Shown piece after piece: positions 1-64,000 of a DNA stretch of 64,000 bases (positions are counted from its first letter, which is position 1; every line of letters begins with the position of its first letter). The translations under genes were made by a program, and so were the position numbers. The DNA lies in contig QBYG01000003.1 in NCBI GenBank assembly GCA_003282945.1, positions 1-64,000 on the forward strand, written 5' to 3'. The notes under the pieces are model-generated. The model did not search any database. It was not told the DNA's origin and saw nothing but the letters and a program-made list of their open reading frames with translations. The stretch comes from Pelagibacteraceae bacterium AG-325-E23. Lineage in GTDB: Bacteria > Pseudomonadota > Alphaproteobacteria > Pelagibacterales > Pelagibacteraceae.

Positions 1-547
1 TAAATTTTTTTATAAGGAAAAGTATGATTTCAAAGATATCTTGATTAAAAAAGATGAAGTACAAATAGAAAATTGGAGTAAAAAGATTGACAACTCCAAA
101 CCTAAAGTTGGATTAGTTTGGTCGGGTTCTTTTCATGGTCCTAATCAGCCTTTTAGATCAGTACCTTTAAAAAGTTTAGACAAGATTTTATCTTTAAATA
201 TAAACTTTTATGGATTGCAAAATGAAATATGGGAAAGAGATAAGTATTATTTTGAAAATTATAATATATTAGATTTTGGAAAATATAATCTAGCAGAAAT
301 TGCTTCTATTATAGAAAATTTGGATTTAGTTATATCAGCAGACACGTCTATACTTCATCTTTCTTGTTCTCTTGATAAAGAAACCTGGGGTATTTTTAAT
401 ATATATCCAGATTGGAGATGGGGTGAGTTTGATAAAATAAACCCTTATCCTTCCTTACAAATGATTAAACAAAAAAAATTCAATCAATGGGATGATGTTG
501 CTGATGAAATATTAAAAAAATTACAACTCAAATTTAATTTAGCTTAA
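1..547 (+). CDS. Glycosyltransferase-like protein, C-terminal part (5' end outside window)
   Basis: The reading frame is open from base 2 to the left edge, so this is the 3' part of a longer gene; the TTG at 41 need not be its start. The visible protein has the look of the C-terminal lobe of the GT9/GT41 (heptosyltransferase or TPR-linked O-GlcNAc-transferase-like) fold: a beta strand with KVGLVWSGS near residues 22-30 counted from that TTG, a conserved Arg-Ser-x-x-L segment, and DLVISADTSILHL near 95-107, the usual nucleotide-sugar binding loop of this superfamily. It would transfer a sugar to a surface glycan or protein. In marine alphaproteobacteria such domains often end large TPR proteins, which cannot be checked here. 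Its stop codon overlaps the stop of the convergent next gene at TTAA, 544-547. Family call fairly good, substrate unknown. Confidence 0.6.
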   Translation, partial: KFFYKEKYDFKDILIKKDEVQIENWSKKIDNSKPKVGLVWSGSFHGPNQPFRSVPLKSLDKILSLNINFYGLQNEIWERDKYYFENYNILDFGKYNLAEIASIIENLDLVISADTSILHLSCSLDKETWGIFNIYPDWRWGEFDKINPYPSLQMIKQKKFNQWDDVADEILKKLQLKFNLA

Positions 548-1338
548 TATTTAACAACCATACCCCATAGAGATTGTGATGGTCCATACCCTATTCGAGC
601 ATCTTCCATTTTGAGAACTCTACTATGATCAACCATCATATTTATGCCTGGACCATATATCTCTATGTATTTTGACAATACATCCTGGTCATCAGCCTCA
701 ACCATAAATTGCTTCAGCTCAAGTGGACTTATAATTTTATCAATTGTATTCCATCTATAATTTTTCTTATCAAGATTTTCTGTCAAACCCTCTGACTCTA
801 GTAAAATTTTCCATGAACCTGCCTCAAGAAATCTTTTAGATTGCATTTTAATTCTCTCAATAAATATTTCTTCCTCAATAACCTTGGAATGTGCAAACGC
901 AACACCAACCTCATTGATAACTTTTATCCCCTTGCTTGAGGCGTTTTCAATTAATCTACACATTTCGTCATCATCTAATGAACGAGCTATGCTTGAGATT
1001 TCAATAATATCAATGCCCAAACTAACAACGGTATCTAGATAATCATCAACCACTTCTTTACCACCAGATAATGCAACGTCCATAATTGGATTTCCTAGCG
1101 CAACTTGAACACTATGTTTTTTGCACGTTTCAATAAATCTTAAAAGAGATTTTTTACTCATCATTGCGCCTTGTTTTCCAGAAATCTTAAAGATATCAAC
1201 TAGGTCAGCATATGCTTCTAAGTAATCATCAATACAATTTCCCACCATTACAGGTGCTCTAACATAATTTATACCTATCTCTCGAGGTTTTTTCTTTCTT
1301 TTTATGAAAGGTAAATTTGGAAATGTAACATCAGTCAT
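544..1338 (-). CDS. Phosphosulfolactate synthase (ComA) family protein, paralog 1
   Basis: A TIM-barrel protein of the ComA family (PF02679). Recognisable parts are the N-terminal P-R-E-x-G-I-N-Y motif, the DIIEISS strand in the middle, the INEVG strand, an EAGSWKILLES segment, and the C-terminal pattern F-x-V-E-A followed by GPGINMMVDH, matching the family's IFEAP...NLANI region. True ComA adds sulfite to phosphoenolpyruvate. As I recall, its motif reads SEVGKK with an important lysine; here it reads NEVGVA, so the chemistry may differ. I chose the ATG at 1338 (264 residues); a GTG at 1368 would overlap tctA and adds only a Lys-rich tail before the conserved PREIG motif. It lies 13 bases after the transporter gene in the same orientation, so transporter and enzyme are probably co-transcribed. 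No clear Shine-Dalgarno is present. Confidence 0.65.
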   Translation of the reverse strand: MTDVTFPNLPFIKRKKKPREIGINYVRAPVMVGNCIDDYLEAYADLVDIFKISGKQGAMMSKKSLLRFIETCKKHSVQVALGNPIMDVALSGGKEVVDDYLDTVVSLGIDIIEISSIARSLDDDEMCRLIENASSKGIKVINEVGVAFAHSKVIEEEIFIERIKMQSKRFLEAGSWKILLESEGLTENLDKKNYRWNTIDKIISPLELKQFMVEADDQDVLSKYIEIYGPGINMMVDHSRVLKMEDARIGYGPSQSLWGMVVKY

Positions 1339-1351
1339 TATAAATTTTTTT

Positions 1352-3337
1352 TTAATTAAGCTGTCCACCTAGCCACCAGGGTAAATCGACAAATAATCCT
1401 ATCAATCCATTTGGAAACTGTAAGGTTAGCAAGGACGATAACGACCAGAGTATTACCATCAATGCAACAGAAATGCAAATTGATGACACATAAGCTTTCC
1501 TATTATGAAATAAAATAAATATATTAATAAAAAGTGCTGCAGCAATTGGAAAACCAAATATAAAATTCATTAACAAGAAACCAATAAAACTTAAATAATA
1601 AAAAAGTTGATTATTAAAGTTCCCACTAATTTCAAAAATATTTGACCGAGCAAACTTCATCAATGTATTATTTAAAAATGGTAAATTTTTTAAGTCTGCA
1701 ATTTTTACAATAAGTATAAAAACCAAGAGTGATAAAGCTATTATACTTAGGCTTATTGGAAACAAATTAGCACGATAATCTAAACTACTAGTAAACCAAA
1801 TCATTGATAGCGGAAGACAGAGTAAGATAAGTATGTAATAAATTTGAGTAAGCTTACCTTTAATAAGATCAGATCTATAGTTGTTATCAAATTTTTGTTT
1901 TGTCAATAAAACGATGGTAGCAAGACACAATATTATAAGAACTACTGAAACTGGACGAGATAAAAAACTTAAACCATACACTGCTTGAGTTTGATAGCTT
2001 AGAAGTTCAACTTTGCTTGATAAAAAGAACCCTATTAATAGTGCTGGTCTTGACCAACCAAAATTTTTAAATGTAATACCAATTATACCGAATGATAATA
2101 ATCCAATAAAATCATACCAGTCCCTATTAATATTAAATGTTGCAAAAAATATTAAACAAACCATCACAGGTGCAAGTATATAATATGGAACTAAAGTGAA
2201 TTTCGAAATTTGAGATGAAAAACCCATACAAATCCCAGCGCCCAAAATATTTGCAATAGCTAATGACCAAATCATTAGATAAGTAAGATCTAGGTTTGTC
2301 GTTACCATATCTAAACCAGGTTCAATTCCAATTAGAACAAAACCTCCAAGTAATAAAACTTTATTACCAGAACCAGGTATTCCAAAAATTAATGTTGGAA
2401 TTAATGCTCCACCCTCTTTTGCATTATTAGCAGACTCAGGTGCTATAACTCCTCGAATATCACCTTTACCAAATTGTGAAGTATCTTTTGTTGTTTGCTT
2501 TAAGTGACTATATGCAATCCAATCAACGACGGTTCCTCCTAAACCAGGTAAAGCTCCAACAAGACAACCAAGGGTAGAACATCGTAATACTAAAAACCAA
2601 TTTTTTACTACGTCCTTTAAACCTGTAAACCAACCCTTTTTGGAATTAAGTGATTTTGCAATCGATCCTTTAGAATCGAGAAGTCCTACAATTTCAGGAA
2701 TTGCAAACAATCCTAGTCCAACAACGACAAGAGGAACACCTTCTAAAAGATATAATGTATCAAATGTGTATCTTGGATCTCCTGTAATTGGAGCAGTTCC
2801 AATTGATCCAATAATTAATCCCAGAAAACAAGAGGCAATACCTTTAAATAAATTATCACCTGTAAGAGCTCCAACCATTAATAAAGCAAGCACAACTAAT
2901 AGGAACTGTTCTCCAAATCCAAAAGCCATTATTATTGGAATGGCGTAATAAATAGATATTGATAATATAAATGCCCCAAAGATACCCCCAAGCAATGAAG
3001 CGCTAAAAGCAGCGCTCAAAGCTCTTGCTGCCATACCTTTTTTAGAAAGTGGAAAACCATCCATCACTGTTGCTTGAGATCCTGCAGTGCCAGGTACTCC
3101 CATAAGCACAGCAGGAAAAGTATCTGAAGTTGTCGTAGGTGCCAGAACTCCAATCATCATTGCAAGAGCATGTGATGGCTCCATTGTAAAAACAAAAGGT
3201 AAAACAAGGGCTAAACCTGATGTTCCACCCATACCTGGAAGGATACCAACAATTAAACCAAGTAAAGTACCTGCAAATAGAAATGCTAAATGAGTAGGCT
3301 CAAAAAGTTGAAAAAGTGCAGCTAATAATTGTTCCAT
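1352..3337 (-). CDS. TTT transporter permease, TctA fused to a TctB-like domain
   Basis: Large membrane subunit of a tripartite tricarboxylate transporter, which takes up a carboxylate or sulfonate delivered by a periplasmic TctC protein using an ion gradient. Residues 1 to about 490 are TctA, with the family signature GLIVGILPGMGG near 27-38, a second PGLGG motif and an IPGSGN motif in the mirrored half. At 661 residues it is about 160 longer than a normal TctA. The extra C-terminal part (about 495-661) has four to five hydrophobic segments like the small TctB subunit, and no separate tctB lies nearby, so I read it as a natural TctA-TctB fusion. The ATG sits directly after a terminator-like hairpin and seven T, leaving no room for a ribosome binding site of its own. 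Confidence 0.85.
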   Translation of the reverse strand: MEQLLAALFQLFEPTHLAFLFAGTLLGLIVGILPGMGGTSGLALVLPFVFTMEPSHALAMMIGVLAPTTTSDTFPAVLMGVPGTAGSQATVMDGFPLSKKGMAARALSAAFSASLLGGIFGAFILSISIYYAIPIIMAFGFGEQFLLVVLALLMVGALTGDNLFKGIASCFLGLIIGSIGTAPITGDPRYTFDTLYLLEGVPLVVVGLGLFAIPEIVGLLDSKGSIAKSLNSKKGWFTGLKDVVKNWFLVLRCSTLGCLVGALPGLGGTVVDWIAYSHLKQTTKDTSQFGKGDIRGVIAPESANNAKEGGALIPTLIFGIPGSGNKVLLLGGFVLIGIEPGLDMVTTNLDLTYLMIWSLAIANILGAGICMGFSSQISKFTLVPYYILAPVMVCLIFFATFNINRDWYDFIGLLSFGIIGITFKNFGWSRPALLIGFFLSSKVELLSYQTQAVYGLSFLSRPVSVVLIILCLATIVLLTKQKFDNNYRSDLIKGKLTQIYYILILLCLPLSMIWFTSSLDYRANLFPISLSIIALSLLVFILIVKIADLKNLPFLNNTLMKFARSNIFEISGNFNNQLFYYLSFIGFLLMNFIFGFPIAAALFINIFILFHNRKAYVSSICISVALMVILWSLSSLLTLQFPNGLIGLFVDLPWWLGGQLN

Positions 3338-3367
3338 AAAAAAAGCTGCTAGCTAATAGCTAGCAGC
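3338..3367 (-). terminator. Hairpin plus T7 between tctC and tctAB (probable attenuator)
   Basis: Bases 3345-3354 (GCTGCTAGCT) and 3358-3367 (AGCTAGCAGC) form a perfect 10-bp stem with a 3-base loop. On the minus strand the stem is followed by seven T (3344-3338), and the next base is the A of the tctAB ATG. It starts 16 bases after the tctC stop. A T run also follows on the plus strand, so it could act in both directions, but no plus-strand gene ends here. The likely effect is partial termination after tctC and masking of translation initiation of tctAB. Confidence 0.8.
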
Positions 3368-3383
3368 ACTTTTTTTATTTGTT

Positions 3384-4457
3384 CTATTGAACTCTATATG
3401 TGAATTTATGTTTCTTTAAAGCTGCATTTAATTGCTTTTTAGTAGTATCTGAAAATACTGCAGCCTTTTTAATAATTTCACCAGCTTCTTCTCCTATGAT
3501 TAATGGAAATGGTCCAAGAGCTTTTACAGCTTTAGCCTTAAACTCTGGGTCATTTGTCATTTTAATAGCTGCATCTCTGTATGCTTTTACTATTTCATCC
3601 GATGCATCTGCTGGGAGCATCATTGCTTTAGATGCTTGAGACCAGGCAGCACCTATTGCATAGTATGCTTCTAGGTCATCACCCTCAAGTTTTTTACCAT
3701 TTACCTTCTCATACATTTCAGGAAATGTAGGTGCATTTGGTGCTAAAGGATTTCTAGAAACTGAACCATCAGCTCCAATAATTCCTAATGTCATTAAATC
3801 TACAACTTTTCCTTTTTCTATTTCAGGCTTAACTTTTTTTACATAATTAGCTGCACCATGTGAACTTAGATGAATTTCACCTCTTAGGAATGCTTGATAA
3901 CCTCCTGAAGATGAAAGACCAGGTATAGGTTTAGCTCCTTTGATACCAAGTTTCTCATATATCCATATGTGAAATAAATCTGCAGATGCAGGAGTTTTCA
4001 ATGCATAGAGAACCAATTTTCTTTCTTTAATTTTTGATAGATCGTGAGGCTCAGCTAAATCTGAACGTGTGAACCAATGAGTATTTTGCGGTAGCAAAAC
4101 TACTGGTCGGTATTCACTAAGATTATATTTAACAAGTGGATTTCCAGTCGCAACATTAACTATAACTGAAGTTGAGCATCCAAAAATAAAAGTTCCATCT
4201 GCTTTTGCATTTTTTTCAAAATAATTTGAACCTTTAATAGCTCCTCCTCCTGGTATGTGCATGATTTGGACATCAGGATTTCCAGGTAAATATTTTTTTA
4301 AGAAAGGTTGAATAAATCTTGCAAATCTACTCGTACCACCACCTTCTTTAAATGGCACAACCCATGTAACTGTTTTGCCTGCGAAATTCACATCTGCATT
4401 TCCAATGGATGCAAACGAGAATAACGACATTAATATTAATATTAGAATTTTACGCAT
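3384..4457 (-). CDS. TTT transporter periplasmic substrate-binding protein (TctC family)
   Basis: Extracytoplasmic receptor of the TTT transporter. It has a Sec signal peptide (about 1-21: Lys/Arg, then a hydrophobic run ending SIGNA), followed by the TctC start VTWVVPFKEGGGTSRFAR, where the Gly-Gly-Gly-Thr-Ser/Asp-x-x-Ala/Arg loop typically holds a ligand carboxylate, and by the PGGGAIKGSNYF segment. At 357 residues it is somewhat longer than the usual 320-330 of the family. It is the first gene of the operon tctC-tctAB-comA-like, with a recognisable promoter and a G-rich ribosome binding site (minus strand GGGGGG, complement at 4463-4468) 5 bases before the ATG. The transcript meets a hairpin after its stop, so it should be made in excess. 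The ligand cannot be told from sequence; the ComA-like neighbours make a sulfonate such as sulfolactate one possibility. Confidence 0.88.
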   Translation of the reverse strand: MRKILILILMSLFSFASIGNADVNFAGKTVTWVVPFKEGGGTSRFARFIQPFLKKYLPGNPDVQIMHIPGGGAIKGSNYFEKNAKADGTFIFGCSTSVIVNVATGNPLVKYNLSEYRPVVLLPQNTHWFTRSDLAEPHDLSKIKERKLVLYALKTPASADLFHIWIYEKLGIKGAKPIPGLSSSGGYQAFLRGEIHLSSHGAANYVKKVKPEIEKGKVVDLMTLGIIGADGSVSRNPLAPNAPTFPEMYEKVNGKKLEGDDLEAYYAIGAAWSQASKAMMLPADASDEIVKAYRDAAIKMTNDPEFKAKAVKALGPFPLIIGEEAGEIIKKAAVFSDTTKKQLNAALKKHKFTYRVQ

Positions 4458-4488
4458 AATTTCCCCCCTTGAGAATATTGTTAGAGGT

Positions 4489-4518
4489 AGTATAACTTGT
4501 TCATTATGGGTCTTTCAA
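4489..4518 (-). promoter_or_regulatory. Promoter of the tctC operon
   Basis: On the minus strand, TTGAAA (4518-4513) and TATACT (4494-4489) are separated by 18 bases and lie 32-61 bases before the tctC ATG. They match sigma-70 -35 and -10 boxes well. The 151-base gap 4458-4608 is shared with the divergent ComA-like gene, for which TTGACT near 4586 is only a weak promoter candidate. Confidence 0.55.
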
Positions 4519-4608
4519 CTAATTATATTTTTTTATATCTCCAAGAAAACTATGAAAATGAGTATTTAGTTAGAAATTTATCTATTTGACTAATATAAAA
4601 GCAAAAAC

Positions 4609-5472
4609 ATGTTTAAAACAAAAAATTCGATATCAAAAGTATTTGATTTAAATGCTATAGAACCCAAGCCCAGAACTAAATCACAACTATGGTTGAAAGA
4701 TGTGGGTTTTGATGAAGGCCCTTGGTACCACGAAAGAATGGGACTTCGTGAATTAGAAGACTTTCTAGAGGTTGCTGGTAACAGGATTGACCATGTTAAA
4801 ATTGCTACAATGCAAGTTCTTGGACATCCAAAGGAATGGTTGGAACGTAAAAATGATCTTTACAAAAAACACTCGATAGAGCCTTACTTGGATCATGGTT
4901 ATTTTATAAAAGCTTTTAAAAAGGGAAAAGTAAATGAAGCAATTGATGTTGCGGCAGATTTAGGATTTTCTGCAATGGAATTCATGAATACATTTGGAGA
5001 CATCCCTGAAAATCAAATTAAAGCTTGGTGCAATCATGCGATTAAAAATGGAATGAATATAATTTATGAACATCATCCAGAAAGTGGATGGGATAAAACA
5101 AAAAAAAATACTCCTGCAACATTAAAACAAATTGTTGAAAGTGCTGAACCATTTTTTGAATATGGAGCATTTTCAATGCTTATTGATCATGAAGAAATTG
5201 AACTTCATGATAGTAAATCAGATGTACTAACTGGAGTGCTCGAACACTTTGGTAAAAATAAAGTTGCATTTGAAGTTACTTCACCAAAGGAAGCTGAAGT
5301 AAGGTGGTATTCAGATATACTTAATTATTTTGAACTCTTTGGTACAGATTGCAATTTAACTAATATTATGCCTAGCCAAGTAATGCTGATTGATCCATTA
5401 AGGTCTGGAGAGAGACCTGCTGAAATTTTATTTGATAAGTATCCAGAATTAGTTTCAGTTAAAGATAAATAA
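4609..5472 (+). CDS. Phosphosulfolactate synthase (ComA) family protein, paralog 2
   Basis: A second, distant ComA-family TIM barrel of 287 residues. Family features are the LEDFLEVAGNRIDHVKIA segment near 43-60, YLDHGYFIKAF (counterpart of the YPGGTLFE strand), GFSAMEFMNTFGDIP (counterpart of the FDAIEIS strand), and a C-terminal VAFEVTSP with a following NLTNIMPSQV (counterpart of IFEAP and NLANI). The position of the SEVGKK motif of genuine ComA, as I recall it, reads YEHHPES, so an essential lysine is absent here too and two histidines appear instead. It is transcribed away from tctC across a 151-base intergenic region, so the two ComA-like proteins flank the transporter genes. No good Shine-Dalgarno is seen. 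The exact reaction is unknown; a role in making or splitting a C-S or C-C bond next to a phosphate or carboxylate is only inference. Confidence 0.6.
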   Translation: MFKTKNSISKVFDLNAIEPKPRTKSQLWLKDVGFDEGPWYHERMGLRELEDFLEVAGNRIDHVKIATMQVLGHPKEWLERKNDLYKKHSIEPYLDHGYFIKAFKKGKVNEAIDVAADLGFSAMEFMNTFGDIPENQIKAWCNHAIKNGMNIIYEHHPESGWDKTKKNTPATLKQIVESAEPFFEYGAFSMLIDHEEIELHDSKSDVLTGVLEHFGKNKVAFEVTSPKEAEVRWYSDILNYFELFGTDCNLTNIMPSQVMLIDPLRSGERPAEILFDKYPELVSVKDK

Positions 5473-5496
5473 ACTAATTAATTCTTAAAATTTTAT

Positions 5497-6504
5497 TTAA
5501 CTCTTTGAATTATACTGAGGATGTTTTGATTGAGGTCTATTTTTATGATTTACAACGATTGATCCATCAATAACTTTAATATCATAACCCCAATTATCCC
5601 ATCCTTTCAATGATAATGGTTCACCAAGTTTGTCCTCGAGTGTTCGTGGGTAAACATAACAGCCTTCACTATCTCCATATTGAGCTCTCGCTTCTTCCAT
5701 TTTTTTTTTAACTTCCATATGCAAGTCTAATGGAACATTTAAATGTTGCCCAAGTAAGTAACTTAAATTCATATCTTTGCATGCTAAATCCATTGTAAAT
5801 CCAGCTTCATATTTTTGATTAAAAATGTGAGGCACAACTGTTTCCCACGCAAAGGAGTTTCCGGCTGAAACTCTAATAGCATCAAAAAAACTCTCCAAGT
5901 CTAATCCTGCTCTTTTAGCAATCATCATACACTCAGATGCTGCAACCATATTAGTAAATGCAAGCATGTTTGAAACAACTTTTGCAATAGCTCCTGCTCC
6001 TATTTCTCCACATAAAACAACAACCTCACCAATTGCATCCTGCAAAACTTCTTTCCAAATATTAAATATTTCTTTATCTCCACCGGCTAAACAAACCATA
6101 TTATTATTTTTTAAAGCATGAACACCTCCTGTTAGAGTAGCTTCCAACATGGAAACACCATAATTTTTTGCTTTATTTGACAATTCTTGTGTTTGTTTAA
6201 AATCAGTTGTGGATGTGTCTATCCAAATCGTGCCCGAAGATGCATTTTGTAATAAGCCATCCTCAGCATCAACAGCTTGCAAAACATGTTCTGGCTTAGG
6301 TAAACAAGTTATAACTGCACTACATTTGCCAGCAAGATCTTTGATGGAATCCGCTTTAATAATATCCTTATGAACATCATTTAGTTTGTTCTTATCAATA
6401 TCAAAGGCTACAAGGTTATACTTCTTTGATTTGTATAAATTATTTAAAATTGGTGTACCGGCGTTTCCTAAGCCAATCACCCCTATTGTTATGATATCGC
6501 TCAT
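5497..6504 (-). CDS. NAD-binding beta-hydroxyacid dehydrogenase (3-hydroxyisobutyrate dehydrogenase family)
   Basis: Oxidoreductase of the 6-phosphogluconate/3-hydroxyisobutyrate dehydrogenase superfamily. The Rossmann motif GVIGLGNAGTPI stands at residues 8-19, the TGGVHA segment (counterpart of the substrate-binding SGG) near 125-130, and the catalytic-lysine helix GAGAIAKVVSNM near 170-181 (K about 175, spaced as in the G-x-x-x-K-x-x-x-N motif). Length 335 is about 40 more than usual; the excess is a C-terminal tail from about 290. A strong Shine-Dalgarno AGGAGA stands 5-6 bases upstream of the ATG. It follows the MhpD-like gene by 20 bases in the same direction and converges with the second ComA-like gene. 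The substrate is unknown, probably a short hydroxy acid handled with its neighbours. Confidence 0.8.
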   Translation of the reverse strand: MSDIITIGVIGLGNAGTPILNNLYKSKKYNLVAFDIDKNKLNDVHKDIIKADSIKDLAGKCSAVITCLPKPEHVLQAVDAEDGLLQNASSGTIWIDTSTTDFKQTQELSNKAKNYGVSMLEATLTGGVHALKNNNMVCLAGGDKEIFNIWKEVLQDAIGEVVVLCGEIGAGAIAKVVSNMLAFTNMVAASECMMIAKRAGLDLESFFDAIRVSAGNSFAWETVVPHIFNQKYEAGFTMDLACKDMNLSYLLGQHLNVPLDLHMEVKKKMEEARAQYGDSEGCYVYPRTLEDKLGEPLSLKGWDNWGYDIKVIDGSIVVNHKNRPQSKHPQYNSKS

Positions 6505-6522
6505 GATCTCTCCTTTCGTAAT

Positions 6523-7302
6523 TTAAATGAATGTTGAAGATACATCTCCAAAGGCTGATGAGGTAACTTCGATTAATTTCTTTTCATTAATAGGAACAGG
6601 AAATCCATAAGCTCCTGTTAAAATTAAATCATTTTTTTTTAAGATATTATTTGTTTTTGCTTTATCTTTCACTAACCACTCTATTTCTCCAAGCATATCA
6701 AAAGGCCATTTTTTATCTATCCATTTATCGACTGCTTCATTGTCATAAACTAATTTAAGATCTGTGATTTCATTGTTGTTTGGAACCTTGTTTTCTGAAC
6801 CTAGAATAACACCAGCGTGAATTGCATTATTTGCTAAAAGTTCTGCACCATTTGGAGGATCTCCGTTAAAAACTAGATTATGTATTTCAATTAAGGGATA
6901 AATCGATTGAATAGACTCTAATATATAATCAAATGAAACTAATTCTGGATTGATATCTCTATTAAGTGTAACGCCAAATTCTGCTTCCATAGCTGGATTA
7001 GAATAATCTTTTTTGTTAAGTTCCACTCCACTTTGATGCAGTTCATTTTTCCAAAGAAATCCACTTGCTGGATGAGTAAATCCCATTTTTTTTTGAGTAT
7101 CTTTAGATAAACACCCTATTTTATAACCAATAATTTCTTCCCCTCTTTTAATTCTTAAATCAGTAACCTTAGATTGGATTATCAAAGCATCTTGGTTGCT
7201 TACTTTTGCTTTATTTTTAAATATTTGGCTAGGATTTTTTGCATCATAATCTTCAAGTATTTTAAATGAATATGTATCTAATTCCTGTTTAGATAACGGC
7301 AT
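6523..7302 (-). CDS. 2-keto-4-pentenoate hydratase-like protein (MhpD / FAH superfamily)
   Basis: A 259-residue member of the fumarylacetoacetate hydrolase superfamily, closest in layout to MhpD/XylJ hydratases and HpcG. Visible motifs are IGYKIGCLSKDTQKKMG near 57-73, the metal-binding NPAMEAEFG segment (the E-x-E pair near 105-107), a central SIYPLIEIHN, and the C-terminal LTGAYGFPVPI, matching the family's LTGS/T-hydratase ending. Such enzymes hydrate or decarboxylate 2-oxo-alkenoates with Mg2+ or Mn2+. The ATG abuts the stop of the upstream exported-protein gene (TAAATG), so it is read from the same transcript as the envelope cluster or from a promoter inside it. It probably acts with the dehydrogenase downstream; the substrate is not predictable. 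Confidence 0.75.
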   Translation of the reverse strand: MPLSKQELDTYSFKILEDYDAKNPSQIFKNKAKVSNQDALIIQSKVTDLRIKRGEEIIGYKIGCLSKDTQKKMGFTHPASGFLWKNELHQSGVELNKKDYSNPAMEAEFGVTLNRDINPELVSFDYILESIQSIYPLIEIHNLVFNGDPPNGAELLANNAIHAGVILGSENKVPNNNEITDLKLVYDNEAVDKWIDKKWPFDMLGEIEWLVKDKAKTNNILKKNDLILTGAYGFPVPINEKKLIEVTSSAFGDVSSTFI

Positions 7303-7896
7303 TTAATTGCAAGGCTCTCTGTAGACTTGAAGTATTTTTTCACTCAAAAATTTATTCTTTAAATTTTGTAAATCATTATCATTTAAAAGATAACAATAAG
7401 TTCTTGAATTTAGCTTCATTAAATCCTCTAAATTCTTATTATTTTTTATTGGTAAAAATGTTCCTGCATACCAACTTTCTTGTGATAAAGTTGCAAATGA
7501 AAAAGGTTTATTTCTAGTAAGATATCCTTCGATTTCTTGAGTTGCCTGTGGAGAATAAAATGTCATATAATGATTTTGATTTAATACCTCAAATTCATAC
7601 CTCATAGTATCAATTTCATATCTCTCAAGCATCCAAGATTGCATATCGCCACTTTTTCCATAATGGGCAGGCTGAACGAAAGAAACAGTTTTGTCATCAG
7701 GATTTGAAAAGGTTTTTTTAAACCATTTATATCCTCCATATTGAATGATTTGGCCAAAAATTTTATCTTCATCATAAAAAATGATCATTGATGCTTTTGC
7801 ATCTTTTTCATAAAAAAATGAGTAACTACTAATCTCTGCAAACAAAAAATTTGGGAATAATAATAAAATATATAATTTTATTAAGAATCTTTTCAT
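7303..7896 (-). CDS. Exported protein of unknown function
   Basis: I do not recognise this 197-residue protein. A Sec signal peptide is clear (MKRFLIKLYILLLFPNFLFA, cleavage after A about 20). The mature part is rich in aromatic residues and has one internal pattern, GYLTRNKPFSFATLSQESWYAGTF. Two cysteines late in the chain (TYCYLL and the penultimate REPCN) could form a disulfide. I chose the ATG at 7896, which overlaps the stop of the preceding gene as TAATG; a TTG at 7902 would give two extra residues. It belongs to a tight minus-strand run with the protease and lipoprotein genes upstream, which suggests a joint envelope role. Confidence 0.7.
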   Translation of the reverse strand: MKRFLIKLYILLLFPNFLFAEISSYSFFYEKDAKASMIIFYDEDKIFGQIIQYGGYKWFKKTFSNPDDKTVSFVQPAHYGKSGDMQSWMLERYEIDTMRYEFEVLNQNHYMTFYSPQATQEIEGYLTRNKPFSFATLSQESWYAGTFLPIKNNKNLEDLMKLNSRTYCYLLNDNDLQNLKNKFLSEKILQVYREPCN

Positions 7897-8480
7897 TACC
7901 AATAAAGATTATTGATAATATCGTTAATTATTTTATCTAACTTTTTACAATTTTGCTCAAGACAGGAGCCTGTAACATTTATTGTATTTTTTCCAAGGTC
8001 AAATGAATATTGTATTGCTATATAATTTACAAAATACGAGTCATACATAATCCTTAATCCATCAGTAAATCTATCAAAATTAACTTGTTCACAAAGATAT
8101 GTTTGAACTTCTATGTGAGTGTAAAGTTCATTCATTAATGAAGTAATTTCATTACAATCAGTTTTTAAAGTATCTGGTGTAGTATCAAAATCATCAGGTG
8201 CTGTTGTTATATTTATTGCAGACTTATCAGGACTTAGATCACGTCTATTAAAAACATATGTAATATATTGATCTGAATATTCTAATAGCTCTTTACTTAA
8301 ATTTTTATCTAAACTTATTTTATCTTCAGCCTCACCGTATAATTCTTTAAAATCTCTCTCTAAAACTTCGTAACCTTTTGGAATTTTAAACGTATATCCG
8401 TTTTTGCTTTTAAAATTTTTAGCGAAAGCTGAATTAAAAAATATTGAAAAAAACAATAAAAGAAAAAAATATTTTCTCAT
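7896..8480 (-). CDS. Exported protein of unknown function
   Basis: A 194-residue protein not recognised by family. It starts with a typical signal peptide (MRKYFFLLLFFSIFFNSAFA, cleavage near 20). The mature chain opens with NFKSKNGYTFKIPKGYEVL, a pattern often seen in small periplasmic domains that begin with a 'G-y-x-f-x-i-P-x-g-w/y' strand. Four cysteines (near residues 107, 127, 171 and 176) could make two disulfides. It is linked by TAATG overlaps to the genes on both sides, so it is translated together with the protease upstream and the unknown exported protein downstream. No function proposed. Confidence 0.72.
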   Translation of the reverse strand: MRKYFFLLLFFSIFFNSAFAKNFKSKNGYTFKIPKGYEVLERDFKELYGEAEDKISLDKNLSKELLEYSDQYITYVFNRRDLSPDKSAINITTAPDDFDTTPDTLKTDCNEITSLMNELYTHIEVQTYLCEQVNFDRFTDGLRIMYDSYFVNYIAIQYSFDLGKNTINVTGSCLEQNCKKLDKIINDIINNLYW

Positions 8481-10210
8481 TATTCTTTGTATTCACCATA
8501 AACTGCTTTTCTATTTTGTTTTTCTTGTTCTAAAATCTTTTCTATTTTTGCCATTGTCATTTGACACTCTAAAAATACTGTTGCTTCTGTAATTAGCTTT
8601 CCTAGTTCAACATTGTCTAAAACTTTATTATTTGGAGTGCTAAATCTCACATTATTAGAATTAGCAAATGCTCTTAATGTTGAAGATTTAATTCCAAAAT
8701 TAAAACTTTCAATTCCCTCTTTTTTGCCATAGTTGGCTACAGCCACTCCAATAACATTGCCTTTTTTATTAATTATTGGTCCACCACTATTTCCTTGATT
8801 TAAGGCAGCATCTGTTTGAAAATTAGAATAATTATCTCCCCAACCAGCTAGAGACGATACGCTTCCCTTTGAGATTTTAATAGCTGCACTCACTTCTTTT
8901 CCCAAAGGATACCCAGCAATAATTACATCTTCTAATAATTGCACATCTTCGTTCGAGACAGAATATATTTTTGAACTAATTAAATTTGCTTTTAAAATGG
9001 CAAGATCGTTGATTTGATCAATGGCTAACACCTTGCTGTTAATTCTATTTCCTTTATGTGAAATAATAACATTATCACAACCTTCTACCACATGATAATT
9101 AGTAATAATATTAGCATTATTTCCTGATGATGTAATAAAACCTGACCCCGAACTAAAAGCATATAACTTTTTCTGTTCTTCTTTTTGCAGTTTTTCTTTT
9201 GCTAATTTTTCCTTTTCTTGTTCTAGCTTTTTCTTTTCTTTAGCTATTTTTTCTTTTTCTTTTTGTAATTTTCTTTTTTCTTCAGCTAAAAGTTTTTTTT
9301 CTTTCTCAAGTTCAGAAGGTCCACTTTTATTTTTATCTTTTTTAACAATTTGATTTGAAGTCCCCTCATTTATAACTTGAGCAAGAAAGTCATTTTGAAG
9401 ATTTTTTATAAAATAATATCTACTTTCTGCTGCGTTAGAATATTGTTTTGCTTCTCTAAAAAGTTGTTTTTTTAATGATAAACTTAAATTTTTTCCAGAA
9501 ACCATTCCTTTGCAGTTTTCTGCATTTAAATCATTTATATTGGTTGCCCAAACTAACCAACAATCGTCCTCTTCTTTTTCTGCAAGTATGTATACTCCAT
9601 ATAACCATTCATCAGACTCTTTATCTAGCCATTTACCATACATTGCATTACCTAAATTATAGGCATCTTTCTTGAAGTAATAATGTCTTTCTTTAAACCA
9701 AAGATCATTATTTGTTGAAATAGTTACGTCCCATGTGTTTTTACTTGAATCTTTTGGATCCTCCAATTCTTGATATTCAATCCTATTATCATGATAAATT
9801 ATATAAAATTGCCTTTTTAAATTATCATTTTTATCATAATTCAAAAAACTAATATAATTTCTCTCTTTACCTCCTATGCCACCAAAATCTCTTTTGGTGT
9901 ACACATAAAAATTTTCATTCTCAAAATTTATTTCCCCTGCTTTTTCGTGTTCAGATGTAAAGTTTAAAACATCTTTAAGAGAGCCAGTATTTTTTTTAAC
10001 TACTTCTTTTTGATCTAGATTATCACAAGAATAAGAACTATCGGGGAAAAATTCTTTCCAAACATCATATTTTAATTGCTCACATTCAGATTTTGTAATG
10101 TAACCATTAACGTACATTTCATTTATTTTTTTTATTTCATCTGTTTTTGATGCATGTACAAATGATGTAAAAAAAAGAAAAATAATAAAAGTGTAAAAAA
10201 ATTTTTTCAT
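8480..10210 (-). CDS. Periplasmic HtrA/DegP-type serine protease with SHOCT-like N-terminus and coiled coil
   Basis: Domain order: signal peptide 1-20; a SHOCT-like helical pair 23-52 (KINEMYVNGYITKSECEQLK); a region of unknown fold 60-290; a Lys/Glu-rich coiled coil 299-347; and a trypsin-like protease domain from about 352. The catalytic triad is visible: His373 in NYHVV, Asp402 in NDLAIL, Ser475 in GNSGGP, so it should be an active peptidase. Unlike DegP/DegS it has no evident PDZ domain; the protein ends about 30 residues after the barrel in a helix containing one Cys. It probably cleaves misfolded or signalling proteins in the periplasm. It starts three bases after a lipoprotein gene and shares a TAATG overlap with the next exported-protein gene. 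Fold call secure, substrate unknown. Confidence 0.85.
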   Translation of the reverse strand: MKKFFYTFIIFLFFTSFVHASKTDEIKKINEMYVNGYITKSECEQLKYDVWKEFFPDSSYSCDNLDQKEVVKKNTGSLKDVLNFTSEHEKAGEINFENENFYVYTKRDFGGIGGKERNYISFLNYDKNDNLKRQFYIIYHDNRIEYQELEDPKDSSKNTWDVTISTNNDLWFKERHYYFKKDAYNLGNAMYGKWLDKESDEWLYGVYILAEKEEDDCWLVWATNINDLNAENCKGMVSGKNLSLSLKKQLFREAKQYSNAAESRYYFIKNLQNDFLAQVINEGTSNQIVKKDKNKSGPSELEKEKKLLAEEKRKLQKEKEKIAKEKKKLEQEKEKLAKEKLQKEEQKKLYAFSSGSGFITSSGNNANIITNYHVVEGCDNVIISHKGNRINSKVLAIDQINDLAILKANLISSKIYSVSNEDVQLLEDVIIAGYPLGKEVSAAIKISKGSVSSLAGWGDNYSNFQTDAALNQGNSGGPIINKKGNVIGVAVANYGKKEGIESFNFGIKSSTLRAFANSNNVRFSTPNNKVLDNVELGKLITEATVFLECQMTMAKIEKILEQEKQNRKAVYGEYKE

Positions 10211-10213
10211 TTA

Positions 10214-10741
10214 TTAGTTATTTAATAGTTCCTTTTTCTTTTTATTGAACTCTTCCCTAGATATAATGCCACTCTCAAAGTTTTTAATCAATACCTGTAA
10301 CTTATTGATTTTTTCAGTGGTTTTAGGTTGCGAAATTTTAGGTAATGCTTTTTTTTTCTTTTTCTGGATTACTTTTTTTTTCTTTCCATAAGTTTCATCA
10401 ATGTATTTCCTGGCGGCAGCAATTGAGACATGCCATGAATCATAGTAACCATTTCCTAGGTCACATGCCCAGTTTCCACACTTCATTGGTTTAAAAACAT
10501 TAGTAAAAACATAAAAATAAGATTTTGATGACGGATATACAATTTCAGTTTTTGTATTGCTGAAATACAGTCTGCCTCCATCTGGTAAAAAAGGATCTTC
10601 ACTTAATGTTGAGCTCATGAATTTACCCCTCATGTCTTTTTTACTAAGGCCTTTTTGAATTTTGCCAGAAGAAATTAATTTTTCACCTGTCGTACATGAA
10701 AATGAAAATAATAAAGAAAATATTAATAAAACATTTCTCAC
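10214..10741 (-). CDS. Lipoprotein with C-terminal SHOCT-like segment
   Basis: A 175-residue protein with a short lipoprotein signal (lipobox LFSFSC, lipidated Cys16). Residues 20-115 are an unknown domain with two close cysteines (near 88 and 93, in MKCGNWACDLG). A Lys-rich linker (about 119-135) follows, then residues 145-173 (KLQVLIKNFESGIISREEFN), which resemble the SHOCT short helical hairpin. The same kind of hairpin opens the protease encoded three bases downstream, so the two proteins may interact through it. It is the first gene of the exported-protein run. Function unknown. Confidence 0.7.
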   Translation of the reverse strand: MRNVLLIFSLLFSFSCTTGEKLISSGKIQKGLSKKDMRGKFMSSTLSEDPFLPDGGRLYFSNTKTEIVYPSSKSYFYVFTNVFKPMKCGNWACDLGNGYYDSWHVSIAAARKYIDETYGKKKKVIQKKKKKALPKISQPKTTEKINKLQVLIKNFESGIISREEFNKKKKELLNN

Positions 10742-10789
10742 TCTTTACACTAACAAAAATTAGCTGAAATTGTTATACAACTTTTGGTT

Positions 10790-11179
10790 TTATAATAATA
10801 TTAAGATAAGCGCTATTATCTGAATAAAGTTAATCACAACAGATATAAAGTGTGAATATTTAAATTTTTTATCCTGCTTTTCATCTCTATATTTATTTAT
10901 TAAAGGCATTAATAAATAATTTGAAGTTGCAAATAAAAGCGTAATTGCAAGTATTAAGTAAAAATCTATTCCTAATTTACTTAAGAATAAAAAAGTCAAT
11001 AGAACAACTAAACTTAAACCTAAATTTACATTATAGTAAAAAGGGAATATTCTTCTTATAAACTTTCGAGCATTCTCTTCATCTAAAGTAGTAAATACTA
11101 CTGGAGCAATAACAAATGAAAAGAATAACATAATTCCTAAAATCATTGCTGTTAAATAAATACTAATCTGCTCAATCAT
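10790..11179 (-). CDS. TMEM205-like (DUF4149) integral membrane protein
   Basis: 129 residues with four predicted membrane segments (about 5-30, 49-66, 71-90, 108-128). The start MILGIMLFFSFVIAPVVF and the following T-L-D-x-x-x-A-R-K-F-I-R-R-I-F-P match the pattern of the DUF4149/TMEM205 family, small inner-membrane proteins of unsettled function. The gene begins three bases after the duplicated 61-residue protein gene, so the two are probably co-translated. Good family recognition, no functional claim. Confidence 0.65.
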   Translation of the reverse strand: MIEQISIYLTAMILGIMLFFSFVIAPVVFTTLDEENARKFIRRIFPFYYNVNLGLSLVVLLTFLFLSKLGIDFYLILAITLLFATSNYLLMPLINKYRDEKQDKKFKYSHFISVVINFIQIIALILILL

Positions 11180-11182
11180 AAT

Positions 11183-11368
11183 TTAGTTTTCTATTGAGTT
11201 TTCCTCTTTCATTAATATTGGTCTACCATCATGTGCAGTGTTAAGAGGTATAATTTTGCCTTTATATTTAGCACATAAAGTTGGTGCACTTCTAACCTCT
11301 TCTCCTAATCTAACTTCCAGATCAACAATTACTAATTTTGCGTCTTCTAATTCTTTTAATATTCTCAT
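11183..11368 (-). CDS. Conserved 61-residue protein, copy 1 of a duplicated gene
   Basis: A small soluble protein I cannot assign. It is 54/60 identical to the protein at 40088-40270, and residues 26-53, including the APTLCAKYKGKIIP and NTAHDGRPI patterns, are unchanged. The N-terminal half looks like a short beta-rich segment (LVIVDLEVRLG), with one conserved Cys32. Differences sit at positions 2, 8, 20, 23, 25 and 54. The DNA also differs at many third positions, so both copies have been kept under selection. An AAAGGA Shine-Dalgarno is placed 5 bases before the ATG. It precedes the TMEM205-like gene. Confidence 0.75.
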   Translation of the reverse strand: MRILKELEDAKLVIVDLEVRLGEEVRSAPTLCAKYKGKIIPLNTAHDGRPILMKEENSIEN

Positions 11369-11395
11369 TTTGGTCCTTTGGTTAATTAAATTAAT

Positions 11396-11839
11396 TTAAT
11401 GACAAGCCTGATTGTGTTTTTTAAGTCTCCAATAATTGTAAGGCCAAGGAGTAACAAATCCAACTGCTAACATTATTGGCACAACCCACCAGGTAAGCAT
11501 TGCGCCACCTGTTAATACATAATCTGTAATATTCATTGCTACTTCCATGCTAATCATTGAGATAAAGCTCATTCCTAATGCAGTCTTTAAAGCTTTTTGA
11601 AAATTAAAATTTTGTTTAATTAAAATAAATGTCTCTAAAATTACACTTGTAATTAAACCATTAATTATTGCCAAAATCATAATACTTAATACAGGAAATG
11701 GAATTTTAGTTAATTGAAAAAATAATATGGTTCCAAAATCTCCAATAGCACAACCTAACAAGCACCAGGCTGTGTTCTTGGCACTTCTTCTCCAAGTATG
11801 TTTGCATTTCCAGTTAAAACTTATTACTTCAGCACTCAT
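11396..11839 (-). CDS. DUF4396 family membrane protein
   Basis: 147 residues with the typical DUF4396 layout: an N-terminal CKHTWRRSAKNTAWCLLGC segment, the GDFGTI turn, then membrane helices with INGLITSVILET, SMISMEVAMNITDYVLTGG and a TWWVVPIMLAVGFVTPWPYNYWRLK ending in CH. The family is found near metal-handling and copper genes in some bacteria, but its role is not known. Cys and His at both ends could bind a metal. The ATG is 13 bases after a tiny open frame (11853-11921) on the same strand. Confidence 0.7.
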   Translation of the reverse strand: MSAEVISFNWKCKHTWRRSAKNTAWCLLGCAIGDFGTILFFQLTKIPFPVLSIMILAIINGLITSVILETFILIKQNFNFQKALKTALGMSFISMISMEVAMNITDYVLTGGAMLTWWVVPIMLAVGFVTPWPYNYWRLKKHNQACH

Positions 11840-11852
11840 TTATTTCAACTTT

Positions 11853-11921
11853 TTAAAGGATGTATTTATCACCAAGGTACATTGCAAAAGCAATCTCAGC
11901 GCCTAATAAAATATATTTCAT
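11853..11921 (-). CDS. Possible 22-residue hydrophobic peptide
   Basis: ATG at 11921 to TAA at 11853 encodes a 22-residue peptide with one hydrophobic stretch (YILLGAEIAFAMYLG). It ends 13 bases before the DUF4396 start. It could be a leader or small membrane peptide, but there is no clear Shine-Dalgarno and so short a frame can arise by chance. The remainder of the gap, 11922-12030, is AT-rich and shows no other gene. Confidence 0.25.
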   Translation of the reverse strand: MKYILLGAEIAFAMYLGDKYIL

Positions 11922-12030
11922 ATACTAATCTTATACCTAAAATAATCTATGTTTAAAATGTGATATTTTTTCATAATCACAACGAAATTAGAACCTAATT
12001 AAAACAAATCATTATTTTAAAAATAGAATC

Positions 12031-12606
12031 GTGAGATTATCATTATTCTTTTTTCTTCATTTAGTTGCTTTAGGAATCCTCTTACTCGTTCATCCTCATG
12101 CTAAAGCTGAGGGTGACGAGTGGTATATAAATGATTTTGGTGATTACGTTGTTGCAGCAGTCCCTGGTGAAGTAATTCATGGGGATAAATTAAGATTTTT
12201 TATTAAAAAGTCTGACTGTTTTGAGGTTGGTATGCTCTTTTCCTTTTCGACAACAAAAGATGTAAAAAATATAGAAGATTTACAGAACACAGATTTGCCA
12301 ATTAAGATTAATCAGTGGAAAGATTTAAGAGCAGCAAGAGTAATAACAGTTCATCCAATGTATGGAATGACCATTGTAATGATGCAGACTAAAGGTTTTT
12401 ATGATCTTGACGAATTTATAGATAATTTAATGAAAATGTATAATCATGAAAAAGAGTTTAGTATCAAACTTGCTAGTAATGATAAGTACAATCCAGATGA
12501 GCACTTTGATATATTAGATAACAGTTGGAAACTAGATCTACTACCTCATAAAATTAAAGAAGCCCAAAGAATGTGTTTTGGACCAGGAGAAATAATAAAA
12601 AGCTAA
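12031..12606 (+). CDS. Exported protein of unknown function
   Basis: 191 residues, start GTG at 12031. A signal peptide is clear (hydrophobic run 4-20, cleavage after HAKA near 26). The mature chain opens with DEWYINDFGDYVVAAVPGEVIHGDKLRFFIKK and has two cysteines (about 63 and 182). No family recognised. It is the only plus-strand gene between the minus-strand runs on both sides and has no operon partner, apart from a possible 18-codon frame after its stop. Probably periplasmic. Confidence 0.7.
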   Translation: MRLSLFFFLHLVALGILLLVHPHAKAEGDEWYINDFGDYVVAAVPGEVIHGDKLRFFIKKSDCFEVGMLFSFSTTKDVKNIEDLQNTDLPIKINQWKDLRAARVITVHPMYGMTIVMMQTKGFYDLDEFIDNLMKMYNHEKEFSIKLASNDKYNPDEHFDILDNSWKLDLLPHKIKEAQRMCFGPGEIIKS

Positions 12607-12608
12607 TT

Positions 12609-12665
12609 ATGTTTATTGGAATGGAAGCATTGTTAATACTAAGTCTGTTAGGAATTATTTTTTAG
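12609..12665 (+). CDS. Possible 18-residue hydrophobic peptide
   Basis: ATG at 12609 to TAG at 12665 encodes MFIGMEALLILSLLGIIF, a single hydrophobic segment long enough to span a membrane. It begins 2 bases after the stop of the exported protein upstream. No Shine-Dalgarno is evident. Chance is a real alternative in such AT-rich DNA. Confidence 0.2.
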   Translation: MFIGMEALLILSLLGIIF

Positions 12666-12672
12666 TTAAATT

Positions 12673-14421
12673 TTATTGTCCTAGTGACTGTTTTGCTTCT
12701 TCAACAGAATAGCTAGTTCCATGTTGTTGATTATAAGCAGCTACCGCATCAGCAAAACTTCCATAGCCAAGACCTTGTGCTGTTGCTTCTAAATCTACTG
12801 AAACACCTGCGCTTGTTGCAGCTCTGATTGTGTCAGCAACTTCTTGTAAACCACTATTTGCTGCAGCAGCTATTCTTCCTGCATCAAACGAACTTAAAGA
12901 TCCTGACTGAAGTGCATTTATCATATCAACATTATCTTGGTATGCAGCTGCATATTCCTCTACAGACCAATTAGCATTGTGTTGTGCATTTGCTAGATCT
13001 GTTAGATCAGCATAATTGTTTATATCCAAACTGTAAGTATCACCAAATGATCTGGCAAAGTCATCTAATGTAAATGAAAACTTAAAGTTATTAGAATTAA
13101 TATCTAAATTTTTTGCAATATCATTAAAATTATTAGCTTCATTTTGTATCAAACTACTAAACGAGTCTAGATCTAATAATTCTTTAAAATTTTTCATCGC
13201 TAATTGAGCTTTAATTGATTCAATTTCTTCAGGTGAAAGGGAAACCTCAATACCTGCATCATCAACTATAATTTCAGGAATTGGATTTTTCCAAGCATTT
13301 GCCCAATCACTTAAAGTCCAATCTTTCATTTTAGATGCTGATGCAACTTGAAGATTTATATCATCAAGTCTCACATTTAATTCATCTCGATAAACTTCTA
13401 GAAATCTATTTACGGGTATACCTCCATTTTCAAGGTTCATTATTTGTAATTGAATATCATTAGACTTCTCATTTTTAGTAAATTTCATTGATTTTGTAAT
13501 ATCACCTAAAATTGACAATTCATTTTGAGAGAATATTTCAAATTTGGCATTTGAAAGATCTTGCTCATACTTTTTTATAATTTTATCATTCTTAATTTTT
13601 TGAAGAATATATTCTGCAATTTTATATCCACTTAATAATCCTGAATTATTTGTATTTTTATATTTATCTATTTCAATAATAAAAGACGTTAAAAGCTCAT
13701 AATCTTTGATTGATACTGATTTTTTTAAATTTTTAGAAAGTTTTTTAAAATTTTTTTTATACTCACTATTAAATTTTTTTTCTGTTAATCTATTACTTAA
13801 TTTATCATCTGTTATATTTTTTAACTGAGATATATTTTTGGAAATCTTAGTATGTAATTTTGAATTATTTGTTTCTTCTTGCGTTAAGTTAATTGTTTTT
13901 ATTTCAGCTTGATTTAATAGTTTATATAGAACGTAATATCTTTCTATAGCCTCCTCGGGGGTGTCTTCTAAAGATAAGCCTAGAGCTTCTCTCATTGATT
14001 TTCTAGCTTTATTCAATCCATAAATTTTTTGAATATTTTTCTTAGTAGCGGCATTAATTTTAGGATATTTTTTCTTAAATGTTTCTAAAGACTTTTTGTT
14101 ATCTTTTAATTGTTGCATATAAAAAAACTCAAAGTATGCCATTCCAAGGATAACTTGGTCCGTATTTTTTTCCATCTGCCCTTTTTTGGTAATAAATGTA
14201 TCAATGAACTTTTTCTGTGCAATTACCTGGTTTTGATGAAAAGAATTTTCAATATTAAGAAACATGCCAGGTGGTGTATCATTTATTTTTTCAAATTTAC
14301 CAAATTGCTCAAAATCTTCTAAGAATACGCCAATTTTAATTTCCTTTTTTGTTCTTTCAATAGAGTTGGCTGATCCAATAAGAATTAAAAAAAAAGATAT
14401 TATAAGGATAAATCTATTCAC
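12673..14421 (-). CDS. Large exported protein with repeated aromatic-Ser/Thr-Leu/Val helical motifs
   Basis: A 582-residue protein of no family I know. Signal peptide about 1-20. Residues 20-350 are Lys/Asn-rich and mainly helical. The last 220 residues change character: more Ala, Gly, Asp and Ser, few Lys. They contain four similar short motifs: DWTLSDWANAW (about 367), FTLDDFARSF (about 450), NWSVEEYAAAY (about 485) and SYSVEEAKQSL (about 570), the last after GYGSFADAVAAYNQQHGT. The first, second and fourth are roughly 85 to 120 residues apart, which hints at a decayed repeat. The C-terminal DNA is visibly less AT-rich than the N-terminal half. Possibly a surface or adhesion protein; this is a guess. 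Confidence 0.75.
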   Translation of the reverse strand: MNRFILIISFFLILIGSANSIERTKKEIKIGVFLEDFEQFGKFEKINDTPPGMFLNIENSFHQNQVIAQKKFIDTFITKKGQMEKNTDQVILGMAYFEFFYMQQLKDNKKSLETFKKKYPKINAATKKNIQKIYGLNKARKSMREALGLSLEDTPEEAIERYYVLYKLLNQAEIKTINLTQEETNNSKLHTKISKNISQLKNITDDKLSNRLTEKKFNSEYKKNFKKLSKNLKKSVSIKDYELLTSFIIEIDKYKNTNNSGLLSGYKIAEYILQKIKNDKIIKKYEQDLSNAKFEIFSQNELSILGDITKSMKFTKNEKSNDIQLQIMNLENGGIPVNRFLEVYRDELNVRLDDINLQVASASKMKDWTLSDWANAWKNPIPEIIVDDAGIEVSLSPEEIESIKAQLAMKNFKELLDLDSFSSLIQNEANNFNDIAKNLDINSNNFKFSFTLDDFARSFGDTYSLDINNYADLTDLANAQHNANWSVEEYAAAYQDNVDMINALQSGSLSSFDAGRIAAAANSGLQEVADTIRAATSAGVSVDLEATAQGLGYGSFADAVAAYNQQHGTSYSVEEAKQSLGQ

Positions 14422-14477
14422 TTTTTTATATACATTCTCAAACTGATTATCATAAATCTATTTTACTTTTAAACAAA

Positions 14478-15764
14478 TTAGTTCCAATATTTACCATTAT
14501 TGAAGTCAAACTCTTTTAAAGAGCTTTCTTTAATCCTTACTGAATAACCAGGTTCTGTAGGAGTAACATAACCTCCATTTTTAATAATTGCTGGATTTTC
14601 AAAATGTTCTGCGCAGCTTTCTGCATACTCGCTTAAAGATAAATCGTTATTTGTAATTATAAATTTATTAATCAAATTTAAATGTTGAACATACTCACAC
14701 AAACCAACTCCACCAGCATGAGGAATAACCGGCACATTAAATTTACTTGCAATCAATAGTACAGGAATAATTTCATTAATACTTGCAATCCTGCAACTAT
14801 CTATTTGACAGTAATCTAAAGATTTATTTTCAATAAATTGTTTAAACATTACTTTATTGTGTATCATTTCACCTGTTGCTAATTTTATATCTGGATGTGC
14901 GTCTTTTATTTTTTTAAAACCTAAAATATCATCTGGATTTGTTGGTTCTTCATAAAACATAATATCAAAATGTTTTAATTTACCTATATATTCTATTGTT
15001 TCGTTCACACTCCATATTTGATTAGAGTCGACCATCAATTTATTTTCATGACCAATTATACTTCTAATTAATTTGCATCTGTGAATATCTCTTTCTATAT
15101 CTTGGCCAACTTTCATTTTAAAATGTGTCCATCCCTTTTTAAGATTTTCTTCTGCGAGGACAGTCATTTTCTCATCCGAATAACCAAGCCAGCCTACTGC
15201 CGTTGTGTAAGCGGGAAAAATGGTTGAGTTTAATGATGAGGTATCTTTTGGTAAATTTTTCTTATTTTTATTAATAATATCTCCTGCCTCAGATTTTGTT
15301 ATTACATCATCTAAATAGGTGAATGAAAGTTTATCAACTAATTCTGTAGCATCTAAGTCAATGATATACTGCCATAATGGTTTTTTATGATATTTTGCAA
15401 TTAAGTCCCAAATAGCATTAAAAAAAGCTGCTGCTGCAATATGAGTTACTCCTTTTTGTGGTCCAACCCATCTTAATTGGCTGTGATTGGTAACTTTTTC
15501 CCAAATTGAAGAAATATTTTTTTCAATATAAATTATACTTTTGCCTTCAATAAATTCTTTAAAATAGTCAATTGATTTACAGCATAAATCGTTCCCTTTA
15601 CCAATTGTAAATGTTAAGCCAATACCAGAAAGTTTTTTATCTTCTGTTTCAATTTTAACATAGGCTGCAGAATAATCACAATCTACGTGTACAGCATCTG
15701 TGCCAACATTTTCTTTAGAGGTTGGAAAGCGGATATCTTGAGTAGTAACTTTTACAACATTCAT
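14478..15764 (-). CDS. L-fuconate dehydratase-like enolase superfamily enzyme
   Basis: 428 residues, full length for the L-fuconate dehydratase group (FucD/ENOSF1) of the mandelate racemase subgroup. The N-terminus has DIRFPTS, then SAAYVKIETED and GLTFTIGKGN, characteristic of that group. The barrel has FKMKVG (catalytic Lys), MVDSNQIW and YEEPT (metal-binding Asp and Glu), ATGEM (third metal ligand), and HAGGVGLCE with the catalytic His. It would dehydrate L-fuconate or a related sugar acid to a 2-keto-3-deoxy acid. No fucose transporter or other fucose gene is in the window. It lies 11 bases downstream of azlD on the same strand, so it may be read from that operon. Family assignment strong, substrate less so. 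Confidence 0.85.
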   Translation of the reverse strand: MNVVKVTTQDIRFPTSKENVGTDAVHVDCDYSAAYVKIETEDKKLSGIGLTFTIGKGNDLCCKSIDYFKEFIEGKSIIYIEKNISSIWEKVTNHSQLRWVGPQKGVTHIAAAAFFNAIWDLIAKYHKKPLWQYIIDLDATELVDKLSFTYLDDVITKSEAGDIINKNKKNLPKDTSSLNSTIFPAYTTAVGWLGYSDEKMTVLAEENLKKGWTHFKMKVGQDIERDIHRCKLIRSIIGHENKLMVDSNQIWSVNETIEYIGKLKHFDIMFYEEPTNPDDILGFKKIKDAHPDIKLATGEMIHNKVMFKQFIENKSLDYCQIDSCRIASINEIIPVLLIASKFNVPVIPHAGGVGLCEYVQHLNLINKFIITNNDLSLSEYAESCAEHFENPAIIKNGGYVTPTEPGYSVRIKESSLKEFDFNNGKYWN

Positions 15765-15774
15765 TAAAACAAAA

Positions 15775-16086
15775 TTATAATAAAAATATTATAATCCAAT
15801 ATGAAAATAATCCAGATATTATTGTGGCTATTACATTTCTTGAAAAATAACCAACTAGTATAGCCACTATTGCACCAAAAATTTTGGGATCATTCATTTC
15901 TATAAAAGTTCCGTAATCATTAATAAATATTCCTGGAAATATTATTGCTGGAAACACAGCTGATGGTACATAAGCTAAAACCGCTTTTACTCTTTCTCCT
16001 AATAGATGCCTATCTACTAAAGCAACCATAGTCATTCTCATAAAGTAAGTGATTATCCCTGCAATTATAATTGTAAGCCAACTCAC
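15775..16086 (-). CDS. azlD: AzlD family branched-chain amino acid exporter, small subunit
   Basis: 103 residues with four hydrophobic segments and the AzlD start LTIIIAGIITYFMRM, followed by PSAVFPAIIFPGIF. AzlCD together export branched-chain amino acids or analogues. The GTG start overlaps the TGA of azlC by four bases (GTGA), typical of coupled translation of the pair. It ends just before the fuconate-dehydratase-like gene. Confidence 0.8.
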   Translation of the reverse strand: MSWLTIIIAGIITYFMRMTMVALVDRHLLGERVKAVLAYVPSAVFPAIIFPGIFINDYGTFIEMNDPKIFGAIVAILVGYFSRNVIATIISGLFSYWIIIFLL

Positions 16087-16769
16087 TTTTTCAACCTCAA
16101 AACTAATGCGGCAACAAACAATGCAATTATAGGTGAAATGATTATGTAGGATTTAAAAGGTGCATCAAAAAATAACAAAGAACTTAATCCACATGTAATC
16201 ATAACTATTACATGATCTAATTTTTTTATATCTTGAACAACAATTGCGATAAAAGTTAAAGGAACTGCAAATTTTAGTCCCAATTCCTCTGGGACAAATG
16301 AACCAAGAATTATTCCAGCTAAGGTTGATATTTGCCAACAAATCCATAACGTTCCACCACTTCCTAATAAATGATAATGGAGATGCGTTTCATTTTTATT
16401 TTTTTGAAAAAACTTATTAGATTCTGCGAAACCTTGGTCTACGACTAAATAAGATATCAAAAGTTTTTTGATAAATGATAATTTTTCTAAGTATTCAGAT
16501 AACACAGCCCCATATAATAAGTGTCTAGAATTAATTACCCCAACTGATGTAACTGCGATTAATGCAGAAGCTCCCCCAGAAAGAAGTTGTAAAAAGACAA
16601 TTTGAGAAGCTCCACCAAATATAATTATAGACATTGCATAAACTAAGATAGGACTAAAGCCTAATTCAATACCAATTGCTCCACATACAATTCCAAAAGG
16701 AATTACTGAAAACATGTGCGGTGCAACAGCCAATATTCCTTTTGTAAATATTTGTTTTTTTGATAGCAT
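16083..16769 (-). CDS. azlC: AzlC family branched-chain amino acid exporter, large subunit
   Basis: 228 residues, about six membrane helices. Typical AzlC features are the early PHMFSVIPFGIVCGAIGIELGFSP, FGGASQIVFLQLLSGGAS, then INSRHLLYGAVLSEYL. It works with AzlD, whose gene overlaps its stop. The ATG directly follows the stop of the gamma-glutamylcyclotransferase-like gene (TAAATG), so the four genes from 17177 down to 15775 could be one transcript. Confidence 0.85.
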   Translation of the reverse strand: MLSKKQIFTKGILAVAPHMFSVIPFGIVCGAIGIELGFSPILVYAMSIIIFGGASQIVFLQLLSGGASALIAVTSVGVINSRHLLYGAVLSEYLEKLSFIKKLLISYLVVDQGFAESNKFFQKNKNETHLHYHLLGSGGTLWICWQISTLAGIILGSFVPEELGLKFAVPLTFIAIVVQDIKKLDHVIVMITCGLSSLLFFDAPFKSYIIISPIIALFVAALVLRLKK

Positions 16770-17177
16770 TTATTTAACTGGTTGAAGAGCAACTTTTAAG
16801 TATTTAGTATCTAATTTACAATCTTTGTAACCTCGTTTAACAACATTCAAATATCTTTCAGTTGGATATCTAAACTTTGTTTTATTAACCATGATATAAG
16901 TCATCACTGTTTTATTGTAATAAGTGAAATAAAGTTTTTTATAAAGAATTGGATAATCTTCATAGACATCTAGTTTTTTTTCATCACTTTTTGATATTTC
17001 AAATAAAGCACCAGGAACTAAAGAATTTTTGCCCTGTTCTATGTCAGCAGCTCTATATTTGCTTCTAAAGTTTAATCTGTAGCCTTTAAGTTCGTATTTT
17101 TTTATGAAAACCGAGTCTTTACATCTACGCTTCATTTGAAAAAGATTAAGATTACTTCCGTAAGCAAAATATAACAT
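16770..17177 (-). CDS. Gamma-glutamylcyclotransferase-like (AIG2/GGCT) protein
   Basis: 135 residues with the GGCT fold signature YFAYGSNL at 3-10 and LDVYEDYP near 79-86, where the Glu is the usual catalytic acid/base. Family members convert gamma-glutamyl amino compounds to 5-oxoproline, or cut gamma-glutamylamines. Its ATG overlaps the stop of the CinA-like gene as TAATG. A second role in glutathione turnover would fit, but there is no direct evidence here. Confidence 0.8.
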   Translation of the reverse strand: MLYFAYGSNLNLFQMKRRCKDSVFIKKYELKGYRLNFRSKYRAADIEQGKNSLVPGALFEISKSDEKKLDVYEDYPILYKKLYFTYYNKTVMTYIMVNKTKFRYPTERYLNVVKRGYKDCKLDTKYLKVALQPVK

Positions 17178-17929
17178 TACTCTAGTTCAACAATTTTAAT
17201 ATTTTTTGCTTTTACAAAGTCAAGGATTAGTGAATTACATAAGTTTATTTTATCTTGATCTTTTGATCTTAATACGATTGATACACCTAATTTACCTTGT
17301 CTAAAAAAAGGATAACTACCAATTTCTACATCTTTATTATTATCTTGAACATCAGTTAATGAACTTGCTATTTCACTTTCATAAGTCATCAAATTTATTG
17401 TCTTACTAAGAATTGGATCACCACCAACTAATACATTACCAAGACCACCAATCATTGCTTTTAATATTGAGGGAACACCTGGAAGAGAAAAAACATTTTC
17501 TACATAAAATCCTGGAGCACCGCTAGTTGGATTTAAAATAAGATTAGCTGTAACTGGCATCTTTGCCATTTTTTGTCTACCATCATTAAAGTTGCCAGGT
17601 TCGTAATATTTTTCTAGAATTGCAAATGCTTCTTTGTGAAATCCATATTCAATATTAAATGCTTTTGATATAGATTCTGCAGTTATGTCATCATGAGTAG
17701 GACCAATACCACCCGTAGTAAACACATAGTTGTATTTAACTCTTAACTCATGAACTGTATCAATTATAGTTTTTTCCACATCAGGAATTACTCTTACCTC
17801 TCCAACAGAAATTCCCAGAGAATTAAGCCAAGTAGCTAATGCGCTTGTATTTAGATCTTTTGTTCTACCAGATAATACTTCATTACCTATAATGATAATT
17901 GCTGCAGATATTTCTTTTTTATTAGTCAT
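17177..17929 (-). CDS. CinA N-terminal/MoaB-type molybdopterin-binding domain protein
   Basis: 250 residues when started at the ATG at 17929 (MTNKKEISAAIIIIGNE); an upstream frame to 18013 would run into the divergent sfsA and is rejected. The domain shows IGNEVLSGRTKDLN, then VFTTGGIGPTHDDIT, the hallmark of the CinA/MoeA/MoaB fold, and SGAPGFYVENVFSLPGVPS. The C-terminal deamidase domain of full-length CinA is absent, as in the short competence-damage proteins common in alphaproteobacteria. Its cellular role is unsettled, possibly pyridine nucleotide clean-up. Only 22 bases separate it from sfsA. Confidence 0.8.
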   Translation of the reverse strand: MTNKKEISAAIIIIGNEVLSGRTKDLNTSALATWLNSLGISVGEVRVIPDVEKTIIDTVHELRVKYNYVFTTGGIGPTHDDITAESISKAFNIEYGFHKEAFAILEKYYEPGNFNDGRQKMAKMPVTANLILNPTSGAPGFYVENVFSLPGVPSILKAMIGGLGNVLVGGDPILSKTINLMTYESEIASSLTDVQDNNKDVEIGSYPFFRQGKLGVSIVLRSKDQDKINLCNSLILDFVKAKNIKIVELE

Positions 17930-17951
17930 TTCTAAATATAAATAAAATTCT

Positions 17952-18638
17952 ATGAAATTTACCAACACTTTATTAAAAGGCAAATTACAACGGAGATATA
18001 AGAGATTTTTCACAGATATAGAAGTAAATAATAAAATTGTTGTAGCACATTGTCCAAATACGGGCTCTATGATGGGTTTATTAGATCAAGGAAATGAAGC
18101 TTGGATAAGCGAACACAATGATCCAAAGCGTAAATTAAAATTTACTCTAGAGATGATAAAAGTAAAAAAAAGAATAATTGGAGTAAATACTCATAGAGCA
18201 AATAGAATTGTGGAACATGCATTAGAAAATAAATTAATAAAAGAATTTAGTACAATTAAAAATATACGAGCTGAATTTAAGTATTCTGATGATACTAGAT
18301 TTGACTTTTTGTGTGATAAGAAAATATTAGAAGTAAAGAATACTACGTTAATCAGAGAAGATGATATTGCAGAATTTCCAGATGCAGTTACATCAAGGGG
18401 CACAAAACACCTTCAAAAGTTAAAGGAATCAATTAAAAAAGGATATAAGCCTTATGTCTTATTTTTAACTCAAATTCAGGGTATAAATAATTTTAGAATA
18501 GCAAAAGATATAGACTCTAATTATTATAAAGAATATTTAGATGCTAAAAAATCTGGTGTAGGCTTTCTTGCTTACAGATGCACTTTAAATTCTAAAGAAA
18601 TTAAAATTGAAAAAAAAATAAAAATTGTAGATGAGTAA
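17952..18638 (+). CDS. sfsA: SfsA family protein
   Basis: 228 residues, the usual size. It has LLKGKLQRRYKRF at the start (OB-like DNA-binding part), VAHCPNTGSMMGLL, and a nuclease-like core with RFDFLCD, EVKNTT and FPDAVTSRGTKHL. SfsA was named for sugar fermentation stimulation and has a nuclease-like domain, but its molecular role is not settled. It opens the plus-strand run sfsA-map-purB-purC and overlaps the map start by eight bases. Confidence 0.9.
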   Translation: MKFTNTLLKGKLQRRYKRFFTDIEVNNKIVVAHCPNTGSMMGLLDQGNEAWISEHNDPKRKLKFTLEMIKVKKRIIGVNTHRANRIVEHALENKLIKEFSTIKNIRAEFKYSDDTRFDFLCDKKILEVKNTTLIREDDIAEFPDAVTSRGTKHLQKLKESIKKGYKPYVLFLTQIQGINNFRIAKDIDSNYYKEYLDAKKSGVGFLAYRCTLNSKEIKIEKKIKIVDE

Positions 18639-19401
18639 TTATTCAGAAAAATTTGAGAAAATGAGAATTGCTGGGAAACTTGCATCTAAAACTCTGGATA
18701 TGTTAACAGATGAAGTAAAGGCAGGTGTTACAACTGATAGAATTGATCAACTCGGCTATGAGTTTATAAGAGACAACGGCGGTCACTCTGCTCCACTATA
18801 CTATAGAGGTTTTAAAAAATCTTTATGCACATCTTTAAACCATGTAGTTTGTCATGGCATTCCTTCTGATAGAGTTTTAAATGACGGAGATGCAGTTAAT
18901 ATTGATGTCACAGCAATAGTTAATGAGTACTACGGTGACACCAGCAGAATGTTTACTATTGGAGATATTCCTGTAAAAGCTAAAAACTTAATTGAAACAA
19001 CTTACGAATCTATGATGAAAGGAATTAAAATTCTAAAACCAGGAGTAAAATTGGGAGATATTGGATTTGAAATTCAATCCTTTGTTGAAGAAAGAGGTTT
19101 TTCTGTGGTTAGAGATTTTTGTGGTCATGGCATTAGTAATACTTTTCATGAGCAACCTAATATTCTTCATTATGGTAAGAAAAATACTGGTCATGAACTA
19201 ACACCAGGTATGACCTTTACAATAGAGCCTATGATAAATGTAGGTAAATTAGATGTAAAAGTACTTAATGATGGATGGACAGCAGTTACAAAGGATAAGT
19301 CTTTATCTGCACAATTTGAGCATACAATAGGAATTACAGAAGACTCTTATGAAATTTTTACAGAATCTGTTAAAGATTATAAGAGGCCTCCATATAATTA
19401 A
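18631..19401 (+). CDS. map: Type I methionine aminopeptidase
   Basis: 256 residues. It removes the initiator methionine from new proteins. Metal-ligand motifs are all present: VNIDVTAIVNEYYGDTSRMF (two Asp), GHGISNTFHEQP (His), FTIEPMINVG (Glu) and AQFEHTIGIT (Glu). It starts inside the end of sfsA and its stop overlaps the ATG of purB (TAATG). Housekeeping; assignment firm. Confidence 0.95.
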   Translation: MSNYSEKFEKMRIAGKLASKTLDMLTDEVKAGVTTDRIDQLGYEFIRDNGGHSAPLYYRGFKKSLCTSLNHVVCHGIPSDRVLNDGDAVNIDVTAIVNEYYGDTSRMFTIGDIPVKAKNLIETTYESMMKGIKILKPGVKLGDIGFEIQSFVEERGFSVVRDFCGHGISNTFHEQPNILHYGKKNTGHELTPGMTFTIEPMINVGKLDVKVLNDGWTAVTKDKSLSAQFEHTIGITEDSYEIFTESVKDYKRPPYN

Positions 19402-20693
19402 TGATAACAAGATACTCTAGAAAAGAACTTACGGATATTTGGTCCGAATATAACAAATATAAAATCTGGCTAGATGTAGAAATTGCTGCAGCTGAAGGAA
19501 TGGAAAAATTAGGAACTATTCCAAAAGGTGTAGCAAGTGCTGTTAGAAAAAAAGCTAAAATTAATGTTAAAAGAATTCGTACTATTGAAGCGAAAGTAAA
19601 ACATGATGTTATAGCTTTCTTAACCTCAGTTACCGAAAAAGTAGGTATTAAAGCAAGATATTTACACCAAGGAATGACCTCATCAGATGTAGTAGATACA
19701 AGTTTTAATATTCAATTAATTCAATCTGGTAAGATTTTGTTAAAAGATATAGATCAAATTTTAAAAGTTTTAAAGTCTAAAGCTAAAAAATATAAATTCA
19801 CACCATGCATGGGTAGAAGTCATGGTATTCATGCTGAACCAATTACATTTGGACTTAAATTAGCTTCATATTATGAGGAATTTAAAAGAAATAGAAAAAG
19901 ATTAATTAGTGCAATAGATGAAATATCAACTTGCGCAATATCTGGTGCTGTTGGTACTTTTGCAAATATTAACCCTAACGTCGAAAAATACGTTGCTAAA
20001 AAACTAGGATTAAAGGCTGAACCAATTTCTACTCAAGTTATCCCAAGGGACCGACACGCTTATTATTTTTCAATTTTAGGAATTATAGCGGGATCAATTG
20101 AGAGAGTTTCAACTGAAATTAGACATTTACAAAGAACAGAAGTTTATGAATTGCAGGAATTTTTTTCAAAAAAACAAAAAGGCTCAAGTGCAATGCCTCA
20201 TAAAAAAAATCCGATATTAAGTGAAAACTTAACAGGATTGGCAAGAATGGTTAGAAGTTATACTATTCCAGCACTAGAAAATATTGCACTTTGGCATGAA
20301 AGAGATATTTCACATTCAAGTGTTGAAAGAAATATTGGTCCAGATGCTAATATAACTTTAGATTTTGCATTAGTTAGGTTAGCAAACTTATTAGATAAGT
20401 TGATCGTCTATCCAAAAAAAATGCTTAACAACCTTAATATTACTAAAGGGACCATTTTCTCCCAAGAGTTGATGTTAGAACTTACAAAATCAGGTTTGAC
20501 TAGAGAAATCTCATATAGATTAGTTCAAGCACATGCCAAAAAATGCATAGCAGATAATCTTAATCTTTTAGATGTTGTGATGGGTGATAAAAACATTACA
20601 TCTAGAATATCAAGCAAGAAAATGAAAAAAATATTTGATTATTCTTCACACTTTAAGAATGTTAACTTAATTTTTAATAGGGTCTTTAAATAA
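19401..20693 (+). CDS. purB: Adenylosuccinate lyase
   Basis: 430 residues, usual for the short bacterial form. It splits SAICAR to AICAR and adenylosuccinate to AMP, both with loss of fumarate. The fumarase/aspartase superfamily signature SSAMPHKKNP is near residues 261-270, HQGMTSSDVVDT near 88-99 and GRSHGIHAEP near 138-147 (catalytic His). First gene of the purine run; TAATG overlaps connect it to map and purC. Confidence 0.95.
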   Translation: MITRYSRKELTDIWSEYNKYKIWLDVEIAAAEGMEKLGTIPKGVASAVRKKAKINVKRIRTIEAKVKHDVIAFLTSVTEKVGIKARYLHQGMTSSDVVDTSFNIQLIQSGKILLKDIDQILKVLKSKAKKYKFTPCMGRSHGIHAEPITFGLKLASYYEEFKRNRKRLISAIDEISTCAISGAVGTFANINPNVEKYVAKKLGLKAEPISTQVIPRDRHAYYFSILGIIAGSIERVSTEIRHLQRTEVYELQEFFSKKQKGSSAMPHKKNPILSENLTGLARMVRSYTIPALENIALWHERDISHSSVERNIGPDANITLDFALVRLANLLDKLIVYPKKMLNNLNITKGTIFSQELMLELTKSGLTREISYRLVQAHAKKCIADNLNLLDVVMGDKNITSRISSKKMKKIFDYSSHFKNVNLIFNRVFK

Positions 20694-21478
20694 TGAAAAA
20701 AGGTAAAAAGTTATACGAAGGTAAAGCTAAAATAATCTATGCTAGCAACGATAAAAATTTAGTAATTCAACATTTTAAAGATGATGCAACCGCTTTTAAT
20801 AATCAAAAAAAAGATGTCATTGAAGGTAAAGGAATCTTAAATAATAGAATTTCAGAACATATTCTTACTCAATTAAGCAATGTTGGAATAAAAAATCATT
20901 TAGTAAAAAGACTTAATATGAGAGAACAACTTGTTAAATTAGTGGAAATTATTCCAATAGAATTTGTTGTTAGAAATATTGCAACAGGTTCTTTAACGAA
21001 AAGATTGGGAATAGAGGATGGAACAGTGCTTGATTATCCACTAGTTGAATATTGCTTAAAAAATGATGATCTGGGAGATCCCCTTGTAGGCAGAGAACAT
21101 ATTTTAGCATTTAAATGGATGGATGTTTTCGAATTAGATTTTATTTATGAAGAGGTAAAAAGAATAAATGATTTTCTTCAAGGTATGTTCAGAGGTGTTG
21201 GAATTAAATTAGTGGATTTTAAAGTTGAATTTGGAAGATTTGAAGCTGATGGTAAAAGAGAAATTATGTTAGCCGATGAAATTAGTCCCGATACTTGCAG
21301 ACTTTGGGACATGAGAACAGATAAAAAACTAGACAAAGATAGATTTAGAAATAACCTTGGAAACTTGATTGAAGCTTATCAAGAGGTGGCAATTAGGCTT
21401 AATATATTACACGAACAATCTAATATCAGACCACTAACTTATCCGAAACCAAAAGCTGTAAAAATTAAGAAAAAATGA
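20693..21478 (+). CDS. purC: SAICAR synthetase (phosphoribosylaminoimidazole-succinocarboxamide synthase)
   Basis: 261 residues. It joins CAIR and aspartate using ATP, the step before purB. Typical parts are LYEGKAKIIY at the start, FKDDATAFN, EFVVRNIATGSL and the catalytic-site stretch LADEISPDTCRLWD. The stop overlaps the purS ATG by four bases (ATGA). The lysine-rich C-terminus (PKPKAVKIKKK) is a minor extension. Confidence 0.95.
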   Translation: MKKGKKLYEGKAKIIYASNDKNLVIQHFKDDATAFNNQKKDVIEGKGILNNRISEHILTQLSNVGIKNHLVKRLNMREQLVKLVEIIPIEFVVRNIATGSLTKRLGIEDGTVLDYPLVEYCLKNDDLGDPLVGREHILAFKWMDVFELDFIYEEVKRINDFLQGMFRGVGIKLVDFKVEFGRFEADGKREIMLADEISPDTCRLWDMRTDKKLDKDRFRNNLGNLIEAYQEVAIRLNILHEQSNIRPLTYPKPKAVKIKKK

Positions 21479-21708
21479 AAGTAAAAGTAATAGTCACTTT
21501 AAAAAATGGAGTACTTGATCCTCAAGGTAAGGCAATACAGCAAACTCTAAATGGTATGACATTTGAAAATGTATCAGAAGTTAGACAAGGAAAATATTTT
21601 GATATTGAAGTTAATGAAAGTGATGAGAGTAAGGCTAAAACTCAAGTCGGAGAGATGTGTAAAAAGCTTTTAGCTAACTTAGTAATAGAGGATTATAAAA
21701 TAATTTAA
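21475..21708 (+). CDS. purS: Phosphoribosylformylglycinamidine synthase subunit PurS
   Basis: 77 residues. PurS bridges the PurQ glutaminase and PurL synthetase in the three-part FGAM synthase. Features: KVKVIVTLKNGVLDPQGKAIQ at the start, then EVRQGKYFDIEV and a C-terminal MCKKLLANLVIEDYKI. The ATGA overlap with purC suggests translational coupling. An unrelated exported-protein gene follows directly, separating it from purQ. Confidence 0.93.
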   Translation: MKVKVIVTLKNGVLDPQGKAIQQTLNGMTFENVSEVRQGKYFDIEVNESDESKAKTQVGEMCKKLLANLVIEDYKII

Positions 21709-21966
21709 ATGTTAATGAAAAAAATATTAATTTCTATAGCATCGATTTTTTTTTTCACAAATTCATATGCCGAAGAACCTAACCACTCAAACAACTTGAA
21801 TGAAAATATAATTAAATATTATTGGTTTATTGAAGAAAGCAAAATTGTTGCAAATGATAGATTCACAACTGAGATAGTAACATTAAGTTATGGAGATTGG
21901 ATATTAAAATGTTCAATTGTTTATTACCCAGGGGAATTTGAGAGAACAAAATGTCAATTACCATAA
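21709..21966 (+). CDS. Small exported protein of unknown function inside the purine operon
   Basis: 85 residues (83 if the second ATG at 21715 is used). A signal peptide ends near SYAEE (about 20-23). The mature part is only about 60 residues, with two cysteines (about 67 and 81) that could pair. No family recognised. It begins exactly after the purS stop (TAAATG) and ends 16 bases before purQ, so it is translated from the purine mRNA although it seems unrelated to purine synthesis. Confidence 0.65.
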   Translation: MLMKKILISIASIFFFTNSYAEEPNHSNNLNENIIKYYWFIEESKIVANDRFTTEIVTLSYGDWILKCSIVYYPGEFERTKCQLP

Positions 21967-21982
21967 TGTTTTTTATTAAATA

Positions 21983-22663
21983 GTGAGATCTTCAGTAATA
22001 ATATTTCCTGGTTCAAATTGCGATAGAGACATGGATGTGGCTCTAAAAAAATTTGGCTTTAAAAACCAGATGGTTTGGCATAACGACGCCGATATTCCAA
22101 AAAGTGATTTAATTGTTCTGCCAGGTGGTTTTTCTTATGGTGATTATCTTAGATGTGGAAGCATAGCTGGAAAGTCAAAAATTATCAAATCAGTTATAGA
22201 TTTTGCGAAATCAGGTGGATTAGTACTTGGTATTTGCAATGGTTTTCAAATTCTAACTGAAACAGGTTTGTTGCCAGGAATACTTCAACAAAATAAATAT
22301 CTAAATTTTATTTGTAAGAATGTTTTTGTAAAAATTAAAAATAAAGAAAATAAATATTTTAAAAACATTAAAAAAGAAGTTTTAGAACTTCATATTGCTC
22401 ATAACGAAGGAAATTACTTTTGTTCAAATGATGAATTAAAATCAATAGCAGATAATGGACAAATAGCGGTTACCTATTGTGACGATAAAGGAAATGATAA
22501 CGAACATAATAATCCTAATGGGGCTATTAAAAATATAGCTGGGATATTCAATAAAGATAAAAATATTTTGGGAATGATGCCTCATCCAGAAAGGATGATT
22601 GATCCTTTTCTTTCGGGTGAAGACGGATCACTATTTTTTGAAAATTTAATAGGTAATGTGTAA
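21983..22663 (+). CDS. purQ: Phosphoribosylformylglycinamidine synthase subunit PurQ
   Basis: 226 residues, start GTG at 21983 chosen because the next residues [15 protein letters not shown] are the invariant PurQ beginning. Class I glutaminase: nucleophile Cys in VLGICNGFQ (about residue 86) and the His-Pro-Glu pair in MMPHPERM near the end. It supplies ammonia to PurL. Its stop overlaps the purL ATG (TAATG). Confidence 0.95.
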
Positions 22664-24858
22664 TGAATGAAGTTAATGAGCAAATAGCAATCGATCATGG
22701 ACTGAAGAAAGATGAATATAAAAAAATTTGTGATTTATTAAAGAGAACTCCAAATATAACAGAACTAGGTGTTTTTTCAGCAATGTGGAATGAACATTGC
22801 TCTTACAAATCATCCAGAAGACATCTTAAAAAATTACATACTAAAGGTGATCAAGTTATCCAAGGCCCAGGGGAAAATGCTGGCGTTGTTGATATTGAAG
22901 ATGATGATGCAATTGTATTTAAGATAGAAAGTCATAACCATCCTTCATTTATTGAGCCCTATCAAGGCGCAGCAACAGGCGTTGGTGGAATTATGCGAGA
23001 TGTATTTACTATGGGAGCAAGACCTATTGCTAATTTAAACTCAATTCACTTTGGTTCAATTGATCATGAAAAAACTAGAAATCTATTAAGAGGTGTTGTT
23101 AAAGGAATTGGTGGATATGGCAATTGCATTGGTGTTCCAACTATTGCTGGCCAAACATGCTTTGACGAGTGTTATAATGGAAACATTCTAGTCAATGCAA
23201 TGACTTTGGGTTTGGTAAATAAGAATAAAATATTTTACTCTAAAGCCGCTGGGGTTGATAAGCCTGTTATATATGTAGGGTCAAAAACAGGAAGAGACGG
23301 AATTCATGGTGCAAGTATGGCATCAGCTATTTTCGATGATAAAATAGAGGAAAAGAAACCAACAGTTCAAGTTGGGGATCCATTTACAGAAAAACTACTT
23401 TTAGAGGCTTGTTTGGAATTAATGGCAGGTAAATCAATAATATCAATTCAGGACATGGGTGCGGCTGGACTAACTTCATCAAGTATTGAAATGGCATCAA
23501 AAGGTGATTTGGGTATTGAGATTGATTTAACAAAAGTACCTTGTAGAGAAGAAAATATGACACCATATGAGATAATGCTCTCAGAAAGTCAAGAGCGAAT
23601 GTTAATTGTGTTAGAGGCAGGGAAAGAAAATGAGGCAAAAAAAATATTTGATAAGTGGAACTTAGATTTTGCTGTTATTGGAAAAACAACAGATAGTAAA
23701 AATATAGAATTATTTTTTGAAAATAAAAAAGTTGCTGAAATTCCAATAGATTTTTTAGCTGAAAATGCTCCTATGTACGATCGTAAATGGATAAAAGCTA
23801 AATTACCTAAAGAAAACAATTTTTCAAAAGATGATTTTAAGTCTTTGAAATTAAGTGATTGTTTGAATAAAATCTTAACTGACCCAAACATTGCAGATAA
23901 AGAATGGATATGGAACCAATATGATCATACAGTTATGGGTGATACTATACAAAAACCAGGCGGTAATGCAGGTGTAGTAAGAGTACATGGAACCAATAAA
24001 GCTATTGCTGCAGCAGTGGATTCATCGGCAACTTATTGTCATGCTCATCCATTAACAGGAGGAAAACAAGTGGTTTGTGAAAGTTGGAGAAATATGATTT
24101 CTGTTGGAGCTAATCCAATAGCAATTACAAATTGCCTTAATTTTGGCAATCCAGAAAAAGAAAAAAATATGGGAGAGTTTGTTGAATGTGTTGAAGGAAT
24201 TACAGAAGCTTCAAAATATTTAAATTACCCTGTGGTTTCAGGAAATGTCTCTTTCTATAATGAGACAAAAGATAAAGGAATTAAACCAACCCCATCTATT
24301 GGAGGTATTGGTCTATTATCTGATTATAAAAAGATGGTTACAATGGAATTAAAAAATGAAGGAAACTATCTACTAATAATTGGTAAGACAGAAGGTCATT
24401 TAGATCAATCTATATTTGCAAAAAATATTTTATCTAATCACGATGGACCGCCTCCAGAAATTAATTTATTTAATGAAAAACAAAATGGGTTGAGTATTTT
24501 AAATTTAAAAAATAAGAATTTAATAGAGACTTGTCATGATGTATCTTTAGGAGGAATTTTAACAGCTGTTTCAAAAATGAGTATAAAAGGAAATAAAGGA
24601 GTAAAATTATTTCCAATTGAGAGTTTAGTAAATAAATTTGAATATTTTTTTGGAGAAGACCAAGGAAGATATATAATAGAAATAAAGCCAGAAAATTTAG
24701 AAATTGTTGAAAAAATACTTAAAAATGATTCAATCCATTTTGATAAATTGGGTATAGTAGAAAGTGATAAGATTACTTATGGAAATGAGCTGAAAATATC
24801 AATTGGAGATATTAAAGAAGGCTATAAAAGATGGCTAAAAGAATATATGATTAACTAA
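22663..24858 (+). CDS. purL: Phosphoribosylformylglycinamidine synthase subunit PurL
   Basis: 731 residues, the small-type PurL that needs PurS and PurQ. ATP-dependent formation of FGAM. Clear motifs: [11 protein letters not shown] near 40-50, [18 protein letters not shown] with the ATP-binding region, GATGVGG-like [11 protein letters not shown], and later ESQERML. Third and main part of the complex; overlaps purQ and bolA by TAATG. Confidence 0.96.
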
Positions 24859-25088
24859 TGGCAATGGATTTAAAAGAAATAGAAAGCTTAATAAAAGAAG
24901 CACTCCCTGATGCAAAAATAGAAATTCAAGATCTTGCAGGTGATGGTAATCATTATTCAGCGACAGTAATTTCGTCGCAATTTGCAGGAAAAAGTAAAAT
25001 TCAGCAGCACAAAATGGTATATAATTCACTTAAAGGCAAAATGGGAAATGAGTTGCACGCATTAGCTGTTAAAACAAAGGAGAACTAA
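24858..25088 (+). CDS. BolA family protein
   Basis: 76 residues of the BolA/IbaG type. It has the K-x-x-x-H motif region SKIQQHKMVYNSLKGKMGNELHALAVKT, with a conserved His thought to help bind a [2Fe-2S] cluster together with a CGFS glutaredoxin. The gene for such a glutaredoxin starts one base after its stop, which strongly supports an iron-sulfur handling pair. Start TAATG-coupled to purL. Confidence 0.9.
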   Translation: MAMDLKEIESLIKEALPDAKIEIQDLAGDGNHYSATVISSQFAGKSKIQQHKMVYNSLKGKMGNELHALAVKTKEN

Positions 25089-25427
25089 ATGGACAATCAA
25101 ACTAATGAATTAATTAACAATGAAATTAAAAGCAATGAAGTATGTTTGTTTATGAAAGGGACGCCTGATGCTCCTCAGTGTGGATTTTCTATGGTTGTTA
25201 TAAACATTTTAAAAGTGCTAGAAGTTAATTTCAAAGGTGTAAACGTTTTAGCAGATCAAAATCTAAGAGAAGGTATTAAAGTTTTTAGTGATTGGCCAAC
25301 AATTCCTCAATTATATGTTAAGAATGAGTTCATAGGTGGTTGTGATATAATTAAGGAAATGTACGAAAGTGGTGAACTAGCCAAACTTTTTGAAGATAAT
25401 GGAATTGAATTTAAAAAGAAGAACTAA
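25089..25427 (+). CDS. grxD: Monothiol CGFS glutaredoxin (Grx4/GrxD type)
   Basis: 112 residues with the FMKGTPDAPQCGFS active-site stretch near 22-35 and WPTIPQLYVKNEFIGGCDI near 76-94, both defining monothiol glutaredoxins. They carry [2Fe-2S] clusters between apoproteins and work with BolA. The gene is directly adjacent to bolA. Last gene of the plus-strand run from sfsA. Confidence 0.93.
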   Translation: MDNQTNELINNEIKSNEVCLFMKGTPDAPQCGFSMVVINILKVLEVNFKGVNVLADQNLREGIKVFSDWPTIPQLYVKNEFIGGCDIIKEMYESGELAKLFEDNGIEFKKKN

Positions 25428-25429
25428 TC

Positions 25430-26047
25430 TTATTTAATTAACAACCTAATTTTTTTTGATAAATACTTTTTAAGCAAGTTTAAAATTGATATTTTAACTG
25501 GAGTTTTTAAATTATCTTCAACCATTTTAAAATTAATACTATCTTCCCAACTTAATTCGATTACTAAACTCTCACGAAAATATTCATTTAATTTTTTTAT
25601 TGTTCCTACAGTTAAAACTGGTTCAAAATATTGTTGTTTTTTTGAGATATTAATTTGACTATTAACATCATCAAATACTAAGTGCCAAATATGAGCTTTT
25701 TTATTTTCAAAAACCAAATTATCTTCAAGTCTTGTAGGTACTTCAATGTATCCTTTTTTTCCTATTCTAGATAATTCATTTAAAAAATAAGAAACATCCT
25801 CAACATGTTCAGCTACATGGGAGGCAATAACAAAGTCAAACTCCCTATCTTTAAATGGCAATTTTTTTTCAGTAATCTTTACAAATGACTTATCTTTGTA
25901 GTGATTTGATAGATCTAGTATATCACTAACTGTTGTTGCATGTTTATTAGCACCATATCCACAACCAATATCCAAAACTTTCCAGTCTGGATTTTCTGAG
26001 AGGGTTTTTTCTATGTAGGTTTTTGATGTTCTTTTGATCAGAAAAAT
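25430..26047 (-). CDS. SAM-dependent methyltransferase, probable ATT start
   Basis: Class I methyltransferase of about 205 residues. The SAM-binding motif VLDIGCGYG is followed by LPFKDREFDFVIASHVAEHV, typical of methyltransferase type 11/UbiE-like proteins. A TTG at 25975 would cut through this motif, so the true start must be further upstream. The frame is open upstream to a stop at 26063-26065 and reads a sensible N-terminus (IKRTSKTYIEK...NPDWKV). The frame has no ATG, GTG or TTG there. The codon ATT at 26045-26047 overlaps the rpsD stop as TAATT, just where this genome commonly uses TAATG; CTG at 26041 is the alternative. Substrate unknown. Confidence 0.7.
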   Translation of the reverse strand: MFLIKRTSKTYIEKTLSENPDWKVLDIGCGYGANKHATTVSDILDLSNHYKDKSFVKITEKKLPFKDREFDFVIASHVAEHVEDVSYFLNELSRIGKKGYIEVPTRLEDNLVFENKKAHIWHLVFDDVNSQINISKKQQYFEPVLTVGTIKKLNEYFRESLVIELSWEDSINFKMVEDNLKTPVKISILNLLKKYLSKKIRLLIK

Positions 26048-26664
26048 TATCTTGAATAATATTCAATTACTAAATTAGGTTCCATAACGACTGGATAAGG
26101 AACTTCTTCAAATTTCGGAATTCTAACAAATTTAACTTTTTTATTTTTTTCATCTAATTGTAAATATTCTGGGACTTCTCTTTCCTTGTTTGCGAGTGCT
26201 ATATCAATTAAAGCTAATTGTTTTGATTTATCTCTTATTTCAATACTATCTTCTTCTTTTACTTGGTAACTTGATATGTTAACTTTTTTTCCATTTACTC
26301 TTACATGTCCATGATTAATTAATTGTCTTGAGGAAAAAATAGTATTTGATAGTTTTGATCTATAGATCACAGCATCAAGTCTTCTTTCTAATAATCCAAT
26401 TAAATTTTCAGCAGTATCACCTTTTTTCATTATTGCTCTTTTATACATGTTTCTAAACTGTCTTTCGTTCATGTTACCATAGTAACACTTTAATTTTTGT
26501 TTAGCTTGAAGCTGAATTCCATAATCAGATGGTTTGGATGATTTTGACTGACCGTGTTGTCCTGGGGGATATGCTCTAGTATTAAATGGACTTTTAGGTC
26601 TACCCCATAAATTTACTTTAAGTCTTCTATCGACTTTATGTTTTGAGTTTAATCGTTTTGTCAT
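26047..26664 (-). CDS. rpsD: 30S ribosomal protein S4
   Basis: 205 residues, standard length. The N-terminal KVDRRLKVNLWGRPKSPF and YPPGQHGQ are typical of alphaproteobacterial S4, and the S4 RNA-binding domain is visible as RLDAVIYRSKLSNT with QLINHGHVRVNGKKVNI near 93-130. Binds 16S rRNA early in small subunit assembly. It is followed with a one-base overlap by the methyltransferase gene. Confidence 0.97.
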   Translation of the reverse strand: MTKRLNSKHKVDRRLKVNLWGRPKSPFNTRAYPPGQHGQSKSSKPSDYGIQLQAKQKLKCYYGNMNERQFRNMYKRAIMKKGDTAENLIGLLERRLDAVIYRSKLSNTIFSSRQLINHGHVRVNGKKVNISSYQVKEEDSIEIRDKSKQLALIDIALANKEREVPEYLQLDEKNKKVKFVRIPKFEEVPYPVVMEPNLVIEYYSR

Positions 26665-26707
26665 ATTAAAGTTATTGGGTTTATAGACATCAATATATTT
26701 TTGTCAA

Positions 26708-27421
26708 TCAAGGTTTTTTTATTAAACCAGCAAATACACTTGATAAAATGCGTATTTCTTTTTGAGAAAGTTCCATTTTATAAAAAATACTTCTTAAATT
26801 TTCAAGCATTATGGGTTTTTTCACTTTTTGTTTAAAAAAATTTTTATTTTCAAGGTTTGTTAAACAAAAATTTAACATTGCGTATATCTCTTTCTTAGTT
26901 GCTTTTTGTATTTTTTTTGATTTTTGAAAATCAAACTTTTCTTTTGAAATTAAGTTTGAAACAGTTTGAGCTACAATTACTAGACTGTGTGAAAGATTTA
27001 AAGACCTGAACTTAGCATTACTTGGGATCTGTAAAGTATAGTCAGCATAACTCACTTCATTATTTGTTAAACCTGAAGCTTCAGAACCAAACAAAAAACT
27101 TATCTTTTTTGAAAAATCAATTTTTTTTAATTCTTGTAACGAAATATGTTTAATATTTTTATTTCTAAATCTTGCTGATGTTGCAATAAGAATGTCAGTT
27201 TTGTTTAAAGATTTTTCTAAATTAGGATAAATATTTGCTTTTTCTATTATATCTTTAGCTCCAACTGAAGTTGCTTTGATTTTGTCATTTGGAAATGTTG
27301 GCTTTGGTTCTATCAATGATAAATTTTTAAAGCCAAAGTTCTTCATTCCTCTTGCACATAATCCTATATTTTCAGATAGCTGAGGTTTGTGTAAAATAAA
27401 TGATATATTATTAAAATTCAT
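26708..27421 (-). CDS. trmJ: tRNA (cytidine/uridine-2'-O-)-methyltransferase TrmJ-like, SPOUT family
   Basis: 237 residues of the TrmH/TrmJ SPOUT class. Motifs: FILHKPQLSENIGLCARGMKNFG at the start, FLFGSEASGLTNNE in the middle (knot region) and LNLSHSLVIVAQ near the cofactor site. Methylates the ribose at position 32 of some tRNAs in family members with this layout. The short C-terminal extension matches TrmJ rather than TrmL. Its ATG overlaps the cimA stop (TAATG). Confidence 0.85.
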   Translation of the reverse strand: MNFNNISFILHKPQLSENIGLCARGMKNFGFKNLSLIEPKPTFPNDKIKATSVGAKDIIEKANIYPNLEKSLNKTDILIATSARFRNKNIKHISLQELKKIDFSKKISFLFGSEASGLTNNEVSYADYTLQIPSNAKFRSLNLSHSLVIVAQTVSNLISKEKFDFQKSKKIQKATKKEIYAMLNFCLTNLENKNFFKQKVKKPIMLENLRSIFYKMELSQKEIRILSSVFAGLIKKP

Positions 27422-29019
27422 TAAGCACTTGCTGGTGCATTATCTTTGAATAATTTATAATCAAGACTATCTATTAATGCTTTAAAAGATGCATCTATAA
27501 TGTTTGGAGAAACTCCAATTGTAAACCAGTTTTTTCCTTTAGAGTCTGTGCTTTCAATTGAAACTCTTGTTACAGCCTCTGTTCCTGTATTTAATATTCG
27601 TACTTTATAATCAACTAATCTAAGATCTTTAAGATAATCAGAGTATTTTGAAATTTTTTTTATATTGTTTCTAATTGCATTATCCAGGGCATTTACTGGC
27701 CCATTACCCTCACCTTCACAGATAATTGTTTCGCCATCTACTTCTAGCTCTGCTTTAGCAGATGAAATAATTTCTCCGGAGGAATTTTTTTTAACAGAGA
27801 CATCGTATGCCTTAATAATTAAGTATCTAGGTATTTCACCAACTATTCTTCTTGCTAATAATTCAAACGATGCGTCTGCACCATCGTAGCTATAGCCAAT
27901 AAATTCTCTTCCTTTAACTTCATCTAAAAGTTCTTTAATTTTTGGGTCATTTTTTTTGATATCAATTCCAATGGTTCCTAATCTAGATAATATATTTGAT
28001 TGTCCAGCTTGATCTGAAATAACTATATTTCTTACATTGCCAACTTCTTTTGGATCAATGTGTTCATAAGTTTTTGGGTTTTTTTGAACTGCCGAAACAT
28101 GCATTCCACCTTTATGTGAAAAAGCTGCAGCACCTACATAAGGCAAATGTTTGTTAGGTTTTCTGTTTAGAATTTCATCCAATAATCTAGAGCATTGTGT
28201 TAGATGTTTAATATTCTTGTCTTTTATATTTATTTCAAAATTGTTAGAAAACTCAGTTTTTAAATATAATGATGGTATGAGAGACATTAAGTTGGCGTTA
28301 CCACATCTTTCACCTAATCCATTAATCGTTCCCTGCACCTGTCTTACACCTGCTTGGATTGCAACTAAAGAATTTGCAACTGCATTTTCTGTATCATTGT
28401 GTGCATGAATTCCTAAATTTTTACCTGGAATATGTTTTGCTACATCCGTAACTATTTTTGATATTTCGTGAGGTAAGGTGCCGCCGTTGGTATCACACAA
28501 TATAATCCATCTAGCACCTTGATCATATGCAGATTTAATGCAACTTAAAGCGTATTCTTTATTTGATTTATAACCATCAAAAAAGTGCTCAGCATCAAAC
28601 ATGAATTCTTTTCCAGAATTGATTATATGTTTTGCGCTTTCACTAATATTTTTTAAATTTTGATCTTTGGATATGCCTAAAGCAATATCCACATGAAAAT
28701 CCCAAGACTTTCCAAATAAACAAATTGAATTTGCTTTAGAATTTATTAAAGATGAAATCATTGGATCATTCTCGGCGCTATGATCAGATTTTTTTGTCAT
28801 ACCAAAAGCTGTTAATATTGAATGATTAAAAGAATGTTGCTTGTTAAAAAACTCTGTATCCGTGGGATTAGCTCCAGGCCATCCTCCTTCTATGTAATCG
28901 ACACCAAGATTATCCAATGCTACAGAGATTTTTTCTTTGTCATCTAAAGAAAAATCTACTCCCTGTGTTTGTGCACCATCACGTAAAGTTGTGTCAAATA
29001 TGTATATTTTGTCCAACAT
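27421..29019 (-). CDS. cimA: (R)-Citramalate synthase
   Basis: 532 residues, HMGL-like barrel with DTTLRDGAQTQGVDFS near 9-24, GGWPGANP, HAHNDTENAVANS (metal-binding His pair) and GLGERCGNANL, followed by a LeuA-type allosteric dimer domain in the last 130 residues. This combination fits the CimA group. It makes citramalate from pyruvate and acetyl-CoA, a threonine-independent route to isoleucine; the long C-terminal domain would bind the feedback inhibitor. TAATG overlaps link it to cysS upstream and trmJ downstream. Confidence 0.85.
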   Translation of the reverse strand: MLDKIYIFDTTLRDGAQTQGVDFSLDDKEKISVALDNLGVDYIEGGWPGANPTDTEFFNKQHSFNHSILTAFGMTKKSDHSAENDPMISSLINSKANSICLFGKSWDFHVDIALGISKDQNLKNISESAKHIINSGKEFMFDAEHFFDGYKSNKEYALSCIKSAYDQGARWIILCDTNGGTLPHEISKIVTDVAKHIPGKNLGIHAHNDTENAVANSLVAIQAGVRQVQGTINGLGERCGNANLMSLIPSLYLKTEFSNNFEINIKDKNIKHLTQCSRLLDEILNRKPNKHLPYVGAAAFSHKGGMHVSAVQKNPKTYEHIDPKEVGNVRNIVISDQAGQSNILSRLGTIGIDIKKNDPKIKELLDEVKGREFIGYSYDGADASFELLARRIVGEIPRYLIIKAYDVSVKKNSSGEIISSAKAELEVDGETIICEGEGNGPVNALDNAIRNNIKKISKYSDYLKDLRLVDYKVRILNTGTEAVTRVSIESTDSKGKNWFTIGVSPNIIDASFKALIDSLDYKLFKDNAPASA

Positions 29020-30380
29020 TATTTAAATTTCCACGAGGTTTTACCATCTTTATCCTCTATTTGAACTCCTTTTTCCAAAAGCTCATTTCGAATTTTATCA
29101 GCTAATTCGTAATTTTTATCATCTCTAGCCTGATTTCTTTCTTTAATTTTTGTTTCAATTATCTCATCGCTTAAATCAGATTTATTTTTTTTAAATTTAT
29201 CCCATTCATCTTTAGTCTCCATTAACAATCCTACAAAATTACATGCAGATACAAATTCTTGTTTATCTTCCAAATTACCTGCTTGAGATTTTTCATATAG
29301 CTTATGGAGGTTGGCTATATATTTTGGTGTATTTAAATCGTCATACAAAGGATAAAGATCATCATCTGAGATAAGTTTGGGCTTATCCAGTTCTACATGG
29401 CTTTTATACCATTTATCGATTGTTTTTTGACTTTCCTCTAAAAGTTTGTCATTCCAATCTAAAGGCTGTCTATAGTGTGCGCTAATTAAAGCTAGTCTTA
29501 GAGCTTGACCATTCACATTATTTTTAAAATCACTTATTTTTAAAATATTACCTTGTGATTTAGCCATTTTTTCATTTGATAAGGTTATAAATCCATTATG
29601 TACCCAATAATTTGAAAAAACTTCAGTATCATTAGCACAACGTGATTGTGCAATTTCATTTTCATGATGTGGAAATATCAAATCTCTGCCTCCCCCGTGA
29701 ATATCAAACTTATCACCAAGATATTTTTTGGACATAACTGAACATTCTAAATGCCAGCCTGGCCTTCCCTTTCCCCACGGTGATGGCCAGCTTGGCTCAT
29801 CTTCACTTGAGGGTTTCCATAATACAAAGTCTTCAGCATTTTTCTTATTAGTTGATACTTCTACTCTGGACCCAGATATTAAATCTTTTATTTTTTTATT
29901 TGATAATTTTCCATAATCCTTAAATTTTTTAACCTCAAAATAAATATGTTTCTTGCTCTCATAAGCAAAATCTTTCTCTATTAAACTACTGATCATATCG
30001 ATCATTTCATTTATATTTTCTGTTGCTTTGGGTTGAAAGTTAGGTTCCTCACAATTAAGATAATTACAATCTTCTTGGAAATTTATGTTTATCTTATTAG
30101 TTAATTCAGAGATTGAAATTTTTTTATCTTTTGCAGATTGAATTATTTTATCATCAATATCTGTAATATTCCTGACATACGTAACATTGTCTTTACCGTA
30201 TTTACATTTTAAAACTTTAAAAAGAATATCAAATACAACTAGTGGCCTTGCATTACCTATATGTGGATCATCATAAACTGTAGGACCACAAACATACATT
30301 TTAACTTTATTTTTATCTATTGGCTGAAACTTTTCTTTTTTTCCACCATAGCTATTTGTTAAAAAAATATCTTTATTCAT
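29019..30380 (-). CDS. cysS: Cysteinyl-tRNA synthetase
   Basis: 453 residues, full length. Class I synthetase signatures: VCGPTVYDDPHIGNARP (zinc Cys and HIGH-like HIGN), WHLECSVMS and FPHHENEIAQS (further zinc ligands), and KMAKSQGN (KMSKS loop). Charges tRNA-Cys. Starts the minus-strand set cysS-cimA-trmJ; nadE is 45 bases upstream on the same strand. Confidence 0.97.
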   Translation of the reverse strand: MNKDIFLTNSYGGKKEKFQPIDKNKVKMYVCGPTVYDDPHIGNARPLVVFDILFKVLKCKYGKDNVTYVRNITDIDDKIIQSAKDKKISISELTNKININFQEDCNYLNCEEPNFQPKATENINEMIDMISSLIEKDFAYESKKHIYFEVKKFKDYGKLSNKKIKDLISGSRVEVSTNKKNAEDFVLWKPSSEDEPSWPSPWGKGRPGWHLECSVMSKKYLGDKFDIHGGGRDLIFPHHENEIAQSRCANDTEVFSNYWVHNGFITLSNEKMAKSQGNILKISDFKNNVNGQALRLALISAHYRQPLDWNDKLLEESQKTIDKWYKSHVELDKPKLISDDDLYPLYDDLNTPKYIANLHKLYEKSQAGNLEDKQEFVSACNFVGLLMETKDEWDKFKKNKSDLSDEIIETKIKERNQARDDKNYELADKIRNELLEKGVQIEDKDGKTSWKFK

Positions 30381-30425
30381 TATTCAAGGAATATACTTTA
30401 ATTATAGATTTGTGAATCTATTTGA

Positions 30426-31163
30426 TTAGCTTGGAATCTTGCAAACTGGAATTGGATCCATTTTATGCAAATTTGCGTTTCTTATTTGGATATATTTTTC
30501 TCTATTTTTTGAATTTTCATTTTCCATTGCTTCTTCAAGTTCTTTATAACTTAAGCCAAGCTGACCTTCATCAGTCCTGCCATCATCCCATAAACCATCT
30601 GTTGGGGGTGCATCTATAATCTCTTGTAAAATTTTTAATTCTTTTCCTAATTCCCAAACTTCTGTTTTATTACAGTCAGCTATTGGAGATATATCAACTC
30701 CACCATCTCCATACTTTGTATAAAAACCTACTCCAAAATCTTCAACTTTATTTCCAGTGCCAACTACTATTCCTTTATTGGCTGCTGCAACTTGATACAA
30801 AGTTGTCATTCTTAATCTGGCTCTAGAGTTTGCCATACCATGCAAACTATTAAAATCTTTTAAAGTGTTTTCAAATGTAGAAAATAGACTGTCCAGCTCA
30901 ACAGTAATACCTTCAACATTTTTAAAATTTTGTTTTAGCCATTCCTGATGCTTTACACTTAAATCATGTTGTGCGCTATTTTGTTTTATTGGCATAGACA
31001 AGACGATTGTTTTAAGTCCTGTCATTGCACTTAAGGTGCTCGAAACAGAAGAATCAATTCCTCCAGAAATTCCAATTACTAGAGACTCGGCTTTTTTTGG
31101 CATCAAATTAACGTAATTCAATATCCAGTCTTTAATAAATTTAACTTTTTGGTTAGGTTTCAT
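30426..31163 (-). CDS. nadE: NAD synthetase, ammonia-dependent form
   Basis: 245 residues; an adenylating amidotransferase with the pyrophosphatase loop GISGGIDSSVSS near 29-40, then GTGNKVEDFGVGFYTKYGDGGVDISP and PPTDGLWDDGRTDEGQLG, which are diagnostic. It makes NAD from deamido-NAD. The glutaminase domain of the longer NadE is absent, so it uses free ammonia or borrows a glutaminase. Confidence 0.93.
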   Translation of the reverse strand: MKPNQKVKFIKDWILNYVNLMPKKAESLVIGISGGIDSSVSSTLSAMTGLKTIVLSMPIKQNSAQHDLSVKHQEWLKQNFKNVEGITVELDSLFSTFENTLKDFNSLHGMANSRARLRMTTLYQVAAANKGIVVGTGNKVEDFGVGFYTKYGDGGVDISPIADCNKTEVWELGKELKILQEIIDAPPTDGLWDDGRTDEGQLGLSYKELEEAMENENSKNREKYIQIRNANLHKMDPIPVCKIPS

Positions 31164-31200
31164 ACGTAAAATATAATAATTAATTTAAAAAATTAAATGA

Positions 31201-32580
31201 TTAAGATGCCGCTCTAATACCGTTTTTAGCATACAAGGTATTCTTTTTAATCTCATCTGAAATTAAAAAAGCTAACTCTAGGGCTTGGTTAGCATTAAGT
31301 CTTGGATCACATTGAGTGTGATATCTACTTGATAAATCTGTATCTGATATTTTTTGTGCTCCACCAGTACATTCTGTCACATTTTGACCAGTCATTTCAA
31401 TATGAAGTCCTCCTGCATATGATCCTTCGCTTTGATGTACGCCAAATACATTTTTAACTTCATTTAAAACGTTGTTAAAAGGTCTTGTTTTAAATCCTGT
31501 AGTTGATTTAATCGTATTTCCATGCATCGGGTCACATGACCAGATAACGTTAAGTCCCTCTTTTTTAATTCCTCGTATAAGTTTTGGTAAATATTTTTCT
31601 ACTTGATCATGGCCAAATCTAGAAATTAATGTAATTTTACCTTTTTCATTTTTAGGATTTATCAGCTCACAAATTTTAGCTATCTCTTCAGGTTTAGAAG
31701 TTGGACCACATTTAATTCCAATTGGATTTTCAATACCTCTGCAAAATTCGACATGACCACCATCAATTTGCCTTGTTCTGTCACCTATCCATACAAAATG
31801 TGCTGAAGTATCATGATATTCTCCAGTAGTAGAATCTATTCTTGTCATAGTTTCCTCAAATGGTAAATGCAAAGCTTCGTGCGATGTCCAGAAATTAACA
31901 GTGTATAATCTTCTGTTAAAATCTGATGTAATTCCACAAGCTTCCATAAAAGCTAGAGCATCTGCAATTTTATCTTCTAATTCCTTAAATTTTTTAGCTT
32001 GTGCAGCAGATTTGATATAACCTAGATTCCATAGATGGACTTTTTTTAAATCAGCAAATCCACCATTAGAAAATGCTCTTATTAAATTTAATGTAGAGGC
32101 TGATTGAGAGTATGCTCTAAATAATCTTTTTGGATCTGGAACTCTCGCTGCTTCAGTAAATTCCATACCATTAATATTGTCTCCTAGATAACTTGGTAGC
32201 TCTACATCCCCTTGCTTTTCTATAGGAGCACTTCTAGGTTTTGAAAACTGACCAGCAATTCTTCCTAGTTTTACTACTGGCAAAGATGCTGAATAAGTTA
32301 ATACTAATGACATTTGAAGCATTAGTTTAAAATAATCTCTAATATTATCTGGATTAAATTCTGCAAAGCTCTCAGCACAATCTCCACCTTGTAATAAGAA
32401 AGCCTTACCATCAACAACGTTTGCGAGTTGATCTTTAAGATGTCTAGTTTCACCCGCGAATACTAAAGGAGGGAAATTTTTTAATTTATTTAAGACTGAA
32501 TTTAATTCCTCTTCATCCTTATACTCAGGGATGTGCTTAACTGGATGGTTTCTCCAACTATTTGCTTTCCATTTTTTCAT
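31201..32580 (-). CDS. Class II 3-deoxy-7-phosphoheptulonate (DAHP) synthase
   Basis: 459 residues, plant-like type II enzyme. Clear marks: FAGETRHLKDQLANVVDG near 41-58, LLQGGDCAESF (metal-binding Cys), WIGDRTRQIDGGHVEF, SRFGHDQVEKYLPKLI and SCDPMHGNT near the C-terminal third. First step of the shikimate pathway. Its upstream DNA holds a perfect 12-base palindrome that may be an operator. No other aromatic amino acid gene is in the window. Confidence 0.95.
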   Translation of the reverse strand: MKKWKANSWRNHPVKHIPEYKDEEELNSVLNKLKNFPPLVFAGETRHLKDQLANVVDGKAFLLQGGDCAESFAEFNPDNIRDYFKLMLQMSLVLTYSASLPVVKLGRIAGQFSKPRSAPIEKQGDVELPSYLGDNINGMEFTEAARVPDPKRLFRAYSQSASTLNLIRAFSNGGFADLKKVHLWNLGYIKSAAQAKKFKELEDKIADALAFMEACGITSDFNRRLYTVNFWTSHEALHLPFEETMTRIDSTTGEYHDTSAHFVWIGDRTRQIDGGHVEFCRGIENPIGIKCGPTSKPEEIAKICELINPKNEKGKITLISRFGHDQVEKYLPKLIRGIKKEGLNVIWSCDPMHGNTIKSTTGFKTRPFNNVLNEVKNVFGVHQSEGSYAGGLHIEMTGQNVTECTGGAQKISDTDLSSRYHTQCDPRLNANQALELAFLISDEIKKNTLYAKNGIRAAS

Positions 32581-32594
32581 AATACAATCAGGAA

Positions 32595-32606
32595 GTGTAT
32601 ATACAC
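32595..32606. promoter_or_regulatory. 12-base palindrome upstream of DAHP synthase gene
   Basis: GTGTATATACAC is a perfect palindrome, 15-26 bases before the ATG of the class II DAHP synthase. It overlaps where a -10 or transcript start would be expected. A repressor site is possible; alternating purine-pyrimidine runs also arise by chance in AT-rich DNA. Confidence 0.3.
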
Positions 32607-32633
32607 ATGAATTAAAAAAGTAAATTATTTAAA

Positions 32634-33359
32634 TTATGAAGATAATTTAAAAACAATAATACCAATAATTTCCCTAAAAAATAAGTTAAAATTAGCTAAA
32701 TTACTACTTATGTTAAAATCTTGGTAAATATTTATCAATGAACTTTGACGATTTGTTTTTGGATCAACAACATAAGGTATTAACTTTAAGCCAAAATCTT
32801 TTGCAATGATTACAGATCTCTTCATATGGTAAGCAGATGTAATTAAAACTGTTTTTGAATCATTAAGGTTTAATTTTTCAATTTCTTTAAAATTTTCTAT
32901 TGTATTTCTTGATTTACCGACAAATTTAACTCTTGTCATATCAAAATTCAACTCCTCATAAATTTTTTTAGCTTTATTAATTTCATCATTCATATTGCTC
33001 TTTATTAAATATGCATTTCCACCAACATAATAGATTTCTGTATTTTTATATTTATTTCCTAATTTGATTGAAGCTAACAACCTGTAATCAGAACCTGATA
33101 ATACTACAATATTATCCATATTTTGATAACTCTCTTTGTTTAAAAAATCTTTTTCAAGATACTTTAATCCAAAATTTCCAATAGGTAGAAAGGAAATAAT
33201 TGATAATAAAAAGATAGTGATAGTCAATAATTTAAAAATAATCTTTTTTTTATTTTTATAATAAATAATAAATAAAATTATTAGTGCTAAAAATAATAAA
33301 TTAGTTGGATTTAATAATGGTGCTAAAATTTTTGATAAGTAAAAGTACAAATTATTCAA
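32634..33359 (-). CDS. YdcF/SanA-like DUF218 membrane protein
   Basis: 241 residues: two N-terminal membrane segments (about 10-28 and 36-55), then a periplasmic Rossmann-like DUF218 domain with NIVVLSGSDYRLLASIKLGNKY and LITSAYHMKRSVIIAKDFGL. ElyC and SanA relatives influence peptidoglycan precursor supply, but no activity is proven for most. Its start overlaps glmS by eight bases, so coupling to amino-sugar synthesis is plausible. Confidence 0.85.
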   Translation of the reverse strand: MNNLYFYLSKILAPLLNPTNLLFLALIILFIIYYKNKKKIIFKLLTITIFLLSIISFLPIGNFGLKYLEKDFLNKESYQNMDNIVVLSGSDYRLLASIKLGNKYKNTEIYYVGGNAYLIKSNMNDEINKAKKIYEELNFDMTRVKFVGKSRNTIENFKEIEKLNLNDSKTVLITSAYHMKRSVIIAKDFGLKLIPYVVDPKTNRQSSLINIYQDFNISSNLANFNLFFREIIGIIVFKLSS

Positions 33360-35172
33360 CTGTTACAGATTTTGCTAAATTTCTTGGTTTATCAATATCA
33401 TAACCTTTTTCAAGTGCTGAATAAAAAGCGAGTTTTTGTAGAGGTATAGTTACTAGAAACGGAATTAATTCATCATTTAATTTATCAACTTCTATTTGTT
33501 CCCAGATATTTTCAGAAACAACCTCATCTTTATTTTTATTTGTTATCAGTAAAACCTTTGCCCCTCTTGCAATAACTTCCTGCATATTTGACATTGTTTT
33601 TTTATAATGATCGTCTCTAGGTGCTATAACGACTACCGGCATACCTTCTTCTATCAAAGCTAATGGTCCATGCTTCATTTCACCCGCAGGATAACCCTCG
33701 GCATGAACATAGGCTAATTCTTTTAACTTCAAGGCGCCCTCTAAAGCAATTGGAAAAGAGTAACCTCTGCCTAAAAACATACATCCTTTAGCATGCGCAA
33801 AAACTTTACCAATATTTAAAAGTTTATGATCTAATTTAAGTGTTTTTTTTGCTGAATTAGACAATGATAGTAAATTTTTAATTTTAGATTGATATTCTTT
33901 CTTTGTAATAAATTTTTGATCAAATGAAATTTTTATAGATAGAATATATAGCACTAACATTTGTCCAAGAAATGCTTTTGTAGATGCAACACCAATTTCT
34001 TGGCCACAATAAATAGGTAAAACTAAATCAGCATCTCTCGCTATTGAACTTTCAACTACGTTTACAACTGCACAAGTTTTCATTTTATTTTTTTTACATA
34101 ATTCTAAAGCTGCATAAGTATCTGCAGTTTCGCCAGATTGTGAAACAAAAACATACAAGCAATCTTTTTTAAACCTAACCTTTCGATATCTAAATTCTGA
34201 AGCTATATCGATACTAACATCGAGACTTGTATTTTGTTCCAGCCAATACTTTGCTACTAAACATGAGTGGTAGGCTGTACCACAACCAATGAGTACAATT
34301 GATTGAAATGAATTTGTCTTCCAAGGAAAATTATAAATATTAATCTGATTGTTATATTTATCAACATACTCATTTATGCAATCATTAATAGTAGACGGCT
34401 GCTCGTCTATTTCTTTTTCCATGAAATATTTATAGTCTCCTTTGTCATAATGAATATCTGCTTTAGAGAGATTCATTACTTTTTTATTTATTTTTACTCC
34501 ATTACCCTCAAAAAACTCTATTTGATCTTTTTTAATAATACAAAATTCTCCATCCTCTAAGTAAGAAATTTTGTTTGTCATAGATTTTAGTGCGTATGAG
34601 TCTGACCCTAGATAATTTTCATTTGGCCCATATCCCACAGCCAAAGGTGATCCTCTCCTAGCACCAACCATCAAATCATTTCGATCTTTAAAAATTATAC
34701 CTAGAGCAAAACTACCGTGAAGTTTTTTTAAAACCTTAATGATAGTATTTTTCAAAGAATTTTTTTTTAAGTAATCTGTAACAAGGTGAGCTATTACCTC
34801 AGTGTCAGTTTGTGATTTAAATACATATCCCTTTTTCTCTAAAAGTTTTTTTAAAATTGTTGAATTTTCTATAATGCCATTATGTACAACTGAAACCTGT
34901 TCTGATGAATGTGGATGTGCATTAATTTTGCTTGGTTTCCCGTGAGTTGCCCATCTTACATGACCTATACCAATATCTCCTTGAAGATTAAATTTTGATA
35001 TGTCTTTTTCTAATACATCAACTCTACCTTCGCACTTTACCTCATTAATAATTCCATCAACTAGAGTTGCAATTCCTGCAGAGTCATATCCTCTATATTC
35101 TAGTTTTTTTAAAGAATTGACTATTCTACTAGAAACTTCTTTTGTACTTATTATCCCTATTATTCCGCACAT
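33352..35172 (-). CDS. glmS: Glutamine-fructose-6-phosphate aminotransferase (isomerizing)
   Basis: 606 residues, full length. N-terminal Ntn glutaminase with nucleophile Cys2 in CGIIGIIS, VRWATHGKPS and HNGIIEN; then two SIS isomerase domains with CGTAYHSC, SQSGETADT and a C-terminal KPRNLAKSVTVE. Makes glucosamine-6-phosphate for cell wall and LPS. Placed directly after the short GlmU-like gene (one base gap) and before the DUF218 gene, forming an amino-sugar group. Confidence 0.97.
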   Translation of the reverse strand: MCGIIGIISTKEVSSRIVNSLKKLEYRGYDSAGIATLVDGIINEVKCEGRVDVLEKDISKFNLQGDIGIGHVRWATHGKPSKINAHPHSSEQVSVVHNGIIENSTILKKLLEKKGYVFKSQTDTEVIAHLVTDYLKKNSLKNTIIKVLKKLHGSFALGIIFKDRNDLMVGARRGSPLAVGYGPNENYLGSDSYALKSMTNKISYLEDGEFCIIKKDQIEFFEGNGVKINKKVMNLSKADIHYDKGDYKYFMEKEIDEQPSTINDCINEYVDKYNNQINIYNFPWKTNSFQSIVLIGCGTAYHSCLVAKYWLEQNTSLDVSIDIASEFRYRKVRFKKDCLYVFVSQSGETADTYAALELCKKNKMKTCAVVNVVESSIARDADLVLPIYCGQEIGVASTKAFLGQMLVLYILSIKISFDQKFITKKEYQSKIKNLLSLSNSAKKTLKLDHKLLNIGKVFAHAKGCMFLGRGYSFPIALEGALKLKELAYVHAEGYPAGEMKHGPLALIEEGMPVVVIAPRDDHYKKTMSNMQEVIARGAKVLLITNKNKDEVVSENIWEQIEVDKLNDELIPFLVTIPLQKLAFYSALEKGYDIDKPRNLAKSVTVE

Positions 35173-35793
35173 TTATTTTTTCTTTTTATAATTTTTTATT
35201 TCAATTTGCTCAGCTCTTGTTAAAGCTAGTGCATTTTTTGAAACTTTTTTTGTTATAACTGATCCTGCACCAATTGTACTTTTTTTTTCAATCTTAATTG
35301 GAGCAACAAGTGATGAATTTGAGCCAACAAAAACACCGTCATTAATTATTGTTTTGCTTTTTTTAACTCCATCATAATTACATGTAATTGTTCCAGCGCC
35401 AATGTTTACTTTTTTTCCTAAATTTGAGTCACCAATATATGAAAGGTGATTTAATTTAGTGTCTTTACCAATAATACTTTTTTTTACCTCGACAAAGTTT
35501 CCAACTTTAGATCCTGATTTAAGAATTGTTCCTGGTCTTATTCTTGCATATGGTCCAATGTTCACATTATTTTCAATTTTTACACCTTCTAAATGAGAAA
35601 AAGATAAAATTCTTACATTATTTCCAACTGATACTTTTTCAGAAATAACTACATACGGTTCAATAGTTACATTTTTACCAATTTTTGTATCTTTAGAAAA
35701 AAATACTGTTTCTGGTGCAATCATTTTCACATCTTTTTTTAAAAATTTGTTTCTTAACTTTGTTTGAATATTTGTTATTTTTTTTGGTTTCAT
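35173..35793 (-). CDS. Acetyltransferase half of GlmU (left-handed beta-helix protein)
   Basis: 206 residues that align with the C-terminal domain of GlmU only: APETVFFSKDTKIGKNVTIEP, AFSHLEG-like SFSHLEGVKI, GPYARIRPG, VGNFVEVKKS, NHLSYIGDSNLG (catalytic His), NIGAGTITCNYDG and a closing ALTRAEQ. Hexapeptide repeats run through the chain. The usual first 230 residues (UTP binding, uridylyltransferase) are missing, and no reading frame for them lies upstream, where divergent gph begins. So this protein would acetylate glucosamine-1-phosphate, while uridylylation must be done elsewhere. Next to glmS, which supports the pathway. Confidence 0.85.
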   Translation of the reverse strand: MKPKKITNIQTKLRNKFLKKDVKMIAPETVFFSKDTKIGKNVTIEPYVVISEKVSVGNNVRILSFSHLEGVKIENNVNIGPYARIRPGTILKSGSKVGNFVEVKKSIIGKDTKLNHLSYIGDSNLGKKVNIGAGTITCNYDGVKKSKTIINDGVFVGSNSSLVAPIKIEKKSTIGAGSVITKKVSKNALALTRAEQIEIKNYKKKK

Positions 35794-35861
35794 TTGATAT
35801 TTTTATATATTTGGGTATTAGTTTAATTAATTCACAATATATTTCTTAATAATACTTTTAA

Positions 35862-36548
35862 ATGACTCATAAATTTACAATTCTCTTTGATTTAGATGGA
35901 ACTTTAATAGACACAGCTCCTGATTTAATGAATGCCCATAATCATGTTATGAAAAAATTTGGTTATGAGACTAGGTCAACTGATGAAATCAGAAATTTAG
36001 TTGGAAAAGGCGCTGAGTCAATGATTGGTCGATCAATGTGGAATCAGGCAAAAAAAGAGTTAAAAAAAATTGATGATAAAGAAATTAAATCTCAAATGGT
36101 TAAAGAATTTATAGATTATTATGGAAAAAATATTGCCAATGAAAGTAAACTAATCAGGGGGGTAGAAGAATTCCTAGTTTGGTGCAAAAAAAATAAAATT
36201 TCTATGGCTGTATGTACTAATAAAACAGAACATTTGGCAGTTGACCTTCTTAAGAAAATAAAAATTTATGATTATTTTGAATATGTTGCTGGTTATAATA
36301 CATTTGAATACTGCAAACCTGATCCAAGACATTTGACAAGTGTAATAGAAATTTTACAAGGAGATATTAAAAAAACGATTATGGTTGGTGATAGCGAAAC
36401 AGATGCAGAGTCAGCAAAAGCTGCGAATATGCCATTTATTTTAGTTGAAGGTGGTTATACTGATCAAAATCCTGATGAGATTTATCACAATTATCTTGTT
36501 AAAGATTTTATTAATTTGGAAAAATTAGTGTTGCCGTATATTAATTAA
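35862..36548 (+). CDS. gph: Phosphoglycolate phosphatase-like HAD hydrolase
   Basis: 228 residues with HAD motifs: LFDLDGTLIDTAPDLM (nucleophile Asp, near 9-22), CTNKT (motif II), KPDPRH with its Lys (motif III) and VGDSETDAESAKAANM (motif IV). The four-helix cap and the DTAPDL reading fit Gph. Removes phosphate from 2-phosphoglycolate or similar. It is followed 15 bases later by the methylcitrate genes in the same orientation. Confidence 0.85.
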   Translation: MTHKFTILFDLDGTLIDTAPDLMNAHNHVMKKFGYETRSTDEIRNLVGKGAESMIGRSMWNQAKKELKKIDDKEIKSQMVKEFIDYYGKNIANESKLIRGVEEFLVWCKKNKISMAVCTNKTEHLAVDLLKKIKIYDYFEYVAGYNTFEYCKPDPRHLTSVIEILQGDIKKTIMVGDSETDAESAKAANMPFILVEGGYTDQNPDEIYHNYLVKDFINLEKLVLPYIN

Positions 36549-36563
36549 AAAAAAGGAAACATT

Positions 36564-38066
36564 TTGATATTACATAAAGTAAAAGTTTATCCATCAAAAA
36601 TTGCTCTACCAAAGAAAAAGCAATTAGCTTGGAAAATTGCAGAGATAGCATCTGATAATGCTAAATTAAATAATGATGCAATTGAAATGTCAATTAACAG
36701 AATTATTGATAATGCTTCTGTTGCAATAGCTTCATTAAATAGAAATCCAGTTATATCAGCACGTGAAATGGCTAAAGCACATTTAAGAAATAGTGGATCA
36801 ACATTATTTGGGGTTAATTCAAAAATAAAATTTGATGCTGAATGGGCAGCTTGGGCAAATGGAACAGCTGTTAGAGAATTAGATTTTCACGATACTTTTT
36901 TAGCTGCGGACTATAGCCACCCAGGAGATAATATTCCTCCAATTTTAGCCGTTGCTCAAAAACTCAAAAAAAATGGAATAGACCTTTTAAGGGGAATTAT
37001 TACCGCTTACGAAGTTCAAGTAAATTTAGTGAAAGGAGTTTGTCTTCATAAACACAAAATAGACCATATTGCACATCTAGGACCAAGTGTAGCTGCTGGG
37101 ATTGGTTCTATGTTAAAATTAAATACTGAAACTATTTATCAAGCTGTTCAGCAAGCCCTTCACGTTACAATTTCGACTCGTCAATCTAGAAAAGGCGCAA
37201 TTTCAAGTTGGAAAGCGTATGCACCAGCACATGCAGGTAAATTAGCCATAGAAGCTGTTGATAGAGCAATGAGAGGAGAAGGTGCACCTAGTCCTATCTA
37301 TGAGGGAGAAGACAGTGTTATTGCTAGAATATTAGATGGAAAAAATGCAAAGTATAACGTTCCATTGCCTAAAAAGAATGAACCTAAAAAAGCAATTCTT
37401 GAAACATATACAAAAGAATATTCAGCAGAATACCAAGCTCAAGCACTAATAGATATTGGCAAAAAATTAAATAAGAGAATTCAAGATTTAAAAAGTATAA
37501 AAAAAATTGATATTTACACTAGTCACCATACTCATTTTGTGATCGGGACAGGTGCAAATGATCCTCAAAAAATGGATCCAAACGCTTCAAGAGAAACTTT
37601 AGATCACTCAATAATGTATATTTTTGCTGTAGCTTTAGAAGATGCAGATTGGCATCATGAAAAATCTTATACAAAAGCAAGGGCAAACAAGAAAAGTACT
37701 ATTAAATTATGGAAATCTATAACAACTCATGAAGATAAAAAATGGACAAAAAAATATCATCATCCTGATCCAAAAAAGAAATCATTTGGTGCAAGAATTG
37801 TTGTAACTTTAAATAATGATAAAAAGATATCTGAAGAATTAGAAAGAGCTGATGCACATCCATATGGCGCAAGACCTTTTAAAAGAAAAGACTATATTAA
37901 AAAATTTTTAACACTAACTGAAAATATTATATCCAAAAAAGAAAGCGATAGGTTTTTGAAATCTGTTCAAAATTTAAAAAAATTGAAAAAAGGCAATCTT
38001 GACAAATTAAATATTGAAACAAGTAAAAAATATTTAAAAAATAATAAAAAAAAGGGAATCTTTTAA
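36564..38066 (+). CDS. prpD: 2-Methylcitrate dehydratase (MmgE/PrpD family)
   Basis: 500 residues, start TTG at 36564 with AAGGAAA 5-6 bases upstream; no ATG fits the conserved N-terminus. Family motifs: [15 protein letters not shown] near 92-106, [39 protein letters not shown] and ACTIVE-region [11 protein letters not shown]. Dehydrates 2-methylcitrate in propionate oxidation. First of three adjacent genes D-B-C. Lys-rich C-terminal 60 residues (KKLKKGN, KNNKKKG). Confidence 0.9.
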
Positions 38067-38963
38067 ATGCATTTTGTTGAAAAAGATTTAACACAAAAAA
38101 GAATTGATTTAGATACTAAACTAAAGTCTAATAAAATTCTTAGAGTGCCTGGCGCTTACAATCCATTAACAGCTAAATTAATAGAAGAGATTGGTTACGA
38201 TGCAGTTTATGTTTCTGGTGGTGTTATGGCGAACGATTTAGGATTTCCTGATATTGGCCTAACAACACTTCAGGATGTAAGTACAAGATCTTATTTAATT
38301 TCTAGAGTAACAAATTTACCAACAATTGTTGATATAGATACTGGATTTAAATCATGCAAAGAGACTATTGAGACATTTGAAGAGTTTGGTGTTGCTGCTG
38401 TTCATTTAGAAGATCAAATTGAGCAGAAAAGATGTGGTCATCTAGATAATAAAGAACTTATATCCAAAGATAAAATGGTCTCAAAAATAAAAGAATGTGT
38501 GAGTGCCAAAAAAGACAAAAATTTTAAAATTATAGCTAGATCAGATGCAAAAAGTGTGGAAGGAATAGACAACATGATCGATAGATGTAAAGCATATGTT
38601 GATGCTGGTGCAGAGGTGATATTTCCAGAAGCTTTAAAAGATGAAAGTGAATTTGAATTAGTTAGAAAGTCTTTAGATTGTTATCTTTTAGCTAACATGA
38701 CAGAATTTGGTAAATCAAAATTACTTAATTATACTCAATTACAGGACCTCGGATATAATATCGTCATATATCCTGTTTCTACACAAAGATTAGCAATGAA
38801 AAATGTAGAGGATGGTTTACGTGCCATTTTTGCTGATGGACACCAAAACAATATTATTGATAAAATGCAAACGCGGAAAAGGTTATATGATCTTGTAGAA
38901 TATGAGAAATACAATTCTTTAGATGAAAAAATTTATAATTTTAAAACAGATGGACATGAATAA
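38067..38963 (+). CDS. prpB: 2-Methylisocitrate lyase
   Basis: 298 residues of the isocitrate lyase/PEP mutase family. Active-site motifs are VSGGVMANDLGFPD, IVDIDTGF (Mg2+), HLEDQIEQKRCGH (catalytic Cys in KRCGH) and ARSDA. Splits methylisocitrate to pyruvate and succinate. It starts right after the prpD stop and its TAATG joins prpC. Confidence 0.93.
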   Translation: MHFVEKDLTQKRIDLDTKLKSNKILRVPGAYNPLTAKLIEEIGYDAVYVSGGVMANDLGFPDIGLTTLQDVSTRSYLISRVTNLPTIVDIDTGFKSCKETIETFEEFGVAAVHLEDQIEQKRCGHLDNKELISKDKMVSKIKECVSAKKDKNFKIIARSDAKSVEGIDNMIDRCKAYVDAGAEVIFPEALKDESEFELVRKSLDCYLLANMTEFGKSKLLNYTQLQDLGYNIVIYPVSTQRLAMKNVEDGLRAIFADGHQNNIIDKMQTRKRLYDLVEYEKYNSLDEKIYNFKTDGHE

Positions 38964-40087
38964 TGAGTGATGAAATCAAAAAAGGGCTGTTAGGTATTGT
39001 CGTTGATGAAACAGAAGTTTCCAAAGTTATGCCTGAAATCAACTCATTAACTTACAGAGGTTATGCTGCTCAAGATCTATGTGCAAAATGTAAATTCGAA
39101 GAAGTTGCGTATCTAATTTTAAATGGTGAACTTCCAAGTAAGAAACAATTAAAAAAATTTGAAAAAGAAGAGAGAAAAGAAAGAAAATTATCTAAAACAT
39201 TATTAGATGATATCAAAAAATTTCCAAAAAAAGCTCACCCGATGGATGCTGCGAGAACAGCTGTAAGTATTATGGGTCTTGAAGATAAAGAGACAAAAGA
39301 TAATTCACCAGCAGCTAATATGAGAAAAGTAATGAGAATTTTTGCAAAAACGCCAGTTGCTTTAGCTGCTTTTTATAGAGCTAGAAAAGGAAAAAAAATT
39401 ATTGCACCAAAAAAGAACCTTTCATTTTCTGAAAACTTTTTTCATATGTGTTTTGGTAAAGTACCAAACAAAGATATAGTTAAGGCCTTTGATGTATCTT
39501 TAATCTTATATGCAGAACATAGTTTTAATGTTTCAACTTTTACAGCTAGAACCATAACAAGTAGTTTGTCTGACATTCATGGAGCAATTACTGGTGCTAT
39601 AGCGAGCTTGAAAGGCCCTCTTCACGGAGGAGCAAATGAAGAAGTCATGCATATGATGAATAAAATCAAAAAACCAGAGAATGCTCTTAAATGGATCAAC
39701 AAAGCACTAGATAATAAAGATGTTGTAATGGGATTTGGTCACAGAGTTTATAAAAGTGGAGATTCAAGAGTTCCGACAATGAGAGAATATTTTGGAAAAG
39801 TTGCTAAAATCAAAAAAGATAAAAAGTTTGAAAAAATTTATGATATTGTTGAGAAGGTCATGATAGATCGAAAAAATATCCATCCAAATGTAGATTACCC
39901 TACTGGACCAACTTACCATTTGATGGGGTTTGATACTGATTTCTTCACACCAATTTTTGTAATTTCAAGAATTACAGGTTGGTCAGCTCATATAATAGAA
40001 CAACATGCTGCAAATAAATTAATTAGACCTTTGGCTAGTTACAAAGGTAGCAAACACCGTAAAGTTCTTCAATTAAATCAAAGATAA
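38963..40087 (+). CDS. prpC: 2-Methylcitrate synthase / citrate synthase family
   Basis: 374 residues, the short citrate synthase form. Motifs: LTYRGYAAQDL near 28-38, HSFNVSTFTAR (catalytic His), GPLHGGANEEVM, VMGFGHRVYKSGDSRVPTM (catalytic His, typical of PrpC) and a late GWSAHIIEQ. Joins propionyl-CoA and oxaloacetate; some family members also use acetyl-CoA. Position after prpB supports PrpC. Ends immediately at the stop of the convergent small protein gene. Confidence 0.92.
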   Translation: MSDEIKKGLLGIVVDETEVSKVMPEINSLTYRGYAAQDLCAKCKFEEVAYLILNGELPSKKQLKKFEKEERKERKLSKTLLDDIKKFPKKAHPMDAARTAVSIMGLEDKETKDNSPAANMRKVMRIFAKTPVALAAFYRARKGKKIIAPKKNLSFSENFFHMCFGKVPNKDIVKAFDVSLILYAEHSFNVSTFTARTITSSLSDIHGAITGAIASLKGPLHGGANEEVMHMMNKIKKPENALKWINKALDNKDVVMGFGHRVYKSGDSRVPTMREYFGKVAKIKKDKKFEKIYDIVEKVMIDRKNIHPNVDYPTGPTYHLMGFDTDFFTPIFVISRITGWSAHIIEQHAANKLIRPLASYKGSKHRKVLQLNQR

Positions 40088-40270
40088 TTATTCTATTGAG
40101 TTTTCTTCTCTCATCAGGATTGGTCTGCCATCATGTGCGGTGTTAAGAGGTATAATCTTTCCTTTATACTTTGCACACAATGTAGGTGCACTCCTAGTTT
40201 CATTCCCTAAATTAACCTCTAAATCAACAATAACTAACTTTGCATCATCTAGTTCTTTTAATATTTTCAT
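40088..40270 (-). CDS. Conserved 60-residue protein, copy 2 of a duplicated gene
   Basis: Second copy of the unknown small protein at 11183-11368, 54 of 60 residues identical. I start at the ATG at 40270, which gives exactly the same beginning as copy 1 (M-[RK]-ILKEL) and has a good GGAG site (minus strand, complement at 40277-40280) 6 bases upstream. Here it stands alone between convergent prpC and divergent alternative oxidase, and lacks copy 1's TMEM205-like neighbour. The gap 40271-40424 contains no other gene. Confidence 0.78.
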   Translation of the reverse strand: MKILKELDDAKLVIVDLEVNLGNETRSAPTLCAKYKGKIIPLNTAHDGRPILMREENSIE

Positions 40271-40424
40271 TTTCAACTCCTTTAATTTACCATTGTATTT
40301 TATTAATATAATTTAATTACTTAATAAATTATTTCATTTACAGATTGTCGCATTGTTATAATAACTAAAAAAGTAATCTATAGCTTAAAATTAGATCTCT
40401 TAAAATATTGCAAATAATAACTAT

Positions 40425-41096
40425 ATGATAATTATGGAAAACTTATTAAGACATCATAAACCCCAAAATTTTAGTGATCGTGTAGCTTTAACTTTTACAA
40501 AATTTTTAAGACTTTTAGCGGACACTTTTTTTAAAAAAAAATATGGTCATCGAGCAGTAGTTTTGGAGACAGTTGCTGCAGTACCTGGAATGGTTGCAGG
40601 GATGTTGTTACATTTAAAATCTTTAAGAAAAATGCAAGATGATAAAGGGTGGATAAAAATACTTTTAGATGAAGCTGCAAATGAAAGAATGCATCTTATG
40701 ACTTTTATAAAAATTGCTAAACCCACTTTTCTTGAGAGAATAATAATAATGATGGCCCAATTTGTATTTATTTTGATGTATTTGGTTATCTATTTAATTT
40801 CACAAAGAACTGCTCACAGAATTGTAGGATATTTCGAGGAAGAGGCAGTTATAAGCTATACTGAATATCTAAAAGAAATTGAAGAGGGAAAAATTGAAAA
40901 TATTAAAGCTCCAGAGATTGCTATTAATTATTGGAACTTACCTTTAAATTCTAGACTAAAAGATGTAGTTGAGGTCATAAGAGACGATGAAGCCGGCCAT
41001 AGAGATGTAAACCATAGTTTTGCAAATATTTTAAATGAAAAAAAATCTTATGATAATATTGATGCGGAGGATAAAAAGGAAAAGGAAAAGGTTTAA
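40425..41096 (+). CDS. aox: Alternative oxidase (ubiquinol oxidase, di-iron)
   Basis: 223 residues. All di-iron ligand motifs are visible: LET (Glu48), NERMH (Glu87, His90), FEEEAV (about 138-140) and RDDEAGHRDVNH (Glu189, His192). Two amphipathic membrane helices (about 45-65, 103-126) hold it to the inner membrane. It passes electrons from ubiquinol to oxygen without pumping protons. ATG at 40425 or the one at 40434 may be used. Alone on its strand with a quinone-reductase-like gene 15 bases downstream. Confidence 0.93.
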   Translation: MIIMENLLRHHKPQNFSDRVALTFTKFLRLLADTFFKKKYGHRAVVLETVAAVPGMVAGMLLHLKSLRKMQDDKGWIKILLDEAANERMHLMTFIKIAKPTFLERIIIMMAQFVFILMYLVIYLISQRTAHRIVGYFEEEAVISYTEYLKEIEEGKIENIKAPEIAINYWNLPLNSRLKDVVEVIRDDEAGHRDVNHSFANILNEKKSYDNIDAEDKKEKEKV

Positions 41097-41111
41097 TATA
41101 TTACCTTTATA

Positions 41112-41720
41112 ATGAAAAAAATATTTATTGCCTACGGGCATCACAACACTTCAAACTCTTTTAATTCAGCTATAAGAGATACATTTATCGATGAAGCTAA
41201 AAAGATTGGACATCAAATTGATTTGATAAATTTATTTGAGGAAAAAGAACAACTTCCTTTTTATAATCAAAACGTGAATCCACCTCCTCAACTTGTATTA
41301 GATTATAGAAAAAGATTGGAAGATAGCGATGTAATGATGTTAATTGGATCTTGTCACAATTTAAGACTTAATGCAATTTTAGAAAATTGGGTTGATTGGG
41401 TATTACATCCAAAATGGTTTTTTTCATACAAATCATTAATTCCAGGTAATAAATATTTTAAAAATTATGGCTATCCTGTTCCTGGTGCAATGAAAGGTAA
41501 GCTTGGGATTGTATCAATCACATATGGTGGACCAATGATTAGTTATCAAAATTTTTCAATTTTTGATAATATTCCCTTTAGAAGAATAAAAAAAATTGTC
41601 TTTAAACTGGGCGGACTAAAAACAAAATATATTAGATTTTATTCTGTATTACCTGATATGGACAAAAAGATTTTTGAGAAACACATGGATAGAGTTAAAA
41701 AGTTGGCTAGGAGCTTATAG
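41112..41720 (+). CDS. Flavodoxin-fold NAD(P)H:quinone oxidoreductase-like protein
   Basis: 202 residues of the flavodoxin-like NQO/KefF/MdaB type: KKIFIAYGHHNTSNSFNSAIRDTF at the start (FMN/FAD phosphate loop region), LIGSCHNLRLNAILENWVDWVL, the family's P-x-x-W-(Y/F) context PKWFFSYKSL, and GKLGIVSITYGGP. It probably reduces quinones with two electrons and so could feed the alternative oxidase beside it. Its stop overlaps the convergent monooxygenase by six bases. Confidence 0.75.
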   Translation: MKKIFIAYGHHNTSNSFNSAIRDTFIDEAKKIGHQIDLINLFEEKEQLPFYNQNVNPPPQLVLDYRKRLEDSDVMMLIGSCHNLRLNAILENWVDWVLHPKWFFSYKSLIPGNKYFKNYGYPVPGAMKGKLGIVSITYGGPMISYQNFSIFDNIPFRRIKKIVFKLGGLKTKYIRFYSVLPDMDKKIFEKHMDRVKKLARSL

Positions 41721-42017
41721 AACTCCTTCAAAACCTTCGAATTCTGGTGCTCCTAAATATAGATCTTTATGTTGACCTGCATTTTTATGAGCTAATCTAA
41801 AAGCTTCAGATTTTGTCCAATTAAGAAAATCTTCTTGAGATTTCCATACGCTATGAGAAGCATATAAAGAAAATTCATCAGTTTTTTTTCCTTTCACTAA
41901 ATGAAATTCTTCAAAACCTGGAACATTGTTTAGATGGGTATCTCTTTCTCTCCATACTTTTTCAAACTCCTTTTCCTTTCCGGGGACAATTTTAAATCTA
42001 TTCATTGCAATAAACAT
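41715..42017 (-). CDS. Antibiotic-biosynthesis-monooxygenase (ABM) domain protein, HmoA-like
   Basis: 100 residues with the dimeric ferredoxin-like ABM fold: MNRFKIVPGKEKEFEKVWRER at the start, NVPGFEEFHLVKG, then YASHSVWKSQEDFLNWTKSEAFRLAH. This order matches the IsdG/HmoA class of heme-degrading monooxygenases; other ABM enzymes handle quinols. Adjacent to nitroreductase (3 bases apart) in the same direction. Confidence 0.75.
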   Translation of the reverse strand: MFIAMNRFKIVPGKEKEFEKVWRERDTHLNNVPGFEEFHLVKGKKTDEFSLYASHSVWKSQEDFLNWTKSEAFRLAHKNAGQHKDLYLGAPEFEGFEGVL

Positions 42018-42020
42018 AAA

Positions 42021-42584
42021 CTATAAGTATGTCACTACTTTTTGAGGTTCAGGTCTTCTTCTTTCTTTTGGTTCCTCGACTTTATGACCAATGTAAATAA
42101 AACCTGAAATTCTGTCTATACCACTTCTTCCTCCCAAGTATTCTAACATTTTAGCATTGTAAGCATACCACTCTGTCAACCATTGAGCTGCATAACCCAA
42201 AGATTGGGCACATGATAATATATTCATACATACGGCTCCTGAAGATAATACCATTTCCCAGTTTGGAATTTTCGGATGCTCAACAGGTGTCGATATAACT
42301 GCCAGTACTACAGAAGCTCTTTGAAGTCTTTTTGACTCAATTTCTATACTTTCAATACTGGCCTCAGGGTTTTCCTTCTTAAATTCTGTTAATATCACAT
42401 CTTCATCAATAACTTTTAATTTATTATCTTTTATAACTTTTATTTTCCAAGGATTTAAGGCTCCATGGTCTGGAACTCTTATTCCTGCATTTATTATTGT
42501 TTGAAGATCATCCTCTTTAATTGGATGATTTCTCATTTTTTTTGCTAAAACTGATCTTCTTTTCAAATAAAAATTATCACTCAT
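42021..42584 (-). CDS. Nitroreductase family FMN oxidoreductase
   Basis: 187 residues of the NfnB/YdjA/RutE fold: YLKRRSVLAKKM at the start (FMN phosphate contact), AGIRVPDHGALNPWKIKVI near 34-52, SSGAVCMNILSCAQSLGYAAQWLTEWYAY, and IYIGHKVEEPKERRRPE near the end. Reduces quinones, flavins or nitro compounds. The short form resembles YdjA. Co-oriented with the ABM gene. Confidence 0.85.
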   Translation of the reverse strand: MSDNFYLKRRSVLAKKMRNHPIKEDDLQTIINAGIRVPDHGALNPWKIKVIKDNKLKVIDEDVILTEFKKENPEASIESIEIESKRLQRASVVLAVISTPVEHPKIPNWEMVLSSGAVCMNILSCAQSLGYAAQWLTEWYAYNAKMLEYLGGRSGIDRISGFIYIGHKVEEPKERRRPEPQKVVTYL

Positions 42585-42604
42585 GCTTATTCAGCTACTT
42601 TCTT

Positions 42605-42616
42605 CCGCACGTGTGG
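42605..42616. promoter_or_regulatory. GC-rich near-palindrome between nrdB and the nitroreductase gene
   Basis: CCGCACGTGTGG (five of six base pairs symmetrical, the sixth G-T) stands out in very AT-rich DNA and is followed on the plus strand by eight T. It lies 21 bases before the nitroreductase ATG. With no central loop it would make a poor terminator hairpin; a protein-binding site is a possibility. Confidence 0.3.
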
Positions 42617-42622
42617 TTTTTT

Positions 42623-43630
42623 TTAACTAAACGCTTCTGTCCAAGATCCCCTTGTAGATGCTTTAGAATATTCGGTTGCTCTACCTTCAAAGAAGTTCAT
42701 ATGTTCTACAGCATTCAACATAGTATCTAGCCAGGTTAGTGGATTCTTTTTAACATCATAAATTGGCTCTAAACCTAGTTGGTCCAATCTTCTGTTAGCT
42801 ATAAATCTTATGTAACCTTTTACTTCTGCAGCAGTTAATCCTTCTAATGGGCCCATCTCAAAAGCTAGATCGATAAAAGAATCCTCATGCGCAACAATTG
42901 TTCTGCAAGCCTCATAAAGCTCCTTCTTAAGTTGTGGCGTCCAGATTTCAGGATTTTCTTTAATAAATTCCTTAAAGATTCTGATCATTGAATTACAATG
43001 AAGTGTTTCATCTCTTACTGACCAAGTCACAATCTGACCCATTCCCTTCATTTTGTTGTGTCTTGGAAAATTAAGTAAAATAGCAAAACTAGCAAATAAC
43101 TGTAAACCTTCAGTAAAAGCACTAAATACTGCAACTGTTTTTGCAATATCTTCTTTTGAATTTACATTGAAGTTTTGCATATAATCGTACTTATCTTTCA
43201 TTTCTTTATACTTCATAAAAGCTGAGTATTCTGATTCAGGCATTCCAATTGTATCTAAGAGATGTGAATAAGCTGCAACATGGACAGTTTCCATAGATGC
43301 AAATGCAGTCATCATCATTAAAACTTCAGTTGGCTTAAATACAGTCGTGTAATGTCTTAAGTAACAATTATTTACTTCAACATCTGCTTGTGTAAAAAAT
43401 CTAAAAATCTGAGTTAATAAATTTTTCTCAGCTTGAGATAAATTTTTTTGCCAATCTCTTACATCATCTCCTAATGGAACTTCCTCTGGTAACCAATGAA
43501 TTCTTTGTTGTGTTAACCATGCATCATAACACCATGGATATCTAAAAGGTTTGTAAACTGGGTTCTCAACTAATAGACCCATTTTTTTTGGTTGAATTAT
43601 TTCTTTATTAATTTTTTCTGCTACTGACAC
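42623..43630 (-). CDS. nrdB: Ribonucleoside-diphosphate reductase beta subunit
   Basis: 335 residues from the GTG at 43630, chosen because AGGAGT (complement at 43638-43643) is spaced 7 bases upstream; the reading overlaps the end of nrdA by 10 bases. Di-iron radical subunit: the metal-binding LTQIFRFFTQADVEVNNCYLRHY helix with its acid, MTAFASMETVHVAAYSHL (Glu and His), and SVRDETLHCNSMIRIF (Glu and His). A conserved tyrosine is present in the following helical core. Generates the tyrosyl radical used by NrdA. Confidence 0.93.
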   Translation of the reverse strand: MSVAEKINKEIIQPKKMGLLVENPVYKPFRYPWCYDAWLTQQRIHWLPEEVPLGDDVRDWQKNLSQAEKNLLTQIFRFFTQADVEVNNCYLRHYTTVFKPTEVLMMMTAFASMETVHVAAYSHLLDTIGMPESEYSAFMKYKEMKDKYDYMQNFNVNSKEDIAKTVAVFSAFTEGLQLFASFAILLNFPRHNKMKGMGQIVTWSVRDETLHCNSMIRIFKEFIKENPEIWTPQLKKELYEACRTIVAHEDSFIDLAFEMGPLEGLTAAEVKGYIRFIANRRLDQLGLEPIYDVKKNPLTWLDTMLNAVEHMNFFEGRATEYSKASTRGSWTEAFS

Positions 43631-45558
43631 GATAAACACTCCTCATAATCTTGTTGGTTATTATTTTCATCTTTTGATTTATAAACGTTTGCTGCAATGT
43701 CAGTTGAATTTGCATCATTAACATTTTCAGCACGTTGTATTGATTTAGACCTACAATAGTAAAGACTCTTCAATCCTTTCTTCCATGCTTGGAAGTGAAT
43801 TTGATGTAAATCTTTTTTATGTACATCTGCAGGTAAAAATAAATTAATAGATTGCGCTTGTGAAATATGTGGAGTTCTATCTGCACTTAAATCTACAAGC
43901 CATCTTTGATCTAACTCAAAAGCTGTTTTAAAAACGTCTTTTTCTTCTTGAGTTAAAAAATCTAAATGTGAAACAGATCCTTGGTTTGTTGTAATACTTG
44001 ACCATACTTCATCTGTATCTTTGCCATGTTTTTCTAATAGTTGTCTTAAATATTTATTTCGAACATTAAATGAACCTGACAATGTTTTGTGGGTAAAGCT
44101 ATTAGCTGCAATTGGTTCAACACCAGGAGATGTTCCACCACATATAATTGAGATAGAAGCCGTGGGTGCTATTGCAGTTTTGTTCGAAAATCTTTCCATT
44201 ATTCCATAATCAGCTGCATCCGGGCATGCTCCCCTTTCCTCAGCTAAATCTTTTGATGCCTTATCAACGTGTTTTTGAATATGTTCGAACATTTTTTTAT
44301 TCCAAACTTTACTCATAACAGACTCAATTGGGATCATTTTCTTTTGATAATAAGAATGAAGACCCATAACACCTAAGCCAACACTTCTTTCTCTTAATGC
44401 TGAGTAGGTAGCATCACTGAATTGCTCTGGTGCGTTTTCAATGAAATCTGTCATCACATTGTCTAAAAATCTCATGACATCTCCAATAAAATTCTCATCG
44501 TCTTTCCAGTCATCATATTTTTCAATATTCAAAGATGATAAGCAACATACTGCTGTTCTATCTCTTCCATCTTTGTCAATTCCAGTTGGTAAAGTTATCT
44601 CACTACATAAATTTGAGGTTTTCACAGTCAAGCCTGCAAGCTTATGATGTTGTGGAATTTGTCTGTTAACAGTGTCAATAAATATAATATATGGTTCTCC
44701 TGTTTCTATTCTTGCTGTAAGCAATCTTATCCATAAGTTTCTCGCAGATACTGTTGCTTGAACAGCACCATCTTTTGGACTTTTAAGACCCCATTGTTCA
44801 TCTAATTCAACAGCTCTCATGAAAGCATCTGAAACCAAAACACCGTGGTGTAAATTTAAAGATTTTCTATTTGGATCTCCTCCTGTAGGTCTTCTCATTT
44901 CAATAAACTCTTCAATTTCTGGATGATCTATTGGAATATAACAAGCAGCCGAACCTCTTCTTAGTGAACCTTGGCTAATTGCCATTGTTAAAGAGTCCAT
45001 TACCTTTATAAATGGAATTATTCCTGAAGTTTTGCCAACTCTTCCAATTTTCTCACCTATTGATCTAAGGTTTCCCCAATAGCTTCCAATACCTCCGCCA
45101 CGTGCTGCAAGCCAAACATTTTCACTCCATAGATCGAGAATACCATTAAGGCTATCGCTAGCTTCATTTAGAAAACAAGAAATTGGCAATCCTCTTGTTG
45201 TTCCACCATTTGATAAAACTGGTGTTGCTGGCATGAACCAAAGATTGCTAATGTAATTATATAATCTTTGAGCATGTAGATTGTCGTCAGCATAATGACT
45301 TGCAACTCTAGCAAATAAATCTTGAAAAGACTCGTTAGCACCCAAATATCTATCTGTAAGAGTAGCTTTTCCGAAGTCAGTTAGATTATCATCTCTGCTT
45401 CTATCAATTTTAATTGTTATGCCTTTTGAATTTTGAAATAGTTCTGTTTCGCTATTAAGAGAAAATAAATCTAATCTTTTATCCTTTGGATCTTGATTAA
45501 CTTCTGGTGTATAATCAGAGACAGCTTTCCTAATAGCTTGTGATAAAATCTTGTTCAT
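43621..45558 (-). CDS. nrdA: Ribonucleoside-diphosphate reductase alpha subunit
   Basis: 645 residues; reduces ribonucleotides to deoxyribonucleotides. Visible are the ATPATPVLSNGGT-like MPATPVLSNGG, ARGGGIGSYWG, SNLCSEI (catalytic Asn, Cys, Glu), PTASISIICG (phosphate-binding) and the C-terminal redox pair CLSC. No N-terminal ATP-cone is apparent, so it is short for class Ia and may lack dATP activity control. ATG at 45558 with GGAG 4 bases upstream. Cotranscribed with nrdB. Confidence 0.95.
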   Translation of the reverse strand: MNKILSQAIRKAVSDYTPEVNQDPKDKRLDLFSLNSETELFQNSKGITIKIDRSRDDNLTDFGKATLTDRYLGANESFQDLFARVASHYADDNLHAQRLYNYISNLWFMPATPVLSNGGTTRGLPISCFLNEASDSLNGILDLWSENVWLAARGGGIGSYWGNLRSIGEKIGRVGKTSGIIPFIKVMDSLTMAISQGSLRRGSAACYIPIDHPEIEEFIEMRRPTGGDPNRKSLNLHHGVLVSDAFMRAVELDEQWGLKSPKDGAVQATVSARNLWIRLLTARIETGEPYIIFIDTVNRQIPQHHKLAGLTVKTSNLCSEITLPTGIDKDGRDRTAVCCLSSLNIEKYDDWKDDENFIGDVMRFLDNVMTDFIENAPEQFSDATYSALRERSVGLGVMGLHSYYQKKMIPIESVMSKVWNKKMFEHIQKHVDKASKDLAEERGACPDAADYGIMERFSNKTAIAPTASISIICGGTSPGVEPIAANSFTHKTLSGSFNVRNKYLRQLLEKHGKDTDEVWSSITTNQGSVSHLDFLTQEEKDVFKTAFELDQRWLVDLSADRTPHISQAQSINLFLPADVHKKDLHQIHFQAWKKGLKSLYYCRSKSIQRAENVNDANSTDIAANVYKSKDENNNQQDYEECLSCQ

Positions 45559-45574
45559 TTAGCTCCTTTTTTGT

Positions 45575-45642
45575 ATTATACTTAATTTAGTAAAACAACT
45601 AGATGTTGTATGATGGTTTGGTAATTACACTATATAACCAAC
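45575..45642 (-). promoter_or_regulatory. nrdA promoter region with possible NrdR-type sites
   Basis: On the minus strand a perfect TATAAT (45580-45575) lies 18 bases before the nrdA ATG, after a weak -35. A dyad ACAAC-N5-GTTGT (45595-45609) overlaps the -35. A second element at 45627-45642 starts ACACTATATA, identical to the first 10 bases of the NrdR-box consensus as I recall it. The centres are about 33 bases apart. NrdR control is plausible but unproven. Confidence 0.35.
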
Positions 45643-45716
45643 AAATCAATAGAACATTTATAGAACTTGAAAAAAAATTATCAATAAAAAAATAAAAAAA
45701 ATATAAGAATATCAAC

Positions 45717-47171
45717 ATGAAAAATTCAATAAAAATTGATCCTTTTGGCTTTAGAGAATACGACGCGCGATGGTTGTACCCTGATAATATCAATTTAGAA
45801 GGTGTGACACATTTGGGTAAAGGTTTAGGAACTCAAATTAAATCTCATACAAACAAAGAAAATCCAAGAATCATTGTTGGACATGATTACAGATCTTACA
45901 GTGAAGATATAAAATCAGCATTAAAGAAAGGTCTACTTTCAACTGGATGTTTTATTGAGGATATAGGTTTATCGTTATCTCCAATGGTATATTTTGCACA
46001 ATTTAATTTAGATGCTGATGCAGTTGCCATGGTTACAGCAAGTCATAATGAAAATGGTTGGACAGGTGTAAAGATGGGTATCAAAAAAGGATTAACTCAC
46101 GCCCCTGAGGAAATGGCTGAATTAAAAGAAATAACTTTAAATGAAAAATTTACAATTGGTTCAGGTAATGAAAAAAAGATTAATAATTTTCAGGAAATAT
46201 ATAAAAATGATTTAATTAAAAATAATAAAGTTGAGAAAAAAATAAAAGCTGTTGTTGCATGTGGAAATGGAACAGCTGGAATTTTTGCCCCAGATATACT
46301 TAGAAGTATAGGTTGTGATGTAATAGAGTTAGATTGTAATTTAGATTATACATTTCCAAAATATAATCCAAATCCAGAAGATCTTGAAATGCTTCGTGCT
46401 ATAAGTAAACATGTAATTGAAAATAATGCTGATATTGGATTTGGTTTCGATGGAGATGGAGATAGAGTTGGAGTTATAGATAATAAAGGAAATGAAATAT
46501 TTGCTGATAAAATAGGATTGTTAATTGCAAGAAATTTATCTGATAATCATAGAAATTCTAAATTTGTAGTAGACGTAAAATCAACTGGTCTTTATACTAA
46601 AGATAAAATTTTATTAAATAATTTATGTCAGACCATATATTGGAAAACTGGTCATTCCCACATCAAAAGAAAAGTAAACGAAGAAAAAGCACTAGCAGGC
46701 TTTGAAAAAAGTGGTCATTTCTTTTTTAACCAACCTTTGGGCTATGGATATGATGATGGGATAAATTCTGCAATTCAAGTTTGTCATTTATTAAATAATA
46801 ACAATAAACTCATGAGTGAAATTATTGATGATTTACCAAAAACTTTTCAGTCACCAACAATGGCTCCATTCTGCGAGGATAATGAAAAGTATAAAGTTGT
46901 CGATGAATTAGTAAGCAAAATAGAGGAAATTAAGAAAAATAAAGATAAAATTGATGGGCAAGAAATTGAAGACGTTCTAACTGTAAATGGTGTTAGGTTT
47001 TCATTTAAAGATGGATCTTGGGGCTTAATCAGAGCCTCTTCAAATAAACCTTCTCTAGTTGTCGTTACTGAAAGCCCTACTTCAGATGATAGAAAGAAAA
47101 AGATCTTTGATTTTATTGACCAATTGCTACAAAAAACTGGAAAAATTGGTGAATATGATCAAAAGATTTAA
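45717..47171 (+). CDS. Phosphomannomutase/phosphoglucomutase
   Basis: 484 residues of the alpha-D-phosphohexomutase family. Catalytic serine loop VTASHNENGWTGVKMG near 101-116, metal-binding GFDGDGDRVGVID near 241-253, GFEKSGHFFFN (sugar-binding) and a C-terminal LIRASSNKPSLVV (phosphate-binding). Interconverts hexose-1- and hexose-6-phosphates for sugar-nucleotide synthesis. Full length. It is alone on its strand, 158 bases from divergent nrdA. Confidence 0.9.
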   Translation: MKNSIKIDPFGFREYDARWLYPDNINLEGVTHLGKGLGTQIKSHTNKENPRIIVGHDYRSYSEDIKSALKKGLLSTGCFIEDIGLSLSPMVYFAQFNLDADAVAMVTASHNENGWTGVKMGIKKGLTHAPEEMAELKEITLNEKFTIGSGNEKKINNFQEIYKNDLIKNNKVEKKIKAVVACGNGTAGIFAPDILRSIGCDVIELDCNLDYTFPKYNPNPEDLEMLRAISKHVIENNADIGFGFDGDGDRVGVIDNKGNEIFADKIGLLIARNLSDNHRNSKFVVDVKSTGLYTKDKILLNNLCQTIYWKTGHSHIKRKVNEEKALAGFEKSGHFFFNQPLGYGYDDGINSAIQVCHLLNNNNKLMSEIIDDLPKTFQSPTMAPFCEDNEKYKVVDELVSKIEEIKKNKDKIDGQEIEDVLTVNGVRFSFKDGSWGLIRASSNKPSLVVVTESPTSDDRKKKIFDFIDQLLQKTGKIGEYDQKI

Positions 47172-48002
47172 TTAAAGATCTAAAAACCTAATCAAAAAAA
47201 GAGTTCCTATAACATACAAGAATACACCGAACATTCTTTGAGTTTTATTTTTATCTGAATTGTGAACCATATTTGCTCCAACCTGAGCCATGAAAGATGT
47301 AATTGGGATAAATATTAAAAAAGCAGGAATATTTACAAAACCTAAACTCATAGGAAGATTTGCATTTAATATGAAACCAGATGTCAAAAAACCAATTGAG
47401 CCAATAGATGCTATTACAAAACCTATTGCGGCAGAACTACCAATCGCTCTACTAATTGGGTACCCAAAATATCTTAGAATAGGAACATTCATCATAGCTC
47501 CAGTTATTCCCATAGGAGCAGATATAAAGCCTGACAAAAAACCAAACATAGCTCTTGGAAAAAATTTAAATTTTTTACTTTTCTTTAATTCTTGATTTAC
47601 TATTAACAAATATCCTCCAAAAAAATAGACAACAACAGCAAAAAATAAAACTAAAGATTTTGTATTTAACAATGCAGCCATATAAGTTCCAAGCAAAACA
47701 CCTAATATTACAAAAACCCCAAAAGTTTTTAAAATATTTGTATCTACAGCTTTATGTTTTCTATGAGTCATAACCGAAACAAAGGCGGTAAATATTGTAA
47801 TAGAAAAAGCCGTGCCCACTGAAAGATGCATTAAATAAGATTTATCAACATTTGATGTTTCAAAAATAAAAAAAAGTACAGGTACAGAAATTAGTCCTCC
47901 GCCTATCCCAAAATAGCCTGCAAAAAATCCTACTGGAAATGCAGTAATAATCATTAATAAAATTAAAAGATAATACTGATTAGAGAGAATAGTATTAATC
48001 AA
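47172..48002 (-). CDS. TauE/SafE family sulfite/anion exporter
   Basis: 276 residues from the TTG at 48002 (TTGATTAA overlap with the dus stop); a frame to 48059 would overlap dus by 65 bases and is rejected. About eight membrane helices in two repeats; family motifs are GFFAGYFGIGGGLISVPVL near 28-46 and GFLSGFISAPMGITGAMMNVP in the second half. Members move sulfite, sulfoacetate or other anions. Because ComA-type enzymes in this window hint at sulfonate chemistry, sulfite export is of interest, though the genes are 42 kb apart. Confidence 0.85.
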   Translation of the reverse strand: MINTILSNQYYLLILLMIITAFPVGFFAGYFGIGGGLISVPVLFFIFETSNVDKSYLMHLSVGTAFSITIFTAFVSVMTHRKHKAVDTNILKTFGVFVILGVLLGTYMAALLNTKSLVLFFAVVVYFFGGYLLIVNQELKKSKKFKFFPRAMFGFLSGFISAPMGITGAMMNVPILRYFGYPISRAIGSSAAIGFVIASIGSIGFLTSGFILNANLPMSLGFVNIPAFLIFIPITSFMAQVGANMVHNSDKNKTQRMFGVFLYVIGTLFLIRFLDL

Positions 48003-48996
48003 TTCGACCTGCCGAATGTAATTTAGAAGAAATTCTAACTTTATCCATAATATGATCAATTTTTTTTACATCCGCATCTCTTACACACATATTTTCACTT
48101 AAATATCTTTTCCAATGGCTTGAACCTGTTTGTCCATGGAATAAACCAAGAGTATGTCTCATAACTTGATTTACTCTTGTACCCATTTTCACTTGGGCTT
48201 TAACGTAATCTATTAATTCCTCAACAATTTCTTCTCGTTCTTTAATATCATGATTGTTAAATATCTCCTTTTCAATATCAGCCAAAATATAAGGAGAATG
48301 ATAAACAGACCTTCCAATCATTGCTCCATCCACTTTATCTAAATGATCTTTTAGTTCTTCCACTGAAGTGACACCTCCATTAATAATTATTTCAAGGTCT
48401 TTAAAATCTTGCTTTAGTTTGTACACATAATCATATTTTAAAGGAGGTATATTAAGATTTTGCTTAGGGGTAAATTTGCCAAGCATTGCTTTTCTTGCGT
48501 GAATTATAAAAGTTTTAACTCCCGTCTCCTTTAAAGTTTTTATGAAATTATAAAAATGTTCATAATCCTCAATATCGTCATAACCAATTCTCGTTTTAAC
48601 TGTAACTGGCAAAGATGTTGAATTAATCATCTCTGATAAACAATCAGCCACTAAATTTGGTTCCTTGATTAAACACGCGCCAAATCTATTTTTTTGAACT
48701 TTTTTACTCGGACAACCTAAGTTTAAATTAATTTCATCATAACCATAATCTTCACCAATTTTTGCAGCATTTGCTAATAATTTTGGCGTAGACCCACCTA
48801 ATTGTAAAGCAACTGGTTTTTCTCTTAAATCAAATGATAATAGTTTATCTTTATCCCCCCTATCAATTGCTTCAGAAACTACCATTTCTGTGTAAAGAAG
48901 TACATGTTTGCTTATCAATCTTAAAAAGTATCTTTCGTGCCTATCAGTGCAATCCATCATAGGGGCAACTGACACCAATCTATTAATCTTAGACAT
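47995..48996 (-). CDS. dusA: tRNA-dihydrouridine synthase (DusA type)
   Basis: 333 residues: VAPMMDCTDRHERYFLRL near 9-26, NLGCPSKKVQKNRFGACL (catalytic Cys), VTVKTRIG, HARKAMLGKFTPKQN and GGVTSVEELKDH. The D-R-H start and KxxLGxxxP-type loop fit DusA, which reduces U20/U20a. FMN-dependent. Overlaps malonyl-CoA decarboxylase by eight bases and the TauE gene at its stop. Confidence 0.93.
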   Translation of the reverse strand: MSKINRLVSVAPMMDCTDRHERYFLRLISKHVLLYTEMVVSEAIDRGDKDKLLSFDLREKPVALQLGGSTPKLLANAAKIGEDYGYDEINLNLGCPSKKVQKNRFGACLIKEPNLVADCLSEMINSTSLPVTVKTRIGYDDIEDYEHFYNFIKTLKETGVKTFIIHARKAMLGKFTPKQNLNIPPLKYDYVYKLKQDFKDLEIIINGGVTSVEELKDHLDKVDGAMIGRSVYHSPYILADIEKEIFNNHDIKEREEIVEELIDYVKAQVKMGTRVNQVMRHTLGLFHGQTGSSHWKRYLSENMCVRDADVKKIDHIMDKVRISSKLHSAGRID

Positions 48997-50296
48997 ATTT
49001 TTTAACTTTATTGGATATATTAACTTTCTTCTCGTTTACATATTCTTGGTGATTTTTCTCAATTTTTGCTAATTCATATCTATAATTAACCATTACCCCA
49101 AAAGACCTTTTAAAACCTACCTCTGAAACGTTTGCATTTATGGCAATATCATCGATATCAGCTCCGTTTTTAAGATGAAACCTACAAACATCATTAATTG
49201 GAAACCCAAAATCATTTTTCTGTTTTACTAAATAATTTACAGCAAGTTTGCTTATCATAGGCTTATTATCAGCTATTCGTTTATCTCCTATTTTTAAATC
49301 AGATGATTTTAAAAAATCTAAACTGTTTTTATTAGCTTCACCTAAAATCTCTGCTGCTTGATTACTATCCATTTTTTTAAACCAATTGGCAAATCCAACC
49401 ATTGGTGACAAAGTTCCAAAATATTTTATATCTGTAAGTTCTTCTTGAAGCTCGTAAACAACTCTTTTGATTAAGAAGTTTCCAAGTGTTACTCTTGATA
49501 ATCCTTCTTGGCAGTTACTAATTGAGTAGAAAGTTGCTGTATCATATTTTTTTAGGTTTTCATCTGAAGGTCTTGTTAATTCTTGTATAGATTGACTTAA
49601 TCCTTTGGTTAAAGCTATCTCAACAAATATTATAGGCTCGTCTTCTAAAGCGGGATGAAAATATGCAAAGAATCTTCTATCTTTTCCAAGTCTTCTTTTT
49701 AATTCATTCATATCTTTCATTGAATGAACTTTTTCATATTTTAATAATTTTTCTAAAATATTTGCTTTGGTGTCCCATGTTATTTTTCTTAGCTTTAAGA
49801 AGCCAGGGTTAAACCAATTTTTAAATATATCGATTAGATCATAATCCAAACTTTTTAATTCTGGCTTATCCCTCATTAATTTTACTAAATCTTCTCTTAA
49901 TGAAACAATCTCAGATGTACCATTAGGAGCCATATTTAATCTAACAAATAGTTCTTTTCTAATGCCAGAGGTAACTTTTGATAAATTTAGAATTGAGTAA
50001 TCATCTTGAGCAACGCTGTATTTCTTAATAGCCTCATCAATTTTTAATGGATCTGGTTTATACTTTTCATTAACGTCAACTAAAAATTTATTTTTTTCTT
50101 CATTAGATAAATTTTGATATCTAAATAATATATCTCTTGCTAATGTAATTCCAAAAGCTGCTCCTTTAGTAGACAACAGGTCATCACAAAGATCTAATAG
50201 ATCTCTTTTTTTTGCAATACTTTTAAAGGATTTTTTTTCTAAAATCTTTTGTCCAGCATCAGCTATGGTCTCAAAAATTCTTTTTATATTTAACAT
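48989..50296 (-). CDS. Malonyl-CoA decarboxylase
   Basis: 435 residues, normal for the bacterial MCD family. N-terminal helical domain followed by an acetyltransferase-like catalytic domain with DRRFFAYFHPALEDEPIIFVEIAL near 207-230, FYSISNCQEGL (Ser and Gln), SPMVGFANW and a C-terminal HLKNGA. Makes acetyl-CoA and CO2 from malonyl-CoA. It follows the TRAP genes by 15 bases on the same strand, with a CoA transferase divergent from the cluster, consistent with malonate use. Confidence 0.93.
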   Translation of the reverse strand: MLNIKRIFETIADAGQKILEKKSFKSIAKKRDLLDLCDDLLSTKGAAFGITLARDILFRYQNLSNEEKNKFLVDVNEKYKPDPLKIDEAIKKYSVAQDDYSILNLSKVTSGIRKELFVRLNMAPNGTSEIVSLREDLVKLMRDKPELKSLDYDLIDIFKNWFNPGFLKLRKITWDTKANILEKLLKYEKVHSMKDMNELKRRLGKDRRFFAYFHPALEDEPIIFVEIALTKGLSQSIQELTRPSDENLKKYDTATFYSISNCQEGLSRVTLGNFLIKRVVYELQEELTDIKYFGTLSPMVGFANWFKKMDSNQAAEILGEANKNSLDFLKSSDLKIGDKRIADNKPMISKLAVNYLVKQKNDFGFPINDVCRFHLKNGADIDDIAINANVSEVGFKRSFGVMVNYRYELAKIEKNHQEYVNEKKVNISNKVKKYV

Positions 50297-50311
50297 GATG
50301 TTTTTTATATA

Positions 50312-51643
50312 TTAAAAACCTAAACTTTTGCCCATTATTTTATCAGGAAGCCAAGTTACAATTTCAGGAAAAATACACAAAATTAATATAGCTAAAGCCA
50401 TAATTATCATAAAAGGTATAGATCCTTTTAATATTTCAGACAAACTAACGTCTGGCGTAATACCCTTGATAATATAAAGGTTTAGTCCAACGGGTGGAGT
50501 AATAAGACCAATTTCCATATTTATCGTAAATACAATTGCAAACCAATACGGATCAAATCCCAAAGTAGTTATAACTGGTAACAATATTGCAGAGGTCATT
50601 ACTATAACGGCAACTGGTGGTAAGAAGAAACCAGCTATAAGTAAAAAAATATTAATTAAAATAAATACTACCCATTTGTTAGAGCTTAACTCGACCATGC
50701 TCTGGGCTAAAGATTGTGTTACGTAAAGTTGTGATAAGGTAAATGCAAAAAGGTAAGATGCAGCAATAATAAACATTATCATCACACTTTCTTTCATTGA
50801 AACTTTAACAATATTCCATATTTTTTTTGGTTGATAAATTTTGTAAACAACAGCGATCAATACAAAAACTAAAAAAGCACCAACACCTGAAGCTTCTGAA
50901 GGTGTCGCAACTCCACCATATAACACGTATAGGACACCAGCAATGATAGCTAAGAAAGGAAGTATTCTTGGTAACACTTCAATTTTTTCTTTTAATGTTG
51001 GGGGTGTTCTATTCTTTAAAGCTCTCGCAGAATCTTTGTCAATAAAATAACTATGTATAAGAGCCCATATTGCAAACATACCTGCCAACATAAACCCTGG
51101 TATCAAACCACATAAAAACAATCTTCCTATTGATGTTCCGGTTGCAATTCCATAAACAATTAAAACAATACTTGGAGGGATTAAAACTCCTAAAGTTCCA
51201 CCGGCTGCTATTGTTCCTGTTGCTATTTGATCTGAGTACCCTCTTTTTCTCATCTCAGGTATACCCATGGTTCCAATTGCTGCACAAGTTGCAGGACTTG
51301 ATCCACTTAGGGCAGCGAAAACTGAACAAGCCCCAATATTAGAAATTACTAGTCCACCTGGAACCCTCCAAAGCCATCTATCTAACCCAGTATATAAATC
51401 TTTTCCAGCTGGAGAGTTAGCAACAGCCATTCCCATTAAAATAAACATTGGTATTGAAAGTAAAACAAAAGAATTTAATCCAGCATAAAATGTTTCTGCA
51501 AAAACATCTAACATTTGAAAGCCTTCAAATGTAACTAAAAGTGCTATTGAGACAAAACTCAGACCAAATGCAATTGGTATTCCAGAAAATAAAACTATCA
51601 ACGTGAAAACTGCAACTATTATTGCTATTAATAAAGGATCCAT
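50312..51643 (-). CDS. TRAP transporter large membrane subunit (DctM family)
   Basis: 443 residues, 12-13 membrane helices. Family features: LLSIPMFILMGMAVANSPAG, CAVFAALSGSSPATCAAIGTMGIPEMRKRGY, GTLGVLIPPSIVLIVYG and LLPVITTLGFDPYWFAIVFTINMEIGLITPPVGLN. Carries the substrate using the sodium or proton gradient. Start overlaps the stop of dctQ as TAATG. Context points to malonate or another dicarboxylate. Confidence 0.93.
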   Translation of the reverse strand: MDPLLIAIIVAVFTLIVLFSGIPIAFGLSFVSIALLVTFEGFQMLDVFAETFYAGLNSFVLLSIPMFILMGMAVANSPAGKDLYTGLDRWLWRVPGGLVISNIGACSVFAALSGSSPATCAAIGTMGIPEMRKRGYSDQIATGTIAAGGTLGVLIPPSIVLIVYGIATGTSIGRLFLCGLIPGFMLAGMFAIWALIHSYFIDKDSARALKNRTPPTLKEKIEVLPRILPFLAIIAGVLYVLYGGVATPSEASGVGAFLVFVLIAVVYKIYQPKKIWNIVKVSMKESVMIMFIIAASYLFAFTLSQLYVTQSLAQSMVELSSNKWVVFILINIFLLIAGFFLPPVAVIVMTSAILLPVITTLGFDPYWFAIVFTINMEIGLITPPVGLNLYIIKGITPDVSLSEILKGSIPFMIIMALAILILCIFPEIVTWLPDKIMGKSLGF

Positions 51644-52137
51644 TATTTACCATCCTCCTCATCAACAAGCTTAATAATTTCTGCTACATATTGAAGTATC
51701 ATTAGTACAGCTCCAATCATCATAGATGAATAAGGAATCCATAAAGGCGGGTCCCAAACTGTTCCTGTTGAATAATTTTTAGTAAAAGCTTCTTCAACCA
51801 TTAAATAACCAAAATAGAATAAAATTATAAAAAATAATAAGCTAATTAATGAGGTAAATATTTTAAGTCTTAGAATATTTTTTTTTGATAAAAAATCATA
51901 AATCCACTCCATGCTAACATGCGCTTTCTCACTTAAGACATAAGCACTACCAATAAATGTTGAAGCAACTAAAAGCATTGTAACTAGCTCTGTTTGCCAT
52001 GTGATTGCTCTTTGAAAAAAGTATCTTTCAAATACTAATTCAACGATTACCAAAATTGATAATATTAAGGCTAGAACTGCAAAAGCACCACATGCCTTTG
52101 AGGAAAAACTACAAAATTTTAAATATTGTTCTTTCAT
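51643..52137 (-). CDS. TRAP transporter small membrane subunit (DctQ family)
   Basis: 164 residues with four membrane segments and the DctQ pattern (ITWQTELVTMLLVASTFIGSAYVLSEKAHVSMEWIYDFL near 43-81). Pairs with DctM. The ATG follows directly on the seven T of the hairpin after the binding-protein gene, so its translation must rely on a very short upstream region. Ends in an acid-rich KLVDEEDGK tail. Confidence 0.88.
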   Translation of the reverse strand: MKEQYLKFCSFSSKACGAFAVLALILSILVIVELVFERYFFQRAITWQTELVTMLLVASTFIGSAYVLSEKAHVSMEWIYDFLSKKNILRLKIFTSLISLLFFIILFYFGYLMVEEAFTKNYSTGTVWDPPLWIPYSSMMIGAVLMILQYVAEIIKLVDEEDGK

Positions 52138-52172
52138 AAAAAAACCCCCACTTAATATTCTAAGTAGGGGTT
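52138..52172 (-). terminator. Hairpin plus T7 between dctP and dctQ (probable attenuator)
   Basis: Bases 52143-52154 and 52161-52172 form a 12-bp stem on the minus-strand RNA (one G-U pair at 52149/52166) with a 6-base loop. It is followed by a T run ending at the dctQ ATG: the seven bases 52144-52138 are all T on that strand, two of them shared with the stem. It lies 13 bases after the dctP stop. Same layout as in the first TTT operon. Confidence 0.8.
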
Positions 52173-52184
52173 CTTTATATTGTT

Positions 52185-53195
52185 TTACTTAACTGCTAAA
52201 GCCATTTCCATAAGTTTGTCTCCACCTGGTACTTTTTTGGCGAACTCTTTATGCGAAGTTTGTTTTGCAATTTCAATCCATGCAGCATGGTCTTCTGCCG
52301 TCATGTAAGCTAATTTAACACCTGCAGCTTTATAAGCATCTTCAAATTTCTTATCTAAATTTGCTACTTGAGCTGTCATATATTTCTCTGCAACTTTTCC
52401 TGCTTTCATTAAAGCATCTTGTTGTTTTGCATTAAGTTTATCAAAACTCATTTTTGACATTAAAATTGGCTCATACATAAACCATAGACCATATTCTCCT
52501 GGAGGAGTTGCACAAGTAACTTGTTCGTAAATTTTGTAACTTACAAAGCTTCCAGAACTTGTGTTTGCACCAGTTAATACACCAGTTTGTAGACCAGTAT
52601 AAATCTCAGAAGATGGCATACTTTGTATTCCAGCACCTGCACCAGCTAACATTTGGTTAAATGCTTTACCAGCAGCTCTCATAACTTGTCCTTTAACATC
52701 AGATGGATTTGTTATGCAGTTAGTTTTAGAGGCAAAACCCCCACCTAACCAGGCGTCAGATAAAACAACTACACCTGCATTATTAATAATTTTTTTAATT
52801 TCTACCATCATAGGTGATTTATTAAAACGTAATGCATGGTCATGATTTTTTACAGTGCCAGGCATAAGAGTTGCATCAAATTCAGGATGGAATTTTGCAG
52901 CGTATCCTAACGGAAAAGCAGATATATCTAGCTGACCTGTAGTCATTGGTTTCCACTGTTCTTTTGGTTTGTAAAGTGATTTTGCAGGATAAATTCTGAT
53001 ATCTATATCAACACCTGCTTTTTTAACTTCATCAGCAATTATTTGAACCATCTCGTGTCTTGGATCATATGAACCATCTGCTCTAGGCGTTCCTGGCCAT
53101 TGGTGACTTGCTTTTAATGTCACAGCATATGCTGATCCGATCAATGAGAAAGCTAAAAATAATGTTGTGAAATAAAAACTAATTTTTTTAAACAT
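52185..53195 (-). CDS. TRAP transporter periplasmic binding protein (DctP family)
   Basis: 336 residues. Sec signal peptide ending SAYA (about 23). The mature start VTLKASHQWPGTPRADGSYDPRHEMVQ and the central KGQVMRAAGKAFNQMLAGAGA are typical DctP; the Arg in this region usually salt-bridges the ligand carboxylate. GGGG Shine-Dalgarno 7 bases upstream and a promoter with near-consensus boxes. Likely ligand malonate or a related acid, inferred from the neighbouring decarboxylase and CoA transferase. Confidence 0.9.
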   Translation of the reverse strand: MFKKISFYFTTLFLAFSLIGSAYAVTLKASHQWPGTPRADGSYDPRHEMVQIIADEVKKAGVDIDIRIYPAKSLYKPKEQWKPMTTGQLDISAFPLGYAAKFHPEFDATLMPGTVKNHDHALRFNKSPMMVEIKKIINNAGVVVLSDAWLGGGFASKTNCITNPSDVKGQVMRAAGKAFNQMLAGAGAGIQSMPSSEIYTGLQTGVLTGANTSSGSFVSYKIYEQVTCATPPGEYGLWFMYEPILMSKMSFDKLNAKQQDALMKAGKVAEKYMTAQVANLDKKFEDAYKAAGVKLAYMTAEDHAAWIEIAKQTSHKEFAKKVPGGDKLMEMALAVK

Positions 53196-53231
53196 ATTAT
53201 TTCCCCTCTTTAGATTAATTTAATAAGTTAT

Positions 53232-53260
53232 ATTAAATTGAACTTAAGACTAAGAGTCAA
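53232..53260 (-). promoter_or_regulatory. Promoter of the TRAP operon
   Basis: Minus strand TTGACT (53260-53255), 17-base spacer, TTTAAT (53237-53232), 37 bases before the dctP ATG. The boxes lie in the gap before the divergent CoA transferase ATG at 53289, which supports that start. Nearly identical to the promoter at 63516-63544. Confidence 0.5.
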
Positions 53261-53288
53261 TATAAGTAATTGTCATATAATTGAAGTT

Positions 53289-54431
53289 ATGGATGGACCA
53301 TTAAAAAATTTATTAGTTGTTGATTTAACAAGGGTTTTAGTTGGACCTTATTGTACAATGATACTCTCCGATTTAGGTGCGAGAGTTATTAAAATTGAAG
53401 CTCCAGAAATAGGTGATGACTCGAGAAAATTTGGTCCTTTTGTTAAAGATTATTCTGCATACTTTATGTCCCTAAATAGAGGAAAAGAAAGTATTGCTTT
53501 AAATTTAAAGAATGAAGATGACAAAAAAATATTTGAAAAAATATTATCTAAGGCTGATATCTTAGTTGAAAATTTTAAGCCTGGCACATTGGATAAATGG
53601 GGTTTTGGTTGGAAAGATGTAAGTAAAAAATACCCTAAATTAATTTATGCATCTGCATCCGGTTTTGGACAAACTGGACCTTTAAAGGAATTACCTGCAT
53701 ACGATATGGTGGTTCAAGGAATGGGTGGTTTAATGAGTGTAACAGGCCATCCAAATTCTGAACCTACCAGAGTTGGAACATCTATTGGGGACATCACTGC
53801 TGGATTGTTTACTGCAATAGGAATAAATGCAGCTTTGTATGATAGACAGAAAACGGGTAAAGGTGCTTTTATTGATGTATCTATGCTAGATTGTCAGATT
53901 GCAATTTTAGAAAATGCAATTGCAAGATATCTCTCTAAAAAAGAAATTCCTGGTCCGATGGGTTCAAGACATCCCTCTATCGCTCCATTTGAAGCATTCA
54001 AAACAAAAGATAGTTACATAATCATTGCAGCTGGGAATGATAAACTTTTTTCAAAACTTTGCGATGTATTAAAAATTTCTGAAATAACAAACGATGAAAG
54101 ATTTAATTCTAATTCATTAAGATGTGAAAATATGAATCAATTAAAAGAAATTTTTGAAAAAAAATTAAGTTTAAGAACTACAGATGAATGGGTCAAAGAA
54201 ATGGAGGAATTAAAAATTCCTTGTGGGCCAATTTTTAACATTAAACAGGCTGTCGAAAATCCTCAAATCAAAGAGAGGAATATGATTATAAAATCTTATC
54301 ATAAAGTAATTGGAGAATTTAAATCAGCAGGAAATCCTATAAAAATGTCTACTTACAAAGACGAAGAAACTAGAGGGGATATACCCGATTTAGATGAACA
54401 CAGAGAAAAGATAATAAAAGAATTTGGTTAA
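53289..54431 (+). CDS. Class III CoA transferase (CaiB/Frc family)
   Basis: 380 residues from the ATG at 53289 (MDGPLKNLLVVDLTRVLVGP), chosen because conservation starts here and an upstream frame would cover the TRAP promoter. Family marks: GPYCTMILSDLGARVIKIE near 19-37, FMSLNRGKESIALNLK, ADILVENFKPG, and PAYDMVVQGMGGLMSVTG. It would move CoA between acyl groups, perhaps activating malonate to malonyl-CoA for the decarboxylase. It is divergent from dctP with only about 90 bases between. Confidence 0.88.
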   Translation: MDGPLKNLLVVDLTRVLVGPYCTMILSDLGARVIKIEAPEIGDDSRKFGPFVKDYSAYFMSLNRGKESIALNLKNEDDKKIFEKILSKADILVENFKPGTLDKWGFGWKDVSKKYPKLIYASASGFGQTGPLKELPAYDMVVQGMGGLMSVTGHPNSEPTRVGTSIGDITAGLFTAIGINAALYDRQKTGKGAFIDVSMLDCQIAILENAIARYLSKKEIPGPMGSRHPSIAPFEAFKTKDSYIIIAAGNDKLFSKLCDVLKISEITNDERFNSNSLRCENMNQLKEIFEKKLSLRTTDEWVKEMEELKIPCGPIFNIKQAVENPQIKERNMIIKSYHKVIGEFKSAGNPIKMSTYKDEETRGDIPDLDEHREKIIKEFG

Positions 54432-54956
54432 CTATTCTTGATTTTCTGTTTCTGAAGCCTCAGATACAGTTTCCTCTTGATCTTTCATTTCGTCTAAAGA
54501 AACATCAACTTCATCTTCTTGTGCTTCTTCAACCGGATCAGAACTATGTTGCTCAGTAGTATTTTGTAATTCGGCTAAATCATCTTTTGATACTTGAATT
54601 TTTTCTGGAATTTTTCTTGCTCTTTTAGATGGGAGTATTGGAACACCACTCTTTGAAATTTCACCTTTATAAAGATTTTCAAAATCATCGCCTATATCAT
54701 CTTCATCTTCAGATGTATCATCAACTTGCTCAACATGTTTTCTTAATTTATAAACTGCTGCATCAGTTAAATCTGGAACTTTAATTGTTTCTTCAGCTAT
54801 CTCTCTTAATGCTATAACGGTGTTTTTATCGTTATCTCTATCTAATGTTGGCTCTAATCCTGAATTAAGTTGTGTTGCTCTTTCTTTTGCAACCAATACT
54901 AATTCGTAAGGACTATCAACTTTATCTATACAATCTTCAACTGTTACTCTTGCCAT
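54432..54956 (-). CDS. rpoZ: RNA polymerase omega subunit with long acidic C-terminal tail
   Basis: 174 residues. Residues 1-65 match Rpo[31 protein letters not shown], then the [13 protein letters not shown] helix. From about 75 to 174 the chain is a low-complexity acidic tail rich in Glu, Asp, Ser and Gln (for example [18 protein letters not shown]), longer than the tails of usual omega (70-130 residues). Omega helps assemble and stabilise core polymerase. Stop codons of this gene and the CoA transferase are adjacent. Confidence 0.9.
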
Positions 54957-54998
54957 GGACGATTTGATACACCTCGATTATAAAAAAATCAAGCAGTA

Positions 54999-56207
54999 TT
55001 AGAGATAAACTGGATTTAATTTTTTTCGTATAGTGAAAAGTAAGGCTATAGAGCATGCTATAGCAATTGCTGCAATAAATGCGATTTTTTCAATTGAAAA
55101 TCCAGCATCTATAAAAAAGCCAAACAATGCTGTACCAAAAGCAGTTGCAAATACCATCAAAGCTGTAGTCAAAGCTTTAATAGATCCAATATATTTTACA
55201 CCGTAAATTTCTGCCCATGTTGATGATCCTAATAAGTTAGCTAGACCGTTTGATATTCCAACCAATCCAAGAAATAAAAAAGCAGTTAGTTGAGCATCAA
55301 AATATATGATCACTAAAGTTCCTAAGAATAATGGAATATTCATATAGATAAGTAATTTTCTACTTGTAAACTTATCAATTAAATATCCAGCAACAATTAA
55401 AGTAATTACAGAAAAAATTGAGTAAGACATAAAAGATTGAGCAATTGTATATTCACCCCACCCTTTTGAATTTGTGACAAATGATTGATACACAAATACT
55501 CCTGTTGCTATCCAGGGCATTGCCAACATATTTAATGAGACAATGTAAAATCTATAATCTCCAAGAACCTCTATTCTTTTCCAGTTTTTAATATTGTCCT
55601 CTTTTAATTTTTCATTTTGAGTGCTCTCTCTGGTATCTAATTTGACATCTTTAACTAAAATATAAGATGCCAACGGTAGGCAAATTAAAACTATTAAAGA
55701 AAAGATTACCCATAAATTCTGCCAAACAATTAGAGTTAAAAGATAAACAATTAATACAGGCATTATGAACTCTGCTGAAGATAGACCAAACCAAATAATG
55801 CTTAAGGCTTTACCTCTAGATTTTGTAAAATATCTTGAAATAGTAGTTGAAGCTGTGTGAGACATTAATCCTTGCCCAGAGAACCTCATTAAAAAAATCG
55901 CAACAAATAAGAAAGCTACTGATGATGTTTTGGAAAAGAAAAAAGAGGAAAAAGATAAAAGTATCGTAACAAAGATTGCAAATTTTATCACATTTACATC
56001 ATCAATTTTTTTTCCAATCCAAATAAGAAGCAAACTACTAAATAGAGTTGCAGATGCATAAATCGTGCCAAATTGTCCATGTGTTATAGAAAGAGTTTCT
56101 CTTATACTAGAATTAAACAGTCCTATAAAAAAACTCTGTCCAAAACACGAAAAAAATGTAAAAATAAAACCAAAAATAATTACTTTTAAACTTAAACTTT
56201 TAAACAT
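54999..56207 (-). CDS. MFS transporter
   Basis: 402 residues, 12 predicted membrane helices in two halves, with typical MFS loops after helix 2 (IGKKIDDVN) and in the middle (KLDTRESTQNEKLKEDN). The layout resembles oxalate/formate or monocarboxylate-type carriers, but no substrate-specific motif is recognised. It lies 12 bases from the divergent GlxR-like dehydrogenase gene, so the two may share a control region. General family sure, substrate unknown. Confidence 0.85.
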   Translation of the reverse strand: MFKSLSLKVIIFGFIFTFFSCFGQSFFIGLFNSSIRETLSITHGQFGTIYASATLFSSLLLIWIGKKIDDVNVIKFAIFVTILLSFSSFFFSKTSSVAFLFVAIFLMRFSGQGLMSHTASTTISRYFTKSRGKALSIIWFGLSSAEFIMPVLIVYLLTLIVWQNLWVIFSLIVLICLPLASYILVKDVKLDTRESTQNEKLKEDNIKNWKRIEVLGDYRFYIVSLNMLAMPWIATGVFVYQSFVTNSKGWGEYTIAQSFMSYSIFSVITLIVAGYLIDKFTSRKLLIYMNIPLFLGTLVIIYFDAQLTAFLFLGLVGISNGLANLLGSSTWAEIYGVKYIGSIKALTTALMVFATAFGTALFGFFIDAGFSIEKIAFIAAIAIACSIALLFTIRKKLNPVYL

Positions 56208-56218
56208 ATAAATAATTT

Positions 56219-57094
56219 ATGACATGTAATGTTGCTTTCATAGGTCTCGGGGTAATGGGTTATCCAATGGCTGGTTATATATCAAAAGCTGGACATAATG
56301 TAAGTGTTTTTAATAGAACAACTGCTAAAGCAGAAAGATGGATTTCTGAATATAAAGGTAAAATGGCTTCAACACCAAAAGAAGCTGCAGAAGGTGCTGA
56401 TTTTATTTTTACTTGTGTAGGTAACGATGAGGATTTGAAACAAGTTACTTTGGGTGAAAATGGATTATTTCATAGTGCTAAAGAGGGTTCGATATATGTA
56501 GATAATTCAACTGTGTCTGCAGAAGTATCTAGAGAACTGTATAATAAAGCAAAAGAAAAAGGATTTGCTTTTTTAGATGCACCAATTTCTGGAGGCCAAT
56601 CTGGAGCTGAAGGTGGAATTTTAACAGTAATGGTTGGTGGTGATGAAGAAGCTTTTAAAAAAGCAGAACCAGTTATTGATTGCTATAGCAAAAAAGTAAA
56701 ATTAATTGGTCAATCAGGAAGTGGTCAGCTTACAAAAATGATGAATCAAATGTGTATTGCGGGAGTTGTTCAAGGTTTATCAGAAGCTATTAATTTTGGA
56801 ATAAATGCTGGATTAGATATTGATAAAGTAATGGAAACTATATCAAAAGGTGCAGCACAATCTTGGCAAATGGAAAATAGATATAAAACTATGGTTGAGG
56901 ATAAATTTGATTATGGTTTTGCAGTTGATTGGATGAGAAAAGATCTAAAAATTGTGATTGAGGAAGCAAAGAGAAATGGTTCACCTGTTCCAATTACTGA
57001 AATAGTTGATGAATATTATGCAGATGTTCAAAAAATGGGTGGAAATCGTTGGGATAGTTCTAGTCTAATCGCTAGACTTAAAAAAAAGAAATAA
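56219..57094 (+). CDS. 2-Hydroxy-3-oxopropionate reductase / 3-hydroxyisobutyrate dehydrogenase family
   Basis: 291 residues, exact family length. Rossmann motif VAFIGLGVMGYPMAGYI at 5-21, substrate loop FLDAPISGGQSGAEGG near 118-133, catalytic lysine in GSGQLTKMMNQM near 172-183. Closest by motifs to tartronate semialdehyde reductase (GlxR) or HIBADH. NAD(P)H enzyme for short hydroxyacids. Second such dehydrogenase in the window (the other at 5497-6504 is divergent and longer). Confidence 0.87.
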   Translation: MTCNVAFIGLGVMGYPMAGYISKAGHNVSVFNRTTAKAERWISEYKGKMASTPKEAAEGADFIFTCVGNDEDLKQVTLGENGLFHSAKEGSIYVDNSTVSAEVSRELYNKAKEKGFAFLDAPISGGQSGAEGGILTVMVGGDEEAFKKAEPVIDCYSKKVKLIGQSGSGQLTKMMNQMCIAGVVQGLSEAINFGINAGLDIDKVMETISKGAAQSWQMENRYKTMVEDKFDYGFAVDWMRKDLKIVIEEAKRNGSPVPITEIVDEYYADVQKMGGNRWDSSSLIARLKKKK

Positions 57095-57098
57095 ACCA

Positions 57099-57704
57099 AT
57101 GACAAATACTGTCCCATACTATGAGGACTTTTCCGAAATAAAAAAAAAAATTTGGTTAATGCTTGATGATGCTGTAACGAATAGATCGTCACCATTTCGA
57201 ATTCCAGTTTTTGTTTGTGGTGATCAGTCAGACTTTGATGGAAGAATTGTTGTTCTTAGAAAATCAGACCAATCTAGTAATATACTTCAATTCCATAGCG
57301 ACATTAGATCAGACAAAATTTCAAAATTAAAAAAAAATAAAAATGCTGCACTTATATTTTACGATAAAGAAGAAAAAATTCAGCTTCGAGTTAAAGTTAA
57401 TTGCATAGTCAATCATGAAAATGAAATAACTGAGCAATCATGGTCAAAAACTGCACACGTGAGTCGAAAATGTTATTTAGTAAACAATGGACCAGGAACA
57501 GAAACGGATGAACCAAGTTCAGGTTTAAGTGAAGACATTGAAAAATCAGGCTTTACCATGGAACAAAGTGAAGAGGGTTATAAAAACTTTACTGTAATTC
57601 AATGTAATATTGAAAGTATTGAGTGGCTTTATCTTGCAGCAAAAGGTCATAGAAGAGCAAGGTTTGATATTTCAAATAATAAACAAAACTGGCTAGTTCC
57701 ATAA
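57099..57704 (+). CDS. Pyridoxamine 5'-phosphate oxidase-like FMN protein
   Basis: 201 residues with the split-barrel flavin fold: RIPVFVCGDQSDFDGRIVVLRK near 39-60, QFHSDIRSDKISKLKKNKNAALIFYD (FMN phosphate contacts) and a C-terminal EWLYLAAKGHRRARFD. This fits the Alr4036/Pyridox_oxase_2 subgroup, whose members may not make PLP. Follows the GlxR-like gene after four bases. Possibly a general FMN oxidoreductase. Confidence 0.75.
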   Translation: MTNTVPYYEDFSEIKKKIWLMLDDAVTNRSSPFRIPVFVCGDQSDFDGRIVVLRKSDQSSNILQFHSDIRSDKISKLKKNKNAALIFYDKEEKIQLRVKVNCIVNHENEITEQSWSKTAHVSRKCYLVNNGPGTETDEPSSGLSEDIEKSGFTMEQSEEGYKNFTVIQCNIESIEWLYLAAKGHRRARFDISNNKQNWLVP

Positions 57705-57706
57705 AA

Positions 57707-57907
57707 ATGCTAAGTGGATTTATTATTGCTATAGCGCTTGTTTTAGGGGGATTGGCAGTAATGAGATTTGGCATTTTTCAAATCAGAAAATTTAAAAAGG
57801 GAGAGACTAAAGTCACAAAAAAAGTTAGTGAGCAACTAGCTTTTATAATATTTTTTTTAATTATTTTAGGTTTAATAATTTATTCTGTTAATGATTTATT
57901 ATTTTAA
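57707..57907 (+). CDS. Small membrane protein of unknown function
   Basis: 66 residues with two hydrophobic segments (about 3-23 and 46-64) and a basic cytoplasmic loop between (KFKKGETKVTKK). No family recognised. Begins two bases after the flavin protein gene and shares its stop tetranucleotide TTAA (57904-57907) with the convergent carbonic anhydrase gene. Confidence 0.65.
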   Translation: MLSGFIIAIALVLGGLAVMRFGIFQIRKFKKGETKVTKKVSEQLAFIIFFLIILGLIIYSVNDLLF

Positions 57908-58416
57908 AAAACTGATTTAGAGTATTTTTTCCAATTTTCTTGATATCTAATTGCATTTTGCTTTACCGCCTTAATTTCATCTTTCGTTAACTGGCGAATT
58001 ACTTTTCCAGGTGATCCTATTACTAAAGAATTATCTGGAATTTCCTTACTTTCTGTAATTAATGATTTAGCGCCAATAATGCAATTTTTTCCAATTTTAG
58101 CTTTATTAAGAATTACAGCCCCAATACCAATTAAAGAATTGTCACCAATTGTACAGCCATGAAGCATAACCAAGTGACCTATGGTTACATTCTTTCCAAT
58201 TTTTAAAGGGTAACCTGGGTCAGTGTGCAAAACACTCCCGTCTTGAACATTTGACCCCTCTCCTAAATGAATATTTTCTATATCACCTCTTAGTGTTGCA
58301 TTAAACCAGACGCTAGAGTTTTTCTCTAATGTTACGTCGCCTATTATGACAGCATTAGGTGCTACCCAATTTTCGCCAAGGTTTTTTGGTTTTTTATCTT
58401 TTAAATCGTAAAACAT
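57904..58416 (-). CDS. Gamma-class carbonic anhydrase-like hexapeptide protein
   Basis: 170 residues of left-handed beta-helix. Family motifs VWFNATLRGDIENIHLGEGSNVQDGSVLHTD near 36-66 and GHLVMLHGCTIGDNSLIG carry the three His expected to bind zinc (or iron). CaiE/PaaY/YrdA relatives have this size; many are gamma carbonic anhydrases, others unproven. Convergent with the small membrane protein gene; divergent from the thioredoxin-like gene (20-base gap). Confidence 0.88.
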   Translation of the reverse strand: MFYDLKDKKPKNLGENWVAPNAVIIGDVTLEKNSSVWFNATLRGDIENIHLGEGSNVQDGSVLHTDPGYPLKIGKNVTIGHLVMLHGCTIGDNSLIGIGAVILNKAKIGKNCIIGAKSLITESKEIPDNSLVIGSPGKVIRQLTKDEIKAVKQNAIRYQENWKKYSKSVF

Positions 58417-58436
58417 AAATTATATAGTCTTTTAAC

Positions 58437-58988
58437 ATGGCATTAACTAAAACACCAATATGTGACTTTGGTAAAAAAGCTGATTACTTTCAACTTAAAT
58501 CAATAGACAACAAAATAATTTCCTTGAATGATGCAAAGGGTGAAAATGGAACACTAATAATGTTTATCTGTAATCACTGTCCATATGTATTAGCTGTCAT
58601 AAATAATGTTGTCGAAGACTGCAAAAAATTAGAAAATGTTGGAATTAAATCTATAGCAATAATGTCAAATGACCCCAATAGATATGCAGAAGATTCATTT
58701 GATAACATGATTAAATTTTCAAAAAATAATGATTTTAATTTTCCATATTTAATAGACGAAACGCAAGAAGTGGCTAAAACTTATGGTGCAGTCTGCACTC
58801 CAGATTTTTTTGGTTATAATAAAAATCTTGAACTTCAATACAGAGGTAGAATTAGAGAATTAAAAAATTTAAAACCAATTGAAAGTGGTGAAAGTGAACT
58901 AAAAATTGCTATGAAAATGATTGCAAAAACTAACAATGGTCCAAAAGAGCAATTTCCAAGCATGGGCTGCAGTATTAAATGGTTTTAA
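58437..58988 (+). CDS. Thioredoxin-fold redoxin (AhpC/TSA-like) protein
   Basis: 183 residues with the pattern of thioredoxin-family proteins having an N-terminal redoxin start (FGKKADYFQLKSIDNKIIS), MFICNHCPYVLAV near 42-54 (CxxC pair), AKTYGAVCTPDFFGY (cis-Pro side) and PSMGCSIKWF at the C-terminus. No signal peptide, so probably cytoplasmic. Acts as a thiol oxidoreductase or peroxiredoxin-like protein. Confidence 0.8.
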   Translation: MALTKTPICDFGKKADYFQLKSIDNKIISLNDAKGENGTLIMFICNHCPYVLAVINNVVEDCKKLENVGIKSIAIMSNDPNRYAEDSFDNMIKFSKNNDFNFPYLIDETQEVAKTYGAVCTPDFFGYNKNLELQYRGRIRELKNLKPIESGESELKIAMKMIAKTNNGPKEQFPSMGCSIKWF

Positions 58989-58994
58989 CAACTA

Positions 58995-60077
58995 ATGTAT
59001 TTAATAGTAACTAGAGCTTTTCCTCCTGAATTAGGAGGTATGCAAAATCTCATGTGGGGATTAACAAGATCTCTCTCAAAACTTAATTTAATAAAAGTAT
59101 TTGCAGATTATCATGAAAATCATGAAGAGTTTGATAAATCAGTTTCATTTTCAATAGAAAGAGTAAGTGGAATGAAGCTTATTAGAAAATATAGAAAATC
59201 ATATATGATTAATGATTATCTTGAACAAAATAACAATGTTGAGTGTATTATTGCTGACCATTGGAAAAGTTTGGAGCTTATAAAAACAAATAAAAAAAAA
59301 ATCTGCTTAATTCATTCAAAAGAGATTAATCATCCAAAAGGTTCAAGTTTAAATAAAAAAGTATTATCAGTTCTAAATAATGTTGATTATATTGTAGCAA
59401 ATTCCAACTATACAAAAAATTTAGCCATTGATTTGGGGGTAGAAGAAAAAAAAATAATGATTATTAACCCTGGAATTGATCCAGTAGTTGAAGTTCCACA
59501 AAAATATTTAGATGAGGCAGAGGATATTCTAAAAGGTAAAAAAAAGAGACTAATTACAGTTTCAAGATTTGATAAAAGAAAAAATCATGAAAAAGTAATC
59601 ATGGCTGTTAGAAACTTAAAAGAAATCTACCCTGATATTACTTACACTTGTATTGGGTATGGCGATGAAGAAGATAAATTAAAAAAACTAGTAATTGAAT
59701 TGAAATTAGAAGACCAAGTCACCTTTTTAAAAGATATACCTTCAGATTTAAAAAATGCTCTTGTAGCAAAGTCAGATATTTTTGTAATGCCTTCAATAAT
59801 TTTCAAAAAATCTGTTGAAGGTTTTGGTATTGCTTATGTAGAAGCTGCACAATACGGCGTTCCGTCAATTGGTGGAAAAGATGGAGGTGCTTCAGACGCA
59901 ATTATACATGAAAAAACTGGTTTAATATGTGATGGCAATAAACTTGAGGATATTTATTCAAGTATAGACAACCTTTTTAGAGATAATAAATATATAGAAT
60001 ACGGAAAAGAAGCAAAAAATAATTCTGAAAACTTTCTTTGGGATAAGGTAATTGAAAAATATAAGAGAATCTTATAA
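58995..60077 (+). CDS. GT4 family glycosyltransferase
   Basis: 360 residues, GT-B fold. Begins with RAFPPELGGMQNLMWGLTRSL (donor-side glycine loop), VSRFDKRKNHEKVIMAV near 193-209, and the Glu-x7-Glu motif EGFGIAYVEAAQYGVPSIGGKDGG near 275-298. Adds a sugar from a nucleotide-sugar donor, probably in surface glycan synthesis. Starts six bases after the redoxin gene. Acceptor unknown. Confidence 0.88.
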   Translation: MYLIVTRAFPPELGGMQNLMWGLTRSLSKLNLIKVFADYHENHEEFDKSVSFSIERVSGMKLIRKYRKSYMINDYLEQNNNVECIIADHWKSLELIKTNKKKICLIHSKEINHPKGSSLNKKVLSVLNNVDYIVANSNYTKNLAIDLGVEEKKIMIINPGIDPVVEVPQKYLDEAEDILKGKKKRLITVSRFDKRKNHEKVIMAVRNLKEIYPDITYTCIGYGDEEDKLKKLVIELKLEDQVTFLKDIPSDLKNALVAKSDIFVMPSIIFKKSVEGFGIAYVEAAQYGVPSIGGKDGGASDAIIHEKTGLICDGNKLEDIYSSIDNLFRDNKYIEYGKEAKNNSENFLWDKVIEKYKRIL

Positions 60078-60086
60078 AATAATCAT

Positions 60087-60506
60087 ATGATTTCTAAATT
60101 TAATAACATTTTCTACTTAATTGTATTTCTTGCACATTTTATAGCGATAACCGCATATTGTTTTCAAACAATTGTTGGAACCAAAAAATTTATGGATAAG
60201 TTTGGTATAGATCATAGTGCAGCTGTTATGGTTAGATTTGTTGGAGCGCTAATGCTTGGTTGGGTAATAATGGCTATTTATATATTGTTTGTTAGACCAA
60301 ATGGAATTGAAGGTACTTGGGCATTTTTTAATTTAATATTTATCATACATGCATGCGTTTTAGGAACAAATTTCTACTCGCTTAAGATTGATAAAACTGG
60401 TCTAAATGAAAAAGTTACAAATGAAGGGATTATAGCGCCAACAGTGTTTCTAATAATGATGGCTATACTTTGTTACGGTTTGTCAGATAAAATTTATATT
60501 ACTTAG
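60087..60506 (+). CDS. Membrane protein of unknown function
   Basis: 139 residues with four hydrophobic segments (about 7-28, 50-68, 78-97, 115-133). No family recognised. It follows the GT4 gene by nine bases. Its TAG stop overlaps the TAA of convergent tctA (TTAG at 60503-60506). Confidence 0.65.
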   Translation: MISKFNNIFYLIVFLAHFIAITAYCFQTIVGTKKFMDKFGIDHSAAVMVRFVGALMLGWVIMAIYILFVRPNGIEGTWAFFNLIFIIHACVLGTNFYSLKIDKTGLNEKVTNEGIIAPTVFLIMMAILCYGLSDKIYIT

Positions 60507-62008
60507 CCCTTAGTCTTTTTAAACATAGTTTTATATATATGCCAAACTACAATTAATATTGTGGTTAACAAAATACATGTAGTAAGAGTTCTATCCCATA
60601 AAAATTCCCAAGATCCATTACTTAACAATAAAGATCTTCTTAAATTCTCTTCCATTAATCCACCTAGAACAAATGCAAGAATTAATGGTGGCATCGGAAA
60701 ATCATAAAGCCGCATAAAAGTTGCAACAACTGCAATTCCTATCATTAAGTAAATGTCAAAGTTATTAAATGACATTACATAAATTCCAGTAATAGAAAAA
60801 AATAGGATTAATGGGATTAGATAATTTTTTGGAACAGCTAAAATTCTTGCAATGTAAGGTATGAGAGGTAAGTTTAAAATTAATAATATCACCATCCCAA
60901 TATACATTGACATAATTATGGACCAAAAAATCTCGGGATTTGTCATGTACAATCTTGGTCCAGGCTGAACTCCAAAACCTAATAAAGCCCCTAGCATAAC
61001 TGCAGTGGTTCCACTCCCGGGAATACCTAAAGTAAGCATCGGAACAAATGATCCTGAACATGCTGCATTATTTGCTGTTTCTGGAGCTGATAAACCATTA
61101 ACACTGCCTTTACCAAATTTTTCTTTTTCCTCGTCGTTCACTATATTTCTCTCCATTCCGTAAGCTAAAAAAGAAGCAATAGTCGCTCCTGCTCCCGGTA
61201 AAACTCCAATTAAAAAACCAATTACAGATGATCTAGGGATTGTCTTATACAATTTGGTTCTTTCTTCCTTATTTATTTTAATTGAACCAAGTTCTGTTAA
61301 TGAAACTTGTTTAGCAGCACTAGTAGGATCATTTCTTTTCAAGATTATAGTTAATGCTTCACTCATTGCAAAAGTTGCCATAACAACAAGAACAAAACTG
61401 ATACCATCAGTTAAATTCATATTGTTAAATGTAAATCTTGTAATATCAGATAAGCTATCTTGACCAACGGATGCTAGCATTAATCCTAGAACTACCATCA
61501 TCATAGCTTTTAAAAACTGACCCTTTGAAGAAAAAGCAGCAATAGCTGTCAGGCCTAAAATCATTAACGCAAAATAATCAGGCGATCGAAATGACAAACT
61601 TACTTTCGATAAACTTGGAGCCAAAAATAACAAATAAATTGCTGACAATGTACCACCAGCAAATGAACTCCAAGCAGCAATTGCTAACGCTTTACCTGCC
61701 TTACCTTGTTGTGCCATTGGATAGCCATCAAAAGAAGTTGCAACCGTACCTGGAACACCAGGTGCATTTAATAAAATTGATGAGGTTGAACCTCCAAATA
61801 CCGCTCCATAATAAACACCTGCCATTAAAATTAAACCAGTTGCTGGATCAAAACCATAAGTAATAGGTATCATTAAAGCAATTGCTGTCATTGGACCAAG
61901 TCCTGGTAACATTCCAATTATTGTTCCAAAAAAACATCCCAGCATTACCATTAAAATATTTTGGAGAGTAAGTGCTGTTGTTAAACCAATTAGAATTCCT
62001 TCAATCAT
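60503..62008 (-). CDS. tctA: TTT transporter large permease (TctA family)
   Basis: 501 residues, normal TctA size, about 12 membrane helices. Signature GTIIGMLPGLGPMTAIALMIP near 28-48, GGSTSSILLNAPGVPGTVATSFDGYPMAQQG near 71-101 and the second-half GVLPGAGATIASF and GIPGSGTTAVMLG. Works with the TctB and TctC genes upstream; ATGA overlap with tctB. Unlike the fused permease at 1352-3337, the subunits are separate here. Confidence 0.93.
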   Translation of the reverse strand: MIEGILIGLTTALTLQNILMVMLGCFFGTIIGMLPGLGPMTAIALMIPITYGFDPATGLILMAGVYYGAVFGGSTSSILLNAPGVPGTVATSFDGYPMAQQGKAGKALAIAAWSSFAGGTLSAIYLLFLAPSLSKVSLSFRSPDYFALMILGLTAIAAFSSKGQFLKAMMMVVLGLMLASVGQDSLSDITRFTFNNMNLTDGISFVLVVMATFAMSEALTIILKRNDPTSAAKQVSLTELGSIKINKEERTKLYKTIPRSSVIGFLIGVLPGAGATIASFLAYGMERNIVNDEEKEKFGKGSVNGLSAPETANNAACSGSFVPMLTLGIPGSGTTAVMLGALLGFGVQPGPRLYMTNPEIFWSIIMSMYIGMVILLILNLPLIPYIARILAVPKNYLIPLILFFSITGIYVMSFNNFDIYLMIGIAVVATFMRLYDFPMPPLILAFVLGGLMEENLRRSLLLSNGSWEFLWDRTLTTCILLTTILIVVWHIYKTMFKKTKG

Positions 62009-62475
62009 CCCATAACTCCAATTGATTGTAAAAATGGATCTCTTAAATAAATATCAAGAACGCCATGAAGCAAATACATAAAAGCTGCTACAAAAGGAAA
62101 AGACAATAGGAACATTAAGACCCATCTTCTCTCTCCTAAAAAATAATATGATGAGAACAAAAATAATGATGTAGTTAAAAAATAACCAACTTCTAAAATT
62201 GTAGCACCATAAATTATCGCAATAACAATAAGTATCGCTGTTTTTTTATATTCTAAAGTTTTATGTTGAACTTTTATTGTATTTGGATCTGGTAAAATTA
62301 GTTTTAATCCTGAAAAAAAAAGGCCTGCATAACCTAGATAAATTGGGAATGTTCTTGCATTAAATGGTGCATTTTCATCAAATGCAAAAACTTGAATTTG
62401 ATATGCTGTATATAAATAAAATGCTGAAAATATAAAAAAGAGCAGTGATATAACTTTTGTAGTATTTATATTCAC
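62005..62475 (-). CDS. tctB: TTT transporter small permease (TctB family)
   Basis: 156 residues with four membrane segments (about 6-24, 47-60, 77-95, 110-135), matching TctB: an early VISLLFFIFSAFYLYTAYQ helix, ARTFPIYLG and a late GVLDIYLRDPFL. I use GTG at 62475 as start. The first dozen codons are also the stem of a hairpin followed by TTTTTT on the transcribed strand, so the sequence is both coding and structural. No Shine-Dalgarno evident. Confidence 0.85.
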   Translation of the reverse strand: MNINTTKVISLLFFIFSAFYLYTAYQIQVFAFDENAPFNARTFPIYLGYAGLFFSGLKLILPDPNTIKVQHKTLEYKKTAILIVIAIIYGATILEVGYFLTTSLFLFSSYYFLGERRWVLMFLLSFPFVAAFMYLLHGVLDIYLRDPFLQSIGVMG

Positions 62476-62480
62476 TGCTC
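62434..62480 (-). terminator. Hairpin plus T6 overlapping the start of tctB (probable attenuator)
   Basis: Bases 62440-62448 (GAGCAGTGA) pair with 62472-62480 (TCACTGCTC) in a 9-bp stem, extended by four more pairs after a one-base bulge (62449-62452 with 62467-62470), loop 14 bases. On the minus strand it is followed by six T (62439-62434). The hairpin begins 22 bases after the tctC stop and contains the GTG of tctB. Confidence 0.7.
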
Positions 62481-62502
62481 TAATATTTAATAATCGTTAA
62501 GA

Positions 62503-63483
62503 TTATATAACTCCTAATTTCTTCATAAGAGCTGTCATTTCTTCAGTTTGTTTTTCTAAGAAAGAGACAAACTTACCTTCTGGATTGTAAATATTAACCC
62601 ATGCATTTCTTGCTCTAACAGTTTCCCATTCAGAAGTTTTTTGTACATCGCCTAACATTTTAGCAATTTTAGCTTTATCAGCACTGCTCATTCCTGGAGG
62701 CCCAAAGAACCCTCTCCAGTTAACAAATTGTACATCATAACCCTGTTCTTTTAGAGTTGGTGCATCTGGAGCATCAGAAACTCTTGAAGGGGCTGTAATA
62801 CCAATAATTCTTACTTGGTCTCGAGCGCCCATAAGTTCACCTAAACCTGTAGAAATAATTTGTGTTTCTCCAGATAAAAGTCCAGCTAAAGCTTTTCCAC
62901 CTGCATCATAAGGAATGTATGCTACATCATTTGGATTAGCACCAGCAGCTTGGAAAGCTAAGGCACCAATTAAATGGTCCATACTTCCTCTTACTGATCC
63001 ACCAGCCATTTTAATAGAGCTTGCATCTTTTTTATATGCATTAACTACATCTTCAAAATTTTTATATGGTGAATTTTTTGCAACTGCTATAGCACCGTAA
63101 TCTCCAATAACACCAGCTATTGGCACAACATCTTTATAAGATAAAGTTCCACTTCCACTTACATAACCTTTGTGTCTTGTAATTGATCTTAATACTAATG
63201 GTGTTGATTGAACTAAGACTGTATTTGCAGGCTTATTATTAATCATGTAAGCTAACGCCTTTCCACCACCACCACCTGACATATTTTCAAATGATGCACT
63301 TTTTAACATACCAGCTTTTGTTAAAGCTTCTCCAGTACCTCTAGCAGTTCCATCCCAACCGCCACCAGCACCACCCCCAATTACAAAATGCAATTTATCA
63401 ATTGCTATTGAACTAGTTGCTGTTGCTGAAAATATAAGGATTGCTGAGAATAAAACTGAAATTATTGATTTAATTAGTTTCAT
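62503..63483 (-). CDS. tctC: TTT transporter periplasmic binding protein (TctC family)
   Basis: 326 residues, standard length. Signal peptide 1-27 (cleavage near SSIAID). Mature start LHFVIGGGAGGGWDGTARGTGEAL has the Gly-Gly-Gly-x-D/N-x-x-A loop for the ligand carboxylate, and IPYDAGGKALAGLLSGE is the second family motif. AGGAGA ribosome site 7 bases upstream; promoter with consensus -35. First gene of tctC-tctB-tctA. Substrate unknown. Confidence 0.93.
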   Translation of the reverse strand: MKLIKSIISVLFSAILIFSATATSSIAIDKLHFVIGGGAGGGWDGTARGTGEALTKAGMLKSASFENMSGGGGGKALAYMINNKPANTVLVQSTPLVLRSITRHKGYVSGSGTLSYKDVVPIAGVIGDYGAIAVAKNSPYKNFEDVVNAYKKDASSIKMAGGSVRGSMDHLIGALAFQAAGANPNDVAYIPYDAGGKALAGLLSGETQIISTGLGELMGARDQVRIIGITAPSRVSDAPDAPTLKEQGYDVQFVNWRGFFGPPGMSSADKAKIAKMLGDVQKTSEWETVRARNAWVNIYNPEGKFVSFLEKQTEEMTALMKKLGVI

Positions 63484-63515
63484 TATATTTTCTCCTATTA
63501 TAATTATAATTAGTT

Positions 63516-63544
63516 ATTAAACATAAATTAAGATTCAGTGTCAA
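63516..63544 (-). promoter_or_regulatory. Promoter of the tctCBA operon
   Basis: Minus strand TTGACA (63544-63539, consensus -35), 17-base spacer, TTTAAT (63521-63516), 33 bases before the tctC ATG. Shares the 79-base gap 63484-63562 with the divergent AbrB-family gene, so the two genes may be regulated together. Confidence 0.55.
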
Positions 63545-63562
63545 CGAGGATTTATTCCTTAC

Positions 63563-64000
63563 ATGTTAAATATGATTCTATTTAAACGATTATTAAATGA
63601 GCTCAGAATAAGTTATAAAGCTTTAATCATAGGAGTAATTGGAGGGTATGTTGGAACTCTAATTGGTCTTCCTTTGCCTTGGCTGCTAGGTGCCTTAGCT
63701 TTAAATCTGTGTATTGCTTTTACTAATTTTAAAATTGAATTCTCAACAAAATTACTTAATCCAGTTTTTCTGATGGTAGGAATTATTTTGGGCGGGACGT
63801 TAAATGTATCTTTATTATATAAAATTCATTTATGGATATTCTCGTCTATGGCAATGGTTATTTGTACTGTAGTAAGTACTATTTTGGCAGGATATTATTT
63901 TGTTAAAGTTTGTAAATTTGATAAGTTTATTGCAACACTTGCTGCTTTGCCTGGAGCATTTGTTCCAATAGCTGCAGCACTTTTAGAGTATGGAAAAAAA
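63563..64000 (+). CDS. AbrB/AmoA-type membrane protein family, N-terminal part (cut by window end)
   Basis: 146 codons are visible from ATG 63563, open to the right edge. The translation has GVIGGYVGTLIGLPLPWLLGALALN near 25-49, LNPVFLMVGIILGGTL and later LAALPGAFVPIAAALLEYG, the layout of the AbrB duplication family (PF05145): repeated blocks with a P-W-L-L-G motif and a PGG/PGA motif, about 340-360 residues when whole. Such genes often lie beside TTT transporters and are membrane proteins despite the name; role unknown. Divergent from tctC. Confidence 0.75.
   Translation, partial: MLNMILFKRLLNELRISYKALIIGVIGGYVGTLIGLPLPWLLGALALNLCIAFTNFKIEFSTKLLNPVFLMVGIILGGTLNVSLLYKIHLWIFSSMAMVICTVVSTILAGYYFVKVCKFDKFIATLAALPGAFVPIAAALLEYGKK

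Follow-up and report, generated by a model that had tools for sequence, protein, structure and literature searches.

A stem-loop after the binding-protein gene of transporter operons looks close to a rule in SAR11 bacteria

A stable stem-loop just downstream of the substrate-binding protein (SBP) gene looks close to a rule for transporter operons in SAR11: among 41 genomes it is present at 204 of 221 SBP junctions, and in 44 of 46 SBP protein clusters. We think it quite probable that these stems are leaky terminators, barriers to decay from the 3' end, or both, and that they raise the ratio of SBP to permease; termination, decay protection and a translational effect are all predicted here from sequence.

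Results

Three SBP-first operons in one stretch of DNA

The window, which is the whole 64,000-nt stretch of DNA that was analyzed, contains three transporter operons that begin with an SBP gene: one of the TRAP class (dctP-dctQ-dctM) and two of the TTT class, which we call TTT1 and TTT2. Their features are listed here, with stem cores placed relative to the SBP stop codon and folding z-scores calculated against dinucleotide shuffles.

TRAP operon
52185-53195, minus strand: dctP, TRAP SBP gene (DctP, PF03480; Pfam E = 3e-38)
52145-52170, minus strand: stem-loop core CCCCTACTTAGAATATTAAGTGGGGG, +15 to +40 after the dctP stop, z = -5.3
52138-52144, minus strand: T7 tract, adjoining the dctQ ATG (52137-52135)
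51643-52137, minus strand: dctQ (PF04290, by Pfam), the first permease gene 3' of the stem
50312-51643, minus strand: dctM (PF06808, by Pfam), 1-nt overlap with dctQ

TTT1 operon
3384-4457, minus strand: TctC-like SBP gene (phmmer 1.6e-10 to a TctC)
3345-3367, minus strand: stem-loop core GCTGCTAGCTATTAGCTAGCAGC, +17 to +39 after the SBP stop, z = -2.9
3338-3344, minus strand: T7 tract, adjoining the tctA ATG (3337)
1352-3337, minus strand: 661-aa TctA-family permease (PF01970, by Pfam)

TTT2 operon
62503-63483, minus strand: SBP gene (TctC, PF03401, by Pfam)
62440-62480, minus strand: stem-loop core, +23 to +63 after the SBP stop, z = -5.2
62434-62439, minus strand: T6 tract within the tctB coding sequence, coding for Phe-Phe
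62005-62475, minus strand: tctB (PF07331, by Pfam)
60503-62008, minus strand: tctA (PF01970, by Pfam), 4-nt overlap with tctB

As the initial annotation had claimed, a stable hairpin and a run of T follow the SBP gene in all three operons, with cores starting at +17 (TTT1), +15 (TRAP) and +23 (TTT2). In two of them the T7 tract ends exactly at the permease ATG: along the minus strand the order is core (52170-52145), T7 (52144-52138) and ATG (52137) in TRAP, and core (3367-3345), T7 (3344-3338) and ATG (3337) in TTT1. TTT2 had been described as sharing the layout of the other two, but there the sole tctB start codon (GTG, 62475-62473) sits in the 5' arm of the stem, and the stem overlaps the first tctB codons and so is not intergenic.

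No stem was found at the dctQ-dctM or tctB-tctA junctions of these operons, and none of the other co-directional junctions of the window has such a stem. No Rfam family matched in the window. A consensus terminator scan over positions 48000-64000 missed the stems of TRAP and TTT2 owing to its strict rules on loop and tail. The TTT1 SBP (3384-4457, minus strand) has no Pfam match at 1e-3; lying directly 5' of the 661-aa TctA, it reads as a divergent TctC. Two genes of the ComA family (phosphosulfolactate synthase, PF02679) flank the TTT1 operon, at 544-1368 (minus strand) and 4609-5472 (plus strand), one of them overlapping the end of tctA, which hints at a sulfonate-related substrate for this transporter.

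Stems are associated with SBP genes

We surveyed about 1.2 Mb from three Pelagibacterales genomes: the window's own (G000), a complete genome from the same genus (G012), and one from another family (G025). Genes were called, the best stem near every stop codon was taken using a custom stem finder, and SBP genes were assigned mainly through independent Pfam searches; gene starts were assigned mechanically, and the stem thresholds were our own choice. We considered genes with a co-directional neighbor at most 150 nt away, and scored stems of -13 kcal/mol or better that start within 45 nt. Such stems are present at 25 of 30 SBP genes and at 9 of 796 other genes (Fisher P = 2e-35). That tally takes in four genes treated manually: three SBPs that were entered in this way, one of them spotted by its stem, and TTT2, which was passed although its stem extends into tctB. 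Leaving all four out gives 21 of 27. When only gaps of 15-150 nt are considered, stems occur at 25 of 27 SBP genes and 9 of 215 other genes. Two of the five SBP genes scored as misses do have a stem on inspection (next-gene start called too early; stem inside dctQ).

These genomes contain almost no spacer DNA–the median gap between other co-directional genes is 2 nt, compared to 63 nt at SBP stem junctions. Other transcription-unit ends seldom have a strong stem (27 of 361 in the three genomes), so the SBP stem is not their general terminator; elsewhere in G000, G012 and G025, intrinsic termination seems to be little used.

The non-SBP genes with strong 3' stems (L165:17587-19299, L187:6677-6967, L201:4879-6144, L164:7911-9182, L173:10573-11928, L143:15215-15658) include those for HU, AmtB, isocitrate lyase, a glycine-cleavage T-like protein and HSP20, which are among the genes that are usually highly expressed. 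A conserved ORF of 76-78 aa (MATV-NWIDHL...; L158:10461-10697, L175:14080-14310), with no Pfam match, has a strong GGGCGCA stem on its 3' side in two genomes of the genus; the L158 copy has no U-tract.

The pattern extends across the order

In the wider survey of 41 genomes, the 221 junctions were grouped into 46 clusters at 50% protein identity, and a stem was required to have -12 kcal/mol or better and a z-score of -2 or lower. Near-identical genomes inflate the junction counts, so counting by cluster is fairer. The families with stems comprise DctP (TRAP), TctC (TTT), TAXI/NMT1_3, and five ABC SBP families. The suggestion in the initial annotation of a genome-wide rule tied to SBP genes is thus borne out, and the rule is in fact order-wide. 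TctC junctions collected later, most of them from genomes new to the analysis, have the stem in 66 of 66 cases with the thresholds left unchanged. In other Alphaproteobacteria, about 5 of 29 DctP junctions have a stem clearly beyond shuffles.

Genuine SAR11 exceptions are the tandem Peripla_BP_6 genes of the genome from the other bacterial family, which have no stem (G025 C2:234825-237158; L192-L194), and one SBP_bac_3 family that also has none. At locus L162 (G000 C10:28000-35000), an SBP_bac_8 gene is followed by an ORF of about 50 codons and then by a stem, GTGCCTATG...CGTAGGCAC, with no clear U-tract.

Selection acts on stem pairing

The stem is kept in all 80 TRAP-junction orthologs that we retrieved, from named Pelagibacteraceae/Pelagibacterales genomes that are mostly single-cell genomes or MAGs. 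In 70 of these 80, a run of 7-9 T lies immediately 5' of the assigned ATG; in the remainder, 1-3 bases separate the T-run from the ATG, or the assigned ORF start falls within the stem. Pairing is preserved through A-U to G-C and U-A to C-G double changes. Across 21 TRAP junctions, 99.0% of arm positions are paired, compared to 50-69% after a one-base slide, and there are ten double-change cells, a count that no shuffle reached, in shuffles that ignore relatedness.

Across the 41 genomes, the build of the stem is very uniform: the core helix mostly has 5-7 G-C pairs and starts between +9 and +52 after the SBP stop, with a median of +21. In comparisons inside each cluster, 78-100% of cells have paired arm positions and double changes recur; a one-base slide lowers pairing in every cluster except cluster 8, whose arms are self-complementary (GGGCCC). 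Selection acts on the pairing of the stem. The stem sequences themselves differ between clusters and stay paired via compensatory changes; the initial annotation had already noted unrelated sequences in the window. We rejected a REP/BIME-type repeat, since stem sequences are not shared across clusters.

Distance from the stem to the permease start falls into three layouts. In layout (a), a free-standing stem is followed by a leader of about 16-57 nt. In layout (b), the stem ends at most 12 nt from the start, nearly always 6-12 nt; T7-ATG in TTT1 and TRAP belongs here. In layout (c), the stem lies in the permease ORF. Layout (b) accounts for 70 of 181 junctions. The T7-ATG fusion is real, but it is one instance of a short distance between stem and start, which is found also without T: aapJ-type junctions have 6-8 nt between the two in 17 of 17 cases, with no U-tract in nearly all, and one DctP family has A7-ATG after the stem. 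Masking of a Shine-Dalgarno sequence was rejected as a common theme, because SD-like motifs are rare after SBPs (1 of 26 ATG-start genes, compared to 18% for the remaining downstream genes and 8.5% after shuffling).

The permease gene itself contains the stem in at least three families: TTT2-type tctB, a second tctB family, and one dctQ family. The start-in-stem layout of TTT2-type tctB is present in 11 of 11 orthologs and in later ones. In the second tctB family, the stem and a U8 tract together encode KRANKSLPFFF (8 of 8 orthologs, plus later ones), and pairing is retained via double changes. The stem inside the dctQ ORF has no clear U-tract; for example, the TRAP operon at G000 C3:92121 has its stem within dctQ, and its orthologs have stabilities of -20 to -25.5 kcal/mol. 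Synonymous recodings matched the observed stability in 4 of 300 cases for the window tctB, 0 of 300 for the second tctB family, and 0 of 300 for a dctQ ortholog.

U-tracts, and what else the stems might be

A U-tract (at least 5 T in 8) follows 143 of the 204 stems (70%), compared to 15.6% of intergenic 8-mers, an excess which indicates that many stems are built as terminators; many have 7-8 T in a perfect terminator layout. All three window stems look like intrinsic terminators, with a stem between the SBP and the next gene and a U-rich tract (T6-T7), and so differ from the malE-malF type of stem, which has no U-tract. However, 61 of the 204 stems resemble the latter type in having no U-tract, and the T-run, which had been taken as part of the rule, is never found in 13 of the 44 clusters. 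In the SBP_bac_8/potD-type cluster it is present in some genomes and absent in others. Given these 13 clusters and this turnover within a single cluster, the conserved element is the stem. The stems without U-tracts and the turnover argue for a function beyond termination, and the two types may have different functions. U-type stems perhaps sit further from the stop codon than non-U stems, but the comparison of cluster medians is suggestive only (p = 0.010 using the GC-core, p = 0.058 using the full helix).

It is possible, though we consider it unlikely, that all the stems are pure mRNA-decay barriers, acting by differential operon decay as at malE-malF, with incidental U-tracts and little termination. 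The stems without U-tracts fit this explanation, as do the presence of PNPase and RNase E/G-type genes in these genomes and the 3' stems of the usually highly expressed HU and AmtB genes. The stems that stabilize SBP segments in E. coli also lack U-tracts (PMC5927463). Pure decay protection does not account for the excess of U-tracts over intergenic 8-mers, for the many stems with 7-8 T in terminator layout, or for the T-run kept in TRAP orthologs.

The word 'attenuator', used in the initial annotation, would mean a regulated switch in which ligand, protein or translation controls readthrough and the SBP:permease ratio varies with conditions. We doubt this strongly: each junction has one stem, with no competing structure in the window folds, and the stop-to-stem sequence is not common to families. 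Single stems without a competing fold are also the arrangement in Clostridia, where the ratio hardly changes from one carbon source to another (PMC9045158). The trp, pyrBI and riboswitch attenuators resemble the window stems in placing a terminator between promoter and structural gene, but the window stems have no leader peptide or competing fold. In favor of regulation, the median core start, 21 nt past the stop, is within the range of ribosome modulation in E. coli (PMC4824070), and the terminator stem of two tctB families has the start codon either within it or 5' of it, so that an initiating ribosome would melt the stem. It is conceivable, but a long shot, that in tctB-type junctions permease translation licenses its own transcription in this way, with the SBP:permease ratio tracking translational capacity or nutrient state.

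Complete termination, in which the SBP gene is transcribed alone and the permeases have their own promoter, is very improbable. The perfect U7-8 stems do look strong, but with 7 nt from stem to ATG, or a start codon in the stem, a transcript from any promoter further upstream still passes the stem, and a promoter inside a GC stem is implausible. Because the T7-ATG and start-in-stem layouts leave no room for a promoter 3' of the stem, permease mRNA in layouts (b) and (c) must, by this reasoning from sequence, read through it. Chance or AT-rich composition can be dismissed almost entirely: T-runs are common in an AT-rich genome, as the frequency in intergenic 8-mers attests, but the Fisher test, folding z-scores, covariation and further TctC junctions all speak against it.

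Discussion

In the explanation that we favor, leaky termination and/or a barrier to 3' decay, the stem at the SBP message's 3' end would set receptor far above permease. Where the stem has a U-tract, as in all three window cases, RNA polymerase most likely terminates there much of the time, which would leave a short SBP mRNA, capped by the stem and resistant to 3'-5' exonucleases, and the permease genes would be made from the remaining read-through transcripts. A stem without a U-tract is most likely a decay barrier only: a cut within the permease portion of a long mRNA would be followed by trimming as far as the stem, and the SBP part would survive. Stems that abut or overlap the permease start probably also lower translation of the read-through RNA. 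In E. coli, terminators a few bp from a stop codon are almost fully repressed by ribosomes, and termination is maximal above about 27-30 bp (PMC4824070); because of this distance effect, many SAR11 SBP stems should be leaky. Some SAR11 stems are near the stop codon, where by analogy a translating ribosome can block termination, which counts against termination at those junctions. In Ca. P. ubique, sfuC, sfuB and sfuA are upregulated 16.0-, 10.4- and 5.0-fold on arrays under iron limitation (PMC2864753), and these fold changes, which are not absolute levels, are weakly consistent with polarity.

Both routes to SBP excess are already known. Cellulolytic Clostridia have partial terminators after SBP genes, with measured efficiencies of 20.7-96.1% (PMC9045158). 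Like the SAR11 stems, which are known here from their sequences, these are single stem-loops just 3' of the SBP gene and before the permeases, with no antiterminator and with U-rich tails of varying quality, and SBP excess was the role proposed for them. The Clostridia cases are confined to ABC importers, whereas in SAR11 the stems also serve TRAP, TTT and TAXI transporters and nearly all SBP families, abut or overlap permease starts, and in many cases have no U-tract. In E. coli, decay stems of the malE-malF type are stable, without U-tracts, conserved in sequence, and often in the next ORF (17 of 26), and there too the substrate-binding subunit is the protected one (PMC5927463). Unlike these, which can lie deep in the next gene, SAR11 cores start 9-52 nt past the stop, most have a terminator U-tract, and their decay role is a prediction from sequence. 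The Rhodobacter puf intercistronic stem-loop, going by the description cited in PMC5927463, is another stem between unequally expressed genes of an alphaproteobacterial operon, although that operon is for photosynthesis and not transport.

Our searches of open-licence literature found no report of an SBP-stem rule in SAR11. What is new is the near-universality of the stem in SAR11 across transporter classes, the turnover of U and non-U types, and the start-overlapping layouts. The pattern first noticed in the window is therefore true, but its constant part was misnamed, being the stem and not the terminator.

SAR11 cells depend on binding-protein uptake. One study places SBPs such as PotD among the most abundant SAR11 proteins (PMC8437039). 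A stem junction at nearly every SBP gene marks where the excess of receptor is probably set. The rule can be checked in metatranscriptomes, where U and non-U stems provide built-in comparison groups, and if it is true, SBP transcript counts would overstate the expression of whole transporters.
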